Source: a virus
IMG/VR virus record: IMGVR_UViG_3300042451_001241
Coordinates: 1-64,000 of that record
Reading direction: 5' to 3' (one strand)
DNA length: 64,000 nt
A program made the translations under genes and the position numbers. Under the pieces are notes generated by a model. The model made no database searches, had not been told where the DNA came from, and saw nothing but the letters and a program-made list of their open reading frames with translations. Positions 1 through 64,000 of this stretch are shown piece after piece. The stretch's first letter is position 1, and every line of letters begins with the position of its first letter.

Positions 1-261
1 TCTGTACTTACCGCAGATTCTCTATTAGCGACCTCAGTAGATAAGTTATTAGTAAGAACTAATTCAGCCGCTTCCGCTCTTGATTGTTCTGTACTTACCG
101 CAGATTCTCTATTAGCAACTTCAGTAGATAAGTTATTAGTAAGAACTAATTCTGCCGACTCAGATCTTGATTGTTCTGCACTTACAGCGTTTTCTCTATT
201 AACAATTTCTAAAGATAGGTTGTTCGTTAACACTAATTCAACAGATTCAGCTCTTGATTGT
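1..261 (-). repeat. 87-bp tandem repeats coding for 29-aa units
   Basis: Units begin at 1, 88 and 175, and a degenerate fourth begins at 262. Each encodes a 29-residue coiled-coil unit of the partial fibre protein. The first two units are nearly identical and the third is diverged, consistent with in-frame expansion of a fibre shaft. Confidence 0.8.
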
Positions 262-719
262 TCTGTAGATAGAGAAGCCACCGCAGTACTTGTTAAACCT
301 GTGATAGCACCATTTAAATTACCATCAGCAGATTGGAAAGCTGCAACGATTTCAGTTAATGAATCGATAGCCGCTGGGTCAGAGTTGTTGGTGATAAAGT
401 TAATTTGGTTTTGTAATGAAGTCTCAGCCGCTGATGCTCTTGAAGTCTCAGCAGATACTTTTGTATCTAATGACGCATCAGCACTTGCTCTTGCAACTTC
501 TTCAGAAGATACACGAGTTGTTAATGAACCTTCAGCACTTGTTGCTCTTGAAGTTTCTGTGGATAGATTTGACCTTGTGTCATCCAACGTTTTTTGCACA
601 TTTTGATTTAACGTTACATCAGTTAAGTTACCCGCAACGATACCGGTTGGGTTAGTAATCGATGGCGACGTTAAAATCAGGTCGGACTGTTTATCCAAAA
701 TAATTTTAGTTATTGGCAT
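1..719 (-). CDS. Partial coiled-coil tail-fibre protein with 29-residue repeats
   Basis: This reading frame starts at an ATG at 719 on the minus strand and runs off the left edge without a stop, so only the N-terminal ~239 residues are visible. The protein opens with MPITKIILDKQ and then becomes Ala/Ser/Glu-rich with heptad-like spacing (SAEQSRAE, LVLTNNLSTEVANRES). At least three 29-residue (87-base) repeats occupy 1-261. This is typical of a trimeric phage fibre shaft or a coiled-coil structural protein. It is the last visible gene of the minus-strand surface block, so a virion fibre role is inferred from composition and context. No C-terminal receptor-binding domain can be seen because it lies outside the window. 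Confidence 0.75.
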   Translation of the reverse strand, partial: MPITKIILDKQSDLILTSPSITNPTGIVAGNLTDVTLNQNVQKTLDDTRSNLSTETSRATSAEGSLTTRVSSEEVARASADASLDTKVSAETSRASAAETSLQNQINFITNNSDPAAIDSLTEIVAAFQSADGNLNGAITGLTSTAVASLSTEQSRAESVELVLTNNLSLEIVNRENAVSAEQSRSESAELVLTNNLSTEVANRESAVSTEQSRAEAAELVLTNNLSTEVANRESAVST

Positions 720-764
720 AATTTGTTTTGTTTTTTAAGATTTATTTAGTTTTTAAAACTTAAA

Positions 765-1001
765 TTACTTATTGTTATGTAAGTAGTTTTTTAAGTTTTT
801 AATAGCATTAGTAAATGCTAGGGGTTCACAAGAACCCATTTCTGATAAATACTCATTTACATTTTTGATAAGCTCAGGAGTGTTAGTGAAAACAAAATTT
901 GATTTTGATTTAATTTTTTCAACACTAAACTTAAAACCCTTTACTTTGAGATAGGCGGTTAAATATAAATCCGAAGTTACATATTGTGTAGACACATCCA
1001 T
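765..1001 (-). CDS. Small DUF5659-like protein
   Basis: A 78-residue protein beginning MDVSTQYVTSDLYLTAYLKVKG. The pattern (TSDLYLxAYLKxKGF followed by a short basic segment and FVF) resembles the small phage and Firmicutes family DUF5659, whose function is unknown. The C-terminal half is helical and Lys/Asn-rich. It lies between the partial fibre gene and the next structural gene, and a TATTTATT late-type motif sits 27 bases upstream. The family assignment rests on remembered motif similarity. No enzymatic motif is visible. Confidence 0.55.
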   Translation of the reverse strand: MDVSTQYVTSDLYLTAYLKVKGFKFSVEKIKSKSNFVFTNTPELIKNVNEYLSEMGSCEPLAFTNAIKNLKNYLHNNK

Positions 1002-1028
1002 ATATGAATATTTTTATAATCTTTAAAT

Positions 1029-1036
1029 AATAAATA
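1029..1036 (-). promoter_or_regulatory. Putative late promoter element (TATTTATT)
   Basis: On the minus strand this reads TATTTATT, one mismatch at the last base from the recurring TATTTATA element. It lies 27 bases before the start of the 765-1001 gene. Confidence 0.45.
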
Positions 1037-1076
1037 TATCAACATCTCAAAAAATTTTTTTTTTATTAAAAAAAAA

Positions 1077-1562
1077 TTAAATAGTTCTATAAGAACATTT
1101 TATTTTAGAATTTGTAAAAGGGGGTTCAAAAAAAGAAATTGTTGACCCTGAAATTTCATAGTCATCATAGTCCTGTAAAAGACCATTTAGGTATATATGT
1201 TCACTATTTGTTATCGGTAAAAAATTTAGTGTGAATGTTTTATTTATACTATTTATAAATCCTGTTGGAGTCTCTTTATCTATATAAATTTGTTTAGTGA
1301 AATCAATCTCAATCCAATCTGTTATGTCAAATACCCAAGGAGTTGATTTTAACTTATAATAAACTTCGCCATCACCAACACCGACAATCATTCCGGCTCT
1401 TCGTCTCTCATACGTAATAGAATTTAAGTCGTCTAAGGAACTAACATTCCTAAGACCGTCTATCCCATATAACGGGTCTATAACTGCGTAAGTGTCATTA
1501 ATGTTTTTTGGACTAATAAAGCCCATCACACCTATGCCACCTACAAGACTAAAATCCGACAT
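1077..1562 (-). CDS. Virion structural protein with RRxGM module
   Basis: A 161-residue protein with no catalytic motif. The N-terminal part contains LNSITYERRRAGMIVGV around residues 47-63. The same RRxGMxVxV pattern occurs in the fibre-like protein at 14542-15528 (FSSGRRRIGMLVYV), so the two share a module. The C-terminal part (IYLNGLLQDYDDYEISGSTISF) has the LNG-x-DY pattern seen in phage fibre and baseplate beta-sandwich repeats. The position inside the minus-strand surface block supports a minor virion role. The exact function is unknown. Confidence 0.6.
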   Translation of the reverse strand: MSDFSLVGGIGVMGFISPKNINDTYAVIDPLYGIDGLRNVSSLDDLNSITYERRRAGMIVGVGDGEVYYKLKSTPWVFDITDWIEIDFTKQIYIDKETPTGFINSINKTFTLNFLPITNSEHIYLNGLLQDYDDYEISGSTISFFEPPFTNSKIKCSYRTI

Positions 1563-1583
1563 TCATATAAATTTTAAATAATA

Positions 1584-2816
1584 TTAGTCACATACCCATA
1601 CATCAACCTTAGATGATGTAGAGACAAAAGACCTATACACATAATATATACTCAAATTTCCATTTGAGTCAATAATTTCTATATCTTCAACCCTTAAAAA
1701 TGGTATAACAAATCCATCACATCCATCGGCACTATCTCTAAACACACTTGGTTGATTCATATAATTCGGTACCAATAAATAACAATATCCTTGTTGTGTG
1801 GGATATTCCAAATATTGATTCTTAACATCATTAAGTATTTTCTTTGTAAATCCTGTAATATCACTCTCATAAATTCTTTGTTTAGTTGATTTACCAAACT
1901 TAACAAAAGTTTCTTGAACTGGAGTTGGGGTAGGAGTTGGAGTTGGTGTTGGGGTAGGAGTTGGAGTTGGTGTTGGGGTAGGTGTTGGAGAAGGTTTAGG
2001 AGTAAAATTAATATACCTAACTTCCTCTATCTCGGTATAAGAAACTCCATTATTTGGGTTATGATCGATAGATGACGTTGTACTACCACTAACTATTCTA
2101 TTTATATCATCATCAATTACGACAGATGTGGCACCTGATATTTCATTCGAAGGTATTGTAATACTTGCCGAAACATTAATTGGACTTCCGCTAATAACAT
2201 TAAACTCTTTTGTTAAAGTTATCGTATAATCTGTATCTAATTGTCTGGATAAAACAACGCTAAAATTAAATATAACTGAACCTGACATAACCTCAGTTAA
2301 AATACTAACCGTAACTCCTGTTGGAGGAATTGTTGTTGTGGTGGTTGTTGAAGTTGATGTCGTGGTAGTTGTCGGTAGAATTGTCGGTGTTGGAGTTGGT
2401 CCTTCACAGCAAGGAAATTCTGAAGTGTAACAAGTTTCGTAAGGTAAATCGTCCGCAATAAAAGATTCTTGGACATTTATAAATAATTTTTCTCTTATTG
2501 GTAATATTAGAACTCCATCATCACTTCTTAGCATAAATTGACCTTCATAACTTCCGATTCTATTTGTATCTTTTGACGTGAATTGATAATATATGTAATA
2601 TTCTGGTTCGGCGTTAGAATTAATTAATTCCTTTTCAACAAACCCTGCAGGTCTTGAACTTATTTTTGGAATACCTGTTTCAATATCCGTCATTGAGAAA
2701 AATATAGCAGATTGTTCAATTAAACTCATAAAGTTATTAAATTCATTTCTACCGTCTTTAATAACCTCAAGTTTTAATAATGGTAAAGTTGCGTTCTTTT
2801 TAATAAAAAAATTCAT
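1584..2816 (-). CDS. Virion protein with poly-Thr and Pro-Thr linkers
   Basis: A 410-residue protein built of folded parts separated by low-complexity linkers. The N-terminal ~145 residues look globular (FFIKKN start, TGIPKISSRPAGFVEKE). A Thr/Ser-rich linker follows, then a beta-rich Ig-like segment of about 100 residues (VTVSILTEVMSGSVIFNFSV), then a long Pro-Thr repeat encoded around 1920-1990, then a C-terminal globular domain containing several Cys. PT linkers of this kind are common in extracellular Bacteroidota and phage-fibre proteins. A late-type motif lies 13 bases upstream. Inferred role: a surface-exposed virion or adhesin protein; the linkers could be O-glycosylation targets. Confidence 0.65.
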   Translation of the reverse strand: MNFFIKKNATLPLLKLEVIKDGRNEFNNFMSLIEQSAIFFSMTDIETGIPKISSRPAGFVEKELINSNAEPEYYIYYQFTSKDTNRIGSYEGQFMLRSDDGVLILPIREKLFINVQESFIADDLPYETCYTSEFPCCEGPTPTPTILPTTTTTSTSTTTTTTIPPTGVTVSILTEVMSGSVIFNFSVVLSRQLDTDYTITLTKEFNVISGSPINVSASITIPSNEISGATSVVIDDDINRIVSGSTTSSIDHNPNNGVSYTEIEEVRYINFTPKPSPTPTPTPTPTPTPTPTPTPTPTPVQETFVKFGKSTKQRIYESDITGFTKKILNDVKNQYLEYPTQQGYCYLLVPNYMNQPSVFRDSADGCDGFVIPFLRVEDIEIIDSNGNLSIYYVYRSFVSTSSKVDVWVCD

Positions 2817-2829
2817 TAAAGTTTTTTAA

Positions 2830-2837
2830 GATAAATA
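2830..2837 (-). promoter_or_regulatory. Putative late promoter element (TATTTATC)
   Basis: Minus-strand TATTTATC located 13 bases before the start of the 1584-2816 gene. It differs from the consensus TATTTATA only in the last base. Confidence 0.5.
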
Positions 2838-2855
2838 CTTTAAAAAATCGTTTTT

Positions 2856-4106
2856 TCATAAATTACCTGTAATTCTTTCGCACCAACCTTTAGATGATGA
2901 ATAAGGCCATACAACCCAATGTTTTGGTTTTACGGAAGTATTAAATTCTCTCCATATTTTACAATACCCATCTTTATCTAACATCAATCTATTTATCTCG
3001 TTTTTATCGGAATCTTTTCTATAAATTTCATTACCATCTTTATCATTAAAGATTACCGCCCAAAAATCATAATCTTTTTCAGGTACTTGGTTATGATTAA
3101 TGTCTATACAATGTTTAAAAACACTTGTAAAACTTTTTAACCATTCATTCTCATCTTCTATTATTGGGTTTGGGGGGTAGTTCTTATCTATTGTATATTG
3201 TTGAACCGATCTTTTTGAGAATAGTATTCCTGAATATTTCTCATAATCTCTTAAAGTTCTTTCTTTACCAAATCCATAAATACCGAATTCTTCGGGGTCA
3301 TATACTTCTCCATCCATTGAGAATAGTTTTCTGTTTCTTAGGTGAGAAGTATCGTTTTTCTTATACCATTCATTATCGTAATCCCAAACCTTTTTTCTAT
3401 TTTTTCTTGTATATTCGTGCCAACATATAATAATATGAGGATGAAATAAATCATATCCGTGGGTATATGATCTTGCGGCTATTGATATTTCTTCTCCGTG
3501 AAAATAATAATTTTTATCGTGAGGAACTTCTTTAACAAACGAACCCATCGTAAAACAAAAATGTGCAGAATAAAATCTTGAGGGTATTGGTTCTTTTAAT
3601 TCTCTATGATTAGGTATTGATTCGGGTAAGAAAAATACTGCACCTTCAGGAATAAATCTATCAAATACCATCCTCCAAGGAACATTAATTCTACCATTAG
3701 GGTCATTATCGGGGTCGTAAGAAGATACATAACCTGTAAGTAACGGTTTTTCATAACCCTTTAATTGTAAGTCTTTAATCATATTAATTGAGATTTCGTC
3801 CCAATCTTTTACAAATCTCATATGACTATCAATTTGTAAAGTATATTCTTCACCATCATATTGTTTTTGTAATTGATGTCTTGCCCAACAAGCTCCTAAC
3901 GTTTCGGTATATGGAACATTAATAACTTTGAATCTTTCATCTTTTTCATATTCGGATAAATCGTCAAACGTATAATCAGGGTGGTATTGTCTACAAATAC
4001 TAAAAACTAAATTTTCAGGATATTTTGCATTATTAATACAATCTTTAATTGTCGGTATTAATTCTGGGTCAGAAAAACTCGCAATTTGTATAAAAATTTT
4101 ACTCAT
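2856..4106 (-). CDS. GlcNAc-transferase-type glycosyltransferase
   Basis: A 416-residue cytoplasmic glycosyltransferase. The N-terminus (MSKIFIQIASFSDPELIPTI) and the motif LQIDSHMRF near residue 110 match the GlcNAc-transferase family (Pfam GlcNAc, PF11397), GT-A-fold enzymes in which the DxH motif binds the metal and nucleotide sugar. Further conserved-looking segments are AHFCFTMGSF and FHGEEISIAARSYTHGYDLFHP, which resemble the acceptor/base region of this family. No signal peptide or membrane segment is present. It sits alone among fibre genes, so plausible substrates are Ser/Thr residues of the neighbouring Thr-rich virion proteins. That substrate assignment is inference only. Confidence 0.82.
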   Translation of the reverse strand: MSKIFIQIASFSDPELIPTIKDCINNAKYPENLVFSICRQYHPDYTFDDLSEYEKDERFKVINVPYTETLGACWARHQLQKQYDGEEYTLQIDSHMRFVKDWDEISINMIKDLQLKGYEKPLLTGYVSSYDPDNDPNGRINVPWRMVFDRFIPEGAVFFLPESIPNHRELKEPIPSRFYSAHFCFTMGSFVKEVPHDKNYYFHGEEISIAARSYTHGYDLFHPHIIICWHEYTRKNRKKVWDYDNEWYKKNDTSHLRNRKLFSMDGEVYDPEEFGIYGFGKERTLRDYEKYSGILFSKRSVQQYTIDKNYPPNPIIEDENEWLKSFTSVFKHCIDINHNQVPEKDYDFWAVIFNDKDGNEIYRKDSDKNEINRLMLDKDGYCKIWREFNTSVKPKHWVVWPYSSSKGWCERITGNL

Positions 4107-4148
4107 ATCATCATTTTTAGAATGATAATATTTTTTTAAAAAAAGAAA

Positions 4149-4442
4149 CTATATTGTTGTGGTAGTTGTTGTGGTTGTAGGTTCACCACAATTATAAACT
4201 ATAAATTTCTCACATAATGTAATAATATCAACCAATTTAACAATTACAGAAGTTGATCCGTCAAACGAAATTGTTGCGGGAGGAGAATTTGGGTTTGGTA
4301 AAGATGAAGGTAATTCGAAAGATACGGTTGGGGGGATTGACGTTGACCCTGATATTAAAAAACAATAAGTTAAAGTTATATCACATAAATAAATATCATA
4401 TGTTCCTGAACCTGTCGCACCTGTTATTTCAATAATTTGCAT
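4149..4442 (-). CDS. Small virion protein with poly-Thr tail
   Basis: A 97-residue protein beginning MQIIEITGATGSGTYDIYLCD and ending in a run of eight Thr plus Ile. Cys-containing beta-rich segments (YLCDITLTYCFLISGS, IITLCEKFIVYNCGEP) resemble other small Cys-containing proteins in this window, such as 43779-44171. The late-type motif is only three bases from the start codon. Function unknown; context suggests a small virion decoration or adaptor. Confidence 0.55.
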   Translation of the reverse strand: MQIIEITGATGSGTYDIYLCDITLTYCFLISGSTSIPPTVSFELPSSLPNPNSPPATISFDGSTSVIVKLVDIITLCEKFIVYNCGEPTTTTTTTTI

Positions 4443-4445
4443 GAT

Positions 4446-4453
4446 TATAAATA
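4446..4453 (-). promoter_or_regulatory. Putative late promoter element (TATTTATA)
   Basis: An exact minus-strand TATTTATA three bases before the start codon of the 4149-4442 gene. Such a short gap would give a nearly leaderless transcript. Confidence 0.55.
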
Positions 4454-4455
4454 TA

Positions 4456-5403
4456 TCACCAACAAGTAATTATTACTAAACCGTCACCACCTTTACCACC
4501 TCTACCCGCAGTTCCGGTATAAGCCGCACCTCCACCACCTCCACCTGACCCAAACCCGGCGTCACCACCAAAACCAGCGGTATTCGTACCCGAAGTACTA
4601 TTTGTTGCCCCACCACCGGCACCACCTGTTGTGAAAAATGGTAACCTTGTCGATGATAGTTGTGATGGTGTTAATGATATAAACCCTGACCCACCATTAC
4701 CCGCGTTTGTCGCCGATGCCGCTCCACCCAAAATGGTTGGCACAAACCCACTACCCGTAATAGTACCACCTGAAAAAGACGATAAAGAACTTGTTGTTCC
4801 GCCGCCACCAGCACCACCTGTTATTATTGAAGATATTGTTATATTATCACCTGGGATATTATTTTGTCCTAAACCTCCACCTTGACCGGCAATAGATGTG
4901 AACATACCTAATGATGATAAAATACCTACCGAACTTGTGAATATTGTTCCCGCAGTTCCCCCACTCGATGTTCCAGGACCTGTTACACCTCCACCACCAC
5001 CTGTTGACGCGGCAGTACCGCTCGATAATAAAACATTCGCTGCGGATGTACTCGACAATATTGAAACATATGATAAATTACCACTACCACCAACACCACC
5101 ATTTGTCGCTGAACCAGCCGTCCCACCCAAACCACCAGGTCCGACTTGGATATATAATGTGTCAGGTAGTAAATTTGTTTGAAAAATTCCTGTTGTTAGT
5201 GAGGATGAACCTCCCCCACCACCACCGATAGATGTGTTATTTGAGGAACCTCTTCCTCCACCTCCACCACCGCCACCACCTAATACAAAAATATAGGTGA
5301 ATTTACAATTTCTTGGTTTTTGCCAAGTCTGCCAAATACCAGAACCTTGAGTGTAAAAAACTTGAGTATTTGTTATGTTTGGTATGTTAAAAATATCTAT
5401 CAT
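4456..5403 (-). CDS. Glycine-rich adhesin-like protein (copy 1)
   Basis: A 315-residue protein beginning MIDIFNIPNITNTQVFYTQGSG. A short N-terminal segment with WQTWQKPRNCKFTYIFVLGGGG leads into a Gly-rich body with many runs of 4-9 Gly, and it ends GGKGGDGLVIITCW. The pattern of a start-up beta strand, GGGGGG blocks, a YIQVGPGG segment and a final G-L-V-I strand matches the phage glycine-rich domain (Gly_rich_2-like), related in style to polyglycine receptor-binding adhesins. The downstream neighbour in translation order at 5413-6348 is a paralogue. Inferred role: receptor-binding tip or tail-surface protein. Confidence 0.7.
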   Translation of the reverse strand: MIDIFNIPNITNTQVFYTQGSGIWQTWQKPRNCKFTYIFVLGGGGGGGGGRGSSNNTSIGGGGGGSSSLTTGIFQTNLLPDTLYIQVGPGGLGGTAGSATNGGVGGSGNLSYVSILSSTSAANVLLSSGTAASTGGGGGVTGPGTSSGGTAGTIFTSSVGILSSLGMFTSIAGQGGGLGQNNIPGDNITISSIITGGAGGGGTTSSLSSFSGGTITGSGFVPTILGGAASATNAGNGGSGFISLTPSQLSSTRLPFFTTGGAGGGATNSTSGTNTAGFGGDAGFGSGGGGGGAAYTGTAGRGGKGGDGLVIITCW

Positions 5404-5412
5404 ATATTAAAT

Positions 5413-6348
5413 TTAAAATGTTGTTATAAATACAATTCCGTTACCACCTCTACCACCTAATCTACCTGAACCACTATCTGAAGAACCGGCACCTCCACCA
5501 CCGCTACCAATTTCACCATCACCACCATTTGATGTGGGTTCATCTGGGGGAGCACCAGCTCTTCCTCCACCACCAGACCCACCTGTAGTTGCAAACGGAA
5601 ATTCTGTCGAAGAGTAGGTTAATAAAATAGGGTTTATAGTTATAATACCTTTACCTCCATTTTGACCCGTTACCCCTCCGATTCCACCTGCAACTCTACC
5701 TAAAACTCCACCCGCTAAAATAGAACCACCAGCACCACCATTAGTGTTACTTTTACCTCCACCACCTCCACCACCAGTTAAAACTAACGAGGTTAATGCG
5801 GTTTTAGTACCACCACCGACAAATCCAAAAGCACCATTTGCCCCCGTATCTCCCGATGTTGATGTCCATCTTCCTAACGATGACAAAAAACCAACAGAAC
5901 TTGTAAATACCGTTCCACCACTACCTCCGGTACCACCAACAGACAGGTTACCTAAATTACCACCCGAAGGGGCAATTGTTCCTGATGATATAATAACATT
6001 GGTAGCACCTGTACTAGGTAAAATTGAAACATAGGATAATTGTCCTGATGAACCATTACCTCCGGAAGTTCCTCCATTGCCACCAGACCCAACTCGAATA
6101 TATAATGTGTCAGGAATTAATATTGATGGGATTAGTATGTTTGTAATTGATGATGAACCACCACCTCCTCCACCTCCACCATTTCCAGATGTATTTGCAC
6201 CACCTCCACCACCAGCACCACCACCAATTGCGGTTATATAAACAAATTTGGAGTTTTTTGGTTTTTGCCAAGTCTGCCAAGATGTTGACCCAGCGGCAAA
6301 AAAAGTTTGACAATTGGTTATTTGTGGTATGTTAAAATAATCAATCAT
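5413..6348 (-). CDS. Glycine-rich adhesin-like protein (copy 2)
   Basis: The frame is open to 6384, but the ATG at 6348 gives MIDYFNIPQITNCQTFFAAGS, which aligns with the start of the neighbouring paralogue (MIDIFNIPNITNTQVFYTQGS). That start is therefore chosen, giving ~311 residues. It has the same architecture: a WQTWQKPKNSKFVYITAIGGG entry, a Gly-rich core, LYIRVGSGGNGG, and a terminal G-I-V-F-I-T-T-F strand. It overlaps the end of the upstream small gene by 8 bases. Tandem divergent copies suggest alternative or multimeric receptor-binding tips. Confidence 0.7.
   Translation of the reverse strand: MIDYFNIPQITNCQTFFAAGSTSWQTWQKPKNSKFVYITAIGGGAGGGGGANTSGNGGGGGGGGSSSITNILIPSILIPDTLYIRVGSGGNGGTSGGNGSSGQLSYVSILPSTGATNVIISSGTIAPSGGNLGNLSVGGTGGSGGTVFTSSVGFLSSLGRWTSTSGDTGANGAFGFVGGGTKTALTSLVLTGGGGGGGKSNTNGGAGGSILAGGVLGRVAGGIGGVTGQNGGKGIITINPILLTYSSTEFPFATTGGSGGGGRAGAPPDEPTSNGGDGEIGSGGGGAGSSDSGSGRLGGRGGNGIVFITTF
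5425..5432 (-). promoter_or_regulatory. Putative late promoter element (TATTTATA)
   Basis: An exact minus-strand TATTTATA 21 bases upstream of the glycine-rich gene at 4456-5403. It lies within the 3' end of the upstream paralogue. Confidence 0.5.
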
Positions 6349-6523
6349 TGTTAACCCAGTTCGGTTCTGGTAAATTATCCTCAATCACATAATAACCATA
6401 TGGTGGGATTAACTCTAAAGTATTTCCACTTAAATCAATAAATCTAACCAATCCGTTATAATCACTTTCTTGATAGAAACGACCTTCGTATCCGTATTCA
6501 AATTCACATAAACTATATATCAT
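6341..6523 (-). CDS. Small protein upstream of glycine-rich adhesin
   Basis: A 60-residue acidic, Tyr-rich protein (MIYSLCEFEYGYEGRFYQES) with no recognised domain. It overlaps the start of the glycine-rich gene, which suggests translational coupling. It may be an adaptor or chaperone for the adhesin. Function unknown. Confidence 0.5.
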   Translation of the reverse strand: MIYSLCEFEYGYEGRFYQESDYNGLVRFIDLSGNTLELIPPYGYYVIEDNLPEPNWVNND

Positions 6524-6537
6524 AATGTTATTTTTTT

Positions 6538-6963
6538 TTAATAATCACCACCAATTACCGTCGCGTTCCAACCCGCCGATGTTGGAGCGGTACCAACGGT
6601 TACGTATAACCTATATCCTGGATTTAAACCAAAATTTAACGGTAATTCATAATTTGACTGAGCGGCGGTCTCTATGTTTGTAATAGTCGGTAAAGTTATC
6701 TCGTCAAATAAAGTATTATTTGACGCAGTAGTTGTTGCGGAACCATTATTAATCCAAACCCTGGCAACCGTGGCGTTTGAGTTTGAACCTAACGGTCTAA
6801 ATCTTATCCTTTGAACATAACTTCCGTTAGTTGAATCAGCGGTAAACGCTAAGTATATTGTACCCGCGGTTAAATCTTTAGTTGTGTTAGCGGTAGTCAT
6901 AGCTGAAACCGTCCATTGTACATCAGGTAATCTCGTATAGATTGGTTGTACGTTTGCTGGCAT
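6538..6963 (-). CDS. Small beta-rich virion protein
   Basis: A 141-residue protein rich in Thr, Ala and Asn, beginning MPANVQPIYTRLPDVQWTVSAM and ending GWNATVIGGDY. It has no signal peptide, Cys or catalytic motif. Composition and the predicted beta-strand pattern suggest a capsid or tail decoration protein. The genes on both sides are structural-type. Function unknown beyond that. Confidence 0.55.
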   Translation of the reverse strand: MPANVQPIYTRLPDVQWTVSAMTTANTTKDLTAGTIYLAFTADSTNGSYVQRIRFRPLGSNSNATVARVWINNGSATTTASNNTLFDEITLPTITNIETAAQSNYELPLNFGLNPGYRLYVTVGTAPTSAGWNATVIGGDY

Positions 6964-6986
6964 AGTAAATAATTTTTATTTTTTTA

Positions 6987-7226
6987 TTATGTTGTAAAAT
7001 TAAAGTTCGCCATCGCGTATGACAAACCATAATTAAATATGGATGGAGAAGTATTATCCGTTATCTCAACAAGACCTGTCGATGAATTTCTCATTAAAAT
7101 TTGTGTTGATGTTATTCCACTTGTTGGAGTGGATGATACGTAAACGGTATTTGCCGATAATATTGCGTTGACCGTTGAGTTTCCTTGGCTAATGTAGCCG
7201 TTTTTAATTACAAATTCGTTTGGCAT
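6987..7226 (-). CDS. Short fibre-like structural protein
   Basis: A 79-residue protein beginning MPNEFVIKNGYISQGNSTVNA. The phrase NEFVIKNGyxSxG followed by small polar residues recurs in the shafts and N-termini of phage tail fibres. It probably represents a short fibre attachment or spacer protein. A late-type motif lies 33 bases upstream. Confidence 0.5.
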   Translation of the reverse strand: MPNEFVIKNGYISQGNSTVNAILSANTVYVSSTPTSGITSTQILMRNSSTGLVEITDNTSPSIFNYGLSYAMANFNFTT

Positions 7227-7259
7227 AATTACTTTCCCTATCCAGTAATTTTATTTTAT

Positions 7260-7267
7260 TATAAATA
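7260..7267 (-). promoter_or_regulatory. Putative late promoter element (TATTTATA)
   Basis: An exact minus-strand TATTTATA 33 bases before the 6987-7226 start, in the gap between it and the LamG gene at 7286. Confidence 0.5.
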
Positions 7268-7285
7268 TGTTGAATTTGTGAAATG

Positions 7286-8032
7286 TTATAAACCAAAACG
7301 ACCTTTTAACGAGTTGTAGTTTTGAGTTATTTCAGATGTGGAAAGAGTTCTATTATAAATCTGTACGATTGAGACGTTTCCGTTAAGAAAGTCAAATGGG
7401 TTTACTATACCCTCACCACTACCCGCTCCTATCAATAATCTATTTGGGTTGGTCAATAAACCAACACCACTAGGTGACGATGTGGATGTGTTTAAAACAC
7501 TATTCACATATATTTGATATTGAGTACTTTCATAATTGAAAACCAAGTTATACCAAGTATTTGCTAAAAAAGAACCACCTACCGTGGTTAACCCTTGTCT
7601 ACGACCGGATACTAAGTCGATTATTGTTAAATATTCGTTGGTTAATAATGAAGTTGCAGGTCCAAATTGTATATACCATCCACTTCCTATCGATGCCCCG
7701 TACCTTAATTGTATTAATGTTGAAACGGGAGAACTAGCATTTATTGTGGTGGTTGGTTTAAACCATATATTAATAGAACCAACATTAAATGTTGGAAGTG
7801 AAGTGTTTATAAGATAATCATTAGTTCCGTCAAAAATAATACTACCTCCATTATCACCATTCCATATCGTTTGAGAACCAAAGTTTGTTAAAGTACCATT
7901 ATTTCCATTCCAAGTAATATCAGTCCAGGTAGTACCGACTCTAGGATAAGAATCTCTCTTGGCGGCATCCAACAATAACACCAAACCATCTTTTACAATT
8001 CCACCATAATAATTACCATTTACCGTACTCAT
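7286..8032 (-). CDS. LamG-like (concanavalin-type) virion lectin, copy 1
   Basis: A 248-residue protein. The N-terminal signature GGIVKDGLVLLLDAAKRDSYP, followed by TTWTDITWNGNNGTL and IIFDGTNDYL, then the beta-rich region ending LSTSEITQNYNSLKGRFGL, is the typical LamG/Laminin_G_3 jelly-roll pattern found in phage structural proteins. The fold binds glycans in many families; that use here is inferred. Two paralogues follow at 8302-8997 and 8999-9685. The start overlaps the end of the 8029-8298 gene by four bases. A 73-base stretch is almost identical to the second copy. Confidence 0.75.
   Translation of the reverse strand: MSTVNGNYYGGIVKDGLVLLLDAAKRDSYPRVGTTWTDITWNGNNGTLTNFGSQTIWNGDNGGSIIFDGTNDYLINTSLPTFNVGSINIWFKPTTTINASSPVSTLIQLRYGASIGSGWYIQFGPATSLLTNEYLTIIDLVSGRRQGLTTVGGSFLANTWYNLVFNYESTQYQIYVNSVLNTSTSSPSGVGLLTNPNRLLIGAGSGEGIVNPFDFLNGNVSIVQIYNRTLSTSEITQNYNSLKGRFGL
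7831..7903 (-). repeat. 73-bp near-identical repeat shared by two LamG genes (unit 1)
   Basis: This segment matches 8799-8871 with about three mismatches in 73 bases. It encodes the NNGTLTNFGSQTIWNGDNG stretch of the LamG domain. The surrounding sequence is much more diverged, which suggests recent gene conversion or strong local constraint. Confidence 0.75.
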
Positions 8033-8298
8033 ATTGTCATTGGATTTGGATTAGTCCATTCTGGGGTTGATAATATTGTTAATATCTCTTCATAGTTGTA
8101 TGGACCTTCTTTAGTTGTTAAACTATCTACTGATGAAGGAATTCCTTCAGTATCCCATTTAACAAATGTTTTTGTTCCGTCAACCGATTTTCTAACCGTA
8201 TCAATTGAAGTTTCACATACTTGAGTGAAATCAATATTTGGTAGTTCACTAACATCAAATATCATAAATTTTCTGTTTTCGTATAATTGTGTTTCCAT
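8029..8298 (-). CDS. Small protein between LamG genes
   Basis: An 89-residue protein beginning METQLYENRKFMIFDVSELPNIDF. It is predicted alpha/beta with conserved-looking TVRKSVDGTKTFVKW and LTTKEGPYNYEEILTILS segments. There is no signal peptide or catalytic signature. It resembles small proteins I associate with fibre gene clusters of T4-like phages, but I cannot name a family. Coupling to the downstream LamG gene by a four-base overlap suggests a shared assembly role. Confidence 0.5.
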   Translation of the reverse strand: METQLYENRKFMIFDVSELPNIDFTQVCETSIDTVRKSVDGTKTFVKWDTEGIPSSVDSLTTKEGPYNYEEILTILSTPEWTNPNPMTI

Positions 8299-8301
8299 AT
8301 T

Positions 8302-8997
8302 TTATAAATTATATCTTCCTTTTAATGCGTTGTAGTTTTGTGTTACTTCTGATTGTGATAACACTTTATTATACACTTGTGTTACGGCAATGTTCCCGTT
8401 TAAAGGGAAACTGGCGTTAAAAATATTCCCAACGTAGTTTGTAGCACCATTACCTGTGTTTAAACTAATTGATGCTACCGGAAAAGTTGTAGTACTTTGT
8501 AATACACCATTTAAATATATTAATAATTGTTTTGTTGTTGAGTTATATGTTACACCTCCGTAGTACCAAGTATTACTGATAAGTGTTGTTGGTTGTAGTG
8601 CCGCGCTATAATAATTAAAGGTAAACCTACTATTTTCTATTTCTAACGCAAATCTACCACCAACAGTTTCGGTACCAGAATAAAATAACCATTGTCTTGT
8701 TGATATCGTAGTTGTTGATTTAAAAATCATAAAGACACTTTTAGAACTATCCCCAGTTGGTACGACATTATTTACCGAAACGATATCATTACTACCATCA
8801 AAAATAATACTTCCCCCATTATCACCATTCCATATAGTTTGAGAACCAAAGTTTGTTAAAGTACCATTATTGTTATTACCACTTAAATCTCTCCATAAAG
8901 TTCCTGTTCTTGGATAAGAATCTATTTTACCCGCATCTAAATCTAATACTAGACCATCCTTTACGATTCCACCTAAATATGATATTCTTCCCGCCAT
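8302..8997 (-). CDS. LamG-like virion lectin, copy 2
   Basis: A 231-residue LamG/concanavalin-like protein: GGIVKDGLVLDLDAGKIDSYP, LWRDLSGNNNNGTL, SIIFDGSNDIVSV, and the C-terminal VYNKVLSQSEVTQNYNALKGRYNL. It is most similar to copy 1, including the almost unchanged GTLTNFGSQTIWNGDNGG segment. It probably contributes a glycan-recognition or structural lobe to the tail surface. The gene is packed one base from the next LamG gene, indicating one transcription unit. Confidence 0.75.
   Translation of the reverse strand: MAGRISYLGGIVKDGLVLDLDAGKIDSYPRTGTLWRDLSGNNNNGTLTNFGSQTIWNGDNGGSIIFDGSNDIVSVNNVVPTGDSSKSVFMIFKSTTTISTRQWLFYSGTETVGGRFALEIENSRFTFNYYSAALQPTTLISNTWYYGGVTYNSTTKQLLIYLNGVLQSTTTFPVASISLNTGNGATNYVGNIFNASFPLNGNIAVTQVYNKVLSQSEVTQNYNALKGRYNL
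8799..8871 (-). repeat. 73-bp near-identical repeat shared by two LamG genes (unit 2)
   Basis: The partner of 7831-7903, with about three mismatches. It is in the same position within the LamG domain of the second copy. Confidence 0.75.
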
Positions 8998-8998
8998 T

Positions 8999-9685
8999 TT
9001 AACTTAATCCAAATCTTGATTTATTCGCGTTGTAGTTTTGTAATATTTCTGTAGTAGATAAAGCTCGATTATATACTGAAACCATCGATATTCTACCAAA
9101 AAATGTACTACCGCCAATACCTCTTGTCGCAACCTGAAGTGGTTGTGTTGAGTTTAATGTTACAGGACCTCCACTTGATGTCGACGCCCCTAAAACCCCG
9201 TTTAAATATAATCTAGCGGTTACATTATTATAAGTAAATGTACACATCTGCCAAACACCTATAGATAATGTTGGTCCTGAAAGGTCTATAATACTTGATG
9301 TTGGTCTGAATACACACCTAAGAGTTCCCGCACTATTTCCCATCTCCCAACCCAATGTCGCTCCACTAACAACTTTGGACACTATTGGTCTATAACCTGT
9401 AATTGCTCCCGCACTAGGTAAAAAAATCCAAGCATTTACCGTAATATTGTTTCCAACGTCCAACGCGGAATTATTTCCACAATTTACATTATCATCAACA
9501 CCATCAAAAGATATACTACCACCATTTAAACTATTAAAGACCGCCCCATTTAAAATCCCACTATTATCACCTCTACTTAAATCTGTCCAAGTTGTACCTG
9601 AACCAATATATGATTTGGTATTCGCAGCATCCAAATAAAAGACAAGACCATCGGTAACTATTTTAGGGGAAAAATTATAACTCAT
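8999..9685 (-). CDS. LamG-like virion lectin, copy 3
   Basis: A 228-residue LamG-like protein: KIVTDGLVFYLDAANTKSYIGSG, TTWTDLSRGDNSGIL, SISFDGVDDNVNCG, and the C-terminal VYNRALSTTEILQNYNANKSRFGLS. It is more diverged than copies 1 and 2. It overlaps the end of the long fibre gene at 9682 by four bases, so the fibre and lectin genes are probably co-translated. Confidence 0.75.
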   Translation of the reverse strand: MSYNFSPKIVTDGLVFYLDAANTKSYIGSGTTWTDLSRGDNSGILNGAVFNSLNGGSISFDGVDDNVNCGNNSALDVGNNITVNAWIFLPSAGAITGYRPIVSKVVSGATLGWEMGNSAGTLRCVFRPTSSIIDLSGPTLSIGVWQMCTFTYNNVTARLYLNGVLGASTSSGGPVTLNSTQPLQVATRGIGGSTFFGRISMVSVYNRALSTTEILQNYNANKSRFGLS

Positions 9686-12600
9686 ATTGACCTAACAATT
9701 GTTTTTAATGTCCATCCCGTTGTTGTTGCAGAACTACTTAGAACTGCGTTACTACCTGAGACCGCGACTGAGAATGTGACCCCAGTTGTTGTTCCAATAT
9801 CATTCGTTGAAACATCAGTATATTGTGTGGTTGAACCACTCCATATTGACATAATCGTTCCAGCTCTTGCACCCGTACTACCAGTACTTATTAAGGTGTA
9901 ATCGAAAAATGCTCCCGTATAAGCACTTGTCGGAATTGAGTAAACACTATTAGTTCCAGCGGTTAATGATGTTCTGACCGTTGTATTAAGTGATGGTGCT
10001 AAATAACTTCCTTGTAATATTCTATTATCAGAAAAGACTTCTAATATTGGTAAACCCGAAATATCATTAACACTAAATAAAGAACCCGTTAATGAATCTG
10101 TAACACTAAACAATTCACCCGATGAACCTTGTACAGTAAATAATGGTGATGTCGTACTATTACCCGAACCAATTACGGTTAAAATATTTTGTCCACTACC
10201 CGATATATAACCACTCGTTCCTGTAAATGACCTAATATTTGTATTACCCGTAACACTTAACGTACCCGTCATTGACGTATTACCTGTTACCGATAGATTA
10301 CCATTTATGGTACTAGTTCCTGCGGTTAATGATTGTAAACTCGTATTTCCCGTTACGGTTAAATTACCATTCACGGTTAAACCCGTTAAGGTATTGAATA
10401 ATACTGAAAAAGTTCCTCCCGTATTGTTAGTATATGTGAACGTGTTGTTCGAATAACTAGCTCCTGTAACTCTAATATCAGTTGGTAAATTTTGGTAAGT
10501 TGTTGCCGAAATTGTTGTCGCGGTCAACCCTTGTAAACTTGTATTTCCCGTTACGGTTAAATTACCATTTATAGTACTAGTCCCCGCAGTTAACGATTGT
10601 AAACTTGTATTTCCCGTTACGGTTAAATTACCATTTATAGTACTAGTCCCCGCAGTTAACGATTGTAAACTTGTATTTCCCGTTACGGTTAAATTACCAT
10701 TTATAGTACTAGTCCCCGCAGTTAACGATTGTAAACTTGTATTCCCTGTTACCGATAGATTACCATTAATTGTTGTTGTACCCCCAGTTATTGTCGAAGC
10801 GAACAATGAACCGTCGGCGTTCCAATAACCCGTTTCAACACTACTATTATTTTCAATGATGATATTTTTATCGGTATTATTTCCAGTACCCCCTTTAAAT
10901 TGAACTCCACCTAAAGTGGTATTTGTAACAATTTCGGGGTTAATCGAATTATCATAAGCTTGTTGTAATGTTGTGGTTGAAATCCCTCCGGTACCACCTA
11001 AAATTTCACCGAACTTAGACACAAATGTAAAAATTGCGTCATCTGTATTACTCAAATCTGATGTACCATCTTTAACGGTCAATAAACCAATTAAAGTACA
11101 ATCCAATGAATTATCGGGATTAACAATAAATGTCTCACTTGGTATTGCAGCAATTGCTTTCGCTAAAGTGGAATAATAATTTTGACCATACTGAAGTCTA
11201 ATCACACCACTTTGTGACATATAAATTCTTTGAGTCGAGTAATTTCCGGCTCCGGGTATATTAGTTATAACACCACCAACGTCATAATTTTCAGAATCAA
11301 CGGTTGTCGTGGTTGCGGTAAAAGTTCCACCCGTTTGTGTTGTATAATAAAAAGACGCAGGAATATAAGCGGGTACGGTGATTGAATTTGGATTAAGTTC
11401 ATTTGTTGGGAAACCTATCCCATTACCCCAAAAAGTACCGGATGAAGTTTTAAATGTTAAAGTAGCACCATTAGGACTTGGCACCACACCTTCATTTATT
11501 ATTTTAATCGGAACCCATAAATCTCTAAGAGATGATAATGGAGAAACATCATAATCCACAGATTGTTCAACATTTAGTATTGTTGTTTTGTTTGGATGAA
11601 CTACCCTACCTAAAAATATATTATATCTTCTCTCCTCTGGTGATGGGAATGTATTTGTTTGATATAAAGTACCGCCACTATTAACTAATAAATAAGTGTC
11701 GAATGAACTAGTTAAACCCGTAACTGGTAAATTTGTACCACCACTATAATAAACATTAAGAACTAAAGGATTTGTCGCGTACTGACTTCCTGTGTTATAA
11801 ACTATCCACCCTCTAACTGGTGACACATTTATTGTTGTTGTTGACGCAGTTGTTGCTCCCGTATAAAAATACGCTCCGGTTGAAATCGTATTACCTAATA
11901 AAACATTTATTTCTTGTTGAGTTAAACTTTGTAACGCATTTTCATTTGTTATTACAACAAGTATCTTTCCATTAGTTGGATCAGATTCGATACAATATCC
12001 AACGGTCGATATCCTCGATGTGAAAGCAATATTATTTGGGTCATTGGTTAAGGCACCATCAATAGTGTCTGACAAAAAAACTTCTTGACCTACGGTAAAC
12101 GCGGTTGTGTTTAAATCCCTAACAATACCAAAGTTTGTCATAAAACCAAATTCCCCTGTCGGTATGTCGTGAGTCGCAACACCCGAAGTTTGAGCGATAC
12201 TTTCAGTAAATGCCGTCCCCAATTTTGAAGCGTTTGCTAGTGTAACCGTTGGTACCCCACCAGTTGCACCTGTTATATGTAAAACTTGACCATTATTAAT
12301 TTGATATCCTAAATTATTGTAAATTTTAATTAACGATTCTTGACCTAAATTAACCGTAACATCATTTTGATTTGTTAATGGTTTGTATGATAAAGCGTTT
12401 TCATTTGAATCAAAATAAAGTGTTCCTCCTGTTGGAGAAGGTACGGTTGGATTTGTATTAAAATCAATATAATCCGTATAAATTGTATTTGCCGTTAGAC
12501 CACTATTAAAACTAGTTCCACCTGTTACGGTACCTCCTGATAATGGTAGATAGTAACCGGAAACAATTGTCGGAGAAACCCAAGTAGCGTTTCCACTACC

Positions 12601-12897
12601 ATCAGAAGTTAAAACATAACCTGAAGTTAATGTTCCTCCCGTTACTTGTAGTTGATTTGTTATTGTTTTTCCTGTTACATATAAATCACCTGTGATTGTA
12701 TCACCAGTTTTACTAACTCTATCCCAACCAATTTGTCTAACTTCTGTAGCACCTGTTGTTCCTGATGTAAAAATTGTATATAACTTTGAATCTGCCGTGT
12801 TTAGAGCCAATTCCCCAATTGTGAGTCCCGTAAGATTTGGGACTTTATCAATAATATTTGAACGTTTTAATAAAAACGTTGAATTTCGATTTGCCAT
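9682..12897 (-). CDS. Long tail-fibre protein with 22-aa repeats
   Basis: A 1071-residue protein. The N-terminus (NSTFLLKRSNIIDKVPNLTGLTIGELALNTADSKLY) is the standard attachment-type start of many phage fibres. A beta-rich domain at about residues 185-320 contains GYQINNGQVLHITGATGG and resembles fibre shoulder domains. From about residue 700 there are 22-residue repeats (TINGNLTVTGNTSLQSL). The C-terminal ~150 residues (LFTVQGSSGELFSVTD, YLAPSLNTTVRTSL) resemble fibre tips. Inferred role: a long tail fibre or whisker for host adsorption. A strong late-type motif and an upstream terminator frame the gene as its own transcription unit. Confidence 0.82.
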   Translation of the reverse strand: MANRNSTFLLKRSNIIDKVPNLTGLTIGELALNTADSKLYTIFTSGTTGATEVRQIGWDRVSKTGDTITGDLYVTGKTITNQLQVTGGTLTSGYVLTSDGSGNATWVSPTIVSGYYLPLSGGTVTGGTSFNSGLTANTIYTDYIDFNTNPTVPSPTGGTLYFDSNENALSYKPLTNQNDVTVNLGQESLIKIYNNLGYQINNGQVLHITGATGGVPTVTLANASKLGTAFTESIAQTSGVATHDIPTGEFGFMTNFGIVRDLNTTAFTVGQEVFLSDTIDGALTNDPNNIAFTSRISTVGYCIESDPTNGKILVVITNENALQSLTQQEINVLLGNTISTGAYFYTGATTASTTTINVSPVRGWIVYNTGSQYATNPLVLNVYYSGGTNLPVTGLTSSFDTYLLVNSGGTLYQTNTFPSPEERRYNIFLGRVVHPNKTTILNVEQSVDYDVSPLSSLRDLWVPIKIINEGVVPSPNGATLTFKTSSGTFWGNGIGFPTNELNPNSITVPAYIPASFYYTTQTGGTFTATTTTVDSENYDVGGVITNIPGAGNYSTQRIYMSQSGVIRLQYGQNYYSTLAKAIAAIPSETFIVNPDNSLDCTLIGLLTVKDGTSDLSNTDDAIFTFVSKFGEILGGTGGISTTTLQQAYDNSINPEIVTNTTLGGVQFKGGTGNNTDKNIIIENNSSVETGYWNADGSLFASTITGGTTTINGNLSVTGNTSLQSLTAGTSTINGNLTVTGNTSLQSLTAGTSTINGNLTVTGNTSLQSLTAGTSTINGNLTVTGNTSLQGLTATTISATTYQNLPTDIRVTGASYSNNTFTYTNNTGGTFSVLFNTLTGLTVNGNLTVTGNTSLQSLTAGTSTINGNLSVTGNTSMTGTLSVTGNTNIRSFTGTSGYISGSGQNILTVIGSGNSTTSPLFTVQGSSGELFSVTDSLTGSLFSVNDISGLPILEVFSDNRILQGSYLAPSLNTTVRTSLTAGTNSVYSIPTSAYTGAFFDYTLISTGSTGARAGTIMSIWSGSTTQYTDVSTNDIGTTTGVTFSVAVSGSNAVLSSSATTTGWTLKTIVRSI
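10531..10748 (-). repeat. 66-bp tandem repeats in tail-fibre gene
   Basis: Units starting at 10531, 10597 and 10663, with a partial at 10729, are nearly identical 66-base repeats. They encode 22 residues each, with the pattern GTSTINGNLTVTGNTSLQSLTA in overlapping register. Diverged copies continue on both sides. This is an expanding beta-shaft. Confidence 0.85.
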
Positions 12898-12938
12898 ATA
12901 TATGACCTATAAATTTATAAGATTATATAACCTCAATT

Positions 12939-12946
12939 TATAAATA
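12939..12946 (-). promoter_or_regulatory. Putative late promoter element (TATTTATA)
   Basis: An exact minus-strand TATTTATA 41 bases upstream of the long fibre gene, just downstream of the terminator at 12961-12984. The terminator-promoter-gene order supports a real start site here. Confidence 0.6.
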
Positions 12947-12960
12947 TAATATAAACAAAA

Positions 12961-12984
12961 AAAGGAAGGTAAAACCTTCCTTTT
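12961..12984 (-). terminator. Rho-independent terminator after the 13010-14509 fibre gene
   Basis: On the minus strand AAAAGGAAGG, a five-base loop and CCTTCCTTTT form a ten-base-pair hairpin followed by a T-rich tract. It lies 25 bases beyond the stop of the 13010-14509 gene. Confidence 0.8.
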
Positions 12985-13009
12985 AATTTATTATTTTGAG
13001 TTATTAAAC

Positions 13010-14509
13010 TCAATAAGAACCTCCATCTAAAATATCTCCCTCGGCCAAAACTCTAACACCTGTTACCGAGTTAGCGCCTCCCTCATCAACAACATCTGTA
13101 CTTCTAATCACAATGTCATTTAATTGGGTAATCCAGCCTCTATTAGTATAACCTGTATCGGAAGTATATTCACCAACCGTAACTCCGGATAGATTTTGTA
13201 ATCTAATAATATCAAAATTAACATCACCACCACCAGTTCCATTTCCGTCTTGTATTGTGAATCCTGCATTTACTGAAGTAGCTGACGTACTACCTGTTGG
13301 ATTATAGTTTAGAGTAATATTTTTATCTTCAACATATAGGTTTGTCGTGAACGCGGATATCGCAGCACCAAATACCGTTAAATCACCATTAATTATAACA
13401 TTCTGATTCGCTAAAATATTATCAACGGTTAGAGTTTTTGTACCATCATTATAACTAAACTCATTTTCACTCGTCAATTCACCTGACCCATTAACATATA
13501 CAACGGTACCAGGTGTTAAGTTAGTGTCATAAGTTGTCGCACTGATAGTTCCTGTAGTTGTTGTTCCTGTTACATTTAAATTACCATTTATTGTTAAACC
13601 CGATACAGAATCTATATACGCGGTTAAATCAGGTTCACCTTCATTTCTGGAAATAGTTAAAGTATTGTTTGACGGATTATACGTAAATCCTGTCACATAT
13701 GTATCAGTACCATCAATTCCTGTTACTTGATAGGTTGTTGAGTCGTTTTTTGTGAACGTTATAGTTCCCGCTGAATAAGTACCTCCTGTGGTATAAGTGT
13801 TTTCAGTATCTATTGTATATGGTCCACCGATAGGAGTTCCGTGATATAATAATTGAGATGATTGTGTGTTAGTATTATTATCCGCCGGAGTTAAAGTAGA
13901 ACCTGTAACGTATACATCATTTGTTTGTGAGAACCCTGTTAAAGTACCGTAATTAATAAGTTCATTCGAACTTGCTCCCGTCGCGGTTTGACTATAATAA
14001 CCTGTTCCTGTAATTGATAGATTATTTGTAATCGCTGAAGTCGTTACGTAAATATTGTTTGTATTTGTATTTCCAGTTACCGACAAATCACCATTTACGG
14101 TTAAACCTGAAACTGAAGTAACGGTTGCCGAATATGTTGATGAATCTGACGCGGTTATTACAAAAGTATTGGTTAAAGGATAATAATCAAAATCTGCAAT
14201 ACCCCCAATTTGGGTAATATCCGCCAAAACAAATCCTTGAGATGTACCTGACAAGAACTTACCACTTAAAGCCGTAGTATTGTCGTATTTTTGTATACGT
14301 CCATCCAATTTTAAGTTTGTTAAATGAGAACCAACCTCAAAATAACTTGTATTTGTATTACCCGTGGTAAAGTCACCACCTGTAACACCCGAAAAATACA
14401 TAATACCATTATATAAGTTAACCAAAGGTTCACCTTTTAATACTGAGGGTAATGTCGCTCCTGATGTTGTTGAGTTTTTTAATAAAAACGTTGTACTTCT
14501 ATTTGCCAT
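13010..14509 (-). CDS. Tail-fibre protein
   Basis: A 499-residue beta-rich protein beginning MANRSTTFLLKNSTTSGATLPSV, with the FLLK attachment-type N-terminus shared with the 1071-residue fibre. The central part has diverged repeats (SVSGLTVNGDLSVTGNTNTNN, SVSGLTINGNLNVTGTTT). The C-terminus contains LYVEDKNITLNYNPTGSTSAT and ends VLAEGDILDGGSY. The ending resembles that of the neighbouring 14542-15528 protein (VLNNDILSGGTF). It is bounded by its own late-type motif (gap 15) and a terminator. Inferred role: a second long fibre or a fibre segment that joins the first. Confidence 0.78.
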   Translation of the reverse strand: MANRSTTFLLKNSTTSGATLPSVLKGEPLVNLYNGIMYFSGVTGGDFTTGNTNTSYFEVGSHLTNLKLDGRIQKYDNTTALSGKFLSGTSQGFVLADITQIGGIADFDYYPLTNTFVITASDSSTYSATVTSVSGLTVNGDLSVTGNTNTNNIYVTTSAITNNLSITGTGYYSQTATGASSNELINYGTLTGFSQTNDVYVTGSTLTPADNNTNTQSSQLLYHGTPIGGPYTIDTENTYTTGGTYSAGTITFTKNDSTTYQVTGIDGTDTYVTGFTYNPSNNTLTISRNEGEPDLTAYIDSVSGLTINGNLNVTGTTTTGTISATTYDTNLTPGTVVYVNGSGELTSENEFSYNDGTKTLTVDNILANQNVIINGDLTVFGAAISAFTTNLYVEDKNITLNYNPTGSTSATSVNAGFTIQDGNGTGGGDVNFDIIRLQNLSGVTVGEYTSDTGYTNRGWITQLNDIVIRSTDVVDEGGANSVTGVRVLAEGDILDGGSY

Positions 14510-14524
14510 TTTTTTGTTTTTTTA

Positions 14525-14532
14525 TATAAATA
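14525..14532 (-). promoter_or_regulatory. Putative late promoter element (GATATTTATA context)
   Basis: An exact minus-strand TATTTATA preceded by GA, 15 bases upstream of the 13010-14509 fibre gene. Confidence 0.6.
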
Positions 14533-14541
14533 TCTTTACTT

Positions 14542-15528
14542 TTAAAATGTTCCTCCCGATAAAATATCGTTATTCAATACGGAACTATCTGGTGTTATTA
14601 TTCTACTATTACCCAAACTATCTAAACCTAAGTCAACTTCGGGTGTATAAATTTTTGTCGTTGCCGACCATATGGTCGATGTTCCACTAATTGTGTTTAT
14701 ATCTCTAAACCTTTTTATAGGACTTCCAATATCAGATTGACCATCTGAAGACGGAATTATATTACCAGTTAATGTTATACCACTCAATACAATTAATTCG
14801 TTATTGATTGTTATCGCGGTTAAACAAGAACTTATTTCATCTACAAACAATTCTGTAACACAATTACCCGAACCACCAGTAAAAGAACTGAATCCAGATA
14901 TAGAAATCGAACCCCCCGTTATGTTAACTAAATCGAGAGTGTTGGTTGTCGAATCATATGTCCCACCTGTTATCGCTAACGTTGTCCCATAATATTTAAT
15001 CCAATTAGAATTACTTCTCGTATTACCACTAATACCTTCAATTGTTGAACCTGTCCAAGAATTAATAAAATTTTGACCTTGAATCGAGTTATTTTTGATT
15101 GTTGTTCCAAAATTTGAAAATATTGTTGTGTTCCCTCCAGGTCCTGTCGCTCCCGTAACTGAAGACCATAACGAATCAAAATTTGGTATTTGATATTGGT
15201 AAACTTGGTCAACTTCCTTAACATAAACCAACATACCAATTCTTCTTCTACCTGAAGAAAAATTATCTGAATTAAGAGTTAAAACATCTGGTGAAAATAC
15301 AGAACCGCTACCTTTGTTAAATTGTATTGGTATCGTATTCCCTGAAAATTTTATTAAACCTGTTGTAGATGGTGGTATACTATATATTAAATCATCGAGA
15401 CTAAACACCTCCATATAACCACCCGTAGATAAAATACTAAAGTGTGTACCAAATACGTCATCTCTTTTGGTACTTATGTTACCTAAAGCGGTTAGAGGGG
15501 TTAACGGATTTTTATAATTAAAACTCAT
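14542..15528 (-). CDS. Fibre-associated structural protein with RRxGM module
   Basis: A 328-residue protein. The N-terminal ~130 residues contain FSLDDLIYSIPPST and RRRIGMLVYVKEVDQVYQYQ, matching the module in the 1077-1562 protein. A beta-rich shaft follows (GGTYDSTTNTLDLVNITGGSISISGF). Near the C-terminus the phrase IPSSDGQSDIGSPIKRFRDINTISG matches a common phage fibre motif (DIGS..KRFRDI). The last residues (VLNNDILSGGTF) resemble the neighbouring fibre. Likely a tail-fibre or fibre-hinge protein. Confidence 0.7.
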   Translation of the reverse strand: MSFNYKNPLTPLTALGNISTKRDDVFGTHFSILSTGGYMEVFSLDDLIYSIPPSTTGLIKFSGNTIPIQFNKGSGSVFSPDVLTLNSDNFSSGRRRIGMLVYVKEVDQVYQYQIPNFDSLWSSVTGATGPGGNTTIFSNFGTTIKNNSIQGQNFINSWTGSTIEGISGNTRSNSNWIKYYGTTLAITGGTYDSTTNTLDLVNITGGSISISGFSSFTGGSGNCVTELFVDEISSCLTAITINNELIVLSGITLTGNIIPSSDGQSDIGSPIKRFRDINTISGTSTIWSATTKIYTPEVDLGLDSLGNSRIITPDSSVLNNDILSGGTF

Positions 15529-15539
15529 TTTAAGGTAGA

Positions 15540-16463
15540 TTAAGGTGATATAGTATTACCTTTGAAATAAATATTCTGACTATTGTTTATTTGGAAAATT
15601 GTATTAGGGAAAGTTGTATAAACTTTATAAGTTGTTTTAGGTATTGTTGTTCCCGAATAAGTAAATGTGTAAGAATTTATTGCACCTTCAGTAGATACTG
15701 CGGTCATTAAATTAGGACTATTATTTGTGTTTATATCAATCATTGTTTGTGTTTCATTATTTGTTAACGAAACCGGTATTATCCAAGTGTACCAAGCTTC
15801 TCCCCCGACATAATTTTCAGGAACTTCCGTTGTTAAAAAATTGTAAGCAACTTTTAAGTTACCAAAAGAATCTAAACCACCAGTAGTTTGTGGAACTAAT
15901 TGACTAATAATTTTTGGAAATTGACCGCAAGTCCATGCGCCAAAATCAACGTACAAATTCATATCAATATTAAATTGGGGTTGATTTTGAGCCGGCTGAG
16001 ACGCGTTGGTGAAACCAAAGAAATTGGAACCATTATCATACATCCATTGACCAATTGCTGAGGATCCTGAAACCGGTTCAATAAATAAAAATGCCGATTC
16101 CACAAATGGAGTTGGTGTTGGTGTGGGAGTTGGAGTTGGTGTTGGTGTGGGACAAGTTTCGGTTGGGGTAGGAGTTGGGGTGGGTGTGGGAGTTGGAGTC
16201 CTTGTTGGTCTTGGTGTTGGAGTAGGTGTTGGAGTGGGTGGCGGCGACGGAACATTTAAAATATAAGGACAATTACTTCCTTTAACTAATATCGTATAAT
16301 TTCCGTAAATATTTTTTGGCGGAACTAATAAATCAGGTTCAAATATGAATGGTAAAGTTACAATTCCTAAATTTATAACGTTAGATTCTTGATATGGGGT
16401 GAAAAGAATATTGGCTTCCTCCCCATCATAATTAACACTTTTTATTTCAATAAAATTACTCAT
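15540..16463 (-). CDS. Virion protein with Pro-Thr repeat linker
   Basis: A 307-residue protein with an N-terminal beta-rich domain of about 90 residues (MSNFIEIKSVNYDGEEANIL). A Pro-Thr/Arg repeat linker (PTPTPTPRPTRTPTPTP, with one ETC interruption) encoded at about 16104-16250 follows, then a ~190-residue C-terminal domain (SAFLFIEPVSGSSAIGQWMYDNG). The linker type matches that of the 1584-2816 protein. It is packed between the protease-bearing virion protein and the fibre protein. Inferred role: a surface-exposed tail component; a covalent sugar on the PT tract is possible but unproven. Confidence 0.65.
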   Translation of the reverse strand: MSNFIEIKSVNYDGEEANILFTPYQESNVINLGIVTLPFIFEPDLLVPPKNIYGNYTILVKGSNCPYILNVPSPPPTPTPTPTPRPTRTPTPTPTPTPTPTETCPTPTPTPTPTPTPTPFVESAFLFIEPVSGSSAIGQWMYDNGSNFFGFTNASQPAQNQPQFNIDMNLYVDFGAWTCGQFPKIISQLVPQTTGGLDSFGNLKVAYNFLTTEVPENYVGGEAWYTWIIPVSLTNNETQTMIDINTNNSPNLMTAVSTEGAINSYTFTYSGTTIPKTTYKVYTTFPNTIFQINNSQNIYFKGNTISP

Positions 16464-16465
16464 AA

Positions 16466-19300
16466 TTAAAAATTATTCTCAACCGCTAAACAAATTTCAC
16501 CATTTTCTTTTATTAATCTTTGCATATCAGAAAAACTTATAAAAGCGTGTCCTGATAATCCCCAAGATTTCCCCCAACTATTTTTTATTCTAAATTGTTG
16601 TTTTTTAGTGTTAACACCATTTAATACGTAAGCGTGTCCACCGGCAACTCTACCACTTAATTTTATTAATCCGTCTTTATTCGGATAAAACATTCCCGTA
16701 TACCAATTTGTTCCAACCACAACAGGTCCTTGAGTTAATAATGTTTGTATTAAAGTGTTTATATTGAAAGTCCATAAATATGATTTTATTTTTCCAACAC
16801 TTTTTAAGTATTTAGCTCCTCCTCTAACTGAAGTTCCATTATAATTTTCTCCCGGCCATTCATCTAATTTTTGAGCATTTCGATAAATTAAAACAGGGTC
16901 AGTATTTGGTTTGAGACCCACGTGTTTTATTGGCCCGTCATCAATCCAATGAGCCCAAGAAAATCCGACACAATGAGGTGTATTTTTTTGATTACCCCAC
17001 CATCCATCGGCATCCCAATACTTTTCAGTTAATAAAGTTTTCGGTAAATTAATTTTATTCTCAATCAAATAATTTAAATCCCTTTTATCAATTTTTAATT
17101 CCCTACCCAATCCAAATCCCAAGTCTTGGAATAATTCCATACTTGTTGTTGTGGTAGTTAAAATATCGTATTCGAAATCATTAGGCTCACAAAATGTCGT
17201 ATTACAATTAGGACAATCAGGGTCAAACATAATGAACTGATCCTTTAAAATTTTGAAATTATGTTTTACTTCAGGAGCACTTAAAGGTTCTATGTACATT
17301 CTAAACTGAGAAATCCCGCCCTCAAAAGTTCCTGCAAAATTTTGTTCTATTTGTATGTTAGTGTTTAAACCACTAAAAGTTGTTCCTGACAATACATTTG
17401 TAGGAAATAATTCGGGGTCTTGTTTATATGGTCCTTCTAATTGAGTTGATGAACTAAAAACTAAGTGGTCTCTAAGTCCTTGAGTTCCCCCACCCCAAGA
17501 AATATTAAACGGAACTCCAATTTGTCTTTCCTTGTCGGTATTTAACGCCCTTGGAATTATCTCCTCAAAATCCTCAATAGTATCGTGTAATTTACCGTTA
17601 ACATAGATTTTTAATCTACCTTTTCTAAATTTACCATCTAATAACCATTTTTCATTTAAATTAACTAACTCCATCTGTAACGCTGTTTTTTTACCATTAG
17701 TATAAGGAGTGGTAATTAACGAGGACGTGTTATTCGCTAAAGATTCTAAAAATATTTTTTTGGTTATGTCTGATAAACCGCCTCTATATTTTAAATCACA
17801 TTCATCTAAAAATGTATATCGTTCCCAAACAACATTAACCTGAAACCAATGTTCAATATCTAACCAAGACGGGTTTTCTTTTTGACATCTTGAGTAAATT
17901 GGTGGTGTACAATATTCTGTTATTGTATATCCTGTACTATATGTATTACCTGTTTCACAAGTCCCTGTCGTAACACAATCACCGGTAAATCTTAAAAATC
18001 TAACACCTATTTGAGGGTTTTTTGGGTCTCCGCAAAGTTTTAACGCAAACGCATTTGACATTCCATCATATAATGGGTTTTTCTCACAAGTATCCTCTAT
18101 TGAATCGAAAGTCTCTTCACAAGTGTCACAATCTGAACAATCGGAGCAAGTTTGACAAATTTCACTACAAGTGGTAGTGATTGTACAATTATCAATTATT
18201 GTGGTTGTTGTTGTGGTAGTCGTTGATGCGGTTATAATTGTGGTGCATTTATGTGTTTGACATTCCCAACCACAAGTTTCACATTCTGTTTTATAACAAT
18301 TACATCCACAGGTAACACTAACATTTTTATCACCATTACAACTACTACACCCGTAATTTACGTGAGGGTCGTGAACTCCATTAACTGATCGTGGGGGATA
18401 TATAAAGATACACCTACTATTTGTAATATTTTCATTACAACAAGAACAAGTGGTTACCCCCGTTAAATCCGATGTAACTCTGGTATATCCTGTAAAACAA
18501 TTTGGTGTTCCATCCGCATGATGGTAATATTTGTTTTCGGATCTAGTACCAAAATAAAAGAATATATTTTTGTTATTAGGGTATATTTGATTTAATGTTG
18601 TTTCACCCGAACCAGGGCTATATTCATCATATAATCTAGGTCTCATTAACATCTCAACTGACCATCCCTTATTAAATCTCTCAGGAAAAATTTCATAATC
18701 ATAACCAAATAATTTATAAAATCCTTGGTAAAATCCTCCATACAATTCGTGATATTTCCCAAATGATGAATCTTCTTTACTAACAACCTCATATAGGGTC
18801 GTGTTTTGTATACCTGAAAATTTAACATTAGGTGATTGAGTGTAACCCGTAACTTGAAATAATTTTAATCTTCTATCAAAATGTAATCTATCAAATTTTA
18901 AACTATCGATTAATAATCCATTTGTAAATGTTATGGTCTCTCCTGTCATTTTATTTACGAGTCCATTATCTGTACCTGTTAATCCAATATCACAAGATGT
19001 TGATGAAGTAAAACAACTAAGGTTTTCATTATTAGGATTATAATAGTTCTGAGAAACTATTATGTTATCTACATTATATTCTTTGTAATTTAAAACAATG
19101 TTTTGAGTAGTACCTGAATTATTTAAATCAAAATAAAAAGGTAATTTATTACCATATGTTTGAGATATTAGATATGGCGAAAACACTACTTCCTGATTAA
19201 ATTCAGTCTCGTCAGTAGTTAATGACATATCGTAAGACCCCAAAGACAACTTAGGAAACCATTTTGAGTTAGCCCAATGATTAATATTTTGATTTGACAT
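16466..19300 (-). CDS. Large virion protein with C-terminal papain-like (C1A) protease
   Basis: A 944-residue protein. The first ~700 residues are a beta-rich structural part with a LamG-like tail (FRMYIEPLSAPEVKHNFKIL). A Cys-rich stretch at about residues 290-400 has many CxxC pairs, suggesting zinc binding or disulfides. The last ~200 residues look like a papain-like cysteine peptidase: Q771 and C777 in NQKNTPHCVGFSW have the same six-residue spacing as papain Q19-C25, H889 lies in GGHAYVLNG, and N907 lies in NSWGKSWG. All four catalytic positions are present, so it is probably active. A tail-borne protease could cut host surface proteins or mature the fibre. A late-type motif lies ten bases upstream. 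Confidence 0.85.
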   Translation of the reverse strand: MSNQNINHWANSKWFPKLSLGSYDMSLTTDETEFNQEVVFSPYLISQTYGNKLPFYFDLNNSGTTQNIVLNYKEYNVDNIIVSQNYYNPNNENLSCFTSSTSCDIGLTGTDNGLVNKMTGETITFTNGLLIDSLKFDRLHFDRRLKLFQVTGYTQSPNVKFSGIQNTTLYEVVSKEDSSFGKYHELYGGFYQGFYKLFGYDYEIFPERFNKGWSVEMLMRPRLYDEYSPGSGETTLNQIYPNNKNIFFYFGTRSENKYYHHADGTPNCFTGYTRVTSDLTGVTTCSCCNENITNSRCIFIYPPRSVNGVHDPHVNYGCSSCNGDKNVSVTCGCNCYKTECETCGWECQTHKCTTIITASTTTTTTTTIIDNCTITTTCSEICQTCSDCSDCDTCEETFDSIEDTCEKNPLYDGMSNAFALKLCGDPKNPQIGVRFLRFTGDCVTTGTCETGNTYSTGYTITEYCTPPIYSRCQKENPSWLDIEHWFQVNVVWERYTFLDECDLKYRGGLSDITKKIFLESLANNTSSLITTPYTNGKKTALQMELVNLNEKWLLDGKFRKGRLKIYVNGKLHDTIEDFEEIIPRALNTDKERQIGVPFNISWGGGTQGLRDHLVFSSSTQLEGPYKQDPELFPTNVLSGTTFSGLNTNIQIEQNFAGTFEGGISQFRMYIEPLSAPEVKHNFKILKDQFIMFDPDCPNCNTTFCEPNDFEYDILTTTTTSMELFQDLGFGLGRELKIDKRDLNYLIENKINLPKTLLTEKYWDADGWWGNQKNTPHCVGFSWAHWIDDGPIKHVGLKPNTDPVLIYRNAQKLDEWPGENYNGTSVRGGAKYLKSVGKIKSYLWTFNINTLIQTLLTQGPVVVGTNWYTGMFYPNKDGLIKLSGRVAGGHAYVLNGVNTKKQQFRIKNSWGKSWGLSGHAFISFSDMQRLIKENGEICLAVENNF

Positions 19301-19310
19301 CTTTTTTTAT

Positions 19311-19318
19311 GATAAATA
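19311..19318 (-). promoter_or_regulatory. Putative late promoter element (TATTTATC), minus side of divergent region
   Basis: Minus-strand TATTTATC ten bases before the start codon of the 944-residue virion protein. It faces away from the plus-strand element at 19357-19364. Confidence 0.5.
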
Positions 19319-19356
19319 CATTAAAGTGAAGTATTTATTATTAAAAAAGCTGAGAA

Positions 19357-19364
19357 TATTTATA
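19357..19364 (+). promoter_or_regulatory. Putative late promoter element (TATTTATA), plus side of divergent region
   Basis: An exact plus-strand TATTTATA 17 bases before the ATG at 19382. A second, weaker TATTTATT is at 19332-19339. Together with 19311-19318 it forms a divergent promoter region. Confidence 0.6.
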
Positions 19365-19381
19365 ATAGTTATAAATCAATT

Positions 19382-20092
19382 ATGAAAAAGGAAAAAAAGA
19401 ATTTAAACTCAAAAAAAATTAAACCATCTAATGAAGATTCGATATCCGATGATGATGTTAAGAATGAATTAGATAAATTAAAAGGAGAATTAGACGAATT
19501 AGTTGATTCTGACGGAGGTTTATTGGGTAGTAAAGTACCATTATATAACGCAACATTACACCCTAGAAAAACTATGGATCAGACCATTGTAGGGACAAGA
19601 ACACCTAATGACCCTGTATCAAGAGGTTATCGTGTGTATTGGGGTGAAAGTGAAGAAAAGGACGAAAACGTTGTTTCTGAGATGGATTTTTCAGACGCTT
19701 TCGGTTATGAAGAGACAAAAGACTTGGATTATAACGGTACAATTAAAACACTAAAAAAGATGGGTATTGAAGACCCTTTTGAGAGAGATGAAAGAGCTCA
19801 AGCTTTTGGAAAATTAAGAGGTAAAAAAGTAAAAAAGACTAAAACAGGTAAAAAAGTGTTAAAACAAAGACTTGTTGAGAAAGATAGTTTAGAAGAAGAA
19901 CAGAAAAAAAGAATGATTAAAATGGTTGAGGATATTTTGGCGAAAAAATCTAAAAAAGAAAATGATGTTATTGAAAAAGAAACATCTGTAAGTAAAATTT
20001 TAACTAAAAATCTTCAAAATATTAAAAAATTGGCCGACAAAGAAGGTATTAGTATTAATCAATTAATTAAAGTTTTAAAGACCGGTGAATAG
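19382..20092 (+). CDS. Charged protein of unknown function, likely virion or assembly
   Basis: A 236-residue, highly charged Lys/Glu/Asp-rich protein (MKKEKKNLNSKKIKPSNEDS). A central conserved-looking part (VPLYNATLHPRKTMDQTIVG, RGYRVYWGESEEKDENVVSEMDF) is flanked by helical charged tails. There is no signal peptide or enzyme motif. It is the first gene of the plus-strand operon and overlaps the next gene by eight bases. Function unknown; the position at the head of a late-type transcription unit suggests a morphogenesis role. Confidence 0.6.
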   Translation: MKKEKKNLNSKKIKPSNEDSISDDDVKNELDKLKGELDELVDSDGGLLGSKVPLYNATLHPRKTMDQTIVGTRTPNDPVSRGYRVYWGESEEKDENVVSEMDFSDAFGYEETKDLDYNGTIKTLKKMGIEDPFERDERAQAFGKLRGKKVKKTKTGKKVLKQRLVEKDSLEEEQKKRMIKMVEDILAKKSKKENDVIEKETSVSKILTKNLQNIKKLADKEGISINQLIKVLKTGE

Positions 20093-20543
20093 TAAATTAT
20101 ACGGAAATAAAATTGAATTACCTGAAGATGTTGTCACTTATTTGGGACAATGTTTTGACGCTGCGAAAGGTGCTGATGATAAAACCGAAGGGTTTAAAAG
20201 AAATAAAGAACTAAGAGATAGTAGGGAAGTTACTTATCAACAACTAAAAAGAATGAAAAATTTCTTCGATAACTTTAACGGACAAGAAAATGAGTTACCC
20301 TACATATTAAATGGTGGTCATTATGTTAAAGATTGGGTTGATAAAACTTTAGATGGTATGAGAAGAGATACAAAATCAAATGATGAGTTCAGACCTCACG
20401 ATCCTGAAGACCCTTACACTAATATTGATGTTAGAAATTTAAATAGACCATCAAAATCACATAAAACTAATTTGGGTCAATATGATTTACAAGTTACAGA
20501 AAGTCTTAGAAGAATAAAGGACATAATAAATAAAATAATTTAA
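20085..20543 (+). CDS. Protein of unknown function (GTG start)
   Basis: A 152-residue protein that begins with GTG inside the last codons of the previous gene. No ATG gives a comparable N-terminus (NSKLYGNKIELPEDVVTYL). It is largely helical and charged, with a Lys/Ile-rich C-terminal helix (ESLRRIKDIINKII). No domain recognised. The overlap of both ends with neighbours suggests translational coupling. Confidence 0.55.
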   Translation: MNSKLYGNKIELPEDVVTYLGQCFDAAKGADDKTEGFKRNKELRDSREVTYQQLKRMKNFFDNFNGQENELPYILNGGHYVKDWVDKTLDGMRRDTKSNDEFRPHDPEDPYTNIDVRNLNRPSKSHKTNLGQYDLQVTESLRRIKDIINKII

Positions 20544-20547
20544 AGTT

Positions 20548-20838
20548 ATGATACAAGAACCATTAAATTTTGAACAACCAAAAAACAAACTTACTGAAGT
20601 TGCTGAGATGGAAAGATCTCGACTTTTACCAAAAAATGATTTTAATAAAAAAAATGAATACTCTGCGGTTAATAAGGATGCTTTAGCTGATGGGGACGAA
20701 AATGGTAAGGGTACTGGTCAATTTTTGGATATTTTTAATGATAAAGCGGGTGCGGTTCAAGACATTGTAGAAAGAAAAAAAGAGTTGGCTATTAATGAAT
20801 ACGGACCATCAAAACCATATACAAAACCAACAACATAA
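20548..20838 (+). CDS. Small charged protein of unknown function
   Basis: A 96-residue hydrophilic protein (MIQEPLNFEQPKNKLTEVAEMERSR) with low predicted order and no recognised domain. It sits four bases after the previous stop, and its stop overlaps the start of the WYL-like gene. The operon position is the only clue to function. Confidence 0.5.
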   Translation: MIQEPLNFEQPKNKLTEVAEMERSRLLPKNDFNKKNEYSAVNKDALADGDENGKGTGQFLDIFNDKAGAVQDIVERKKELAINEYGPSKPYTKPTT

Positions 20839-21239
20839 TGAAACTTTACAACATAGCAAAATCACTTATTTTAGAAGTGGCATCAATCGATTCTATCGTT
20901 GACGCTATTAAAAAAAGAAAAAAAGTGATAATTTACTATGATGGAGATGAGCCAGGAGGAAGAGGTTTGAGAGAAATTGAACCCGTTTGTTTTGGTTATA
21001 GTAAAGCAGATAATCCTGTTTTAAGAGCGTGGGATTCTGAAGGGTCTTCCCATACTAATTATACGGGAGAACAACCTTTACCGGGGTGGAGATTGTTTAG
21101 AGTTGACAAAATTCTATCTTTTAAACCTTCAGGTGAAGATTTTAGTGAGATTAGACCTGGATATAATAAAACAGGTGATAAAGGAATGACAAGAGTAATA
21201 ATAAACACGTCTTTTGACGATACAAGAATGGCGGAATAA
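20838..21239 (+). CDS. WYL-like domain protein with capsid-targeting-like N-terminus
   Basis: A 133-residue protein. Residues ~18-100 (SIVDAIKKRKKVIIYYDG, REIEPVCFGYSKADNPVLRAW, GWRLFRVDKILSF) match the WYL-type SH3-like fold, usually a ligand- or nucleic-acid-sensing domain in regulators, here without an HTH. The first residues (MKLYNIAKSLILEVAS) form a short helix ending in ILE before V, like a T4 capsid-targeting peptide cut after (I/L)xE. It may therefore be packaged and processed. It is tightly packed between its neighbours (one-base stop/start overlaps). Its role could be modulation of host regulation after ejection, which is inference. Confidence 0.65.
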   Translation: MKLYNIAKSLILEVASIDSIVDAIKKRKKVIIYYDGDEPGGRGLREIEPVCFGYSKADNPVLRAWDSEGSSHTNYTGEQPLPGWRLFRVDKILSFKPSGEDFSEIRPGYNKTGDKGMTRVIINTSFDDTRMAE

Positions 21240-21820
21240 TGACAAACGAAAACGATTTAATTAAAAAATTAATGATATCCAAACAAATAATGGATAAACA
21301 TAAGCAAATGCCAAGATCAGGAAATGAATTACCTATGAATGAAGAGTTATCAACACCTGAAGTACAAGAATTTAACGCACCATCAGCAAAATATTCGTTA
21401 CCTGATGAATTTGCAATTGAAAATAAAAAGACTATAAGTCCCCAACCAATAACTGAGGAAAGAGTTATGTCATCGAAATTACCCGATGAAATTAAAAGAT
21501 TAATGATCGAACACCCAATTAATCAACCGAATACTTCTACAAGTCCATCACTCTCTAATGATTTAGTTGAGAAAGCCGCAAGACTTATGAATACAAATGC
21601 TGCTGGTCAGCAAACTAATAAATCCCAACCTGTTCAGAAAACTAATATTGGAATTGATGCGGAAACTATTAAATCAATAGTTAGAGAAACCGTTGAGGAA
21701 GTTTTATCTGAAAATGGATTATTAGTAGAGTCGACCTCAAAAACTAATGATGTATTTTCATTTAGAGTTGGGAAACATATTTTTGAAGGTAAGGTTACTA
21801 AGATTAAGAAAGTCCAATAA
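21239..21820 (+). CDS. Protein of unknown function
   Basis: A 193-residue protein with a helical N-terminus (MTNENDLIKKLMISKQIMDKH), a long disordered Pro/Ser/Asn-rich middle and a C-terminal domain (AETIKSIVRETVEEVLSENGLL, then FSFRVGKHIFEGKVTKIKKV). The C-terminal beta-hairpin KHIFEGKVTK could be an SH3-like or RNA-binding strand pair, but no family is recognised. It is the last gene before a terminator at 21843-21872. Confidence 0.5.
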   Translation: MTNENDLIKKLMISKQIMDKHKQMPRSGNELPMNEELSTPEVQEFNAPSAKYSLPDEFAIENKKTISPQPITEERVMSSKLPDEIKRLMIEHPINQPNTSTSPSLSNDLVEKAARLMNTNAAGQQTNKSQPVQKTNIGIDAETIKSIVRETVEEVLSENGLLVESTSKTNDVFSFRVGKHIFEGKVTKIKKVQ

Positions 21821-21842
21821 AATAAATTAAAATTATTATACG

Positions 21843-21872
21843 AATCCTCACAATTAATGTGGGGATTTTTTA
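21843..21872 (+). terminator. Rho-independent terminator
   Basis: AATCCTCACA, a five-base loop and TGTGGGGATT form a ten-pair stem (one G-U) followed by a T tract. It lies 23 bases after the stop of the 21239-21820 gene and closes the first plus-strand operon. Confidence 0.8.
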
Positions 21873-21928
21873 TTTAAAGTTGATATTTTAACCTATTTGT
21901 TTTATACTTTATTAAAGATTTAACAAAT

Positions 21929-23146
21929 ATGTCAAAAATTAATGTTTTAGTACTCGCATCTGACTATACGGGAGTTGGAAAATTTAGATCAGTTGACCCG
22001 CACGTAATGTTACAAAATATGTATCCCGATGAATTTCACGTGGATATTGATTATAACCCCCAAATAGAGAACGATAATTATTGGAAAAAATATCAAATAG
22101 TTCACGCACATAGAAGTATTGGGCAAGATTATGATAAAGTACCGGCGTTAATTACTAAATTAAAGTCTATGGGTATTGTGGTTATTGTGGATTTGGACGA
22201 TTATTGGTTACCGACAATGGAACATCCAATACATAGTATTATTGTTCAAAATAAAATTCACGAAAAAATTATCGCAAACTTAAAAGTTGCAAGTTGTGTT
22301 ACAACAACTACAACATTATTTGCCAATGAAATTCGTAAATATAATAAAAATGTTTACATTTTACCAAACGCAATTAATCCTGACGAACCACAATTTAAAG
22401 AACCAACATTAAAGTCTGATAAAATTAGAATTGGTTGGTTAGGAGGTTCTTCTCATTTTCACGACTTAAAACTATTAGACGGATTCATTTCAAAAAACGG
22501 AGAAGACTTCAATAAAAATATTCAATATGTTTTATGTGGATTTGATACAAGAGGTTCTGTAACCGAAATTAATAAAGAGACAGGTAAACAAACAAGGAGA
22601 GATATTTTACCTCACGAAACGGTTTGGGCTAGATATGAAGAAATTTTCACAAATAACTATAAAACAATTGATGAAAATTATAAAAAATTCTTAATGGAAT
22701 TTAAAGATGATGAGTATACCTCGGATTATATCTTACCATATAGAAGAGTTTGGACATTACCTGTAACTACTTACGCTAAGAACTACTCAAAATTTGACAT
22801 ATCATTAGCACCAATTAAAAATCATATCTTTAATAGAGTTAAATCTCAATTAAAAGTTATTGAGGCGGGTTTCTATAAAAAAGCATTAATTGCGTCTAAT
22901 ATAGGTCCTTACACGATAGATTTAAAACATTGTTTAAAAGATGGTAATTTTGTTGATGGTAACGCTTTATTGGTTGATGAACAAAAAAATCATAGTGATT
23001 GGGCTAAATACATTAAAAAATTAGTTACCAATCCAAATATGATTGAAGATATGGGTAATCGTCTATATGAGGCGGTTAAAGATACGTATCATCTTAAAAA
23101 TGTGACGAAAACAAGAAGTGAAATTTATAAAGATTTGGTAAAATGA
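21929..23146 (+). CDS. GT4-like (GT-B) glycosyltransferase
   Basis: A 405-residue protein beginning MSKINVLVLASDYTGVGKFRS. Features of GT-B glycosyltransferases are visible: VHAHRSIG and VIVDLDDYW in the N-terminal Rossmann part, YILPNAINPDEPQF at the hinge, RIGWLGGSSHFHDLKLL at the start of the nucleotide-sugar domain, and a C-terminal FDISLAPIKNHIFNRVKSQLKVIEAG, which is the usual donor-binding E-containing region. Cytoplasmic, no membrane helix. It opens the sugar/nucleotide block. Its substrate is unknown; modification of virion proteins or host surface glycan are both possible. Confidence 0.8.
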   Translation: MSKINVLVLASDYTGVGKFRSVDPHVMLQNMYPDEFHVDIDYNPQIENDNYWKKYQIVHAHRSIGQDYDKVPALITKLKSMGIVVIVDLDDYWLPTMEHPIHSIIVQNKIHEKIIANLKVASCVTTTTTLFANEIRKYNKNVYILPNAINPDEPQFKEPTLKSDKIRIGWLGGSSHFHDLKLLDGFISKNGEDFNKNIQYVLCGFDTRGSVTEINKETGKQTRRDILPHETVWARYEEIFTNNYKTIDENYKKFLMEFKDDEYTSDYILPYRRVWTLPVTTYAKNYSKFDISLAPIKNHIFNRVKSQLKVIEAGFYKKALIASNIGPYTIDLKHCLKDGNFVDGNALLVDEQKNHSDWAKYIKKLVTNPNMIEDMGNRLYEAVKDTYHLKNVTKTRSEIYKDLVK

Positions 23147-23877
23147 TTGTAAAAATTCCTTTAACTAAGATATTATTTATGGATATTGAAACGGTCGGAT
23201 GTTATAAAAACTACACGACCTTTTTAGAACAAGACGTAAACTTATGTTCGCAATTCGATAAATATTTTGATTGGTTCTTGAAAAGATTTCCTGAAGACGA
23301 TATTGGAACTGGCGCTAATCTTCAGGAAATTTTCGACCATAAAAATAATGTTTTCATTAAAAGATCGGCTTTAGTTCCTGAGTTCGCCAAAATAGTATGT
23401 GTTAGTTTCGCGTTTGTTACTGATAGTGGAGATATTAAAAGACAAACATTTTCAGGTCACGATGAAAAAGAATTACTAAAATCTTGTAAAGTTTTACTTG
23501 ATAGATGTTCAAAATTAGAGTTCTTTTTGTGTGGACATAATTTAAAGAATTTTGATATTCCAATGATTGCCAAAAGAATGATAGTAAACGGAATAATGCC
23601 TTCATCTATTTTACCGAGTTATGACACAAAACCTTGGGAAATAAAAGCGATTGATACAAAAGAAATTTGGCAATATGGTTCATATAGTTCAATAGGTTCC
23701 TTAGATTTATTATGTTCTTGTCTTGGATTACCTTCATCAAAAGAAGGGGAAGTTAAAGGAGATAATGTTCACGATTCTTATTGGAATGGTGGGAAATTAA
23801 AAGAAATATCCGAATATTGTGAAGAAGATGTTAATGTATTAATAAAAGTAATTAAAAAATTAAAAGAGTTAGAATGA
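23143..23877 (+). CDS. DEDD 3'-5' exonuclease related to DNA polymerase B proofreading domain
   Basis: A 244-residue protein. The three exonuclease motifs are visible: LFMDIETVG (D14, E16), HNLKNFDIPMI (N133-D138) and YCEEDVNVLIKVIKKL (Y225, D229). This matches the predicted 3'-5' exonuclease family related to the polymerase B exonuclease domain (DNA_pol_B_exo2 type). It is a free-standing enzyme without a polymerase domain. It overlaps both neighbours by four bases and precedes dUTPase, so a role in replication fidelity or nucleotide salvage is likely. Confidence 0.85.
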   Translation: MIVKIPLTKILFMDIETVGCYKNYTTFLEQDVNLCSQFDKYFDWFLKRFPEDDIGTGANLQEIFDHKNNVFIKRSALVPEFAKIVCVSFAFVTDSGDIKRQTFSGHDEKELLKSCKVLLDRCSKLEFFLCGHNLKNFDIPMIAKRMIVNGIMPSSILPSYDTKPWEIKAIDTKEIWQYGSYSSIGSLDLLCSCLGLPSSKEGEVKGDNVHDSYWNGGKLKEISEYCEEDVNVLIKVIKKLKELE

Positions 23878-24470
23878 ATTACGATTTAAATTCTCTCAGA
23901 GAACAAACAAAAAAATTGAGGTCAATGTTAGGTGATGATGAAAATAACGATATTGATTACAATTTAATTGAAGAGGAATATGGGGTGGATATTCTTGGGT
24001 TAGAAAAGGATATGTCCAATTATGTTCCAAAAATGGATTTACCATTCCATAAATTACACGAAGACGCTGTTAGTCCAAAATACAATTATGATGGAGATTC
24101 TGGATTTGATTTATATTCTACTGAAGAAGTTGTTGTTGATGGGTTAGGTAGAGCATTAGTCCCTACAGGATTATCTTTTGACATTAAAGATGGATATGAG
24201 ATTCAGGTTAGATCTAAAAGTGGGTTAGCTATAAATCAAGGTTTAATGTGTTTAAATTCGCCAGGAACCGTGGACAATTCTTATACAGGTGAAGTAAAGG
24301 TTATTATTTTTAATACAAATAAAGAACCTTTCACAATTAATAAAGGTATGAAAATTGCTCAAGCGGTTTTATGTCCTGTGGTTAATGGTAAGTGGGTAAA
24401 TCCAACTGAAAGTGATAATAAATTTGAAAAAGACCGAGGAAGTAACGGGTTCGGTTCGACTGGTATCTAA
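23874..24470 (+). CDS. dut: dUTP diphosphatase (dUTPase)
   Basis: A 198-residue trimeric-type dUTPase that hydrolyses dUTP to dUMP and pyrophosphate. All five motifs are seen: I DSGFDLY (75-81), II RSKSG (113-117), III GTVDNSYTGEV (131-141), IV KGMKIAQ (157-163) and V RGSNGFGSTG (188-197). A ~60-residue acidic/helical N-terminal extension is unusual compared with the ~150-residue standard enzyme. It lies between the exonuclease and a methyltransferase, consistent with keeping uracil out of phage DNA. Confidence in function is high; the extension has no assigned role. Confidence 0.95.
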   Translation: MNYDLNSLREQTKKLRSMLGDDENNDIDYNLIEEEYGVDILGLEKDMSNYVPKMDLPFHKLHEDAVSPKYNYDGDSGFDLYSTEEVVVDGLGRALVPTGLSFDIKDGYEIQVRSKSGLAINQGLMCLNSPGTVDNSYTGEVKVIIFNTNKEPFTINKGMKIAQAVLCPVVNGKWVNPTESDNKFEKDRGSNGFGSTGI

Positions 24471-24471
24471 T

Positions 24472-25023
24472 ATGGAAAAAAATTTAAAAATAGTGATGAG
24501 ACCTCAAGAGTCTGAAATAGAGTTGAGGCGTTTTTGTAGAGATATAAAGGAGATTGTCGGAGATTCTCCAACAATTGTAGAATTAGGTTCTTATATGGGT
24601 GAAAGTAGTTTAATATTTTCACAAGAATTTCCAAAAGGTAAAATTATTTGTATCGATTCTTGGGAAGGCGGATTTGATGATTCTGATTCGGCAAGTCACG
24701 CAAACTATATTGATGTTGAGGAACAATTTGACATTAGACTTAATTCTGTAACCAATATTCAAAAAATTAAAGGACTATCTACCGATTTCAGTATTGAATG
24801 TGATGTTGTATATATTGACGCTTGTCATAAATATGAATGTGTTATAAACGATATTAAACATTGGTTACCATTAACTAAAAAAATTATATCTGGACACGAT
24901 TACAATACTGACGAATTTATTAAAATTCATCCCCATATTGCTGGAGTTAAAATTGCGATAAATGAATTATTAAATAAACCTGACAAGACATATGGGGATG
25001 GGTCTTGGTATAAAAAAATATAA
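24472..25023 (+). CDS. Class I SAM-dependent methyltransferase (Methyltransf_24-like)
   Basis: The frame is open from 24412, but the ATG at 24472, two bases after the dUTPase stop, gives a 183-residue protein and avoids a long overlap. Motif I VELGSYMGESSL, post-I IICIDSWEG and a DVVYIDACHKYECVINDIKHW segment resemble the Methyltransf_24 family, which often acts on sugars in glycan clusters. Neighbours are an aminotransferase, an acyltransferase and glycosyltransferases, so a sugar O- or N-methyltransferase role is more likely than DNA methylation. Confidence 0.75.
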   Translation: MEKNLKIVMRPQESEIELRRFCRDIKEIVGDSPTIVELGSYMGESSLIFSQEFPKGKIICIDSWEGGFDDSDSASHANYIDVEEQFDIRLNSVTNIQKIKGLSTDFSIECDVVYIDACHKYECVINDIKHWLPLTKKIISGHDYNTDEFIKIHPHIAGVKIAINELLNKPDKTYGDGSWYKKI

Positions 25024-25025
25024 AT

Positions 25026-25685
25026 ATGGCAAGTGGAGTTTATAATATAACTGAAGAATTTGAAAAATCACTAAGTGATTACACAGGTTCACCTTACGTT
25101 GTGACGTTAGATAATCAAAGTAACGCTTTATTTTTATCACTATATTATGAAAAAAATATAAGTAAAACACTTAGTTCCGAAACATTAACAATACCAAACA
25201 GGACTTATCCATCGGTACCTTGTGAAATAATACACGCCGGTTTAAATGTAGAATTTTACCAAGTATCTGGAAGCACTTTAAAGGGTGCGTATCAGTTAAT
25301 AGGTAGTAGTGTTTGGGACTCAGCGTTATCGTTCACACACAATATGTACAAACCAAAAACATTTATGTGTGTCTCATTTACAGGTCCTTATAAACATTTC
25401 AAATTATCTAAGGGTGGTGCGATATTAACCGACAATTATGACGCATATCTTTGGTTTAAGAGAGCTAGATATAGTGGTCGTAGAGAATGTTCTTATCATG
25501 ACGATTATTTCGATATGATTGGGTGGAATTTTTATATGATGCCGGAATTAGCCTCAAGAGGGTTACTACTAATAAAACAATTTTACGATATTGACGGTAA
25601 ACCGAAAAAAAATGAAGATTTGGAATTACCGTATCCCGATTTGTCTAAATTTAAAATTTATAAAGAAAAAAATAAAAATGATTAA
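25026..25685 (+). CDS. Short DegT/DnrJ/EryC1-family sugar aminotransferase
   Basis: A 219-residue protein, versus roughly 370 for the family. The N-terminal large domain is present: EEFEKSLSDYTGSPYVVTLDNQSNAL aligns with the usual opening, D98 in VWDSAL matches the pyridine-binding Asp, and K123 in SFTGPYKHFKLSKGG has the same spacing to GG as the PLP lysine of the family. WNFYMMPELASRGLLLIKQF follows, and the protein then ends, lacking the C-terminal small domain. It overlaps a PglD-like acyltransferase gene by eight bases. It may make an amino sugar that the next enzyme acylates, or it may be degenerate. Confidence 0.72.
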   Translation: MASGVYNITEEFEKSLSDYTGSPYVVTLDNQSNALFLSLYYEKNISKTLSSETLTIPNRTYPSVPCEIIHAGLNVEFYQVSGSTLKGAYQLIGSSVWDSALSFTHNMYKPKTFMCVSFTGPYKHFKLSKGGAILTDNYDAYLWFKRARYSGRRECSYHDDYFDMIGWNFYMMPELASRGLLLIKQFYDIDGKPKKNEDLELPYPDLSKFKIYKEKNKND

Positions 25686-26289
25686 AGGTATTATTGGATT
25701 TGGCGGTTTCGGTAGGGAGGTTTATTGGTCATTAAATGAAAAGGATAGAAAAAATGCGATTTTTTTTGTTGATGATTCATTTTATGAAAAAACACAAAAA
25801 AATGTATTACCCCTATCTAAATTTAATAACAACGATTTTGAAGTTGTGGTGGCTATTGGAGACCCCGTTATTAGAAAAAAAATTATTGAAAAATTGCCAA
25901 AAAAAACAAAATTTTTCACACATATACATAGTAGTGTTATCTTAATGGACTACAATATTGAAATTGGTGAGGGTAGTATTGTTTGTGCAAACACTATTTT
26001 AACTACCAATATTAAAATCGGCAAGCACTGCCACTTAAATTTATTAACAACAATAGGTCACGATTGTACTATTGGTGATTTCTTCACGACTGCACCTGGC
26101 GTAAAAATTTCAGGTAATTGTAATATTTCTAATCGAGTTTATTTCGGAACTAATTCTTCTGTAAGACAAAAAATAAATATTTGTGACGATGTTATTATTG
26201 GTATGAACGCTGCGGTAGTTAAAGATATCGAAGAACCTGGGACATATACCGGAGTACCTTGTAAAAAATTAATAAAAAAATTGATATGA
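25678..26289 (+). CDS. PglD/NeuD-like sugar O/N-acyltransferase (left-handed beta-helix)
   Basis: The ATG at 25678 (MIKGIIGFGGFGREVYWSL) is chosen because it starts the Rossmann-like PglD_N domain; the open frame upstream lies inside the previous gene. The ~203-residue protein then has hexapeptide repeats (GEGSIVCANTILTTNIKIGKHCHLN, IGHDCTIGDFFTTAPGVKISG) forming a left-handed beta-helix with the probable catalytic His in GHDCTIGD, and ends TYTGVPCKKL. This is the PglD/NeuD family, which acetylates UDP-amino sugars or sialic acids. It is coupled to the DegT-like gene. Confidence 0.85.
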   Translation: MIKGIIGFGGFGREVYWSLNEKDRKNAIFFVDDSFYEKTQKNVLPLSKFNNNDFEVVVAIGDPVIRKKIIEKLPKKTKFFTHIHSSVILMDYNIEIGEGSIVCANTILTTNIKIGKHCHLNLLTTIGHDCTIGDFFTTAPGVKISGNCNISNRVYFGTNSSVRQKINICDDVIIGMNAAVVKDIEEPGTYTGVPCKKLIKKLI

Positions 26290-27110
26290 AAGTTAGTGTA
26301 GTTTCTATTTTTAGGGACGAGTCAAAATACCTAAAAGAATGGATTGAATTTCACCTAATGATTGGTGTGGATAAATTTTATTTAGTTAATAACAGGTCTA
26401 TGGACAATTATTCACAAGTATTAGAACCTTATGTATCAAACAACGTAGTTCAAATTTATAACCTCGATGTTGATATTATCGGTAATGAACCTAACAGAAA
26501 AAATGAACAAATTTTAGTTAAAGAATGGGTCAATAAAATGAATCAAATTGTTTTGAATTCTGATGATGATTGGATGATACACGTATCAACAGACGAGTTT
26601 ATTTTTCCAACAAAAAACTCAAATATAAAGGATGTGTTGTCCACATATGACGACAATTTTGGTGAAATATCGGTTAATTGGACTATATTTGGCAATAATG
26701 GAATATCATTAAATGACGGTGAATTAATTATTGAGAATTTAATAAAATCTAGTTTAGGCAACCACGAACATAATTATCACGTAAAACCTATTCTAAGGCC
26801 TAAAGCGGTTTTAAATATACCTTCAGTTCATTTCGCTAATTTAAAATCCGGATTTATTAAGGTTGACGCCAATGGTAATTGTAATAATTTTAAAAATAAA
26901 TACGAAACAATTAATAGGGTGTTAGAACCGTTACACATTAACCATTACAGACTTAGGGATTTAAGTTGGACAAATAAAAAAATAGACATATACAAATTGT
27001 GGGATAGAAACGATTTTCTTGATTTAAAGGATAAATATAACGATGTTGAAAACAAAAACATTTTACGATTTGTCGAGCCATTAAAAGACAGAATAAATAA
27101 AACTTTATAA
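26286..27110 (+). CDS. GT2/GT92-like glycosyltransferase
   Basis: A 274-residue protein beginning MKVSVVSIFRDESKYLKEWIEFHLMIGVDKFYLVNNRS, the hallmark of the Glyco_tranf_2_4/GT92-type fold. The putative metal-binding motif is DDDWMIHVSTDEFIF near residue 97. A conserved HFANLKSGF segment and a C-terminal LHINHYRLRDL follow the pattern of the family. It overlaps the acyltransferase by four bases. A role in building the glycan made by this cluster is inferred. Confidence 0.8.
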   Translation: MKVSVVSIFRDESKYLKEWIEFHLMIGVDKFYLVNNRSMDNYSQVLEPYVSNNVVQIYNLDVDIIGNEPNRKNEQILVKEWVNKMNQIVLNSDDDWMIHVSTDEFIFPTKNSNIKDVLSTYDDNFGEISVNWTIFGNNGISLNDGELIIENLIKSSLGNHEHNYHVKPILRPKAVLNIPSVHFANLKSGFIKVDANGNCNNFKNKYETINRVLEPLHINHYRLRDLSWTNKKIDIYKLWDRNDFLDLKDKYNDVENKNILRFVEPLKDRINKTL

Positions 27111-27117
27111 TTAACAG

Positions 27118-28626
27118 ATGATAACAATAATTTATTCAACACATAAAGACGAGAATTACAATAAAAAATTTAAACAACATATCTTAGATAGTGTTGGATT
27201 AAAAGATGTTCAGATAATTGAATTTATCAATCATAACACTCATTCATTGTCTCAAGTTTACAATTATGGTATTGACCAATCCAAATTCGACATTGTTGTT
27301 TGTTGTCATAACGATATTCACCTTGAAAAGGGTTGGGGTAAAAAACTATTATCAGATTTTTTAAATAATTCTGAATTTGGTATAATTGGGAAAGCCGGTT
27401 CTTGTTATTTTCCAGAATCTGGTGTATATTGGGAGAAGATGTTCCAAACTATGGTTGGTCAAGTTTATCATCAACCAGAAGGACAAAAAAAATTTCTAAG
27501 TAAATATTCACCAAAATTACCATTTTTAATACCAGTGGTAACAATTGATGGTTTGTTCATTTCATTTGATAAGACTAAAATCAAACATAAATTTGATGAA
27601 TCGATTGGTAAGTTTCACTTTTACGATCATTTATTTTGTATACCAAATTATATGGATGACGTTAAAATTGGTGTAACATCTTCATTTGAAATTACTCATC
27701 AGTCTGTAGGAAGACCGAATCAAGAATTCTACGAATCAAAAGAAAAATTCTTACAAAAATGGAGACACGTATTGCCTTTAGATTTAAAACCTAATAAAAT
27801 TTATGTTCCTGAGATTAAAGAAAAACTTATTAAAAATATAGGTAAGGTTGCAATTGTTATACCCACAAAAGGTAAAATTGAAATGTTATTCGATTGCATC
27901 AATTCTTTCTACGAACATTGTAATAAAAATATATTCAGTATTTTTATTGCCGATACAGGGTCAAGTGAAGAAGAAAAAACAAAAATTAAAAATTTTATTT
28001 CTTCGCACGATAATATAAATTTAATAGAATATGATTACTATAACTTCGCTAAAATAAATAATGATGTTGTTAAAAATCATATTAGTAACGAATACGAATT
28101 TATCCTATTTTCAAATAACGACATTAAAGTTATGAATAACATTATCTATGGTATGTTAAAAATTTTTAAGGAAAATGTTAAAGTTGGAACCGTTGGGTGT
28201 AGATTACATTATGAAAATAACACCATACAACATAATGGAATCTACGGAATTATAAATAAAAATAAAATATTTGGAGTTTCTCACATAGGACTTAATTGTT
28301 ACTATAATTTTGATTTATCCATAAAAAAAGTTTTAGGTAATACCGGCGGATTATTAATGATTCGTAAAAATATTTTTGAAAAGTGTAATTTTTTTAATGA
28401 AAAATATGTTAGCTGTTTTGAGGATGTTGAACTTAATATGTCTTGTATATTAAATGGTTTAGAAAATTATACTGATGGTAATTTGGTTGCGTACCATTAC
28501 GAATCTGTAAGTAGAAACGAGGACTCTGAAAATATAAATAAATTACACTATGATTATAAAAATAATCTATTACCTTTTGTTGTAAGTAATATCGAAAAAT
28601 TAAAAGATAAACTTCATTTCGAGTAA
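27118..28626 (+). CDS. Two-domain GT2 glycosyltransferase
   Basis: A 502-residue protein containing two GT-A-like halves. Residues 1-230 (MITIIYSTHKDENYNKKFKQ, VVCCHNDIHLEKGWGKKLL) resemble the Glyco_tranf_2_5 type. Residues ~240-502 (VAIVIPTKGKIEMLFDCINSF, IADTGSSEEE, FILFSNNDIKVMNN, NTGGLLMIRKNIFEKCNFFNEKYVSCFEDVELNMSC) form a canonical GT2 domain with the DxD-like NNDI and an acceptor-side EDVEL motif. No membrane helices. Probably adds two sugars or a repeating unit. It is the last gene of the sugar block before phoH. Confidence 0.8.
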   Translation: MITIIYSTHKDENYNKKFKQHILDSVGLKDVQIIEFINHNTHSLSQVYNYGIDQSKFDIVVCCHNDIHLEKGWGKKLLSDFLNNSEFGIIGKAGSCYFPESGVYWEKMFQTMVGQVYHQPEGQKKFLSKYSPKLPFLIPVVTIDGLFISFDKTKIKHKFDESIGKFHFYDHLFCIPNYMDDVKIGVTSSFEITHQSVGRPNQEFYESKEKFLQKWRHVLPLDLKPNKIYVPEIKEKLIKNIGKVAIVIPTKGKIEMLFDCINSFYEHCNKNIFSIFIADTGSSEEEKTKIKNFISSHDNINLIEYDYYNFAKINNDVVKNHISNEYEFILFSNNDIKVMNNIIYGMLKIFKENVKVGTVGCRLHYENNTIQHNGIYGIINKNKIFGVSHIGLNCYYNFDLSIKKVLGNTGGLLMIRKNIFEKCNFFNEKYVSCFEDVELNMSCILNGLENYTDGNLVAYHYESVSRNEDSENINKLHYDYKNNLLPFVVSNIEKLKDKLHFE

Positions 28627-28636
28627 AAAATAATAT

Positions 28637-29365
28637 ATGACTCAAAAGAAAAAACCAAGTGTTCAAAACGATGAACAAAAAATTTATAAAACAAAAAAAG
28701 AAATTATTTGTGAAATTGTAAAAAAGAAAACTAAACAAAAATTTTTAACTGAAAATCAAAAGAAATACTATGACACTCTATTAGACAATGAAATAACCAT
28801 TTGCTCAGGTCCTGCGGGTACAGGTAAAAGTTACATTTCTATGAAGGCGGCTATTGATTTATTAGGTGACCCAACAACACCATATGAAAAGATAATAATT
28901 ATTAGACCCGTTGTTGAGGGTGGGGACTCCCGTTTAGGAAGTCTTCCCGGTACTTACGAGGAAAAAATGGAGCCTTATATTTTACCATCCTATTACTTAT
29001 TAAATAAAATTATAGGTAAAGAATCGAGGGAAAAATTAAAAGATGCTGGTTTTATTGAGGTTCTATCTATTTCATACCTTAGAGGGTTTAACATAGACAA
29101 TGCGATTTGTGTGGTTGAGGAAAGTCAGAATACAACCCCGTTAGAAATGAAATTGATATTAACAAGGATTGGTTTTAATAGCAAATTTTTCATATCAGGA
29201 GATATTGAACAATCGGACAAATTTAAAGATAAGGAGAAATCGGGTCTATATGACGCGATAAAACGACTTAATAATGTAAGAGGTATTGGAATCAGTACTT
29301 TTACTGATAGTGATGTCGTTAGAAATCCAATAATTAAAGAAATAATTAAACGTTACAACGATTAA
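28637..29365 (+). CDS. phoH: PhoH-like ATPase
   Basis: A 242-residue cytoplasmic P-loop ATPase. Walker A GPAGTGKS is at residues 58-65, the IIRPVVEGGD segment is at 88-97, Walker B ICVVEESQN is at 157-165 and SGDIEQSD is at 187-194, the normal PhoH order. PhoH is a common auxiliary gene in large phages with a suggested RNA-related or phosphate-stress function. The short N-terminal extension is Lys-rich. It converges with the homing endonuclease gene, overlapping by four bases. Confidence 0.92.
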   Translation: MTQKKKPSVQNDEQKIYKTKKEIICEIVKKKTKQKFLTENQKKYYDTLLDNEITICSGPAGTGKSYISMKAAIDLLGDPTTPYEKIIIIRPVVEGGDSRLGSLPGTYEEKMEPYILPSYYLLNKIIGKESREKLKDAGFIEVLSISYLRGFNIDNAICVVEESQNTTPLEMKLILTRIGFNSKFFISGDIEQSDKFKDKEKSGLYDAIKRLNNVRGIGISTFTDSDVVRNPIIKEIIKRYND

Positions 29366-30360
29366 TTTTTAATTCTTTTTAGGTTGTTCAATAAATATTC
29401 TAATTTATTTTTCTTAACATACAGATAAGTGCCACGATCTTTAGTGATTAATTCATTAAGATATTGGTACATATTTATTTTTTCAATTACTTCGTTTAAT
29501 TCTCGTTTTTTCCTTCTACAACACATATGTTTGGTTAATTCGTCAATTAAACCCAATTTTGATATTTTAACATATACTGATTGTTCATTTTTATAAAAAT
29601 CTTTAAAAGAGTTGTAGGATTTGGTAATTCTAATTAAATCGTCTATATCATATATTTTAGAATATGGATTATCTATGATAATATCATTAATTTCATTAAC
29701 AGAAGTTTTTATTTTTAAATTTTCAATATTAAAAATTAATTGATTTTTAATGTCCGACTCATAATCTCTATTATTTTCGGTTATAGTTATTAATAAAATG
29801 TTATTTAATAAAGATAATTCATTTTTTAATTTATCTCTTACATTATCGATGTGCCACCCTTTACCGTTATACTCAAACCCAAGATTATAATCAGGTAAAT
29901 ACACATCGATTTCGTAAGGATTTAATGTTTTTTTATCGTTATAAATTACATTATCGGTTTTATATAATTTAGAAACAATATCTTTAAGTATTAATTGTGG
30001 AATACTAAATGATTTAGAAATCATATGAGAACAAATTTCATCCAAAATACCCTTTCTTCTTGAAGTTGAGTACGCTGCGGGGTCATTCTTTTGGAATTCT
30101 GATCTGGTTTTATATTTTTTAGCGATTAATAACAACATATCATTATCCAAATCTCTACCAACCATTTTATTTCTCTTAGAAATACATTTTGATTTGTGTA
30201 TTTTTGATTTTAATAATCCTAATTTATTGGCCTTTAAATAAATAGATTGTTCAGTTCTACGTAAAACTTCACACAATTCGTAATTAAACATATCTGAATA
30301 ATTTTTCTTTAAAAAAATAATTTCTTCTTCAGACCAAATCTTTTTTTTATTTTCTTCCAT
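29362..30360 (-). CDS. Free-standing homing endonuclease (Vsr-like PD-(D/E)XK)
   Basis: A 332-residue protein. An N-terminal Myb/SANT-type helix pair (WSEEEIIFLKKNYSDMFNYE) is followed by a repeated helical motif (KKYKTRSEFQKNDPAAYSTSRRKGILDEICSHM, recurring near residues 235-270 and 290-320) likely to bind DNA. The nuclease core has NPYEIDVYLPDYNLGFEYNGKGWH, the EID...GxEYxG pattern of EDxHD/Vsr-like homing enzymes. It is on the opposite strand to all neighbours between 19382 and 46069, consistent with a mobile gene inserted between phoH and the next operon. It carries its own late-type motif. Confidence 0.8.
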   Translation of the reverse strand: MEENKKKIWSEEEIIFLKKNYSDMFNYELCEVLRRTEQSIYLKANKLGLLKSKIHKSKCISKRNKMVGRDLDNDMLLLIAKKYKTRSEFQKNDPAAYSTSRRKGILDEICSHMISKSFSIPQLILKDIVSKLYKTDNVIYNDKKTLNPYEIDVYLPDYNLGFEYNGKGWHIDNVRDKLKNELSLLNNILLITITENNRDYESDIKNQLIFNIENLKIKTSVNEINDIIIDNPYSKIYDIDDLIRITKSYNSFKDFYKNEQSVYVKISKLGLIDELTKHMCCRRKKRELNEVIEKINMYQYLNELITKDRGTYLYVKKNKLEYLLNNLKRIKN

Positions 30361-30366
30361 ATATTA

Positions 30367-30374
30367 AATAAATA
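30367..30374 (-). promoter_or_regulatory. Putative late promoter element (TATTTATT)
   Basis: Minus-strand TATTTATT six bases before the homing endonuclease start, preceded by GGA on that strand. Confidence 0.5.
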
Positions 30375-30421
30375 TCCTAATTATTCTTTTTTTTCTAAAA
30401 TTAACAAAAAACTTTACATTT

Positions 30422-30443
30422 TTTTGTTAAACAATATAATTTG
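30422..30443 (+). promoter_or_regulatory. Possible host-type promoter (TTTG ... ATAATTTG)
   Basis: A TTTTTTTG tract is followed after roughly 14 bases by ATAATTTG, ending three bases before the ATG at 30447. The layout mimics the Bacteroidota -33/-7 promoter, but the -7 element is imperfect. Confidence 0.4.
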
Positions 30444-30446
30444 TTT

Positions 30447-31046
30447 ATGAGAATAGGAGTTGATGTTAATGGTGTATTAAGAAACACTATGGATAAAATC
30501 ACTCAGACATATCAAAAATTCCTAATAGACAAAACTGAAGGAATCGAGTCTGAAGAAGATTTTAAATATGAAATTAAATTACCAATTGAGTCTTTAGACT
30601 TGAAAGAACATTTTAATTTTAGAAATGATGAAGAATTATTTTCATTTCTTTATGAAGAATTTCCGATGGAAATATTTGGACATTCTCAATCAACAGAATA
30701 TTCATCATTTAATGATTTAAATCAAATTTATCTTAATATGAGAGATGATCACGATTTTGTCATTATATCAGATGAGATTGGTAAATCAAAACCGGCCACT
30801 TTATTTTTCCTATCTAAGTTCGGTTGTCTATTTGAAAAGGTAAAATTTTATAGTAATTACACAATTAATTCTATGTGGGAGGAAATTGATGTTTTACTTA
30901 CATCAAATCCTTCCTTATTATTAGACTATCCGTCAGACAAAATTGTTATAAAATTTGAGACTGACTACAATAAACAAATTCAAAATCAAAATACGATTAC
31001 AACTATTAAAGATTTTGAAAACAAATTAAAAGAAGTAATATGTTAA
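30447..31046 (+). CDS. HAD-like phosphatase/nucleotidase with altered motif I
   Basis: The ATG at 30447 is used instead of the upstream TTG because it begins the core strand (MRIGVDVNGVLRNTM). About 199 residues. It resembles HAD-superfamily 5'-nucleotidase-like enzymes: motif I at residues 6-10 reads DVNGV where DxDG(T/V) is expected, so the nucleophile D6 is kept but the acid/base Asp is Asn. FVIISDEIGKSKPATLFFLSKFG provides a motif-II/III-like region. The substitution suggests altered or lost activity, or a binding role. It starts the operon leading to the late sigma factor. Confidence 0.6.
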   Translation: MRIGVDVNGVLRNTMDKITQTYQKFLIDKTEGIESEEDFKYEIKLPIESLDLKEHFNFRNDEELFSFLYEEFPMEIFGHSQSTEYSSFNDLNQIYLNMRDDHDFVIISDEIGKSKPATLFFLSKFGCLFEKVKFYSNYTINSMWEEIDVLLTSNPSLLLDYPSDKIVIKFETDYNKQIQNQNTITTIKDFENKLKEVIC

Positions 31047-31315
31047 AAATTTTAGGTGACCACTACTATTTCGATTTAGATGAAATTGAGGATTTCATAA
31101 ATGTAGACCCTATAGAAAGCGAATTTTCGGGAGACACTACAAACCAAATATCTGTGGTTAAATATGAGATGGTAAAAATGTTAATTGATACGGTTTTAAC
31201 TGAAGACGCTGAGGTGGATGAAACGTTAGGTTTAAAAGGAACTAACGATTTATCAATACCTTTTAAATTATCATTTAACTCTTTATTAAATAAAAAATTA
31301 ATAAACAAATATTAA
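31040..31315 (+). CDS. Small acidic protein of unknown function
   Basis: A 91-residue acidic protein (MLKILGDHYYFDLDEIEDFINVD) overlapping the HAD-like gene by seven bases. Predicted helices (VVKYEMVKMLIDTVLTED) and a short C-terminal basic tail. No recognised family. The operon context links it to the sugar/transcription block. Confidence 0.55.
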   Translation: MLKILGDHYYFDLDEIEDFINVDPIESEFSGDTTNQISVVKYEMVKMLIDTVLTEDAEVDETLGLKGTNDLSIPFKLSFNSLLNKKLINKY

Positions 31316-31318
31316 ATT

Positions 31319-32383
31319 ATGAATCAAGAACAAACATCAAAACTGGAATTATCAGTTAAAAATTTAAAAGAAAAAAAATCGAGAATTTATCTTTTGGTTC
31401 AGGACACAAAAGGTAATGCGAAAGCCTCAATTGGTTACATTTACAATTTAGGTATGTCGTTATTAAAATCGGGTTACAATGTTATTATGTTACACGAAAA
31501 ACCTGATTATACTGGAGTATCTGGGTGGTTAGGGTCTGAATATATGGAAAAATTACCTCATAAAGCTATTGAGGGACAAAATTTGGAAGTTGCACCTGAA
31601 GACTTTATTATTATCCCCGAATTATTTGGATTTGTAATGAGTCAGATAGCAAATTTACCTTGTGGTAAGATTATTTTGTGTCAAGCGTACGACCATATGT
31701 TAGAAACATTACAACCAGGTCAAACTTGGACTCAACACGGATTTTATAAATGTATTACAACTTCTGAGATTCAAAAAGAATATCTTGAAAGTGTTATGAG
31801 AAACGTTTCTTATGATGTTTTAAAACCTTTTATTTCTGAACATTTTGTTCCAAGTAATTATCCTGCAAAACCAATTATCGCAATCCACTCAAGAGAACAA
31901 AGAGATACTTCAAACTTTATTAAGACTTTTTATATTAAATTCCCTCAATACAGATGGATTACATTTAAAGATATGAGAGGGTTGTCTCAAAAAGAATTTG
32001 CAAAAAATTTAAAAGATTGTTTTGTTTCAATATGGGTTGACGAGACAAGTGCTTATGGAACATTTCCTTTAGAATCTATGAAGTCAGGAGTTCCTGTTAT
32101 TGGATTAGTACCTAATTTAGTACCTAGTTGGATGAATGAAGATAATGGATTATGGATTAATAATAAAAATCAATTGGTTGATTTTACTTCCCAATTTTTA
32201 CAGAATTGGTTAGAAGATAATGTTAGTGAAGGTTTATTCGAAGGGATGAAAAAGACCGTATCTGAGTTACCGACAGAACAAGAATTTTATTCAAAATCGG
32301 TAGAATTATTTGAATCATATATTAACAAAAGATTAGAATCTTTTGAAGAACAATTAAATAAACTTCAAGCAGTAGAACAATAA
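31319..32383 (+). CDS. GT-B glycosyltransferase-like protein
   Basis: A 354-residue protein. The N-terminal part (RIYLLVQDTKGNAKASIGYIYNLGMSLLKSGYNVIMLHEKPDYTGV) and the C-terminal part (FVSIWVDETSAYGTFPLESMKSGVPVIGLVPN) match GT4-type GT-B enzymes; the E in PLESMKSG is the donor-ribose-binding position of that family. A C-terminal coiled tail is present. Its stop overlaps the start of the following GT2 gene by one base, so both probably act on one glycan. Confidence 0.75.
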   Translation: MNQEQTSKLELSVKNLKEKKSRIYLLVQDTKGNAKASIGYIYNLGMSLLKSGYNVIMLHEKPDYTGVSGWLGSEYMEKLPHKAIEGQNLEVAPEDFIIIPELFGFVMSQIANLPCGKIILCQAYDHMLETLQPGQTWTQHGFYKCITTSEIQKEYLESVMRNVSYDVLKPFISEHFVPSNYPAKPIIAIHSREQRDTSNFIKTFYIKFPQYRWITFKDMRGLSQKEFAKNLKDCFVSIWVDETSAYGTFPLESMKSGVPVIGLVPNLVPSWMNEDNGLWINNKNQLVDFTSQFLQNWLEDNVSEGLFEGMKKTVSELPTEQEFYSKSVELFESYINKRLESFEEQLNKLQAVEQ

Positions 32384-33186
32384 TGGAAAAATTTGACGTA
32401 TCGGTAGTATTACCAATTAAATCTTCATCAAACGTATGGTTTGAAGATTACTTTAAAAAATGTATAGAATCTTTAAAACAACAAGTTATAGGGATTAATG
32501 AACTAATTATAGTTCACACTAATGAAACTTCACTAGTCGAATATCTTAACCAATTTGATTTTGGTGATATCAATGTTGTAAAAATTGAATGGACTAAAGA
32601 ACCTAATTATTCAGGACAAGTTAACTTTGGAGTTAGAAGTGCCAAATCTAAATGGGTATCATTATTTGAATTTGACGATGAGTATTCTAAAATTTGGTTC
32701 AAAAACGTTAAAAAGTTTTCAGAATCTTACCCTGATGTTGACGCGTTTTTACCGATTGTTATTGATACAGATAATAAAGAATCATTTGCAGGATTTACAA
32801 ATGAGGCGACATTTGCACTTAACATTTCTTCTGAAATGGGTTTATTAACAAACGAAACATTACAAAATTATCAAAACTTCCAAACATCAGGAATGGTTAT
32901 TAAAAAATCGTCTTTCGTTGATTTTGGACTTTTTAAACCTTCATTTAAATTAACATTTGGTTATGAGTTCTTTCTAAGAATGACTCATAATTCTGTTAAA
33001 TTTTTGACAATACCAAGAATTGGATACAAACATACTAATTTAAGAGAAGGTTCTATATTCTGGAACTACAAAAATGGTGACAATATTTTGACTGATAGTG
33101 AGGTTAAATTTTGGATTGACTCGGCAAAAAAAGAATATTTCTTTATTAATGATAGAGCCATAAAATACGAACCTAGTGAAGTTTAA
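32383..33186 (+). CDS. GT2-family glycosyltransferase
   Basis: A 267-residue GT-A protein: MEKFDVSVVLPIKSSSNVWFEDYFKKCIESLKQQ is the standard GT2 opening, WVSLFEFDDEYSKIWF contains the DD(x) metal site near residue 100, and MVIKKSSFVDFGLFKPSFKLTFGYEFFLRM is the acceptor-side region. Cytoplasmic. It overlaps the neighbours by a single base each. This is the sixth glycosyltransferase gene in the window. Confidence 0.82.
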   Translation: MEKFDVSVVLPIKSSSNVWFEDYFKKCIESLKQQVIGINELIIVHTNETSLVEYLNQFDFGDINVVKIEWTKEPNYSGQVNFGVRSAKSKWVSLFEFDDEYSKIWFKNVKKFSESYPDVDAFLPIVIDTDNKESFAGFTNEATFALNISSEMGLLTNETLQNYQNFQTSGMVIKKSSFVDFGLFKPSFKLTFGYEFFLRMTHNSVKFLTIPRIGYKHTNLREGSIFWNYKNGDNILTDSEVKFWIDSAKKEYFFINDRAIKYEPSEV

Positions 33187-33935
33187 TGTCAGAAAATACT
33201 CCACAAATATTAGAAACTGGTTTCGAAGTTAAGAAGAAAGGTCGAAAACCAACTCAAACTAATTATTTTGATGTCCGAGAGGAAATGGCCGTTATAAGAT
33301 TCTTAGAGGCCACTTCCTTAGAGGATAGAAATAAAATATATAATGAGTTTTTAAGAAAACCTTTAGACAAAATGATATCTTCAATTATTAGAAGATATAA
33401 ATTATATAGAAAAGATATGGATTTTTATGAAATCCATATAGATACTCACTCCTTCCTTATGACAAAACTTGAGAAGTTTAAACCGTCAAAAGAGAAAAAA
33501 GCGTATTCTTATTTTGGTACGATATGTAAGAATTACCTTATGGGTCAAATAATAAAAGACCAAAAAGAAACTAATCGTAAAATATCTTACGAAGACATTT
33601 CATCTGATTTAGAAAACAATGAAGAATTCTCATATACTATAGATAGGGAACATATGGACTCTGAATTAGTAATTAAAAATTTTTTAAAGGAACTTGATTT
33701 ATTTTTGATTAAAAAAGATTTAACCGAAAATGAAGTTAAATTGGGTAAGGCGTTATATGATATATTTGAAGATTATGATGATATTTTTATCGGTAATGAT
33801 AATAATAAATTTAATAAAAATATTATTTTATTATCAATAAGAGAAATGACTAATCTAAGTACCAAAGAAATTAGGAATTCAATGAAAAAATATAAAATAA
33901 TATATGAGAACCTAATTCAAAATATGGTAAAATAA
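33186..33935 (+). CDS. T4 gp55-like late sigma factor
   Basis: A 249-residue protein. Residues ~55-130 (DKMISSIIRRYKLYRKDMDFYEIHIDTHSFLMTKLEKFKPSKEKKAYSYFGTICKNYL) match sigma-70 region 2: core-binding helix, then the K-F-x-P...A-Y-S-Y-F-x-T-I segment characteristic of phage late sigma factors. The C-terminal part (LSIREMTNLSTKEIRNSMKKYK) could be a reduced region-4-like HTH. It is the best candidate to read the TATTTATA elements seen before the structural genes. The N-terminal ~30 residues are Lys-rich and disordered. Confidence 0.8.
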   Translation: MSENTPQILETGFEVKKKGRKPTQTNYFDVREEMAVIRFLEATSLEDRNKIYNEFLRKPLDKMISSIIRRYKLYRKDMDFYEIHIDTHSFLMTKLEKFKPSKEKKAYSYFGTICKNYLMGQIIKDQKETNRKISYEDISSDLENNEEFSYTIDREHMDSELVIKNFLKELDLFLIKKDLTENEVKLGKALYDIFEDYDDIFIGNDNNKFNKNIILLSIREMTNLSTKEIRNSMKKYKIIYENLIQNMVK

Positions 33936-33943
33936 TATTTATA
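33936..33943 (+). promoter_or_regulatory. Putative late promoter element (TATTTATA)
   Basis: An exact plus-strand TATTTATA just after the sigma factor stop and four bases before the ATG at 33948. It would start the baseplate/virion operon. Confidence 0.55.
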
Positions 33944-33947
33944 CATT

Positions 33948-34319
33948 ATGGGAAGACCTCCAAAAAAAGAAATAAATTTAACTAAAGAATCTATTTTATC
34001 TCTAATGCAAGAGATTTATAATGAATTGGTAGAACAAAGAACTACCGCCATTAGGATTCAAAATAAAATGTTGGCGATGATGAAAGAACCTGAAGATATG
34101 ACCCTAATAGGCCCTGTAATCGAGAAACAACAAAAAATAGTGAATGATTGTGTCGATAAAAAATTGGCACTTTCTAAACTACAATCCAGTATTTGGGAGA
34201 AAACGAATTCAACCCAAGAATCGTTTTCTCTATCTGATTTAGATGTTGACGATAACATATTATCAGAGTTAATTAACAAAGACGTTGATAACAATACACC
34301 TTTTAAAATGAAAAAATAA
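33948..34319 (+). CDS. Small helical protein downstream of the late sigma factor
   Basis: A 123-residue helical protein beginning MGRPPKKEINLTKESILSLMQEIYNEL, with likely coiled coils across residues 12-95 and an acidic C-terminal segment (FSLSDLDVDDNILSELINKD). Function unknown. The position next to the sigma factor makes a gp33-like co-activator conceivable, but an assembly chaperone is equally possible because a late-type motif lies between the two genes. Confidence 0.5.
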   Translation: MGRPPKKEINLTKESILSLMQEIYNELVEQRTTAIRIQNKMLAMMKEPEDMTLIGPVIEKQQKIVNDCVDKKLALSKLQSSIWEKTNSTQESFSLSDLDVDDNILSELINKDVDNNTPFKMKK

Positions 34320-36235
34320 TGTCTTTAGATTTAGAAAATGATTATAAAAAGGCTAAGGATAAGGTTAAATCTATAAAAAATTATAAAGATTTACAGAATC
34401 AGTATTCTAAACTTAAAAAAAAGGCGGTCAATTCTTTTGAGGAAAGTAAGGTTAAAACAAACAAAAAACTTTCAAATACAAAAAAAAACGCCGATGACAT
34501 AACTCAAAAGTCAAAAAAATTTAAAAAAAATCTTAAAACTCAATTTGAACATTTATTAGAAGTATTAACACTAACAAATGAAAATGGTGGTAATACATAC
34601 AATTATATTAAGAGAACTTTTTTAAAGGCTTTAAATAATATTGAACCTAAAGTTTTAGATATTCTATATAAAGAAATTTTTAAGGTGGTTGGTTGTGATC
34701 AGCAACAAGCGTTCAATCAAAACACTACCGTTTATATTAAAGTTAAATCTATCGATTTATCCGATTTATTAAAAATAGACCCTAACGATATTGAGGGTAA
34801 ATGTTTATATGAAAAAAGAACATTAGCCCCTAACGACAGACCAAACTCAACTAATAAAGAGTTATATAACAGAATACAATTTCCTGGTGTTAGTTTTAAT
34901 TCACAATACGGGACTGATTATTTAGGTAAATCAAATCAACCATTATTCGATATAACATTTTTAGAATCGCATCCAGTTACAGGAGAAGGTGGAGGGTGGT
35001 ATAAAGTAGATATTAGAAATAGAGGAGGTAGGTTTTTAATTTCTGAGTTTTTATTAGATTATTTCAAAACTATTAAAGTTGTTGAATTTGAGAATATTGT
35101 TGCGTCAATTATGGAACAACTTACCGGAATGATTTCTATCAGTATTGGTGCGGGGCAGTTTCAAATTGAAGATATGACAAAATTCCAAATAATATTACAA
35201 AGAATTTTAGGTTTATGTTTTGATGAAGATAAAGAAATAAATGTTAGTGGGAACGCTAAAGTTAGTGAGTTGGATGGGGCTGACGATTCGTTTTTTGAAT
35301 TTACGGATAATGATTTATCCACAATTGAGGAAAGAGTTGCGAATATAAGAAATGGTGTTGTTAAATTTTTGGAATGTGACTATGTGGATATTCCTGTTGA
35401 CTCAAATGCAATTATAAATTCCTTAAATAATTTAGTATTTGTTGAGGGTAATAATTTAATTGACGAGGCCGATAATCTAACTAATCAAGTAAACAATGAC
35501 CCACAATTTAATGGGTTCGATATACAGGCAACTTTAAATGTTAATTTTGTAAAACTTATGTCCCAAGGACTAATAGTTTCGTTATTATCTCCTAAAGTGT
35601 TACTACCTATTTATATCGCATTTAAAGGTTTGGGTAATGATATTGTGGACATCATTGATTCATTTGTACAATTCACAAGACAATTCTACGGATTAGTTGT
35701 TAATTTGGTCTCTAAGGTAGGAGCACTTTTTATTGAGGAATTATTTGAATTAATTAAAAAAGATATTAAAGTACTAGTTCAACAAGTTATTTCGGATATT
35801 CTTAAAGAAAGTAACAATAAAAAACTCAAAATGATTGCTAAATTAACCGAGATATTAATAGTTGTTGCTAACCTAATTCAGGACTGGAGAAAGTGTAAAA
35901 GTGTTATAGATGATATTTTATCCTTATTAAAATTAATACCAAATAATCCGAACGGAGTTCCATTACCATTATTAATACTTTCAAAATTTTTAGATGGGTA
36001 TTCCGAGACAAGAGCATTTATAGGGATGATAGACGAATTTCAAAGTTTGGGAATTCCAACAGGGACTTTACCTGATGGTAGTCCTAATTTAGATTTATTG
36101 TCTCGTTTTGGACAGATGAAGGCTATGGCAAGTGAAGAAGCGGAAAACGGTAGAACAGATATACCAATACCATCATTAATTGTTGCACCAACATTAGTTA
36201 CCTTTCCCTTAACGACATCAGGTAAAAAGTTTTAA
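34319..36235 (+). CDS. Large virion/baseplate-region protein of unknown function
   Basis: A 638-residue protein. The N-terminal ~110 residues are a Lys-rich coiled coil (ENDYKKAKDKVKSIKNYK). A mixed alpha/beta centre has FPGVSFNSQYGTDYLG and GEGGGWYKVDIRNRGGRFLISEF. The C-terminal part has long hydrophobic amphipathic helices (LIVSLLSPKVLLPIYIAFKGLG, MIAKLTEILIVVANLIQDW) that may interact with membrane or tube. It lies directly upstream of the gp5-like hub. It may be a baseplate hub or tail-tip component; no family can be named. Confidence 0.6.
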   Translation: MSLDLENDYKKAKDKVKSIKNYKDLQNQYSKLKKKAVNSFEESKVKTNKKLSNTKKNADDITQKSKKFKKNLKTQFEHLLEVLTLTNENGGNTYNYIKRTFLKALNNIEPKVLDILYKEIFKVVGCDQQQAFNQNTTVYIKVKSIDLSDLLKIDPNDIEGKCLYEKRTLAPNDRPNSTNKELYNRIQFPGVSFNSQYGTDYLGKSNQPLFDITFLESHPVTGEGGGWYKVDIRNRGGRFLISEFLLDYFKTIKVVEFENIVASIMEQLTGMISISIGAGQFQIEDMTKFQIILQRILGLCFDEDKEINVSGNAKVSELDGADDSFFEFTDNDLSTIEERVANIRNGVVKFLECDYVDIPVDSNAIINSLNNLVFVEGNNLIDEADNLTNQVNNDPQFNGFDIQATLNVNFVKLMSQGLIVSLLSPKVLLPIYIAFKGLGNDIVDIIDSFVQFTRQFYGLVVNLVSKVGALFIEELFELIKKDIKVLVQQVISDILKESNNKKLKMIAKLTEILIVVANLIQDWRKCKSVIDDILSLLKLIPNNPNGVPLPLLILSKFLDGYSETRAFIGMIDEFQSLGIPTGTLPDGSPNLDLLSRFGQMKAMASEEAENGRTDIPIPSLIVAPTLVTFPLTTSGKKF

Positions 36236-36237
36236 TT

Positions 36238-36456
36238 ATGACAAAAAAAGAACAGGCAGAAAAAGTTTTAAAAATTGTTAAAGATTATAAATCATCTAAT
36301 AACAAAGATTTAATATTTGCGTTAGACTTTATAAAAGAGGATTTTGAGGAAACCAAATCAAATTTAATCAGAATGACAAATCATTTAGATAAATTAGAAA
36401 ACACTTATAATTTAATTCTTAAAGAATACGAAGAAAGGACTAAGACTAATGAATAA
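36238..36456 (+). CDS. Small coiled-coil protein
   Basis: A 72-residue, strongly helical and charged protein (MTKKEQAEKVLKIVKDYKSSN) with heptads across most of its length. It overlaps the gp5-like gene by eight bases. Likely an assembly chaperone or spacer in baseplate building; no family recognised. Confidence 0.55.
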   Translation: MTKKEQAEKVLKIVKDYKSSNNKDLIFALDFIKEDFEETKSNLIRMTNHLDKLENTYNLILKEYEERTKTNE

Positions 36457-38035
36457 ACCGGATAACTCTTTAATTAGGGAAGTTGTTGACCAATACATTC
36501 AAGAAAAACAAATAACTCAAGTTTTGTTTCCGGGTAAAGTTATTAGTAACGATGACCCAAGAAAGTTAGGTAGATTAAGAATTGAGATTGAGGGTATGGT
36601 TGAAAGTGCGATTAATGCTGCGAAACCAGAATATAGAGAATGGGATGTCGATGACCCAAAATTATTTCTACCCCTATTACCCTACACAATTAATCCTATA
36701 CCTTTAAAAGACGAATACGTTAATGTAATTTATTACGATAAAAATTATAAATTTAAAAATCAATTTTACATTTCTAATGTTTTAACTGATGTAAGAAATA
36801 TTAAAAAAGAAAACTATCAAAACGCTAAATCATTATTGGCTCAAGGAACTCAATTTTCTTTACCTAACATAGTGGTTTACACAGGTAGTAGTGCCGGTAT
36901 TTTTCCTGACCCCGGAGATAATTCATTATTAGGTCGAGGTAATTCTGATGTTATTGTTAAAAAAAATGAAGTACTACTTAGATCAGGTAAATACAACGGA
37001 GAATTAGATACTACATTAACCCCAACATCAAATATTAATAGGTCATTTATTCAGCTATCACATTTTGACACTAAAAAAGAAGAGGGTAATACGGAAACTA
37101 TAATATCCACAAAAGAAAAGTCGCAAGAAATTAAGAAGATGGTTATTTGGACAATAATCAATTTAGAAAACGACCAAGACTCCTTTACGGGACAAATCGC
37201 TTTATATGATGTGATAAATAGTCAAATAACAACAACGACCGCCGACAGACAGACAATCACAAAATATAATGAAGGAATTGACTATAAAATAATTAATGAA
37301 AGTTTGGCATCATTTAGTGGTTCGTCATTTGTTGATACGGTAAATCTGATAAATTTATATATTTATGGTGTTTTAAAGAATAAGATTAATTTACCTGGAC
37401 TACCGGGATATAGCTCGCCCTTAACTTATGAAATAACCGATCAATTCCCATTTTTGGTAACTCCAAACAAAATAACTTATTTGAAAGGTAGTAAATTTAA
37501 TTTAACAGATTTGTCGGTAGATACTAAAGAATTTGCCAATTTTTCAAAATTCTCAACCGAAATATCTTTAAATAAACAAAAAGGTTTTTTTATTGTTTCA
37601 GGGTTAAATAAGGATAAACCTATTTTTGGACCTCAAAAAGAAATAAAAACAACTGAAATAACTCCGTCAAAATATACTCCAACACCAACAAGTTATGGAG
37701 TTATGGGTGCTCAAAAATTATATTTATTATCTCAAGATTCTATAGGACCTAAAGGAGGGATAAATTTAAATGAAACTTTATATGGTATCCCTCAAGATAA
37801 ATTTGTGGGTAACGAAAATAGTATTCAAAATTTAACATATTCATCTGTAAGAGGGGAAGAATTATTATCTTTAATTAGAATTATGTTTGTATTTTTACGA
37901 GACCACGTACACCCAATAGCATTTATGTCTCCTTGTAAACAAAGTGAGGGTAGTGGAGTTACGATTCAAACAATCGAGGAATTATTATCTAATGCAGAAA
38001 ATACAATTCTAAATCAAAATATCCGAATTAATTGA
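36449..38035 (+). CDS. gp5-like baseplate hub protein (OB-fold N-terminus)
   Basis: A 528-residue protein. Residues ~20-120 (LFPGKVISNDDPRKLGRLRIEIEGMVE, LPLLPYTINPIPLKDEYVNVIYY) match the gp5 N-terminal OB-fold, with the DPRKLGRLR phrase and the closing DEYVNVIYY strand. No lysozyme catalytic pattern is visible in the middle, and the triple beta-helix repeats of T4 gp5 are absent. The C-terminus has VRGEELLSLIRIMFVFLRDHVHPIAF, seen in related hub proteins. It is probably the baseplate hub/spike base, with peptidoglycan cleavage delegated to another protein. Confidence 0.75.
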   Translation: MNKPDNSLIREVVDQYIQEKQITQVLFPGKVISNDDPRKLGRLRIEIEGMVESAINAAKPEYREWDVDDPKLFLPLLPYTINPIPLKDEYVNVIYYDKNYKFKNQFYISNVLTDVRNIKKENYQNAKSLLAQGTQFSLPNIVVYTGSSAGIFPDPGDNSLLGRGNSDVIVKKNEVLLRSGKYNGELDTTLTPTSNINRSFIQLSHFDTKKEEGNTETIISTKEKSQEIKKMVIWTIINLENDQDSFTGQIALYDVINSQITTTTADRQTITKYNEGIDYKIINESLASFSGSSFVDTVNLINLYIYGVLKNKINLPGLPGYSSPLTYEITDQFPFLVTPNKITYLKGSKFNLTDLSVDTKEFANFSKFSTEISLNKQKGFFIVSGLNKDKPIFGPQKEIKTTEITPSKYTPTPTSYGVMGAQKLYLLSQDSIGPKGGINLNETLYGIPQDKFVGNENSIQNLTYSSVRGEELLSLIRIMFVFLRDHVHPIAFMSPCKQSEGSGVTIQTIEELLSNAENTILNQNIRIN

Positions 38036-38043
38036 TATTTATA
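38036..38043 (+). promoter_or_regulatory. Putative late promoter element (GATATTTATA context)
   Basis: An exact TATTTATA preceded by GA, immediately after the hub gene stop and 17 bases before the ATG at 38061. Confidence 0.6.
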
Positions 38044-38060
38044 AGTTAAACAACTTTATA

Positions 38061-39527
38061 ATGTCAATTAATAATTCTTACTTTAGTAAAAATAATACAT
38101 TAATATCAAATAGTTTTACTAATACAGGTAGAAACCCTGTCACCGAACTATTTTTTGGAACACCTATTTCGACTCAGTATCCTACTGGTTTTAGTAGATT
38201 CATCTTTAATTTAGATTTAACTTTATTAAAAAATAAAGTAATTGACGGAACTATTTCAAATGATTGTGTTAATAATATGAAACACATTTTAAGAATGACT
38301 AATACATCAACATTTGATTTAGAATTCTTAAATACCTCAACTTCGCAAGGAAGGAAAAGAGCAACCTCGTTTGATTTAGAATTATTTAGAATACCTTTTA
38401 TTGATTACAACCCTGACACACCCCAAATTTGGGATGAGGGTGTTGGGTATGATTTCGCCGATTTACAATACACAATTTCCGATTCGGATAAAAATTTTTC
38501 CGATAGACCGTCAAATTGGTATCAAACGACAACTATTGGAGTTTGGGATGAACCTGGATTATATAACAATAATAACGAAGGGTTTTATCCTTATAGCGCG
38601 TTAACAAAAATTGCAGAGCAACATTTTGAATTTGGTAATGAAAATATTGAATTTGATATGACAAATGAAATCAATCAGGTTCTTGATGGTACATTAGATA
38701 ATGTTTCAGGTTGGGTAATTGCTTTTAAACCTCAATTAGAAAATTTATCAGGATTAAGTGAATCTTACGAAGTTCAATTTTTTACAAGACATACACAAAC
38801 ATTTTACGAACCTTTTCTTGAAACAATTTATAACGATTTAATCGATGATGACAGAAATCTTTTTACTTTAGGTAAAGTAAATAAATTATATCTATATGTT
38901 TACGATAATGGAATTCCTGTTAATTTGGATTATACTCCCGAAGTTAACATACTGGATAATTCAGGTGAACCTATTGCGGGTTTAACAGGTTTAACAAGTT
39001 GTAGGAGAACAAAAGGTGTTTATGAAGTTACAATACCACCATTATTAGGTTATAAAACTCCTTGCACATTTACAGATAAATGGACTAATATAACATTAAA
39101 TGGTTTTTCTTTACCGGATATTTTTAACGAATTTACATTATTACCATTGAAAAGTTCATTACAGATTGGAACTAATTCAGTAGAACCAAAACTTTATGGA
39201 TTTGATTTTTATGGTATTAAACAAGACGAGAAAATTTTCAATACCGATATTAGAAAAGTTGGTGTTATAATTAAACAGGCCTACACAACAAACAAATTAT
39301 TAAATAAAGTTCATGCCGAATATAGAATTTATGTTAGAGAAGGTCAAACGGAAGTTCAAGTTCAAGATTGGACTCAAATAAATAGAACTCCAAACGAGTA
39401 TTATTTTATCTTTGACACTAGGGACAAAATTCCAAACGAATATTATATTGATATTAAAGTGGAAAGTTCGGGTGAAATAAGTATCTATAAAAAACAAATA
39501 AAATTTCAAATAGTTAACTATAAATAA
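38061..39527 (+). CDS. Virion structural protein (baseplate/fibre region)
   Basis: A 488-residue protein with no enzymatic motif. The N-terminal ~270 residues (MSINNSYFSKNNTLISNSFTNTGRNPVTELFFGT, TSTSQGRKRATSFDLELFRIPF) are beta-rich with Trp/Tyr. The C-terminal ~220 residues look like Ig-like beta domains (NKLYLYVYDNGIPVNLDYTPEVNIL, EYYIDIKVESSGEISIYKK). It follows the baseplate hub and shares a one-base overlap with the next small gene. A baseplate-wedge or fibre-connector role is inferred. Confidence 0.6.
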   Translation: MSINNSYFSKNNTLISNSFTNTGRNPVTELFFGTPISTQYPTGFSRFIFNLDLTLLKNKVIDGTISNDCVNNMKHILRMTNTSTFDLEFLNTSTSQGRKRATSFDLELFRIPFIDYNPDTPQIWDEGVGYDFADLQYTISDSDKNFSDRPSNWYQTTTIGVWDEPGLYNNNNEGFYPYSALTKIAEQHFEFGNENIEFDMTNEINQVLDGTLDNVSGWVIAFKPQLENLSGLSESYEVQFFTRHTQTFYEPFLETIYNDLIDDDRNLFTLGKVNKLYLYVYDNGIPVNLDYTPEVNILDNSGEPIAGLTGLTSCRRTKGVYEVTIPPLLGYKTPCTFTDKWTNITLNGFSLPDIFNEFTLLPLKSSLQIGTNSVEPKLYGFDFYGIKQDEKIFNTDIRKVGVIIKQAYTTNKLLNKVHAEYRIYVREGQTEVQVQDWTQINRTPNEYYFIFDTRDKIPNEYYIDIKVESSGEISIYKKQIKFQIVNYK

Positions 39528-39766
39528 TGAGTGATCAAACAGGTGTAATATGTACAACTTGTATCAAAAAATCAGTTTTTAGATTGGTTACTGAGAATTA
39601 TAAACCAATAATTACTCAAGATACTCGATATTATATTGGGGATAGTACCACTATTTATACTTTAGTTAAAATAAACCCACCAAAACCAACTTGGACAAAT
39701 TCTTATGGTATTGAAGTACTATTAAAAGACGCTGTTTTAATTGGAGGTAATGGATTAAATGGATAA
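39527..39766 (+). CDS. Small virion protein with WTxxYG..GGxNGLN ending
   Basis: A 79-residue protein with an early CTTC pair (MSDQTGVICTTCIKKSVF) and the C-terminal segment PTWTNSYGIEVLLKDAVLIGGNGLNG. The 43779-44171 protein ends in a closely similar segment (PVWTDGYGKPITQLNAITLGGPNGLNS), so they share a terminal module. It lies between structural genes. Function unknown; probably a fibre tip or adaptor. Confidence 0.6.
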   Translation: MSDQTGVICTTCIKKSVFRLVTENYKPIITQDTRYYIGDSTTIYTLVKINPPKPTWTNSYGIEVLLKDAVLIGGNGLNG

Positions 39767-39768
39767 AA

Positions 39769-42708
39769 ATGGAAGATATTAGAATTTCAGATTTACCTTA
39801 CGTTGGTTACACAGGATATACTCCTGGTGACTTATTTGTAAACGTAAGTTATTTAGGTGTTTTGGGAGAAACAAAACATACAACATTAAACGACCTTAAA
39901 ACTTATATACTAAGCGGGTCTTCAGGCTCGAGTGGAGTTACCGAAGTTACGTATTCAGAATTAACCAGTTTAATTGGTTCATCAAGTTTAACTGAAGGTT
40001 CTTATTATTTAATAACAGATTTCCAAACGTGTTATGACCAACCAAACTACGATAATACCAAAAACCCTATTACTACAGGTAATTATAAAACAGGAACAAC
40101 AGAGCCTATATTATTATTGGCGATATCTACAACAGATTTTTCGCCTACCATATATTCCGCATTATACCCTAATGATAAAATAACATACGATATAACTTGG
40201 AATACTACTGAAATCACGAGTAGTCCTGCGAAAGGTAGAATCACTGAAAGAATTGATAACTTTAACAATAGAACTGATTATGACCATAGAAGTATTTTAT
40301 TTAAGAGATATCGTGGATATTCATATGATGAAAATAATCCACTAGCGGGACTTATAGGAATAAGTGGCATTACAGGAACTACAGGTGTATTATACGGTAA
40401 CACAGGTACTACATTTAATTCTAATATCTCAAGTGAGTCAATTATTGCAATACCAAATTTAAATCCTGCGTTTTTCGAAGTTATATCAGTTACTAGTGAT
40501 TCTATAGCAATTATATCAGGTGTAACAATAAATGAAACTACAGATTCACCTTATTATTTTGGAAATGATGATGGTATAATGAGTTATTATCAACCTAATA
40601 TAAGACAAAATCAAGTTTACGAATACACAACATTTGGTGATGCTATTGATGATGGTGGCGCGGTTAATAACTATATTGGTAACTATTCTAATTTACATTT
40701 AGAATTTGGTACTGGAGATTTTTTACTTGCAAATAATGTATTATTAAATGGTTCATTTAGAAACAACACCATTGGTAACGGTTCTTATAATAACACATTT
40801 AACGATGATTGTGATAATAATCAAATAGGTGATAGTTTTTATAACAACTCAACAAATGATGACTTTGACGGTAACATAATTGGGGAAAATTTTAGGAACA
40901 ATTACATCACATCAAATTTCTATAATAATAGAATTGGTAGTGATTTTTATGGTAACACTTTACTAGGTAGTGATTTTTATAGAAACAATATTGGAAATAA
41001 TTTTAATAATAATGTTTGGACTAATAATGATTTTCAAAATAATGAAATAGGAAATCAGTTTAATGATAATAAAATTTATGATAACTTCTATAATAACGAT
41101 ATTGGTAATGGATATAATAACAATGAAAGTTATTCACAATTTTATCGTAATTTAATCGGGAACGGATATAATGGTAATACCATATATTCAGATTTCTACG
41201 AAAATAATATTGAATTCGTTTTTGAAAATAATACTATCGGGACCAATTTAACTATTGGGTCATATGATTTTAGTGGAAATAAGATTGGTAATAATTTTAA
41301 CCAAAATGTCGTACTAGGAGATCTTCAATATAATGTAATTGGAGACGATTTTAATAATAATACGGTTGGTGATAAGTTCTCATATAACCAAATTGGAAAT
41401 TTATTTAGTAACAATACTATTGCACCTGATTTTGGATTTGGTGGTTCATCTAATCAAGGTAATAGGATCGGGAATTATTTTTATAATAATATTATTGGTG
41501 AATACTTCTACAATAATACAATTCCTGATAACTTTTACAATAACACAATTGGGGAATTCTTCCAATGGAATATCGTTGACACATATGTAAATAATGTTGA
41601 TTTTACAACAAATTACGGTATTATAACTGCGTTTACATATAATGCTTTAGGTACTGGAGCAACCGATGGTATTTACACTAATTTAACCGGAACAACAAAC
41701 GGTAACGGTATTAATGCGTCTTTTGATGTTGAAGTTTCGGGGAATACTGTAATAGGTGTCAGTGGTAATACATCAGGTAAGTTATACCAAGTAGGTGATA
41801 CAATAACAATACCAGGAACTGAAATTGGCGGTTCTTCGGGCACTATAAATGGGTTTTCAATTAATAACAAACTAAGTGTTAAAATTTATAAACCTGCCGA
41901 TTCAACATATACTTACCCAAGTAATGAAACAGAAATGGATTATCTAATAAATAATAGTCCTCTTTTTGATACATACAATTCTCCTAATATTCAGGGCGTT
42001 TCATATTCAACACAAACAGGTGTTGATCAAAGTGACTATGGAATGGTAATTGAAGGTATTATAAACATTCCTTCCAACAATACATACTATTTTGGATTAA
42101 GTAGTGATGATGGTTCAGACGCATTCATTAATGGAATTAAAGTTGCTGATTGGTATGGGGCGCATGGTGATAGTGGAAATCTTCCGAGCGGAAATCAGTA
42201 TCCTATAACATTAACAGGTGGAACATATCCTATCAAAGTTAGAATGCAAGAAAGAAGTGGTGGTGACATTGTAATTTTACTATATAGTTTAGATGGTATT
42301 TCTTGGAATGTTATACCTAATAATTGGTTTGTGAGTAGTGTAACAGGTGTCACAGGTTCATACCCTAATATATTTGCACAAGGGACTGGTGGTGAAAACG
42401 CAACATTTAATGTTGAGGTTGTTGACGGATTAGTTGATAGTGTAGTATTAAATCAGGGTGGTACTGGATATACAGTTGGAGAAATATTAACAATAACCGG
42501 ATCTGTATTTGGTGGTACGGAAGATATATCGATAACGGTAGATTCAGTTTATTCTAATGGTGTTATTGTTACCGTTACGGGTGTTAGTCAAACACCATCT
42601 GTTTATGAATTATACACTTGTCAGATTTTTAAAAATTCATCATTAACAAATAGGTTATCATACTATGACGAATCAGATGTATTAACAATAAAAAATATAA
42701 ATGAATAA
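39769..42708 (+). CDS. Asn-rich beta-helix fibre protein with PA14 domain
   Basis: A 979-residue protein. The N-terminal ~300 residues start MEDIRISDLPYVGYTGYTPGDLF, a fibre attachment-type entry. Residues ~315-610 are a long array of nine-residue repeats of the form x-I-G-x-x-F-x-x-N (RIGSDFYGN, NIGNNFNNN, EIGNQFNDN, KIYDNFYNN), which should form a beta-helix with an Asn ladder. Residues ~705-850 (SVKIYKPADSTYTYP, YYFGLSSDDGSDAFINGIKVADWYG, YPIKVRMQERSGGDIVILLYS) match the PA14 carbohydrate-binding fold. A receptor-binding fibre role is likely. It is co-linear with the next fibre gene. Confidence 0.82.
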   Translation: MEDIRISDLPYVGYTGYTPGDLFVNVSYLGVLGETKHTTLNDLKTYILSGSSGSSGVTEVTYSELTSLIGSSSLTEGSYYLITDFQTCYDQPNYDNTKNPITTGNYKTGTTEPILLLAISTTDFSPTIYSALYPNDKITYDITWNTTEITSSPAKGRITERIDNFNNRTDYDHRSILFKRYRGYSYDENNPLAGLIGISGITGTTGVLYGNTGTTFNSNISSESIIAIPNLNPAFFEVISVTSDSIAIISGVTINETTDSPYYFGNDDGIMSYYQPNIRQNQVYEYTTFGDAIDDGGAVNNYIGNYSNLHLEFGTGDFLLANNVLLNGSFRNNTIGNGSYNNTFNDDCDNNQIGDSFYNNSTNDDFDGNIIGENFRNNYITSNFYNNRIGSDFYGNTLLGSDFYRNNIGNNFNNNVWTNNDFQNNEIGNQFNDNKIYDNFYNNDIGNGYNNNESYSQFYRNLIGNGYNGNTIYSDFYENNIEFVFENNTIGTNLTIGSYDFSGNKIGNNFNQNVVLGDLQYNVIGDDFNNNTVGDKFSYNQIGNLFSNNTIAPDFGFGGSSNQGNRIGNYFYNNIIGEYFYNNTIPDNFYNNTIGEFFQWNIVDTYVNNVDFTTNYGIITAFTYNALGTGATDGIYTNLTGTTNGNGINASFDVEVSGNTVIGVSGNTSGKLYQVGDTITIPGTEIGGSSGTINGFSINNKLSVKIYKPADSTYTYPSNETEMDYLINNSPLFDTYNSPNIQGVSYSTQTGVDQSDYGMVIEGIINIPSNNTYYFGLSSDDGSDAFINGIKVADWYGAHGDSGNLPSGNQYPITLTGGTYPIKVRMQERSGGDIVILLYSLDGISWNVIPNNWFVSSVTGVTGSYPNIFAQGTGGENATFNVEVVDGLVDSVVLNQGGTGYTVGEILTITGSVFGGTEDISITVDSVYSNGVIVTVTGVSQTPSVYELYTCQIFKNSSLTNRLSYYDESDVLTIKNINE
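40750..41580 (+). repeat. Nonapeptide (27-bp) Asn-rich repeat array
   Basis: About thirty degenerate nine-residue repeats with consensus x-I-G-x-x-F-x-x-N, each 27 bases, encoded with heavy use of AAT/AAC and TTT/TTC. Some units replace G by Y or T, alternating in pairs, so an 18-residue super-period is likely. Confidence 0.8.
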
Positions 42709-42710
42709 AA

Positions 42711-43718
42711 ATGTCAATAACAAAATACATAGTAAATAATTTATCAGGACAAACAATATCTGAAATAAATTCAACAACAATTATTACAGATACAATTTCT
42801 GCTAACACTTATTCAAATTTACCAATCCCAACTTCTATAAGTAGTGGGCCAACGGCACCTGGAACTGCCGTTGTTGCAAACGAAACAGATGTTGACATTA
42901 ACTTCTCCGATGGAATCGGAACTGCCTGGAGTTTTTCTTCGACAGGTCTAACTTTTCCTGATGACACCATACAAACAACCGCTTATACAGGTGGGACTGA
43001 TTCTGGAGTGACTATATTAAATAATGTAAACAACAGAATAATTACGGCAACAGGAAACGTTGGCGAATTAAACGCAGAATCACTTATTACTTTTGATGGT
43101 GCTAAATTAAGTCTTTTGTTTCAATCAGGGGATGAAGGAGGTGAGATTTTATTAGGGAAAGCGGCAACCAACACGTCACTTTCGGGCGATGGTATAACAA
43201 TTGATGTTTATCAAAATAGATTAAGAATCTTTGAGCAGGGTGGTAATGCTAGAGGTGGGTATTTTGATTTGACTACTTTAGGGAATAGTGTATCCACAAA
43301 TCTTGTACCAACTCTTTATTTACTTGAAGCAACAACTGAGGATATAACTTATAACTTACCGGGTTCATTTACTGAAGATCCTTGTAGATATAGTATTGTA
43401 AGTAATTCGGTTAATGTATCAAGTAGTTGGTTTAATACATCTAATTATACATTTACACCGCAAAAGGTAGGTTATTGGGAAATTACTGCGTCGTATGATG
43501 TTTATAGAAATACTGAAGCGAGTATGGCAATTAAGAAAAATAATGTAATTGTTGCTGCCGCGGGTTCTTTTAACTCGGTGGCTCAAACAATAACAAAAAT
43601 TGTATATCTAAACGGATCAACTGATTTCATAAACATTGTAAATGTTGGTGGAGCATCAAATTCAAGAAGTCAATTCGCGTCAAGGTCTTGGTTCCAAGCA
43701 AGATGGGTAGGCGAATAA
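42711..43718 (+). CDS. Tail-fibre protein with C1q/TNF-like C-terminus
   Basis: A 335-residue protein. The N-terminal half has a common fibre phrase (GTAWSFSSTGLTFPDDTIQTTAYTGG). The C-terminal ~130 residues (STEDPCRYSIVS-like start, YTFTPQKVGYWEITASYDVYRN, SMAIKKNNVIVAAAGSFN, SRSWFQARWVGE) resemble the C1q/TNF jelly-roll domain seen at phage fibre tips. It immediately follows the PA14-bearing fibre. Likely a trimeric receptor-binding tip. Confidence 0.75.
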   Translation: MSITKYIVNNLSGQTISEINSTTIITDTISANTYSNLPIPTSISSGPTAPGTAVVANETDVDINFSDGIGTAWSFSSTGLTFPDDTIQTTAYTGGTDSGVTILNNVNNRIITATGNVGELNAESLITFDGAKLSLLFQSGDEGGEILLGKAATNTSLSGDGITIDVYQNRLRIFEQGGNARGGYFDLTTLGNSVSTNLVPTLYLLEATTEDITYNLPGSFTEDPCRYSIVSNSVNVSSSWFNTSNYTFTPQKVGYWEITASYDVYRNTEASMAIKKNNVIVAAAGSFNSVAQTITKIVYLNGSTDFINIVNVGGASNSRSQFASRSWFQARWVGE

Positions 43719-43758
43719 AAATATAAATAATTTAAAATAAAATTACAAATAAATTAGA

Positions 43759-43766
43759 TATTTATA
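43759..43766 (+). promoter_or_regulatory. Putative late promoter element (GATATTTATA context)
   Basis: An exact TATTTATA preceded by GA, 12 bases before the ATG at 43779. Confidence 0.6.
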
Positions 43767-43778
43767 ATATAAAAAACT

Positions 43779-44171
43779 ATGGCATCTTACTACATTTATA
43801 AAGATTGTGATACTAATTTTGAATATTCCTCATCAACAATTGTTGATGATTCTCTAACAATTAATGGTGTTTACCAATTAGAGATTACCGATGGAGGGAT
43901 TCCTATTACATCTTGTTTCACAATTTTAACCGGAGACTCTGGAAGTTATTCATCAATAACATTATCAGAATCTTTTGATGTTTGTTTTAATTGTTTAATT
44001 AACCTACCAAAAAGTGCAAATACCGAAACCATAGTATGTGTTGAGACTTGTACTACCGGAACTTTCACCGAAATAGTTCCTCCTCATCCTGTTTGGACTG
44101 ACGGATACGGAAAACCTATAACTCAATTAAACGCAATAACTTTAGGAGGTCCTAACGGATTAAACTCTTAA
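43779..44171 (+). CDS. Small Cys-containing virion protein with WTxxYG..GGxNGLN ending
   Basis: A 130-residue protein beginning MASYYIYKDCDTNFEYSSSTIVD. A beta-rich body with several Cys (VCFNCLINLP, IVCVETCTTGTF) is followed by PVWTDGYGKPITQLNAITLGGPNGLNS. The ending is shared with the 39527-39766 protein. It has its own late-type motif. Probably a small surface or fibre component; no enzyme motif. Confidence 0.6.
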   Translation: MASYYIYKDCDTNFEYSSSTIVDDSLTINGVYQLEITDGGIPITSCFTILTGDSGSYSSITLSESFDVCFNCLINLPKSANTETIVCVETCTTGTFTEIVPPHPVWTDGYGKPITQLNAITLGGPNGLNS

Positions 44172-44178
44172 AATAATA

Positions 44179-44186
44179 TATTTATT
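44179..44186 (+). promoter_or_regulatory. Putative late promoter element (TATTTATT)
   Basis: Plus-strand TATTTATT three bases before the ATG at 44190, one base off the consensus. Confidence 0.5.
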
Positions 44187-44189
44187 AAT

Positions 44190-44576
44190 ATGAAAACGTC
44201 AGTTAAAATAACGGAAAAACAATTACAAAAATTGGTAAATGAAGTTAATAACCCAAATTTAAATGAAGATTTATTTGGGGGTGTTAAAGATATTTATCAA
44301 GGTGTTAAGGGATTTACTAGAGGTGAAGGTTATTCTTATTTTAAACATCTTAGTAACCTACAAAGATTATTATCGAAATTAAAAAAATTAGATGAACCTA
44401 ACCATAAAATAATGTTAGATTTAAACACTTTAAAAAATAATATTTCGGCTTCTAAAATGTCGGCACAAAAAAAATTCGACTTAATAAATCATATTGATGA
44501 TGCTATCAATTACTTCGATTATTATACTCAAGAAATAAATAAAATAGAAACATTGTCAAAACAAACATTAAATTAA
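44190..44576 (+). CDS. Small helical protein with capsid-targeting-like N-terminus (1)
   Basis: A 128-residue helical Lys-rich protein beginning MKTSVKITEKQLQKLVNEVNNPNLNEDLF. The start is the same type of short basic amphipathic helix as the next two genes, and LNE before D (residues 24-26) fits the (I/L)xE cleavage rule of T4-type prohead proteases. The remainder (YFKHLSNLQRLLSKLKKLDEPN, INHIDDAINYFDYYTQEINKIETL) is all-helical. Candidate internal (core or ejected) head protein. No enzymatic motif. Confidence 0.6.
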   Translation: MKTSVKITEKQLQKLVNEVNNPNLNEDLFGGVKDIYQGVKGFTRGEGYSYFKHLSNLQRLLSKLKKLDEPNHKIMLDLNTLKNNISASKMSAQKKFDLINHIDDAINYFDYYTQEINKIETLSKQTLN

Positions 44577-44577
44577 T

Positions 44578-44880
44578 ATGAAAAAAATTGTTAAACTTAC
44601 TGAATCAGATTTAGAACAAATCGTAAAAAGAGTAATCAAAGAAAGTGAAGATGAAACTCCTTATGAGAAAGGACCTAGAGGTATTAGATCGTCAAGATCA
44701 AGAGCGGATTATGAATCAACACCAAAAGAAGATGAAATTGCGACTTTATTTGGAAAGTATTCTGACGATGTTCCTCCTATTGTTATTAGATATTTAAGGA
44801 AGTTAGGTAGAAAAACTTTAACCAAACGTTTATTGGATTTAAATATGTTGGATAAAACTATGTTAAAAGACGAAGAATAA
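44578..44880 (+). CDS. Small protein with capsid-targeting-like N-terminus (2)
   Basis: A 100-residue protein beginning MKKIVKLTESDLEQIVKRVIKESEDE. The helix LTESDLxxIVKRVIKE is followed by an (I)KE-S cleavage-like site at residues 20-23. The processed remainder is charged with a basic C-terminal helical segment (VIRYLRKLGRKTLTKRLLDLNM) that could contact DNA or membrane. One-base overlap with the next gene, which has a related N-terminus. Candidate packaged internal protein. Confidence 0.6.
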   Translation: MKKIVKLTESDLEQIVKRVIKESEDETPYEKGPRGIRSSRSRADYESTPKEDEIATLFGKYSDDVPPIVIRYLRKLGRKTLTKRLLDLNMLDKTMLKDEE

Positions 44881-45359
44881 TGAGAGTCATTAAACTAAAA
44901 GAATCGGACTTAACTAAGATAGTTCAAAGAGTTCTAAATGAGACTCACGATGATGATTCATCTCGATATATGTTCTTTTCAAATTTAGAACAAATGAAAA
45001 GACAATGTGAATTGTTATTAAATTTGGATAAAAATGAAGTTACTGAGTTATTGGAAAATGGTCACGATTGGGCTCAAGATCACATAGCAGAATCCAAAAA
45101 TAACCTTGACCAAGTTTTTGACTTCATTATGAATGAAACAAAACGTTATCATAAAATGGAAGATGAGGTTATGGTTCCTTCTGAACCCGAAATGATGGAA
45201 GAAGGTAAAAAGAAAAAAAATGTACCAACAAACCCGAAATTATGGTCTCAATGCTTATCTTGGGCTAAATCAAGATACAAAGTATGTCCAAGTGCTTATT
45301 GTAATGGTGCCGCCGCAAAAAGATATAAAGAAAAGGGTGGTAAATGGAAGAAAAAATAA
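44880..45359 (+). CDS. Small protein with capsid-targeting-like N-terminus (3)
   Basis: A 159-residue protein beginning MRVIKLKESDLTKIVQRVLNETHDD, with the same helix and an LNE-T site at residues 19-22. A helical middle is followed by NPKLWSQCLSWAKSRYKVCPSAYCNGAAAKRYKEKGGKW, a compact motif (P-x-LW...AK...S-A...A-x-x-YKxxGGxW) that recurs in phage and giant-virus proteins of unknown function. The C-terminus is strongly basic. Likely packaged with DNA; function unknown. Confidence 0.6.
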   Translation: MRVIKLKESDLTKIVQRVLNETHDDDSSRYMFFSNLEQMKRQCELLLNLDKNEVTELLENGHDWAQDHIAESKNNLDQVFDFIMNETKRYHKMEDEVMVPSEPEMMEEGKKKKNVPTNPKLWSQCLSWAKSRYKVCPSAYCNGAAAKRYKEKGGKWKKK

Positions 45360-45371
45360 TTTAATTTTTTT

Positions 45372-45401
45372 TTGTAGTTTCTAAAAAAAGTTGTATCTTT
45401 G
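45372..45401 (+). promoter_or_regulatory. Host-type (Bacteroidota) promoter TTG-N19-TATCTTTG
   Basis: A TTTG at 45371-45374 is followed after 19 bases by TATCTTTG (45394-45401), fitting the Bacteroidota -33/-7 consensus TTTG/TAnnTTTG. The ATG is four bases further on, giving a very short leader. Confidence 0.7.
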
Positions 45402-45405
45402 TATT

Positions 45406-45819
45406 ATGAAACACAAAATAAAGAGGTTCTTCCAAAAAGTAGGGATTACCTTCATAAAAAAAACAACCCCCAAAGAAGAGTATGTTAAATCAGAGTATGA
45501 GTATGAATGTATCGGCATTTGTAAGAACCTGATTAACAAGGAATCCACAAAATTACTAATTTCCCCAATCTCAGGAAAAAGGTATATTAAGAGTTATGAT
45601 GACCAAATCTTTATTATTATGGATAAAAGAGTCATCACCATCGTAAATCACAATTATAGTTATACAATCGAACTAACACCTAAAACAAGTGATAGGTTAT
45701 ACAATTCATTTGATAATGAGGTAGAAACTCGTAGAAAGAAAATGGAAGACGAAATCAGGTCTAACGTAAAACATTCATTAAGTAACATTTTTAAAAACAT
45801 CACAAATGAACAAATTTGA
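45406..45819 (+). CDS. Accessory protein of unknown function under host-type promoter
   Basis: The frame is open from a TTG at 45391, but this lies inside the promoter, so the ATG at 45406 is used (137 residues, MKHKIKRFFQKVGITF). The N-terminus is basic; the middle has YECIGICKNLINKESTKLLISPISG and ISGKRYIKSYDDQIFIIMDKR, predicted beta-rich. No family recognised. Codon use looks slightly less AT-extreme than in the structural neighbours. It overlaps the following membrane-protein gene by 14 bases. Expected to be expressed early by host RNA polymerase. Confidence 0.6.
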   Translation: MKHKIKRFFQKVGITFIKKTTPKEEYVKSEYEYECIGICKNLINKESTKLLISPISGKRYIKSYDDQIFIIMDKRVITIVNHNYSYTIELTPKTSDRLYNSFDNEVETRRKKMEDEIRSNVKHSLSNIFKNITNEQI

Positions 45820-46069
45820 TAAGATATTCTTAACAGGATTAACATTAATTGGTACACCTATTTTGCTTATAATTTTAATGTCGACACTCAGTATAATAGG
45901 TCCTAAAAAAGATAAAGATTACACCAGTGTTGATAAAAAAGTGGTATATGATACCGTTAAAGTTAAAAAAATTTTTTATGACACAATTCGTGTTAATGAA
46001 AAAAAACCAAAAAAAACTGAAGTAAAAGAAGAAGTTAGAGTAGAGGAAACAAAGAAAGATAGTTTATAA
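45806..46069 (+). CDS. Small single-pass membrane protein
   Basis: An 87-residue protein with one N-terminal transmembrane helix (residues ~8-30, IFLTGLTLIGTPILLIILMSTLSII) and a charged outer/periplasmic tail containing DKKVVYDTVKVKKIFYDTIRVNEKK. It has no lipobox. The tail is Lys/Glu-rich. It may be an inner-membrane modifier, superinfection-exclusion protein or spanin-like piece; nothing specific supports one choice. Confidence 0.55.
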   Translation: MNKFDKIFLTGLTLIGTPILLIILMSTLSIIGPKKDKDYTSVDKKVVYDTVKVKKIFYDTIRVNEKKPKKTEVKEEVRVEETKKDSL

Positions 46070-46849
46070 TTATTTCTTTCTAGGTTTGTAACTTACCATT
46101 TTAGGTTTGTTTCCTGTACCTGGTTTAGGGTTTGATTTTTCAGCCCTTCTTTTTTGATTACACGCCGCTCTCTTTTGAGAATCTGACATTTTACCTGCCA
46201 CACCAGCTGCCCTACATTTAGGATACGATTTATCAGTTGCTTCAGGTCTACCACAAGGTGGATGTTTACCATCAACCTTTTTACATATATTAACCCAAGG
46301 ACCTTTAGGTTGTGAACTACCTTTAGGTTTCTTTTTAGTACCAAACCAAACGGCTAAATCTTCTTTTATGGTATGAACAGGGTGGGTATCAATATCATAA
46401 GTACCATCTTTACCTTTTTCCCACATTCCCACTTCTCTTTCTATATTATTCTTAGTGGTACTCTTAACCTTCTTATGATTGTGTTCTGTATCAACAAACT
46501 CATAAAAAGGTCCTAATTCACTTTTAGACCACTTTTTTATACCTAACTCTATAGGACCACTATATTCACCGGCAGACACGGAAGAATCCGATTCTAAAAT
46601 ATTTTTAACTATTCTATCAATATCGGTTTCAGATAATCTTTTATTTTTTGTTTTTGTTAAATCACCATCCAAACTATCCCAATATTTTTCGGCGTTATCT
46701 ATTTCAGATAATTCTTCGGTAAAAGGTTTTAATTCATTTTTTTTAAATTTTCTTAAACCAGGTTGTAATGGAAGTACATACGATCCTCTCGCACCTGTAC
46801 TATCAGATGTCGCTTCTCTCAATATTTGTTTTATTAAATCTCTTAACAT
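46070..46849 (-). CDS. Packaged-type protein with internal duplication and Cys-rich basic tail
   Basis: A 259-residue protein with an N-terminal helix LIKQILREATSDS containing an LRE-A site. A second similar helix lies inside (LSETDIDRIVKNILESDSS, about residues 71-89). Each is followed by a related segment (GSYVLPLQPGLRKFKKNELKPF and GEYSGPIELGIKKWSKSELGPF), so the N-terminal half is an internal duplication. The C-terminal ~80 residues (WVNICKK, PPCGRPEATDKSYPKCRAAG, KPKMVSYKPRKK) are Cys-containing and strongly basic, like a phage domain I associate with DUF5872. Possibly DNA-associated. Confidence 0.6.
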   Translation of the reverse strand: MLRDLIKQILREATSDSTGARGSYVLPLQPGLRKFKKNELKPFTEELSEIDNAEKYWDSLDGDLTKTKNKRLSETDIDRIVKNILESDSSVSAGEYSGPIELGIKKWSKSELGPFYEFVDTEHNHKKVKSTTKNNIEREVGMWEKGKDGTYDIDTHPVHTIKEDLAVWFGTKKKPKGSSQPKGPWVNICKKVDGKHPPCGRPEATDKSYPKCRAAGVAGKMSDSQKRAACNQKRRAEKSNPKPGTGNKPKMVSYKPRKK

Positions 46850-46871
46850 TTAAATAAAAAGTTCTTATTAT

Positions 46872-46879
46872 TATAAATA
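46872..46879 (-). promoter_or_regulatory. Putative late promoter element (TATTTATA)
   Basis: An exact minus-strand TATTTATA 22 bases before the 46070-46849 start. On the other strand it reads TATAAATA 16 bases upstream of the 46896 gene, so its orientation is ambiguous. Confidence 0.45.
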
Positions 46880-46895
46880 TAACAAACTATATAAA

Positions 46896-47120
46896 ATGGA
46901 AGAAGAAAAAGTCTACGGAAAGTTATTTAATTCAATACCCTTATTAAGTGAAGACCATTTTGAAACATTATATGAGAATATGAATGAAGAGTTTTCAAAA
47001 TACATACTCATACAAGCGGTAAAACATGCCTATCATTCAGGAGCATTTTCAATTGGAGAAACAGAAATTATTTCTAAATCTATAAGGGTTTTATCCAAAA
47101 CAAAAGAAGATAACCAATAA
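46896..47120 (+). CDS. Small protein of unknown function
   Basis: A 74-residue acidic helical protein (MEEEKVYGKLFNSIPLLSEDHFETLYENMNEEF). No recognised domain, signal peptide or membrane segment. It is followed directly by a hairpin terminator, indicating a short independent transcript. Confidence 0.5.
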   Translation: MEEEKVYGKLFNSIPLLSEDHFETLYENMNEEFSKYILIQAVKHAYHSGAFSIGETEIISKSIRVLSKTKEDNQ

Positions 47121-47133
47121 GATTATCTTCTTT
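47103..47133 (+). terminator. Probable bidirectional terminator between convergent genes
   Basis: AAAGAAGATAA and TTATCTTCTTT pair across a nine-base loop that contains the stop of the 46896 gene. The flanks are A- and T-rich, so it may also serve the convergent 47156-48184 gene. Confidence 0.6.
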
Positions 47134-47155
47134 AAATTTATATTTTTATATTAAT

Positions 47156-48184
47156 TTAAGAAATTCTATCAATTTCTTTAGGTGCCATAGTTTCAGGTTT
47201 TACGTTTGATAAAATTGACCAAGTTTTTTTACCTACAATACCATCTGATTTAAGTCCATTTTTACTTTGGAATGATTTAACGGCGTCATACGTTGCTTTA
47301 TCAAAAGTCCCTGTTGGAGTAACAGATTCATCGGCAGAAATTAAATTATTTTGAACTTGTTTAACTAAACTATTAGAATCATTCAATGTCAAATAACCTT
47401 TACCTTGTAATAAATCTTCACTTGTTTCTGGAACAACTCTTTGTTTTGGAGTTACATCGGGGTTTGCCGCTGTTTTACCGTCCAATGAAATTTGTTTACC
47501 ATTACATTTGAAAGTTCCTTTTGTCCCTTTTACGGTATTTTTATACTCACCATTCACATAATATGCGATATCACCAATTTGATAATAAAATCCGCCATTA
47601 CCTGATGTGTATTTTGTTTCTTTACCACCCATCACACAAGGATATTTTGTGCTAAAAATGTAATTAAAATTTTTAGTAACTTCTTCAGGCGTTTTTTTAG
47701 TTTGATCAGGATTCGCAACTCCACTTGTATTAGTTGGTAGATTTTTGAAAACGTAGTCGTCATACCCCAATCTATCTGTATTAATTCCTATTTTTTTTAG
47801 GCGAGGTTCTAATACTTTATACGTATCATATTGGTCGTAATCATAATCCATCGCATCTGCAATTACACTATCCAAACCAGTATATTTAGACCCCATCATT
47901 TTAAAAACATTCTTTAATTCGTTATTAATTTTAACAAATGTATTTTTGTCTTTTATTTTAAGAATTTCCTTAACTAATTTAGTCTCATCAATATCAGATA
48001 CATTGTGAACAAGATTAAAAATACTTTGGGTGATCGGATCTTCAGAATCAAATTTAATATTTCTTCCACTATATTGGTCGCCAGTTATTTTGGCTTCACC
48101 TAAATATTGTTTTTTAGTCGCATTTTCGTGAAGACCTAAAATTCTTTTTCTCTCATCTTCGTTTATTATAAATAAATTTTTCAT
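47156..48184 (-). CDS. Peptidoglycan-binding-domain protein with capsid-targeting-like N-terminus
   Basis: A 342-residue protein. The start MKNLFIINEDERKRILGLHENATKKQYLGE contains the helix and an LHE-N site, resembling packaged-protein leaders. The C-terminus (residues ~272-327: SLVKQVQNNLISADESVTPTGTFDKATYDAVKSFQSKNGLKSDGIVGKKTW) is a PG_binding_1 fold, which binds peptidoglycan stems. The middle has CVMGGKETKYTSGNGGFYYQIG with no obvious hydrolase motif. A packaged cell-wall-binding protein could help genome ejection or anchor an ejection complex. Confidence 0.68.
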   Translation of the reverse strand: MKNLFIINEDERKRILGLHENATKKQYLGEAKITGDQYSGRNIKFDSEDPITQSIFNLVHNVSDIDETKLVKEILKIKDKNTFVKINNELKNVFKMMGSKYTGLDSVIADAMDYDYDQYDTYKVLEPRLKKIGINTDRLGYDDYVFKNLPTNTSGVANPDQTKKTPEEVTKNFNYIFSTKYPCVMGGKETKYTSGNGGFYYQIGDIAYYVNGEYKNTVKGTKGTFKCNGKQISLDGKTAANPDVTPKQRVVPETSEDLLQGKGYLTLNDSNSLVKQVQNNLISADESVTPTGTFDKATYDAVKSFQSKNGLKSDGIVGKKTWSILSNVKPETMAPKEIDRIS

Positions 48185-48201
48185 ATTAAAATAGTTTTAT
48201 A

Positions 48202-48209
48202 TATAAATA
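48202..48209 (-). promoter_or_regulatory. Putative late promoter element, minus half of a perfect inverted pair
   Basis: Minus-strand TATTTATA preceded by GA, 17 bases before the 48184 start. With 48213-48222 it forms a 10-base perfect inverted repeat around a single C. Confidence 0.65.
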
Positions 48210-48214
48210 TCCGA

Positions 48215-48222
48215 TATTTATA
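48215..48222 (+). promoter_or_regulatory. Putative late promoter element, plus half of a perfect inverted pair
   Basis: Plus-strand TATTTATA preceded by GA, five bases before the ATG at 48228. The pair drives two divergent genes and fixes the reading direction of the motif as TATTTATA. Confidence 0.65.
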
Positions 48223-48227
48223 AAAAA

Positions 48228-48581
48228 ATGACAGAAAAAGAAAGATACGAAAAGACATTAAACATCATTTTAAAAAAACAATATCCGTTTTTTGAAAATA
48301 TATATGTTACAAGATATAGAGAAGATTTTTCTCATCTTCAGGTGGATGTTACAATAACCCTTGGCGATGATTTTATATCAAAACATATTGACAGAACTTG
48401 TTACGACCAAATGGATGATTTTCATTTGTCAAACTACTCATTTGAACATTGTTCTGATGTTAAATTTAATCACAAAGAATTTGAATTTGAATTAAAAAAT
48501 TATCTTATTATGACAAATACAAATCTTAATATGGGAAAAAATACTTATATTAACATTCAAATTTATTTTATTGAAGATTAG
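48228..48581 (+). CDS. Small protein of unknown function
   Basis: A 117-residue protein (MTEKERYEKTLNIILKKQYPFF) with a helical N-terminus and beta-rich rest (HLQVDVTITLGDDFISKHIDRTCYDQMDD). No recognised family, signal peptide or membrane segment. It lies just before the noncoding RNA. Confidence 0.55.
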   Translation: MTEKERYEKTLNIILKKQYPFFENIYVTRYREDFSHLQVDVTITLGDDFISKHIDRTCYDQMDDFHLSNYSFEHCSDVKFNHKEFEFELKNYLIMTNTNLNMGKNTYINIQIYFIED

Positions 48582-48601
48582 GAATAATCAAAAAAAGTTT
48601 G

Positions 48602-48609
48602 TATATTTG
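48602..48609 (+). promoter_or_regulatory. Host-type promoter -7 element (TATATTTG) for the ncRNA
   Basis: TATATTTG matches the Bacteroidota -7 consensus TAnnTTTG. No clear TTTG -33 element is found at the usual distance. Transcription would start about 5-8 bases downstream, at the left end of the structured RNA. Confidence 0.6.
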
Positions 48610-48613
48610 TATA

Positions 48614-48805
48614 ATGAAAAAGGGTTGAACCGAGATTACCCTAACAACTCGGCGGAATGAGTGACGATCAACTCAAGGTGTGGTAAACCTCAATCGTTAA
48701 GATGGAATAATTTGAAGGTACCTTTGTTCATTACGCGGATAACCGATTAGATCACAAGCTCAGACAAAAATTTCAAAACCAAAGGGGACGATTGTCCCCT
48801 TTTTT
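48614..48805 (+). ncRNA. Structured noncoding RNA with two predicted pseudoknots
   Basis: A ~190-base intergenic segment between a host-type -7 element and a strong terminator, with no convincing ORF. First H-type pseudoknot: AGGGT (48621-48625) pairs ACCCT (48638-48642), and CCGAG (48630-48634) pairs CTCGG (48648-48652). Second pseudoknot: TGAGT (48658-48662) pairs ACTCA (48671-48675), and GACGAT (48663-48668) pairs ATCGTT (48693-48698, one G-U), with a nested hairpin AGGT/ACCT (48676-48690). Further 3' are a palindrome AAGGTACCTT (48715-48724) and a CGG-ATAA-CCG hairpin (48736-48745). It does not match tmRNA, RNase P or 6S features that I know. Function unknown; a regulatory or host-decoy RNA is possible. 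Confidence 0.72.
48781..48805 (+). terminator. Rho-independent terminator of the ncRNA
   Basis: GGGGAC and GTCCCC pair around a GATT loop, extended by AAA/TTT pairs, and run into a T tract. It is the most GC-rich hairpin in the region. Confidence 0.9.
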
Positions 48806-49226
48806 ATTTCTCAATGATTACTTGACCTTCAAATGTTTTTAATTTGTGAATATTACTTTCCCTCCAAACGGTTAAAACGACCAATTTCCAATTAGTCCCT
48901 GCGTTATGAATTGGTTTAAGAGGAATTGCCAAACCTTTTGATGAACTTCTAATAACAAAAGGTTCTTCATTTTTAATTTCCCCTGTTAATATTTTTTCCG
49001 CAATATCTCTTTTAAAAAGGTCGATGAAGTATCTGATTTCCATATTGGTTACAGGTCTCATATCGTAGTCCTCAATTTTTTCCCTACCAATACCCATAGA
49101 CCTTTGTTCTGCATGACCCATATGTTTGATTAAATCGAAGGACATAGTTACTTCAAGAGTATCTACCAACTGACCTATTCTTTTTTCTAATAATAAATGT
49201 TCTCTAATTAATTGTTTGAGTTTCAT
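48804..49226 (-). CDS. DUF4258-like protein with capsid-targeting-like N-terminus
   Basis: A 140-residue protein. The N-terminus MKLKQLIREHLLLEKRIG is a short helix with an LLE-K site. The body has MGHAEQRSMGIGREKI, FVIRSSSKGLAIPL and WKLVVLTVWRE, an order (H-A-x-x-R-x-x-x-x-G-I then a VV-x-T strand pair) reminiscent of DUF4258, a RelE/BECR-related family. If so it could be an RNase-like or toxin-like packaged protein. The assignment is weak and rests on motif order only. Confidence 0.45.
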   Translation of the reverse strand: MKLKQLIREHLLLEKRIGQLVDTLEVTMSFDLIKHMGHAEQRSMGIGREKIEDYDMRPVTNMEIRYFIDLFKRDIAEKILTGEIKNEEPFVIRSSSKGLAIPLKPIHNAGTNWKLVVLTVWRESNIHKLKTFEGQVIIEK

Positions 49227-49231
49227 ATAGT

Positions 49232-49239
49232 TATAAATA
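49232..49239 (-). promoter_or_regulatory. Putative late promoter element (TATTTATA)
   Basis: An exact minus-strand TATTTATA five bases before the 48804-49226 start. Confidence 0.55.
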
Positions 49240-49282
49240 TGTTTTTTTTAGTAAAAAAATAGGTCAGTTTAAATAAAATCAC

Positions 49283-49290
49283 TATATTTG
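49283..49290 (+). promoter_or_regulatory. Host-type promoter -7 element (TATATTTG)
   Basis: TATATTTG ends four bases before the ATG at 49295, the same layout as at 45394-45401 and 52100-52107. Confidence 0.65.
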
Positions 49291-49294
49291 TATT

Positions 49295-49840
49295 ATGAAA
49301 AAGTTAATCATAACCATAACATTTTTATTAACATTTATTAATTCGTATTCACAAGAATATGGTGAAATTGTTAAAGATTCGTCAGTTAAAATGAGAATTA
49401 TTGGTCTTAATAAATTTGATTCATTAACATTACAAAAAACAAAAGATTTATTAACAGAATATTTTGGATTTGAAACCACAATATCGAATGACACATTTAA
49501 TGTTGAAAACTTATTTTTTAACGCTGAGAATGTTATAAATTTAGATAAATTTGAACAAACCGTATATAATAGTATTCCGACTCTATACATAACAAACTAT
49601 CCAATGATTGACGGAAACTATGAAAGTCAGGCATTAGGTGCTACAATTAAAAATTTCTTATCAATTATGATTGATGGTTCTCATCCTTGGGAAGATTTAA
49701 AAATTGGTATTATTCACGAAGTTGGTCATTTATATGGGTTGAGTCATTGCGAAAACGAGTATTGTATTATGAACAAAAAATCTGTAAACAATAAGAATTT
49801 AAAATTCTGTAATAAATGTGTTATGACAATATATAAATAG
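49295..49840 (+). CDS. Secreted archaemetzincin-like metalloprotease
   Basis: A 181-residue protein with an N-terminal signal peptide (MKKLIITITFLLTFINSYSQ, cleavage near residue 20). The metzincin zinc motif HEVGHLYGLSH (H141, E142, H145, H151) is followed by C152-x4-C157, M159 (Met-turn) and C172-x2-C175, the signature of archaemetzincins (M54), where the four Cys bind a second zinc. The spacing from the Met to the CxxC is about 12 residues instead of the usual ~17. Secretion is unusual for this family. It is under a host-type promoter and is probably active in the periplasm or outside. Confidence 0.85.
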   Translation: MKKLIITITFLLTFINSYSQEYGEIVKDSSVKMRIIGLNKFDSLTLQKTKDLLTEYFGFETTISNDTFNVENLFFNAENVINLDKFEQTVYNSIPTLYITNYPMIDGNYESQALGATIKNFLSIMIDGSHPWEDLKIGIIHEVGHLYGLSHCENEYCIMNKKSVNNKNLKFCNKCVMTIYK

Positions 49841-49844
49841 AGTA

Positions 49845-49852
49845 TATTTATT
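49845..49852 (+). promoter_or_regulatory. Putative late promoter element (TATTTATT)
   Basis: Plus-strand TATTTATT four bases before the ATG at 49857, just after the archaemetzincin stop. This separates a late gene from the host-type-promoted protease. Confidence 0.5.
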
Positions 49853-49856
49853 ACAT

Positions 49857-50969
49857 ATGAATATTATTAATGAATTAAACAGAATGAAATACCTTTTCAA
49901 TTATGAAAAGGGTAAGGTTATTTCCGAACAAAAAACAACAACCGTAACGAAACAGGGGGTTGAAGGGGGTACAAAAACAACAGAAACAACAACCCAATCC
50001 ATATCAATACCTTATTCTCAAGATGTTGTTTATTCGACAGGTTCAAATACATTAACACCGGAATCTTATAAATCATTTACTGAAGGAATTTTAACATCAA
50101 TAAATTCTAACCCTGAATCAAAAAAAATGTTAGAAGATAAAAATATAAAATTAACCAACATATCGGTTATGGGTTCGGCCAGTAATAGTTGGGGAAATAA
50201 GGCGACAGGGTATGATTTAGAAAATGATAGAACCACAAAAAATCCAAAAACACCAAATGATAATGGTTACAGAAATAATTTAAATTTGGCAAAACAAAGA
50301 GCTGACATATTTTTACCACAATTAACAACTTATTTAAAGAGTATTGGAGTTTCTGTCGATGATTCAGTCCCAAAGGTAACCTCATCTGTAGTTATCAATA
50401 CGAGTGGATTTACTGACAATTCCCCAAATAGACCGGCAAATTTAAGGCCAGGTCAATTTATATCGGTTAATTTAACTTTTAATTACATAAAAACTGATGT
50501 TAAGGAAACATTTGAACCTAGATTTGACCCAAAATATATTGTTCAAGGTAGTTATTTTTGTAATTCAAAAAATGGCGCTGGACAACTTTCGTCAAATGTA
50601 ACCCCATTAAGATGTAAAGACGGTACCGGTAAATTCCAAACACCCGATAAAAACTATGGGAATTATATCGCGATTTACGAAATAAAATATAACGATATAC
50701 TATCAACCGATTTGGCAAAAAAGAAAAAACAATTTTCGACTGAAGTATATCCCGCGATTAGATGGAATTTTTATTGGGAGGGTGGTAAAATAGGTAGAAT
50801 TTCGTTAGAGATTAATAATAAGGAAACTAATAAAAACCTTGAAAAAAATCCGGCCGGACTGGAACAACTTAAAACCTATATGAATCTTCCAAAATATTCT
50901 CCCGACACAGGAAGCTATTCAAAAGGAAATAATTCATTTGAACTATTGGTTTCAAATTATTTGAAATGA
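49857..50969 (+). CDS. OmpA-like protein with capsid-targeting-like N-terminus
   Basis: A 370-residue protein. The N-terminus MNIINELNRMKYLFNYEKGKVISEQKT is a helix with an ISE-Q site. A Thr-rich linker follows, then residues ~58-210 (VVYSTGSNTLTPESYKSFTEGIL, ISVMGSASN, YRNNLNLAKQRADIFLPQLTTYL) resembling the OmpA C-terminal fold, with the usual N-x-x-L-A-x-x-R-A helix, which binds peptidoglycan. The C-terminal ~150 residues (YFCNSKNGAGQLSSNVTPLRCKDG, YPAIRWNFYWEGGKIGRISL) are beta-rich with two Cys. A packaged peptidoglycan-associated protein is inferred. Confidence 0.58.
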   Translation: MNIINELNRMKYLFNYEKGKVISEQKTTTVTKQGVEGGTKTTETTTQSISIPYSQDVVYSTGSNTLTPESYKSFTEGILTSINSNPESKKMLEDKNIKLTNISVMGSASNSWGNKATGYDLENDRTTKNPKTPNDNGYRNNLNLAKQRADIFLPQLTTYLKSIGVSVDDSVPKVTSSVVINTSGFTDNSPNRPANLRPGQFISVNLTFNYIKTDVKETFEPRFDPKYIVQGSYFCNSKNGAGQLSSNVTPLRCKDGTGKFQTPDKNYGNYIAIYEIKYNDILSTDLAKKKKQFSTEVYPAIRWNFYWEGGKIGRISLEINNKETNKNLEKNPAGLEQLKTYMNLPKYSPDTGSYSKGNNSFELLVSNYLK

Positions 50970-50970
50970 T

Positions 50971-51522
50971 TTAATGTATAGTAAAAACACTAATATCTAT
51001 AAAATCAAAGGTGACGTAATACCCTTCTTTACCTTTTTTTATAAATGATGAACATAATCCATTATAAAGGGGGGTGTGTAATATTTCCTTATGTTTTTGT
51101 GAATTTATCCATCCATTTAAAAAATACTCAACCATTTCATCATAATTATTAAATGTTTTACTCGTAAAGGCGGAAATTTCAGCATATGTGATAAAGTCAT
51201 CCTCGGGATATTCTCTCTTCAAATTAAATGTCTTATAATAATATATAAATAATGACTCACCAATTTTCCTACCATCATAAAAATTAACATTAGGGTGGTA
51301 ACATAACGATTTACTAACCATTTTATTGACATTAACTTTTGAAATTAATTCTTCAGAATCCTTGGAATAAATTAACGTATCAATATTATTTTTTTTACGA
51401 TACTCATTAATTTTTTTATATAACTTTTCATTGAATACCTCGACCTTAAAATTACTAATTTGCCCTAACAAAGTAATTGAATTTAAACAAATTAAACCGA
51501 TTATTAAAATTAATTTTTTCAT
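50971..51522 (-). CDS. Secreted CAP-superfamily protein (copy 1)
   Basis: A 183-residue protein with a signal peptide (MKKLILIIGLICLNSITLLGQ). The mature part matches CAP/SCP-PR1 features: KINEYRKKNNIDTLIYSKDSEELISKVNVNKMV, an early His (CYHPNVNF), AEISAFTSKTF, NGWINSQKHKEILHTPLYNGLCSSF and a final GYYVTFDF strand. Its paralogue at 51538-52095 lies just upstream in the same direction. Bacterial CAP proteins are secreted lipid- or protein-binding factors of poorly known role. No clear promoter of its own. Confidence 0.75.
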   Translation of the reverse strand: MKKLILIIGLICLNSITLLGQISNFKVEVFNEKLYKKINEYRKKNNIDTLIYSKDSEELISKVNVNKMVSKSLCYHPNVNFYDGRKIGESLFIYYYKTFNLKREYPEDDFITYAEISAFTSKTFNNYDEMVEYFLNGWINSQKHKEILHTPLYNGLCSSFIKKGKEGYYVTFDFIDISVFTIH

Positions 51523-51537
51523 ATCATTTAAAATGAT

Positions 51538-52095
51538 TTAATTATTGGTAATAACGGTCATACCCATAAAATTAAACGATGCGTAATAACCTTCTTTACC
51601 TTTCTTAACATATGTCGAACAAATACCTGAGTGAGACAATTTAAAGTTGGTGTTTAAAATTTCTTTATGTTTTGGTGAGTTTATCCATCCATTTAAAAAA
51701 TACTCAGCCATTTCATCATAATTATTAAATGTTTTACTTGTGAAAGCCGAGATTTCGGCGTACCAAACAGAATCAAATTCTGGATATTCCCTCTTCAAAT
51801 TCAATTTTTTATAATACTCAATAAACAATGATTCACCAATTTTTCTACCATCATAAAAATTAACATCAGGATGATAACATAATGATTTTTCAACCATTTT
51901 ATTAACATTAATTTTGGAAACCAATTCTTCAGAAACATTAGAATAAATTAATGTATCGATATTGTTCTTTTTCCTATAATCGTTAATTTTTTGGTATAAT
52001 TTTTTGTTAAAAATGTGAACATTAAAGTTTTTTTCAGTAAATGTCTGTGAATTAAGTGTTAAACTAATTAACAATAAAATTATCAATATTCTCAT
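51538..52095 (-). CDS. Secreted CAP-superfamily protein (copy 2)
   Basis: The frame is open to 52110, but those bases are the TATATTTG promoter, so the ATG at 52095 is used (185 residues, MRILIILLLISLTLNSQ signal peptide). The body is clearly paralogous to copy 1: KINDYRKKNNIDTLIYSNVSEELVSKINVNKMV, YHPDVNFYDGRKIGESLF, AEISAFTSKTFNNYDEM, NGWINSPKHKEIL and GYYASFNFMGM. The WINSPKH segment is the CAP signature W-x-x-S-x-x-H. It has a host-type promoter and so is probably expressed with or before the metalloprotease. Confidence 0.78.
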   Translation of the reverse strand: MRILIILLLISLTLNSQTFTEKNFNVHIFNKKLYQKINDYRKKNNIDTLIYSNVSEELVSKINVNKMVEKSLCYHPDVNFYDGRKIGESLFIEYYKKLNLKREYPEFDSVWYAEISAFTSKTFNNYDEMAEYFLNGWINSPKHKEILNTNFKLSHSGICSTYVKKGKEGYYASFNFMGMTVITNN

Positions 52096-52099
52096 AATA

Positions 52100-52107
52100 C
52101 AAATATA
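52100..52107 (-). promoter_or_regulatory. Host-type promoter -7 element (TATATTTG)
   Basis: Minus-strand TATATTTG ending four bases before the ATG at 52095, drawing both CAP genes into one transcript. Confidence 0.65.
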
Positions 52108-52143
52108 CAAAAATAATTTGATTTTAAAAAAATAAATTATTAA

Positions 52144-53835
52144 CTACTTGATAATCAGTTTATATTTAAATAAACCGCAATCCCATATTTTTTCATAACC
52201 CAATTCTTTAGTTAACTCATTTTCAGATTTTGTGAAATCTAAGTCAGGATGTCTCTTCTTTAAATTATTTTTACCGAATGAAAATTTATGAAATCTTTTA
52301 TATCTTGATACGGAAGAATTATAATAGTAGTATGATGGTTTTAAAATTGAATTTAACTCAAATCCTAAACTAATATATAAATTTTTATTTCCATCTATAG
52401 TCCATCTTCTATCGGCAAAACTAATAATACTATTAGGTTTATATTCGTTAATAAAATATTTTAAGAATTTAGATGCCATTCCTGAAACAACATATCCCGA
52501 CTTAACAGAAAATCTACTTAATTCATATTCATCATCGTTATTTTTTGTCATATTTCTTTTAGAGTTAAATGTCATAACCCCAATTAAGATATCTTTATAA
52601 AAAGCCCCATAAAATATATTTGATTTATCATTACCTTGAATATGGTTGATTTTTAAAAAAATAGATTTTTGTTCCTTATTTATTTTAATAATTTTAGTTT
52701 CTCTTGCACCAATTTTAATCCCATTATTAAAACCTAAAATATGTTTTAGTTTTTCTTTAACCAAATCTTTATTAGTCATCCATTCATCCTCAAAAACTTG
52801 GATTAGTTTATACCCATTAATATTACTTTCTAAGGTTTTATTTAAATGATATGATGAGTTTTTACCCATTTTTTCGGTGTGAAAATACAATCCGTTATAT
52901 TCAATACCTATTTTCTTTTCAGGGATTAATATATCAATTTCTTTACCCTCAAGTAATTTTCTATTTTTACCTTTTTCAGTTTTTAAACCTAAATTTTCTA
53001 TAAATTCTTTAATCTCATTTTCACCTTTAGATGTCCAAGTAGGGCTTTGATTTAGATTAATCTCTTTAATGTTTTTAGTATAAATTTCTGAAACTCTATC
53101 ACATACAATTTTTGAATTTGGGTATTTTAATTTATATTCTTCTACCGAAATATTATGTTTATTCATTAAATGAGTATTAGTGATTGTTTTCATTTTTTCA
53201 CCACATATTTCACATTTAATAAAATTTTTTTTAGATATAAATTCTATTTCTTTTTTTTCTTTTTCTAAATAAGACTTATGTAGTTTTTTTTCATCCTTAA
53301 ACTTATCTAAATAATCTGAAATTTTAATATTATGAAAATTTAAAATGTGTCGCTCAAAACACCCGGTTTTATTTTCTAAATCAGTTGTCGACCATTCACA
53401 TAGACCACATTTTCTTTTTTTTTCTTTTTCCCTTTTAACGATATCAAAAAATTCCTCAAACCATTTTTTACCATTTTTATTTTCATATTTTTTTCTTTGG
53501 TAATTATTTTTAGGAATGTTAATATCCCCATATAAACTTATAATATGTTTAGTTAATTTACCTGATAGGTTATTGGGGTCGTTTATAATTTCTCCCGTTT
53601 TTTTACATACAGCAATTAAGTCATATTCGCTCGAATCATACCTAATCGTTTTTCCAATTTCAATCTCCTTACTATTACCTATTTTAACTTGCCCACCTTT
53701 TTTTCTTATGACAATATTATTTTCTTTTAAAATTTGGCTTATTTTTTTGTGACCCATTTTAAACATTTCACCCAATTTATGAGTGGAATAGTTATTTGTT
53801 GTATATAATGTAATAATTTTATTAATATCATTCAT
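52144..53835 (-). CDS. Large homing endonuclease (Vsr-like nuclease plus zinc fingers)
   Basis: A 563-residue protein. An N-terminal HTH (NYSTHKLGEMFKMGHKKISQILKENNI) is followed by two Cys/His zinc-finger-like segments (CGLCEWSTTDLENKTGCFERHILNFH and CEICGEKMKTITNTHLMNKH). The Vsr-like nuclease core is EGKEIDILIPEKKIGIEYNGLYFHTEK near residue 300. The C-terminal ~180 residues (YGAFYKDILIGVMTFNSKR, ELSRFSVKSGYVVSGMASKFLKYF) match a domain typical of phage-encoded homing enzymes. It sits beside the major capsid gene and has its own late-type motif. A mobile, intron-less endonuclease. Confidence 0.8.
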   Translation of the reverse strand: MNDINKIITLYTTNNYSTHKLGEMFKMGHKKISQILKENNIVIRKKGGQVKIGNSKEIEIGKTIRYDSSEYDLIAVCKKTGEIINDPNNLSGKLTKHIISLYGDINIPKNNYQRKKYENKNGKKWFEEFFDIVKREKEKKRKCGLCEWSTTDLENKTGCFERHILNFHNIKISDYLDKFKDEKKLHKSYLEKEKKEIEFISKKNFIKCEICGEKMKTITNTHLMNKHNISVEEYKLKYPNSKIVCDRVSEIYTKNIKEINLNQSPTWTSKGENEIKEFIENLGLKTEKGKNRKLLEGKEIDILIPEKKIGIEYNGLYFHTEKMGKNSSYHLNKTLESNINGYKLIQVFEDEWMTNKDLVKEKLKHILGFNNGIKIGARETKIIKINKEQKSIFLKINHIQGNDKSNIFYGAFYKDILIGVMTFNSKRNMTKNNDDEYELSRFSVKSGYVVSGMASKFLKYFINEYKPNSIISFADRRWTIDGNKNLYISLGFELNSILKPSYYYYNSSVSRYKRFHKFSFGKNNLKKRHPDLDFTKSENELTKELGYEKIWDCGLFKYKLIIK

Positions 53836-53852
53836 ATTATAAATCTATATAA

Positions 53853-53860
53853 TATAAATA
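53853..53860 (-). promoter_or_regulatory. Putative late promoter element (TATTTATA)
   Basis: An exact minus-strand TATTTATA 17 bases before the homing endonuclease start. Confidence 0.5.
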
Positions 53861-53894
53861 TATTAATCAAGCCATTTATTTTTAACCCAAAAAA

Positions 53895-53920
53895 AAAAGG
53901 TCAGATTTCTCTGACCTTTT
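53895..53920 (-). terminator. Rho-independent terminator after the major capsid gene
   Basis: AAAAGGTCAGA and TCTGACCTTTT form an 11-pair stem with a four-base loop. On the minus strand a long T tract follows. It lies 21 bases after the capsid gene stop and insulates the homing endonuclease gene. Confidence 0.88.
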
Positions 53921-53940
53921 ATATATCATTAAGATATTGA

Positions 53941-55740
53941 TTATCTCAATTCTCTTAAATCAAACGTACGAACACCATCAACGGTTATTTTCGCGTAGAA
54001 ACGATTGTTAACCATCTTTTTCGCGTATCTTGTCATAATACCTTTAATTGGTGTAAAATTAAACGGATTATACATTGTAGGTGTTAATTGAAGTGGAACG
54101 TACGGTGCGTAGATGTAACCAGTATCAAGTAACGATGTTCCTTTATGACCCAACAAAATTGTGTTTGGTGGGAAGTAAGGGTCACGATACACTTGGTAAC
54201 GACCTGCTAAAGTACCTACTCTTTCAATACCCATATTATACTGATCTTGCTCAGGAGATGCGTTAGATACGTGGAAGTATTCTAAATCATCGAAGATTGC
54301 AGAAATCTCACTTGATACAACGATCCAGTTAGCACCACCACGAAGAGTTGACTTGTGGATTTGAGCTGACAATTGGTTAATTGCAGTAATCAAAGTTTGA
54401 TTCCAATCTTTCTGAGTATAAGAAGTTGATAATCCTGTAACTCTTCTCCATCCGTTGTAATCCCAACGTAATGACCAAGCTGCACCTTTACGTAAATCAC
54501 GTAAAATTTCACGGTCGATTTCAGCCGCAACTTGTTCAGATAATAATGCCGTTAATTCGGCTTCAGCGTCGATGTTGTGGAATGCCGCAACGTCTTGTGC
54601 TAATTCAGGAGACCATTGTGCTCTTAATTTTCTTTCAGTAACAGAAACGGTAACTGAATCTAAATCAAAAGAAACTTCACCAATTTTATCTTCAAATTCT
54701 AATTCACGGTATCTTTTAAATACTGCAACGAATGAAGTAGTTGTTGCCGCAGAAACTATAGTTGTTCCTGTGTAACCATCTAATGTATCGGCACCACAAC
54801 CAACACAAGCCGGACAAGATAAGTCAACTTCTAAATAAATGTAACCTTCAGCGTCACAAATATCTTTAAATGAACCACCATTTCCTTCTGCCCAGTTAAC
54901 AGTTGTAGTTTTACCGTACTGAACAATTCCTTTACCGTATTGTTGTGTAACAACTCTAAATAATAATGGAGTGTTATCTGCAACTTCACAAGCAGAATCT
55001 TCATCAACACTTAAACCAGCGCCTTTAGTGATAACTAAATCAGATAAGAAAGTTTCAGTATCGATTTCATTACCATCAGGTCCGATTAATTTACCAGCTC
55101 CTGAATTTGAGAAACCTGACATTTTGATGATAACTTTTCTTACTGTTTCACTATCTAATTCAGTAGTTTCGTCAATTAATTCTGAACCTGACCATACTTG
55201 AACTCTTGTTGATGCTGTAACCGCTGTGAATTGACCTTTAGAATAATCAAATAACCCTGCCGGATTCAATCCTGGTTCAGAACCTTCATAGAATAAATCG
55301 TAAAGATTTTTATTTCCGTAAGTACTACCAGCACCGTAACCATCACCAACGTTAGCTCCATTAGGTGCTCCTACTGGTGCAAAGTGTTCATTACCGGTAT
55401 TATAACCTTGAATTTTAGGTACAAAGTAGAATAATTTACCGATAGGTAAGTTCATAGCTTGTACTGATACGATGTCGTTCGCTAATAATTTAGAGAAAAC
55501 ACGTCTTACGATTGGAAACACAACTGTTTCAAACGCTCCGTTTGAACCTTCTGATGTCGCCTCATTAATTAGGAAAGATGCTTGGTTCTCATATAATTGA
55601 GCCACGTTCTCTTTTAAATGTCCTTTAAGACCTTCTAGGAATCCTAATTTATCCCATTTGTTAATTGTATCTTCTTTAATAACTTTAAGGTGTTTTAACC
55701 CGATGTTACCAACAAGACCTGATTCTAATAATGCTCCCAT
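53941..55740 (-). CDS. gp23-like major capsid protein
   Basis: A 599-residue protein forming the head lattice. It belongs to the T4 gp23 (HK97-fold) family by the N-terminal pattern (NKWDKLGFLEGLKGHLKENVAQLYENQASFLINEATSEG), VFPIVRRVFSKLLANDIVSVQAMNLPIGKLFYFVPK, and the C-terminal YAPYVPLQLTPTMYNPFNFTPIKGIMTRYAKK and RFYAKITVDGV. LINE-A at residues 57-61 is the expected prohead-protease site, equivalent to T4 E65. A Cys-rich insertion (CPACVGCGADTLDGYTGTT) near residue 310 is unusual. Last gene before the terminator. Confidence 0.95.
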   Translation of the reverse strand: MGALLESGLVGNIGLKHLKVIKEDTINKWDKLGFLEGLKGHLKENVAQLYENQASFLINEATSEGSNGAFETVVFPIVRRVFSKLLANDIVSVQAMNLPIGKLFYFVPKIQGYNTGNEHFAPVGAPNGANVGDGYGAGSTYGNKNLYDLFYEGSEPGLNPAGLFDYSKGQFTAVTASTRVQVWSGSELIDETTELDSETVRKVIIKMSGFSNSGAGKLIGPDGNEIDTETFLSDLVITKGAGLSVDEDSACEVADNTPLLFRVVTQQYGKGIVQYGKTTTVNWAEGNGGSFKDICDAEGYIYLEVDLSCPACVGCGADTLDGYTGTTIVSAATTTSFVAVFKRYRELEFEDKIGEVSFDLDSVTVSVTERKLRAQWSPELAQDVAAFHNIDAEAELTALLSEQVAAEIDREILRDLRKGAAWSLRWDYNGWRRVTGLSTSYTQKDWNQTLITAINQLSAQIHKSTLRGGANWIVVSSEISAIFDDLEYFHVSNASPEQDQYNMGIERVGTLAGRYQVYRDPYFPPNTILLGHKGTSLLDTGYIYAPYVPLQLTPTMYNPFNFTPIKGIMTRYAKKMVNNRFYAKITVDGVRTFDLRELR

Positions 55741-55767
55741 TTTTTTTGTTTTTTATTTTTTTTATTT

Positions 55768-57159
55768 TTATTTTATTTTTCCCATTAAATCTTTCATTCT
55801 CAAGAACTGAGGATTTTCATAAGTTTTTGATTCAATTAAAGTTGTTGCCGAACCTGTAGTAGGCGTACTTTCAATAATTCTTTCAACTGACTCATTTATA
55901 CTTTTTCCTTTGTCTGTGGACAATTCATTTTTAATGGTTTGATATAAACTCTTAGATTCTTTTAACGATTCAACAGAATCAAATCTTCTTAAAATATTTA
56001 TTTTTTCTTGTTTTGAAGTTGAGTGTTCTGTGAACAAACGTGTAGCGTAAGCTAAGTTTGAATTGAAAACTGCCACTTCATTTAACTTATTTCTAAATAC
56101 GTTAAGTGCTTTTCTGTATTCTTCATTTTTCTCTCTAAGAAGTTTAACTTCAACATCCGTAGACTCAACTTGAATGTGTCTCGGAGCTGCTTTTGGTTTG
56201 GGTAATCCTTTTCTTCCAAACTTTCTTCCCGCACCTAAAGTACGTGAAGCTTCTTTTGTTTCGGTTTTTTTGATGGTAACTTTCTTCATTTTTCCATCCA
56301 TGTTTTCACCTTCTTTGTATTCAAATTCAGCTTTACCTGTACCAACTGACTTAGGACCTTGTTTCATTTTTTCTTTAAATCCTCCAGTCATGTTTGGTTT
56401 TGAGGAATATTTGAATTTTGGGCCATTACCAACCTTACCTTTTGCTTTTATTTTCATTTTGGATTCCATTAAAGATTCGTCCATTTCCATTTCTTCATCT
56501 TCTTTGTAAGATTCTTCCATTTCCATTTCTTCATCTTCTTCCTCTTCATCGTCAAAAGAAATTTCATAAACGATTTCTTCATCTTCTTCTAAATAAGATT
56601 CGTCCATTTCCATTTCTTCATCTTCTTTGTAAGATTCTTCCATTTCCATTTCTGTTTCCTCCATCATTTCATCAGAGTCCGTATCCATAACTTCTTCTTC
56701 TTCAGATTCTTGCACAATCATGTATTCTTTCTCACCATCTTTAAGATTGATGTTTCCTGAGTCGTCTTTTGTAACAATAACATTGTCATTAGGACCCATT
56801 AATTGGAATACACGAAGAACTTCTTCGTCAGATTTTCCCGTTAAGTCGATAGGTTCTTCTTCATCTGAAGGTATTTCCATGTCTGGGAAATCCATATCTT
56901 CTTCGTTATCAGTTTCCATATCATCATCCATTTCATCACCTTCATCATCAGATTCAGGTTCTTCAATTTCAGAATCCATTTCAACATCATCAACCTCTTC
57001 TTCCTCTTCTTCTTGTTCGGATAGAGATTCTTTTACCAGTTCTTTGATTTCTTGCTTCATTGTAGACGCAAGTATTCCTTTTGCATTTTCAGCGACTGTT
57101 TCTTCTAAATTTTTCATTTGAAGTATCGCTTCTTCAACTACTGATTTTTCTTTTGCCAT
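55768..57159 (-). CDS. Acidic prohead scaffold/core protein (gp22-like)
   Basis: A 463-residue protein directly upstream of the capsid gene, in the T4 gp22 position. The N-terminus is helical (MAKEKSVVEEAILQMKNLEETVAEN). Residues ~50-235 are extremely Glu/Asp/Met-rich with repeats of the type EEMEMEESYKEDEEMEMDES. A basic middle follows (KVGNGPKFKYSSKPNMTGGFKEKMK), then a C-terminal helical domain (EYRKALNVFRNKLNEVAVFNSNLAYATRLF, INILRRFDSVESLKESKSLY) typical of phage scaffolds. Expected to be degraded by the prohead protease after capsid assembly. Confidence 0.8.
   Translation of the reverse strand: MAKEKSVVEEAILQMKNLEETVAENAKGILASTMKQEIKELVKESLSEQEEEEEEVDDVEMDSEIEEPESDDEGDEMDDDMETDNEEDMDFPDMEIPSDEEEPIDLTGKSDEEVLRVFQLMGPNDNVIVTKDDSGNINLKDGEKEYMIVQESEEEEVMDTDSDEMMEETEMEMEESYKEDEEMEMDESYLEEDEEIVYEISFDDEEEEDEEMEMEESYKEDEEMEMDESLMESKMKIKAKGKVGNGPKFKYSSKPNMTGGFKEKMKQGPKSVGTGKAEFEYKEGENMDGKMKKVTIKKTETKEASRTLGAGRKFGRKGLPKPKAAPRHIQVESTDVEVKLLREKNEEYRKALNVFRNKLNEVAVFNSNLAYATRLFTEHSTSKQEKINILRRFDSVESLKESKSLYQTIKNELSTDKGKSINESVERIIESTPTTGSATTLIESKTYENPQFLRMKDLMGKIK
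56474..56530 (-). repeat. Exact 57-bp direct repeat in scaffold gene (unit 1)
   Basis: Identical by eye to 56597-56653, with a start-to-start distance of 123 bases (in frame). It encodes the MEMEESYKEDEEMEMDES-type segment. Confidence 0.85.
56597..56653 (-). repeat. Exact 57-bp direct repeat in scaffold gene (unit 2)
   Basis: The partner of 56474-56530. Exact identity at the DNA level points to recent duplication rather than only protein-level constraint. Confidence 0.85.
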
Positions 57160-57182
57160 AGTTTTTGGTTATAATTTATTAA

Positions 57183-57190
57183 TATAAATA
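57183..57190 (-). promoter_or_regulatory. Putative late promoter element (TATTTATA)
   Basis: An exact minus-strand TATTTATA 23 bases before the scaffold start; it would drive scaffold and capsid expression. Confidence 0.6.
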
Positions 57191-57241
57191 TGTGTGATTA
57201 TTAAAAAATTCTTATTTTTAATAATTTCCTATCTATTTTTT

Positions 57242-58219
57242 TTATTGACTCGTTTTAAGATTTTCTAATTCTTTAGCGATTAATTTATCGATAAGTTCTC
57301 TTTTCTTAATTAAATTATCTAATTTTTTGTTAGATGTTTTGAATATATCTTTAACTTTTTTCTGTTTTTTAATATTTTTTGTTTGTCTATATACTCTCTC
57401 TTCAGGTTCACTACCTAATTCTAAATTATCCGATATTAATAAAGGGTTTTCTAAAAATAATGTTTTTTGATTTCCTGAAGTTTGAATATTGGATTTTATA
57501 TTTTGAAATAATACGTATTCTCCCTTATCAAAATTAACAAAGAAGAAAAACTGAACATTTGTTTCTGAGTATTTTTCGTGATTAAAATATGCCTTAACCA
57601 TATAAAATTCTTTACCTGTTTCAGGTTCGTACATATGTTTAACACTTTCAAACGATTTAACTTGCGCGAACATAACATCGCCTTCAGATTCTATCGCAAT
57701 ATCCATACCCATTCTGGTATCTCTTTTATCACCTGAACAAAATCTTTTAATATTTGAGTTAGGGAATTCGGTTTTTAAAACATCAATCGCGAATTGCTCA
57801 TTTCTATTCCCTTTATCTACGGTTGATTTATTTAAATCAACTAATTCTTGAGTATATTCACCATCAAATAATTTTTCTTTATTTTCTAATAACCATTTAA
57901 TAAATTCTTCATTATTAAAATTAGAATTATTTGTGTCCTTAGTATAAATTTCTTTTAACCTATTTCTAACTAAACTATTTGTATCGAATCTATTTAAGAT
58001 TGACCAATTATCAATTCCTTCTAAATGAGGGTACACACCAATAACTCCTTCACCTGTTTCACAATTATTATCAGGTTCATTAATCACTCCCCATTTTCCT
58101 TTTGGTTGATAAACTAATTTAAGACTCTCTCTAATAGCGGTCGCGATTTTATCCTCTTCTCTTTTTTTGAAAGCTTCTTGTAAAATTTGATATTGTTCTT
58201 TTGTAATTACAATTTTCAT
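57242..58219 (-). CDS. PD-(D/E)XK nuclease-like protein with capsid-targeting-like N-terminus
   Basis: The frame is open to 58225, but the first residues there use TTG; the ATG at 58219 gives MKIVITKEQYQILQEAFKKREED (~325 residues), a helix with an LQE-A site. The core has KGNRNEQFAIDVLKTEFPNSN, RMGMDIAIESEGDVMFAQVKSF and KEFYMVKAYFNHEKY. E-x..-G-x-D-x..-QVK is the PD-(D/E)XK restriction-like nuclease pattern. The C-terminus is Lys-rich. A packaged nuclease could attack host DNA or process phage DNA during ejection. Confidence 0.68.
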   Translation of the reverse strand: MKIVITKEQYQILQEAFKKREEDKIATAIRESLKLVYQPKGKWGVINEPDNNCETGEGVIGVYPHLEGIDNWSILNRFDTNSLVRNRLKEIYTKDTNNSNFNNEEFIKWLLENKEKLFDGEYTQELVDLNKSTVDKGNRNEQFAIDVLKTEFPNSNIKRFCSGDKRDTRMGMDIAIESEGDVMFAQVKSFESVKHMYEPETGKEFYMVKAYFNHEKYSETNVQFFFFVNFDKGEYVLFQNIKSNIQTSGNQKTLFLENPLLISDNLELGSEPEERVYRQTKNIKKQKKVKDIFKTSNKKLDNLIKKRELIDKLIAKELENLKTSQ

Positions 58220-58223
58220 TAAC

Positions 58224-58231
58224 AATAAATA
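58224..58231 (-). promoter_or_regulatory. Putative late promoter element (TATTTATT)
   Basis: Minus-strand TATTTATT four bases before the ATG at 58219. Confidence 0.5.
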
Positions 58232-58242
58232 TATGGAAAATA

Positions 58243-58270
58243 AAAAAGGAGGGATAATTCCCTCCTTTTT
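58243..58270 (-). terminator. Rho-independent terminator
   Basis: AAAAAGGAGGG and CCCTCCTTTTT pair around a six-base loop with T tracts. It follows the stop of the 58292-58501 gene and separates it from the nuclease gene. Confidence 0.85.
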
Positions 58271-58291
58271 ATTAATTGTAATTAAAATTAA

Positions 58292-58501
58292 TTATTCCAC
58301 CACTTCATCAATTTTACTTTCAACAATTGCTGTAATTCTCCAATCTTGAGTAAACGACTCAAAAAGTTTTGTTACTTTCGCCTCAACATCTGTCGGACTA
58401 AAAGCCTTAACCAATTTTTCCTCTTTTTGTTTTTTTAATTTTCCTGATTCAGCATCTACCATATCAATGGTTACTCTTGCCACAAAATATTTTTCATCCA
58501 T
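58292..58501 (-). CDS. DUF4494-like small protein
   Basis: A 69-residue protein (MDEKYFVARVTIDMVDAESGKLKKQKEEKLVKAFSPTDVEAKVTKLFESF). The order of strand, KxxEExLVxAxSxxDxExxV helix, then a RITAIVESKIDEV strand matches DUF4494, a small Bacteroidota family of unknown function. This would support a Bacteroidota host. It is bounded by a terminator downstream. Confidence 0.55.
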   Translation of the reverse strand: MDEKYFVARVTIDMVDAESGKLKKQKEEKLVKAFSPTDVEAKVTKLFESFTQDWRITAIVESKIDEVVE

Positions 58502-58558
58502 AGTTTTTAGTTTTTATAATTATCTGTAAATTTATTTAATAAGTCAATAGGTTATCTC

Positions 58559-59314
58559 TTAAAATATTTCTCTAATCCTATTATTAGAGAAATTGACTTG
58601 TTGTTCACTAATCTCACTTCCAATAAAACCTCTATCTATTTTTTTACAAGCAACCCCAGTAGTCCCCGTTCCCATAAAAGGATCGTAAACCAAATCGTTT
58701 TCATCTGAATATACATTTAATAACTTTTCACATAATTCAGTTGAAAATGTTGCTTTATTTAAATCATTACTACCATCGTTATTTTTGGCGGAAATAAAAT
58801 TATCAACTATCTCATAATATTTTTGACCCTTTTCAGAGACTTTTACAACTTTTTTAAAACAATCAAAAGTTTTAATTTCATTTTTTCTTACAAAAACAAA
58901 AACAAATTCTATAATTCTATTTAATCTATTGTAAGAAGCTGGATGGGGAATCGAATTTGATTTTTTCCATATAATTGTGTCTGCTATTGTAAAATTTGTT
59001 TCACTATTAATCTTTGAAACCAACAAATACGGTAATACAGGATTTTCTATTGAATATGAAAAATTATAAAGTATTACTTTATTTTTTTTTAAAACCCTAT
59101 CTATATTTTTAAATATATTAACTGACCAATTTAAATATTCTTCATCGGTTTTCCAATCAGAATATGTGTCATATCTTTTTTGTTTATCCGCATATCCTCC
59201 TTTTCTTTTTGTCATATTATATGGGGGAGATGTTAATACAACATCAATAAATTCGTTTGGCATTTTTGACATTGTTAATAAACAATCTTCATTATAAAAT
59301 TTGTTTATTTCCAT
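58559..59314 (-). CDS. DNA methyltransferase (N4-cytosine or N6-adenine)
   Basis: A 251-residue enzyme. Motif IV TSPPYN at residues 28-33 and motif I DPFMGTGTTGVAC at 211-223 are in the beta-class order (catalytic motif first), as in many N4-mC and N6-mA enzymes. The catalytic SPPY form favours N4-cytosine but does not exclude adenine. It overlaps by ten bases the HNH-like gene at 59305-59883, forming an apparent restriction-modification pair. It could also protect phage DNA against host restriction. Confidence 0.85.
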   Translation of the reverse strand: MEINKFYNEDCLLTMSKMPNEFIDVVLTSPPYNMTKRKGGYADKQKRYDTYSDWKTDEEYLNWSVNIFKNIDRVLKKNKVILYNFSYSIENPVLPYLLVSKINSETNFTIADTIIWKKSNSIPHPASYNRLNRIIEFVFVFVRKNEIKTFDCFKKVVKVSEKGQKYYEIVDNFISAKNNDGSNDLNKATFSTELCEKLLNVYSDENDLVYDPFMGTGTTGVACKKIDRGFIGSEISEQQVNFSNNRIREIF

Positions 59315-59883
59315 TTTAATGATTCTTTAAATTTTTTACAATCATACCAATAACATCCTTCACACCCAATTTCCTTTTCATAGTTTTCATCCCCCACTAA
59401 AAAAGAAAAACTAAAACTTAGTTTTTTAGCGTCAAATCTTTTATTTGTTTCTTTACAAACTTTACATATTTGACGCTTAAATAAGTTCTCTCTTAACGTT
59501 AATGGTTGAAAATCATCAAGTATTTGAGTTTCAACATCAAGCACTGATGTTTTATCATATCTACCATTTTTATGGTCAGGGATTATATAGTCGTTTGAAG
59601 TTCCGGGTAAACCTGAATGACAAGATGATTGTGAACAAATTAATTTTCGTATTTTTTTTGAGATGGGTCTTGAATCGTTTTTTTTAAAACCAACTAATCT
59701 AACTTTCCAAATTTTATTTTCTTTTTTAGTCTCATATAGGTAATTAAAACTCCGTATCCAAGGACATCCATTGTTAAAGTCTAAAGATTTAAATTCGTCA
59801 ATGAATTCATTTTTACTTACCCATCTAGAAATACCAAAATCATCAGGTCGAGATAATTTTAGGAATAATTCTTTTTTAGTCAT
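59305..59883 (-). CDS. HNH-type endonuclease, probable restriction partner of the methyltransferase
   Basis: A 192-residue protein. C83-x4-C88 precedes a DYIIPDHKNGRYDK segment (H104 as the catalytic His of a beta-beta-alpha-metal fold), then DDFQPLTLRENLFKR with N133, then C140-x2-C143 and a second Cys cluster near 174-182 (CEGCYWYDC). This is the layout of zinc-stabilised HNH nucleases, including some type II restriction enzymes. The ten-base overlap with the methyltransferase gene supports a restriction-modification module. The recognition site cannot be predicted. A homing HNH enzyme is an alternative. Confidence 0.65.
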   Translation of the reverse strand: MTKKELFLKLSRPDDFGISRWVSKNEFIDEFKSLDFNNGCPWIRSFNYLYETKKENKIWKVRLVGFKKNDSRPISKKIRKLICSQSSCHSGLPGTSNDYIIPDHKNGRYDKTSVLDVETQILDDFQPLTLRENLFKRQICKVCKETNKRFDAKKLSFSFSFLVGDENYEKEIGCEGCYWYDCKKFKESLKWK

Positions 59884-59892
59884 TTAACTTAA

Positions 59893-60609
59893 TTATTTAT
59901 CCAAAAAATGGGATAATTTTTTCATTAAGTCAATTGTTTTGTCGTTTACTCCAAGATTTTTTGTATCTCTTAATTTTTGTTCTTCTTCAATATTCTCTTC
60001 AAATTTAAATCTATCATTCTTATCCAAGAATAAATAAGCTCCAGGTGTTGATGGAGATGAAACCAAATCAAAACAGATTAATTCAAAATCATCTTGAACT
60101 TCGTTTTGCTCTCCAACTTTTTTAAGTGAACCAACCCCTCTTGAAGAAATCCCAAGTGTTACTCCTTGTCTTAGGTAATTGGCCGCCATATCCCCTTTAG
60201 TTGATACAATTCCTCTTTCGTGAAATCCTGGTGATGTTAAAAGTTTTAATTTACCCATAAGAACAGGTCCATCCCACCATACTTCAGTAATTATGTGAGA
60301 CACTCTATCCAAGTCAATTAAAGATGATTCAGGATGGTTTAACTCCGATAAAGAAGTTCCTTTCTCAATCATCTTTTTATAATTTTCCGCTTCTCTTTTT
60401 AATATTTTCTCAGGATAAATTCTACCATTTCTATTTGGAGTATTGTACTTTTGTAAAACAGCGTAAAATTCAAATGGTTTTGAATGATCCAACATCTGTT
60501 TAGACTCCATAATATATTTATTATTTACGTCATTAGGTGAGATGTATCCGGCATCGGCCTCAATAAGAATTAATTTTTTACCTAATTCATTTTTTGTATT
60601 TATGTGCAT
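59893..60609 (-). CDS. gp21-like prohead protease (S21 family)
   Basis: A 238-residue serine protease that matures the head. The key residues fit the gp21/herpes-type protease fold: H92 in SELNHPESS, S155/S156 in TLGISSRGVGSL and D181 in LICFDLVSSPSTPGA. The N-terminal part (FYAVLQKYNTPNRNGRIYPEKIL) is typical. Its expected specificity, cleavage after (I/L)xE, matches the LINE-A site in the capsid protein and the leaders noted elsewhere. It lies between the methyltransferase pair and the portal-side genes. Confidence 0.9.
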   Translation of the reverse strand: MHINTKNELGKKLILIEADAGYISPNDVNNKYIMESKQMLDHSKPFEFYAVLQKYNTPNRNGRIYPEKILKREAENYKKMIEKGTSLSELNHPESSLIDLDRVSHIITEVWWDGPVLMGKLKLLTSPGFHERGIVSTKGDMAANYLRQGVTLGISSRGVGSLKKVGEQNEVQDDFELICFDLVSSPSTPGAYLFLDKNDRFKFEENIEEEQKLRDTKNLGVNDKTIDLMKKLSHFLDK

Positions 60610-60639
60610 GATTTAAACTTTTTTAAAGTTAATATACTA

Positions 60640-60647
60640 TATAAATA
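60640..60647 (-). promoter_or_regulatory. Putative late promoter element (TATTTATA)
   Basis: An exact minus-strand TATTTATA 30 bases before the prohead protease start. Confidence 0.55.
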
Positions 60648-60656
60648 CTTGATAGT

Positions 60657-61112
60657 TTAACTTTGTTTAATTAATTCTTTTTTTGATTTGGAAAGACTAT
60701 ATTCAAAGTAATCTGTTTTTGAAAATACAAAATTATTAATATCTTTTGACATTTTCTTAAAGTAGTTTTTAAAGTAAGATGATTTAAAATCTAATTCTGT
60801 TTTTTTAAGGTAAAAATTAATTTCTAAACTCATAAAAGATTTTTTTCCTTGTGTTATACCGCTAGACCTTAAATCTAAATCGACAATAAAACTCTCTTCA
60901 AATACATCTCTATCGAGTAACTCAAAAATTAAATGTTTTATTTGTCTTGACATATTTAAGACGATCCTTGACCAATTTTCACTTTCTTTTATTGGTGTTA
61001 CCCAAGTTTGAATGTTTAGATAGATGGATTTAAAATTAACAGAGTCAACGGTTCCGTACATAACCTTCATACTCTTAAACCCCTGAATTTTTGAGGTTTT
61101 CCCTTTTTTCAT
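60657..61112 (-). CDS. Head-module protein of unknown function
   Basis: A 151-residue basic protein (MKKGKTSKIQGFKSMKVMYGTV) with alternating strands (NFKSIYLNIQTWVTPI, SFIVDLDLRSSGI) and a Lys-rich C-terminus. No recognised family. Located between the bS21 homologue and the protease, in the area where T4 places its small head core genes. Confidence 0.55.
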   Translation of the reverse strand: MKKGKTSKIQGFKSMKVMYGTVDSVNFKSIYLNIQTWVTPIKESENWSRIVLNMSRQIKHLIFELLDRDVFEESFIVDLDLRSSGITQGKKSFMSLEINFYLKKTELDFKSSYFKNYFKKMSKDINNFVFSKTDYFEYSLSKSKKELIKQS

Positions 61113-61207
61113 TCGTTTTCATTTTTTTTAGTTTATTTTAAAAAATAATAAGTATATTTAATACCATAGTCAAAAAAAAATCAAACAAACAAGATATATA
61201 TAACAAT

Positions 61208-61399
61208 ATGATAATTGTAAAATTAAATAATAACATGCCATTAGAGAAGGCGTTAAAAATTTACAAGAGTAAAGTAATTAAGACAAGACAACAATCAGAA
61301 CTAATTGACAGAAAAGAACACAAAAAAAAATCTGTCCACATTAGAGAACAGATTAAGAAAGCTCAGTACGTTCAGAAAAAATTTAAATCAAACGATTAA
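61208..61399 (+). CDS. rpsU: Phage-encoded ribosomal protein bS21 homologue
   Basis: A 63-residue basic protein. MIIVKLNNNMPLEKALKIYKSKVIKTRQQSEL and KKSVHIREQIKKAQYVQKKF follow the bS21 pattern (IIVKV...ALKxxKxK...KPSVxxRxxxxxAxYxQK), and the ending AQYVQK resembles Bacteroidota bS21. It lies on the opposite strand to the head genes, with its stop overlapping the 61396-62112 stop by four bases. In Bacteroidota bS21 helps occlude the anti-Shine-Dalgarno, so a phage copy may retune host ribosomes towards phage mRNAs. Confidence 0.82.
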   Translation: MIIVKLNNNMPLEKALKIYKSKVIKTRQQSELIDRKEHKKKSVHIREQIKKAQYVQKKFKSND

Positions 61400-62112
61400 A
61401 GATTTTCTTTTAAAGATTTTAATCTAACGTAATTAATTTTACTATACTTTTCGGAATTAACCTTTTCTATAGTTTCATCAATTTTTGTTACTACCGATTC
61501 ATCGTTTTCGGTAGACTTCAATTCATTTAATTTTTCTATTAGAGATTCTTTAATTAAATCGTATTTTAATGATAAAGAATCATCACTTTCTTGTATTAAT
61601 GATTTAAATTCTTTTTGTTCCGATTCATTTAAAGACTCAACGTAATTTGCGAATGCTTTGTTTGCAATATTAATCATCGATCTTAAAGGAATATTTAAAA
61701 CTTCTTTGGATTTTTCTTCAGTCTTTGTAAGACCCTCAACAATAATGTTTTTACTTTTAATGTTTGATTCTAAATTGAGAATGCTAATATTGAAAATATT
61801 ATCAATATTTTCATATTCATTATTTGTTTTTACATTATTAACCCATTCATTAATTTTAATAAAATCACTTTCTTTTATTTTATTTAAAGTGTTTTCATAA
61901 ATTTTAATAGATTCATTAATATAATCTTTAGCAACGTTTTCAGTCAGTCCTTTATTTGAACTTAAATCATCATATAAATAAAAAAGTTTACTTATATTTT
62001 TATTTTCTAATACTAAAGAATTAAATTTTTTAATTTCTTCTTTAAAAGTGTTTTTTGAATATGACTCTAATAACACTTTTTCTATTTTTGATTTTATAAT
62101 TCCGAATCTCAT
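61396..62112 (-). CDS. Helical head core protein with capsid-targeting-like N-terminus
   Basis: A 238-residue, highly helical and charged protein, one gene downstream of the portal gene, in the position of T4 core genes 67/68. The start MRFGIIKSKIEKVLLESYSKN is a basic helix with an LLE-S site. The rest has coiled-coil heptads (YLYDDLSSNKGL, LKYDLIKESLIEKLNELKSTEN). Probably part of the prohead core, processed by the protease. Confidence 0.65.
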   Translation of the reverse strand: MRFGIIKSKIEKVLLESYSKNTFKEEIKKFNSLVLENKNISKLFYLYDDLSSNKGLTENVAKDYINESIKIYENTLNKIKESDFIKINEWVNNVKTNNEYENIDNIFNISILNLESNIKSKNIIVEGLTKTEEKSKEVLNIPLRSMINIANKAFANYVESLNESEQKEFKSLIQESDDSLSLKYDLIKESLIEKLNELKSTENDESVVTKIDETIEKVNSEKYSKINYVRLKSLKENL

Positions 62113-62127
62113 TTTATTATTTTTTAT

Positions 62128-62135
62128 TATAAATA
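62128..62135 (-). promoter_or_regulatory. Putative late promoter element (GATATTTATA context)
   Basis: An exact minus-strand TATTTATA preceded by GA, 15 bases before the core protein start and immediately after the portal gene stop. Confidence 0.6.
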
Positions 62136-63947
62136 TCAGTCTCTAAGTATATTTTTTAATTGTTCTTCCATTTCTCCTAAAGAATTTCTCGCTTTTGATA
62201 AATCAATAAAAGAATCGTCACCTATTAATGAATCACTCTCTAATAAAATATTTAAATTACTTTTAGATTTTGACTCCGGGGCTAATCCAGGTCCTCCTCC
62301 AGCTTCTGGTGGTGGCGGTGGAGCTCCTCCACCCATTTCTCCTCCTTCTTCAGGTGGCGGTGGAGGTGTTGCGGTAGAAGATGTTGATCCTGTAACTTGT
62401 TTATATAATTTATCGACATTATCGAATATACCTGTGTGAGTTATTATTGTTGCGGAATTTAATAACTCAGCACCAACAGCTCTCTCAATTCTTTGTTGTT
62501 GTAAATCAAGTTTAATTTCTTCATCCGAAAATCCTAAAATATGTTTCTTAGCCCAAGAGAACGATACCGGTGCAATACCTGATTGATCTGCGGTTACTGC
62601 GTCCTTATACGCTAATATTTTTTCTTTCCAAATTTCAACCGATAATAAATCGGCTTGTTTTGATGGATTTGTAAGTCCTAACATAAAATTAGATAACTCA
62701 TCTTCAAAACCTAGTAAAAATAAATGAATAATTGCAACTTTGTTTAATTCGGATATTATAGACTTTTGAATTCTATTTATTGTTCTAGCAAATCTAATGT
62801 CCATTAAAGATAAATTTTTACCATCACCAACAGGTTCTTCAAACCCTAAGAAGGCTTTAGGAACACGTAATGCGGTTAATAATTTCTTTTGAATGTATTC
62901 AATATCGGCAATTTCTCCTAAATTTTGAGCTCCCGGTAATGTTTCAATAGGGTTTGGACTGGTCGGGTCTCTAACAGGAATAAAATAATCTTGGTCAACC
63001 GCCATTTGATTGAACCTCATATCAACATTACCCGTATTTTTATCTACAACTTGGTCTCTTTTGAATTTATTCGCAACACGTTGTACATACGGCTCAACAT
63101 CTTTGTCGTCCATATTACCAACAAATACTTTAAATACACGTCTTTCAGGGGCTCTCGATGTTCTATAAATTAACATAGCATCTTCAGATAACAATAATTG
63201 TTTCCAGATACGTCTAGCCTTTTCCAGCATTGATGTTCCATATGGAAGTTTTCTATCATCACCTAATAATCTAAAATGAGCAATTTCCCAAGAATTAAAT
63301 TCCATATCTTTAGTTTTCCATTTAAATCTCAATCCTTTATTTTCTTGGGGTTCTTCCATTCTCGCGGACTTCGCAGGCATTCCTCTTTCTAAACGTTCAA
63401 TCTCAATATTTGGTAATTGCATACAACCAATTATTCCTTTTTCAGGGTCTAGTTTAAGATAAACAAAATTATCACCATACTTACAAGTGTTTCTAATCCA
63501 CATTGGTAAGTTGGTATTAAGATCTAAAACATTATTAAATAAGTCGGCTAATATGGATTTAATTCTTTTTGATTCAGAATATATCTGTAACATATAACCA
63601 TTTTGGTTAACGGTTGTAGATTCCTCAGCGTAAATATCTAAAGCTGCTGATATTTCCGGAGTATATTCCATACTTTCATAGTCGTAAAATGATGCTAATC
63701 TCGTTGGTTCGTAATAAACCGCTTGAGTGTATAAGTTACTCTCAATTTTTGCCCATTGATTTGATAGAAAGAAGGTTTGTTGAGCTTCTAACTTTTCTCT
63801 TTCGTATTCTTGCTTTGACGTTGTTTTAAGTAATTGTTCTTTGTCGAACTTATATACAGGGTAATCCTGATTTAACAAAGCATTAGGACCCATAGCCCTT
63901 TGTAATCTTTGCCAAACCGTTAAATTTTGATTATTGTTATTCTCCAT
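62136..63947 (-). CDS. gp20-like portal protein
   Basis: A 603-residue portal vertex protein through which DNA enters and leaves the head. Characteristic T4 gp20-type segments are YDYESMEYTPEISAALDIYAEEST, WIRNTCKYGDNFVYLKLD, FRLLGDDRKLPYGTSMLEKARRIWKQLLLSEDAMLIYRTSRAPERRVFKV, YFIPVRDPTSPNPIETLPGAQN and SLMDIRFARTINRIQKSIISELNK. The C-terminus adds a Pro/Gly-rich linker (ATPPPPPEEGGEMGGG) that is probably flexible. First gene of the head module in transcription order, with a late-type motif 14 bases upstream. Confidence 0.95.
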   Translation of the reverse strand: MENNNNQNLTVWQRLQRAMGPNALLNQDYPVYKFDKEQLLKTTSKQEYEREKLEAQQTFFLSNQWAKIESNLYTQAVYYEPTRLASFYDYESMEYTPEISAALDIYAEESTTVNQNGYMLQIYSESKRIKSILADLFNNVLDLNTNLPMWIRNTCKYGDNFVYLKLDPEKGIIGCMQLPNIEIERLERGMPAKSARMEEPQENKGLRFKWKTKDMEFNSWEIAHFRLLGDDRKLPYGTSMLEKARRIWKQLLLSEDAMLIYRTSRAPERRVFKVFVGNMDDKDVEPYVQRVANKFKRDQVVDKNTGNVDMRFNQMAVDQDYFIPVRDPTSPNPIETLPGAQNLGEIADIEYIQKKLLTALRVPKAFLGFEEPVGDGKNLSLMDIRFARTINRIQKSIISELNKVAIIHLFLLGFEDELSNFMLGLTNPSKQADLLSVEIWKEKILAYKDAVTADQSGIAPVSFSWAKKHILGFSDEEIKLDLQQQRIERAVGAELLNSATIITHTGIFDNVDKLYKQVTGSTSSTATPPPPPEEGGEMGGGAPPPPPEAGGGPGLAPESKSKSNLNILLESDSLIGDDSFIDLSKARNSLGEMEEQLKNILRD

Positions 63948-63961
63948 GCAGTAATTTTAAT

Positions 63962-63969
63962 TATAAATA
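63962..63969 (-). promoter_or_regulatory. Putative late promoter element (TATTTATA)
   Basis: An exact minus-strand TATTTATA 14 bases before the portal start codon. Confidence 0.6.
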
Positions 63970-64000
63970 CCCATAATTAAATAGTTTTATAGGATAGGTT

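Follow-up and report, generated by a model that had tools for sequence, protein, structure and literature searches.

The gene at positions 49295..49840 (+) of the window, the 64,000-nucleotide stretch of viral DNA that was analysed, encodes an M54 archaemetzincin in a loop-shortened variant. What is new, judging from sequence comparison, is a widespread virus branch of apparently exported M54 proteins, with a short loop that was found only in viruses. The rare feature of the window protein is thus this virus-only shortening of the specificity loop, not export.

An archaemetzincin with a shortened loop

The gene starts with ATG and encodes 181 amino acids. The motif read directly from its open reading frame is HEVGHLYGLSH-C-ENEY-C-I-M-(12 aa)-C-NK-C, or, in general form, HEVGHLYGLSHC-x4-C-I-M-x12-C-x2-C. 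The first-pass annotation of this DNA had recognized an archaemetzincin signature here, and the motif, Pfam, PDB sequence matches and the modelled fold all bore this out. The protein matched PF07998 (Peptidase_M54) with E=1.3e-10 and 42.1 bits against a curated cutoff of 24.4, and its nearest PDB sequences were the archaemetzincins 3lmc, 3zvs, 4axq and 2x7m (E 1.6e-5 to 2.8e-4). A matrixin (M10) identity was rejected, the PF00413 score of 20.0 bits being below the cutoff of 24. The same annotation had proposed a structure prediction. An AlphaFold2 model made with an alignment of 46 viral sequences was confident over nearly the full length (mean pLDDT 91.9, pTM 0.85), and a Foldseek comparison of this model, which contains no zinc, with the PDB returned AmzA structures as the top five matches (E 1e-9 to 1e-7, probability 1.0). 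All 46 aligned viral members matched PF07998, and 50 of 50 M54-bearing virus records tested exceeded its cutoff.

The catalytic zinc site, HEVGHLYGLSH (H141, E142, H145 and H151; aa 141-151), lies at 49715..49747 (+). It is followed at 49748..49819 (+) by the Cys4 site (C152, C157, C172 and C175), the Met-turn M159 and the shortened loop (aa 160-171); the C-x4-C and C-x2-C after the third histidine and the Met-turn, by which M54 proteins are recognized, are therefore all present. The zinc ligands and the glutamate were invariant in the 46 aligned viral members, and the zinc, Cys4 and Met-turn residues were unchanged across 27 diverse members of the short-loop clade, so that the zinc-site residues, whose loss would have spoken against the assignment, are intact. 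The window protein deviates from the published spacing CxMx17CxxC, having x12. Because the residues, the Pfam score and the modelled fold agree with M54 and the x17 spacing does not, we filed the protein as a loop-shortened, non-canonical variant of the family. This spacing varies among accepted M54 proteins: the residue numbers given for AfAmzA (PMC3427221) imply 16, despite the published x17.

The stretch from the Met-turn to the final CxxC is 12 residues long in the window protein, 3-5 fewer than the 15-17 of cellular M54 proteins. The annotation had put the shortening at about five residues; the shortening stood, and its size became 3-5 when set against 115 cellular sequences. These comprise the 90 genome-scan matches listed, all with a loop of 15-17 residues, and the best 25 matches in 395 Bacteroidia genomes searched with a profile of the short-loop proteins only, again 15-17 in 25 of 25. 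A loop of 10-13 residues was found in 29 of 48 viral clusters and in none of the 115 cellular sequences, showing that the short-loop form, as read from sequence, was confined to viruses in the samples searched. In a tree built with the loop columns removed, the loop class changed once, and 27-28 short-loop rows formed an all-virus group (SH-aLRT 83-90); all 29 lay on one side of a branch, but with a support of only 23. The equivalent stretch of AfAmzA bears F136 and N138 of the S1' wall and K146 of the specificity loop (PMC3427221), suggesting that the shortening should alter the choice of substrate.

AmzA (MEROPS M54; 2x7m, 3zvs, 4axq, 3lmc) shares with the window protein the His3/Glu site, the Met-turn, the Cys4 site and the metzincin fold, whereas the window protein has an export signal, a stretch of 12 rather than about 16 residues and about 16-20% identity. 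Taken together, these comparisons suggest that the window archaemetzincin is a one-domain, catalytically competent zinc endopeptidase. Certain purified archaemetzincins showed no protease activity, the natural substrates of the family are unknown, and CarG of Myxococcus has the same fold with the catalytic Glu replaced (PMC3427221). AMZ-tk of Thermococcus kodakarensis, also an M54 protein, is one for which protease activity was measured, and the purified protein inhibits bacterial growth when added (PMC4681839); it differs in being archaeal, in its reported canonical spacing and in having no link to a phage.

Viral relatives and a variable cargo segment

Relatives in phages and in Bacteroidota had been suggested as a check. 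A DNA pattern for HExGHxxGLxHC matched 110 IMG/VR contigs, 97 of them with the M54 signature or near it and 92 with complete genes, and grouping the viral M54 genes at 85% identity gave about 49 clusters. Of 50 M54-bearing virus records, 13 contained a T4-like head or portal gene; many of the remaining records are fragments or other phage types, and their viral status follows the IMG/VR call. About 97 IMG/VR contigs thus stand against no clear relative in GenBank phages: tblastn with four queries against 50,697 GenBank phage records found none, a permissive search gave chance-level matches only, and PHROGs held no family matching the window archaemetzincin. A search of one literature collection for archaemetzincins and phages found no relevant paper there, and one for periplasmic proteases of phages and for metalloproteases of Bacteroidetes phages found nothing on point. 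A matrixin-like protein of Maribacter phage Colly_1, a marine flavobacterial phage, has the metzincin fold (BFVD A0A8E4XY18, Foldseek E 1.2e-6); its identity to the window protein is 13% and its annotation is matrixin.

Among cells, M54 genes were found in archaea, several bacterial phyla and many Bacteroidota, at least 44 of 297 genomes exceeding the cutoff (contig scan and profile searches). The description of the family as normally cytoplasmic and from archaea and animals was therefore too narrow. Many chromosomal copies in Bacteroidota have a lipobox, and since these chromosomes commonly encode lipoprotein M54s, export alone is not new. Such lipoproteins (for example those of Flavobacterium, L130, L154 and L164) are likewise exported M54 proteins and form the nearest cellular group in the tree, but they have a lipobox, a loop of 15-17 residues and a housekeeping neighbourhood, whereas the window protein is not a lipoprotein and has a loop of 12. 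The genes around M54 in Flavobacterium chromosomes (ftsY-like, ribosomal proteins and similar) offered no hint of its function.

Between close pairs of the short-loop clade, dN/dS was 0.06-0.28, indicating purifying selection; values at high divergence were near saturation and were disregarded. The neighbourhood is also kept in this clade, with an HNH gene, M54, two small families, a DUF2828 (Ro60-like) gene and tRNAs. We observed the DUF2828/DUF7788 gene (Ro60-like with vWA) 3' of M54 in L005, L015, L026, L031, L041, L061 and others, and wherever tRNAs were looked for, a phage tRNA array followed it. One phage record of 106,819 bp (L007, L047) has both a short-loop and a long-loop M54 gene.

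The window comes from a 91,801-bp IMG/VR record and is probably part of a large T4-like phage of a Bacteroidota host. The host was taken from the sigma-A box described below, from the Flavobacterium phages among its nearest relatives by portal and from the Bacteroidota M54s nearest in the tree. That the archaemetzincin is phage-encoded, as first annotated, was upheld by a nearby T4-like major head protein (53941..55740, -; phrog_138, E 1.3e-67), portal protein (62136..63947, -; phrog_213, E 2.8e-65) and prohead protease (59893-60609), and by two related contigs. In the first, L002, the M54 gene is 99% identical, has the same two neighbours and lies 2 kb from the head protein. The second, L284, is 85-88% identical over several kb, and blastn showed that it joins window position 49243 to 52159, so that the segment 49244..52158 is missing. 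This variable cargo segment holds M54, a protein with a candidate capsid-targeting N-terminus (..GKVISE|Q; 49857..50969, +) 16 bp downstream of M54, which adjoins M54 in L002 and L025 too, and two CAP-like genes whose products have signal peptides. The first of these (50971..51522, -) matched Pfam CAP with E 0.001, just under the cutoff, and its paralogue (51538..52095, -) is preceded by a separate TATATTTG box, 12 nt from the ATG.

M54 thus occurs in the window phage but not at the corresponding site of a close relative, as for a moron or cargo gene, and the L002 neighbourhood together with the lack of M54 at this site in L284 points to variable phage cargo rather than a chimera. In L002 the M54 DNA and about 100 bp upstream of it are almost identical to those of the window, and the upstream gene is about 85% identical, suggesting recent recombination of the segment. 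The gene might instead have been taken up from a host by chance, or reflect a chimeric assembly, and serve no phage function at all, a reading that could be entertained because exported M54 lipoproteins exist in Bacteroidota chromosomes. But M54 recurs between the same neighbours in an independent contig, the virus-only clade shows conserved phage gene order and purifying selection, and the chromosomal copies sit among housekeeping genes and have long loops; we consider this explanation very improbable. A chimera as such was rejected on the strength of L002, the sister phage L284 and the conserved synteny. A host housekeeping homologue in the identical context, named beforehand as grounds for doubt, did not appear; cellular homologues differ in their neighbours and have the longer loop.

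Many ORFs of window 44190-51000 share related short N-termini (for example MKKIVKLTESDLEQIVKRVIKE, MLRDLIKQILRE and ..GKVISE|Q) that resemble the capsid-targeting sequences of T4, and by this analogy their proteins are likely to be internal or ejected virion proteins. Flanking genes of this kind and the prohead protease would suit an archaemetzincin that is packed in the particle and delivered at entry, opening a path through the periplasm. However, the M54 protein has a signal peptide and no capsid-targeting N-terminus, and export signals are retained across the clade, which makes a virion protein improbable.

Two further observations concern the region of the head gene. Different homing-endonuclease-like genes occupy the site beside it in the window (52144-53835, -) and in L002 (2759-3451, -), and a restriction-modification-like pair (a DNA methylase and an IceA protein; 58559-59883, -) lies between the head protein and the prohead protease.

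Predicted export and promoter

The first 19 residues, MKKLIITITFLLTFINSYS followed by Q (49295..49351, +), form a predicted signal peptide with an inferred cleavage site; basic n-, hydrophobic h- and polar c-regions were judged by eye and by hydropathy. By the same kind of reading, 47 of 49 viral clusters have a hydrophobic, export-type N-terminus that is cleavable, a lipobox or a membrane anchor, in agreement with the signal peptide first noticed. In the short-loop clade we counted about 18 members with a membrane anchor, 6 with a lipobox and 2-3, including the window protein, with a cleavable signal peptide. Although the type of anchor differs across the clade, the predicted side of the catalytic domain is constant. 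These data suggest that the window archaemetzincin is exported from the cytoplasm into the host envelope. The host envelope and neighbouring cells had both been proposed as targets. Many relatives look tethered to the inner membrane, which disfavours action on neighbouring cells, and the one compartment that every anchor type would share is the periplasm or envelope of the infected cell itself, which argues against a main role in neighbours; the envelope is therefore the favoured part of that proposal. Other secreted metzincins have two disulfides in place of the Cys4 zinc site (PMC3427221). By analogy, the Cys4 site of the exported protein may hold a structural zinc or form two disulfides in the oxidising periplasm.

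A sigma-A -7 box, TATATTTG, lies at 49283..49290 (+), 12 nt before the ATG, a position enriched before viral M54 genes. The host-type promoter first annotated thus held for its -7 box; a clear -33 element was looked for upstream of it and none was seen. Of 49 viral M54 genes, 14 had a TAnnTTTG box at precisely 12 nt upstream of the ATG and 15 had one at -11 to -13 (9 of 410 neighbouring genes); within 60 nt upstream the count was 32 of 49 (38 of 410). The P values are only indicative and are overstated, because the phages are related and not independent. In Flavobacterium psychrophilum the box spans -12 to -5 relative to the transcription start, and leaderless mRNAs make up only 5.5% (PMC9723704). 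With the box so placed, viral M54 mRNAs should start at or beside the ATG, and the window M54 mRNA is predicted to be almost leaderless. Expression of the window gene is probably early, judging from this promoter. The gap to the next gene is only 16 bp, leaving no room for a terminator directly after M54.

Possible roles in the infected cell

The reading that we lean towards, with a little more confidence than doubt, makes the protein an accessory zinc endopeptidase of the periplasm with the role of remodelling the infected host's envelope. As accessory cargo of a T4-like phage, the gene would be transcribed early or constitutively from the host-type sigma-A promoter, and the host Sec machinery would carry the protein to the periplasm, where a small number of host envelope proteins, perhaps a single one, would be its substrates. 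Since the shortened loop lacks some of the S1' wall and of the specificity loop, a different set of substrates would fit. The most likely benefit of such remodelling would be that superinfection is prevented or weakened, or that the envelope breaks down more readily late in infection. Superinfection exclusion and an aid to lysis are thus the two main candidate benefits, and the evidence favours neither.

For exclusion, the protease would cut an outer-membrane receptor or a periplasmic entry factor, so that later phages are kept out and progeny are not lost on debris. A host-type promoter should make the protein available from the onset of infection; like many exclusion genes, M54 is accessory and inserted at a variable site; and the predicted location is the envelope. 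Still, our literature search found no precedent with the archaemetzincin family, and members anchored in the inner membrane cannot easily contact an outer-membrane receptor, so we regard exclusion as a tentative possibility. In lysis, the protein would degrade proteins of the envelope or those linking the outer membrane late in infection, replacing or helping spanins. The periplasmic location suits this role, and the window gene lies among late genes close to the capsid module. However, its own promoter is host-type and not evidently late, tens of kb separate M54 from the head genes in most relatives, and the sister phage L284 has no M54 at this site. We regard an aid to lysis as a similarly tentative possibility, of slightly lower probability.

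A bolder form of the envelope-remodelling reading, which we put forward as speculation, is that the virus-specific exported clade with its remodelled S1' site is a widespread tool for the Bacteroidota envelope, cleaving a defined host protein and excluding competing phages. If this were true, the archaemetzincin family would gain its first natural substrate. A clade with an active site kept by purifying selection, an export signal and a shortened specificity loop would be a tractable system for finding substrates, and it points to envelope proteolysis as a recurrent strategy of Bacteroidota phages, so far unannotated given the 50,697 GenBank records without a clear match.

Upstream of the cargo segment, at 48612-48806 (+), we noticed what may be a new non-coding RNA of phages, which has a -7 box, an intrinsic terminator and a pseudoknot-like core (GGGTTGAACCGAGATTACCC..CAACTCGG). 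An Rfam search with it gave no significant match. A 20-mer of the candidate was present in 87 IMG/VR contigs, and in its alignment (A4; L002, L268-L346) 17 of 33 pairs showed covariation and 96% of cells were paired. Among the sampled loci, a sigma-factor-like gene often precedes the candidate, and the gene that faces it is often homologous to the one at 48804-49226, which encodes 140 aa.
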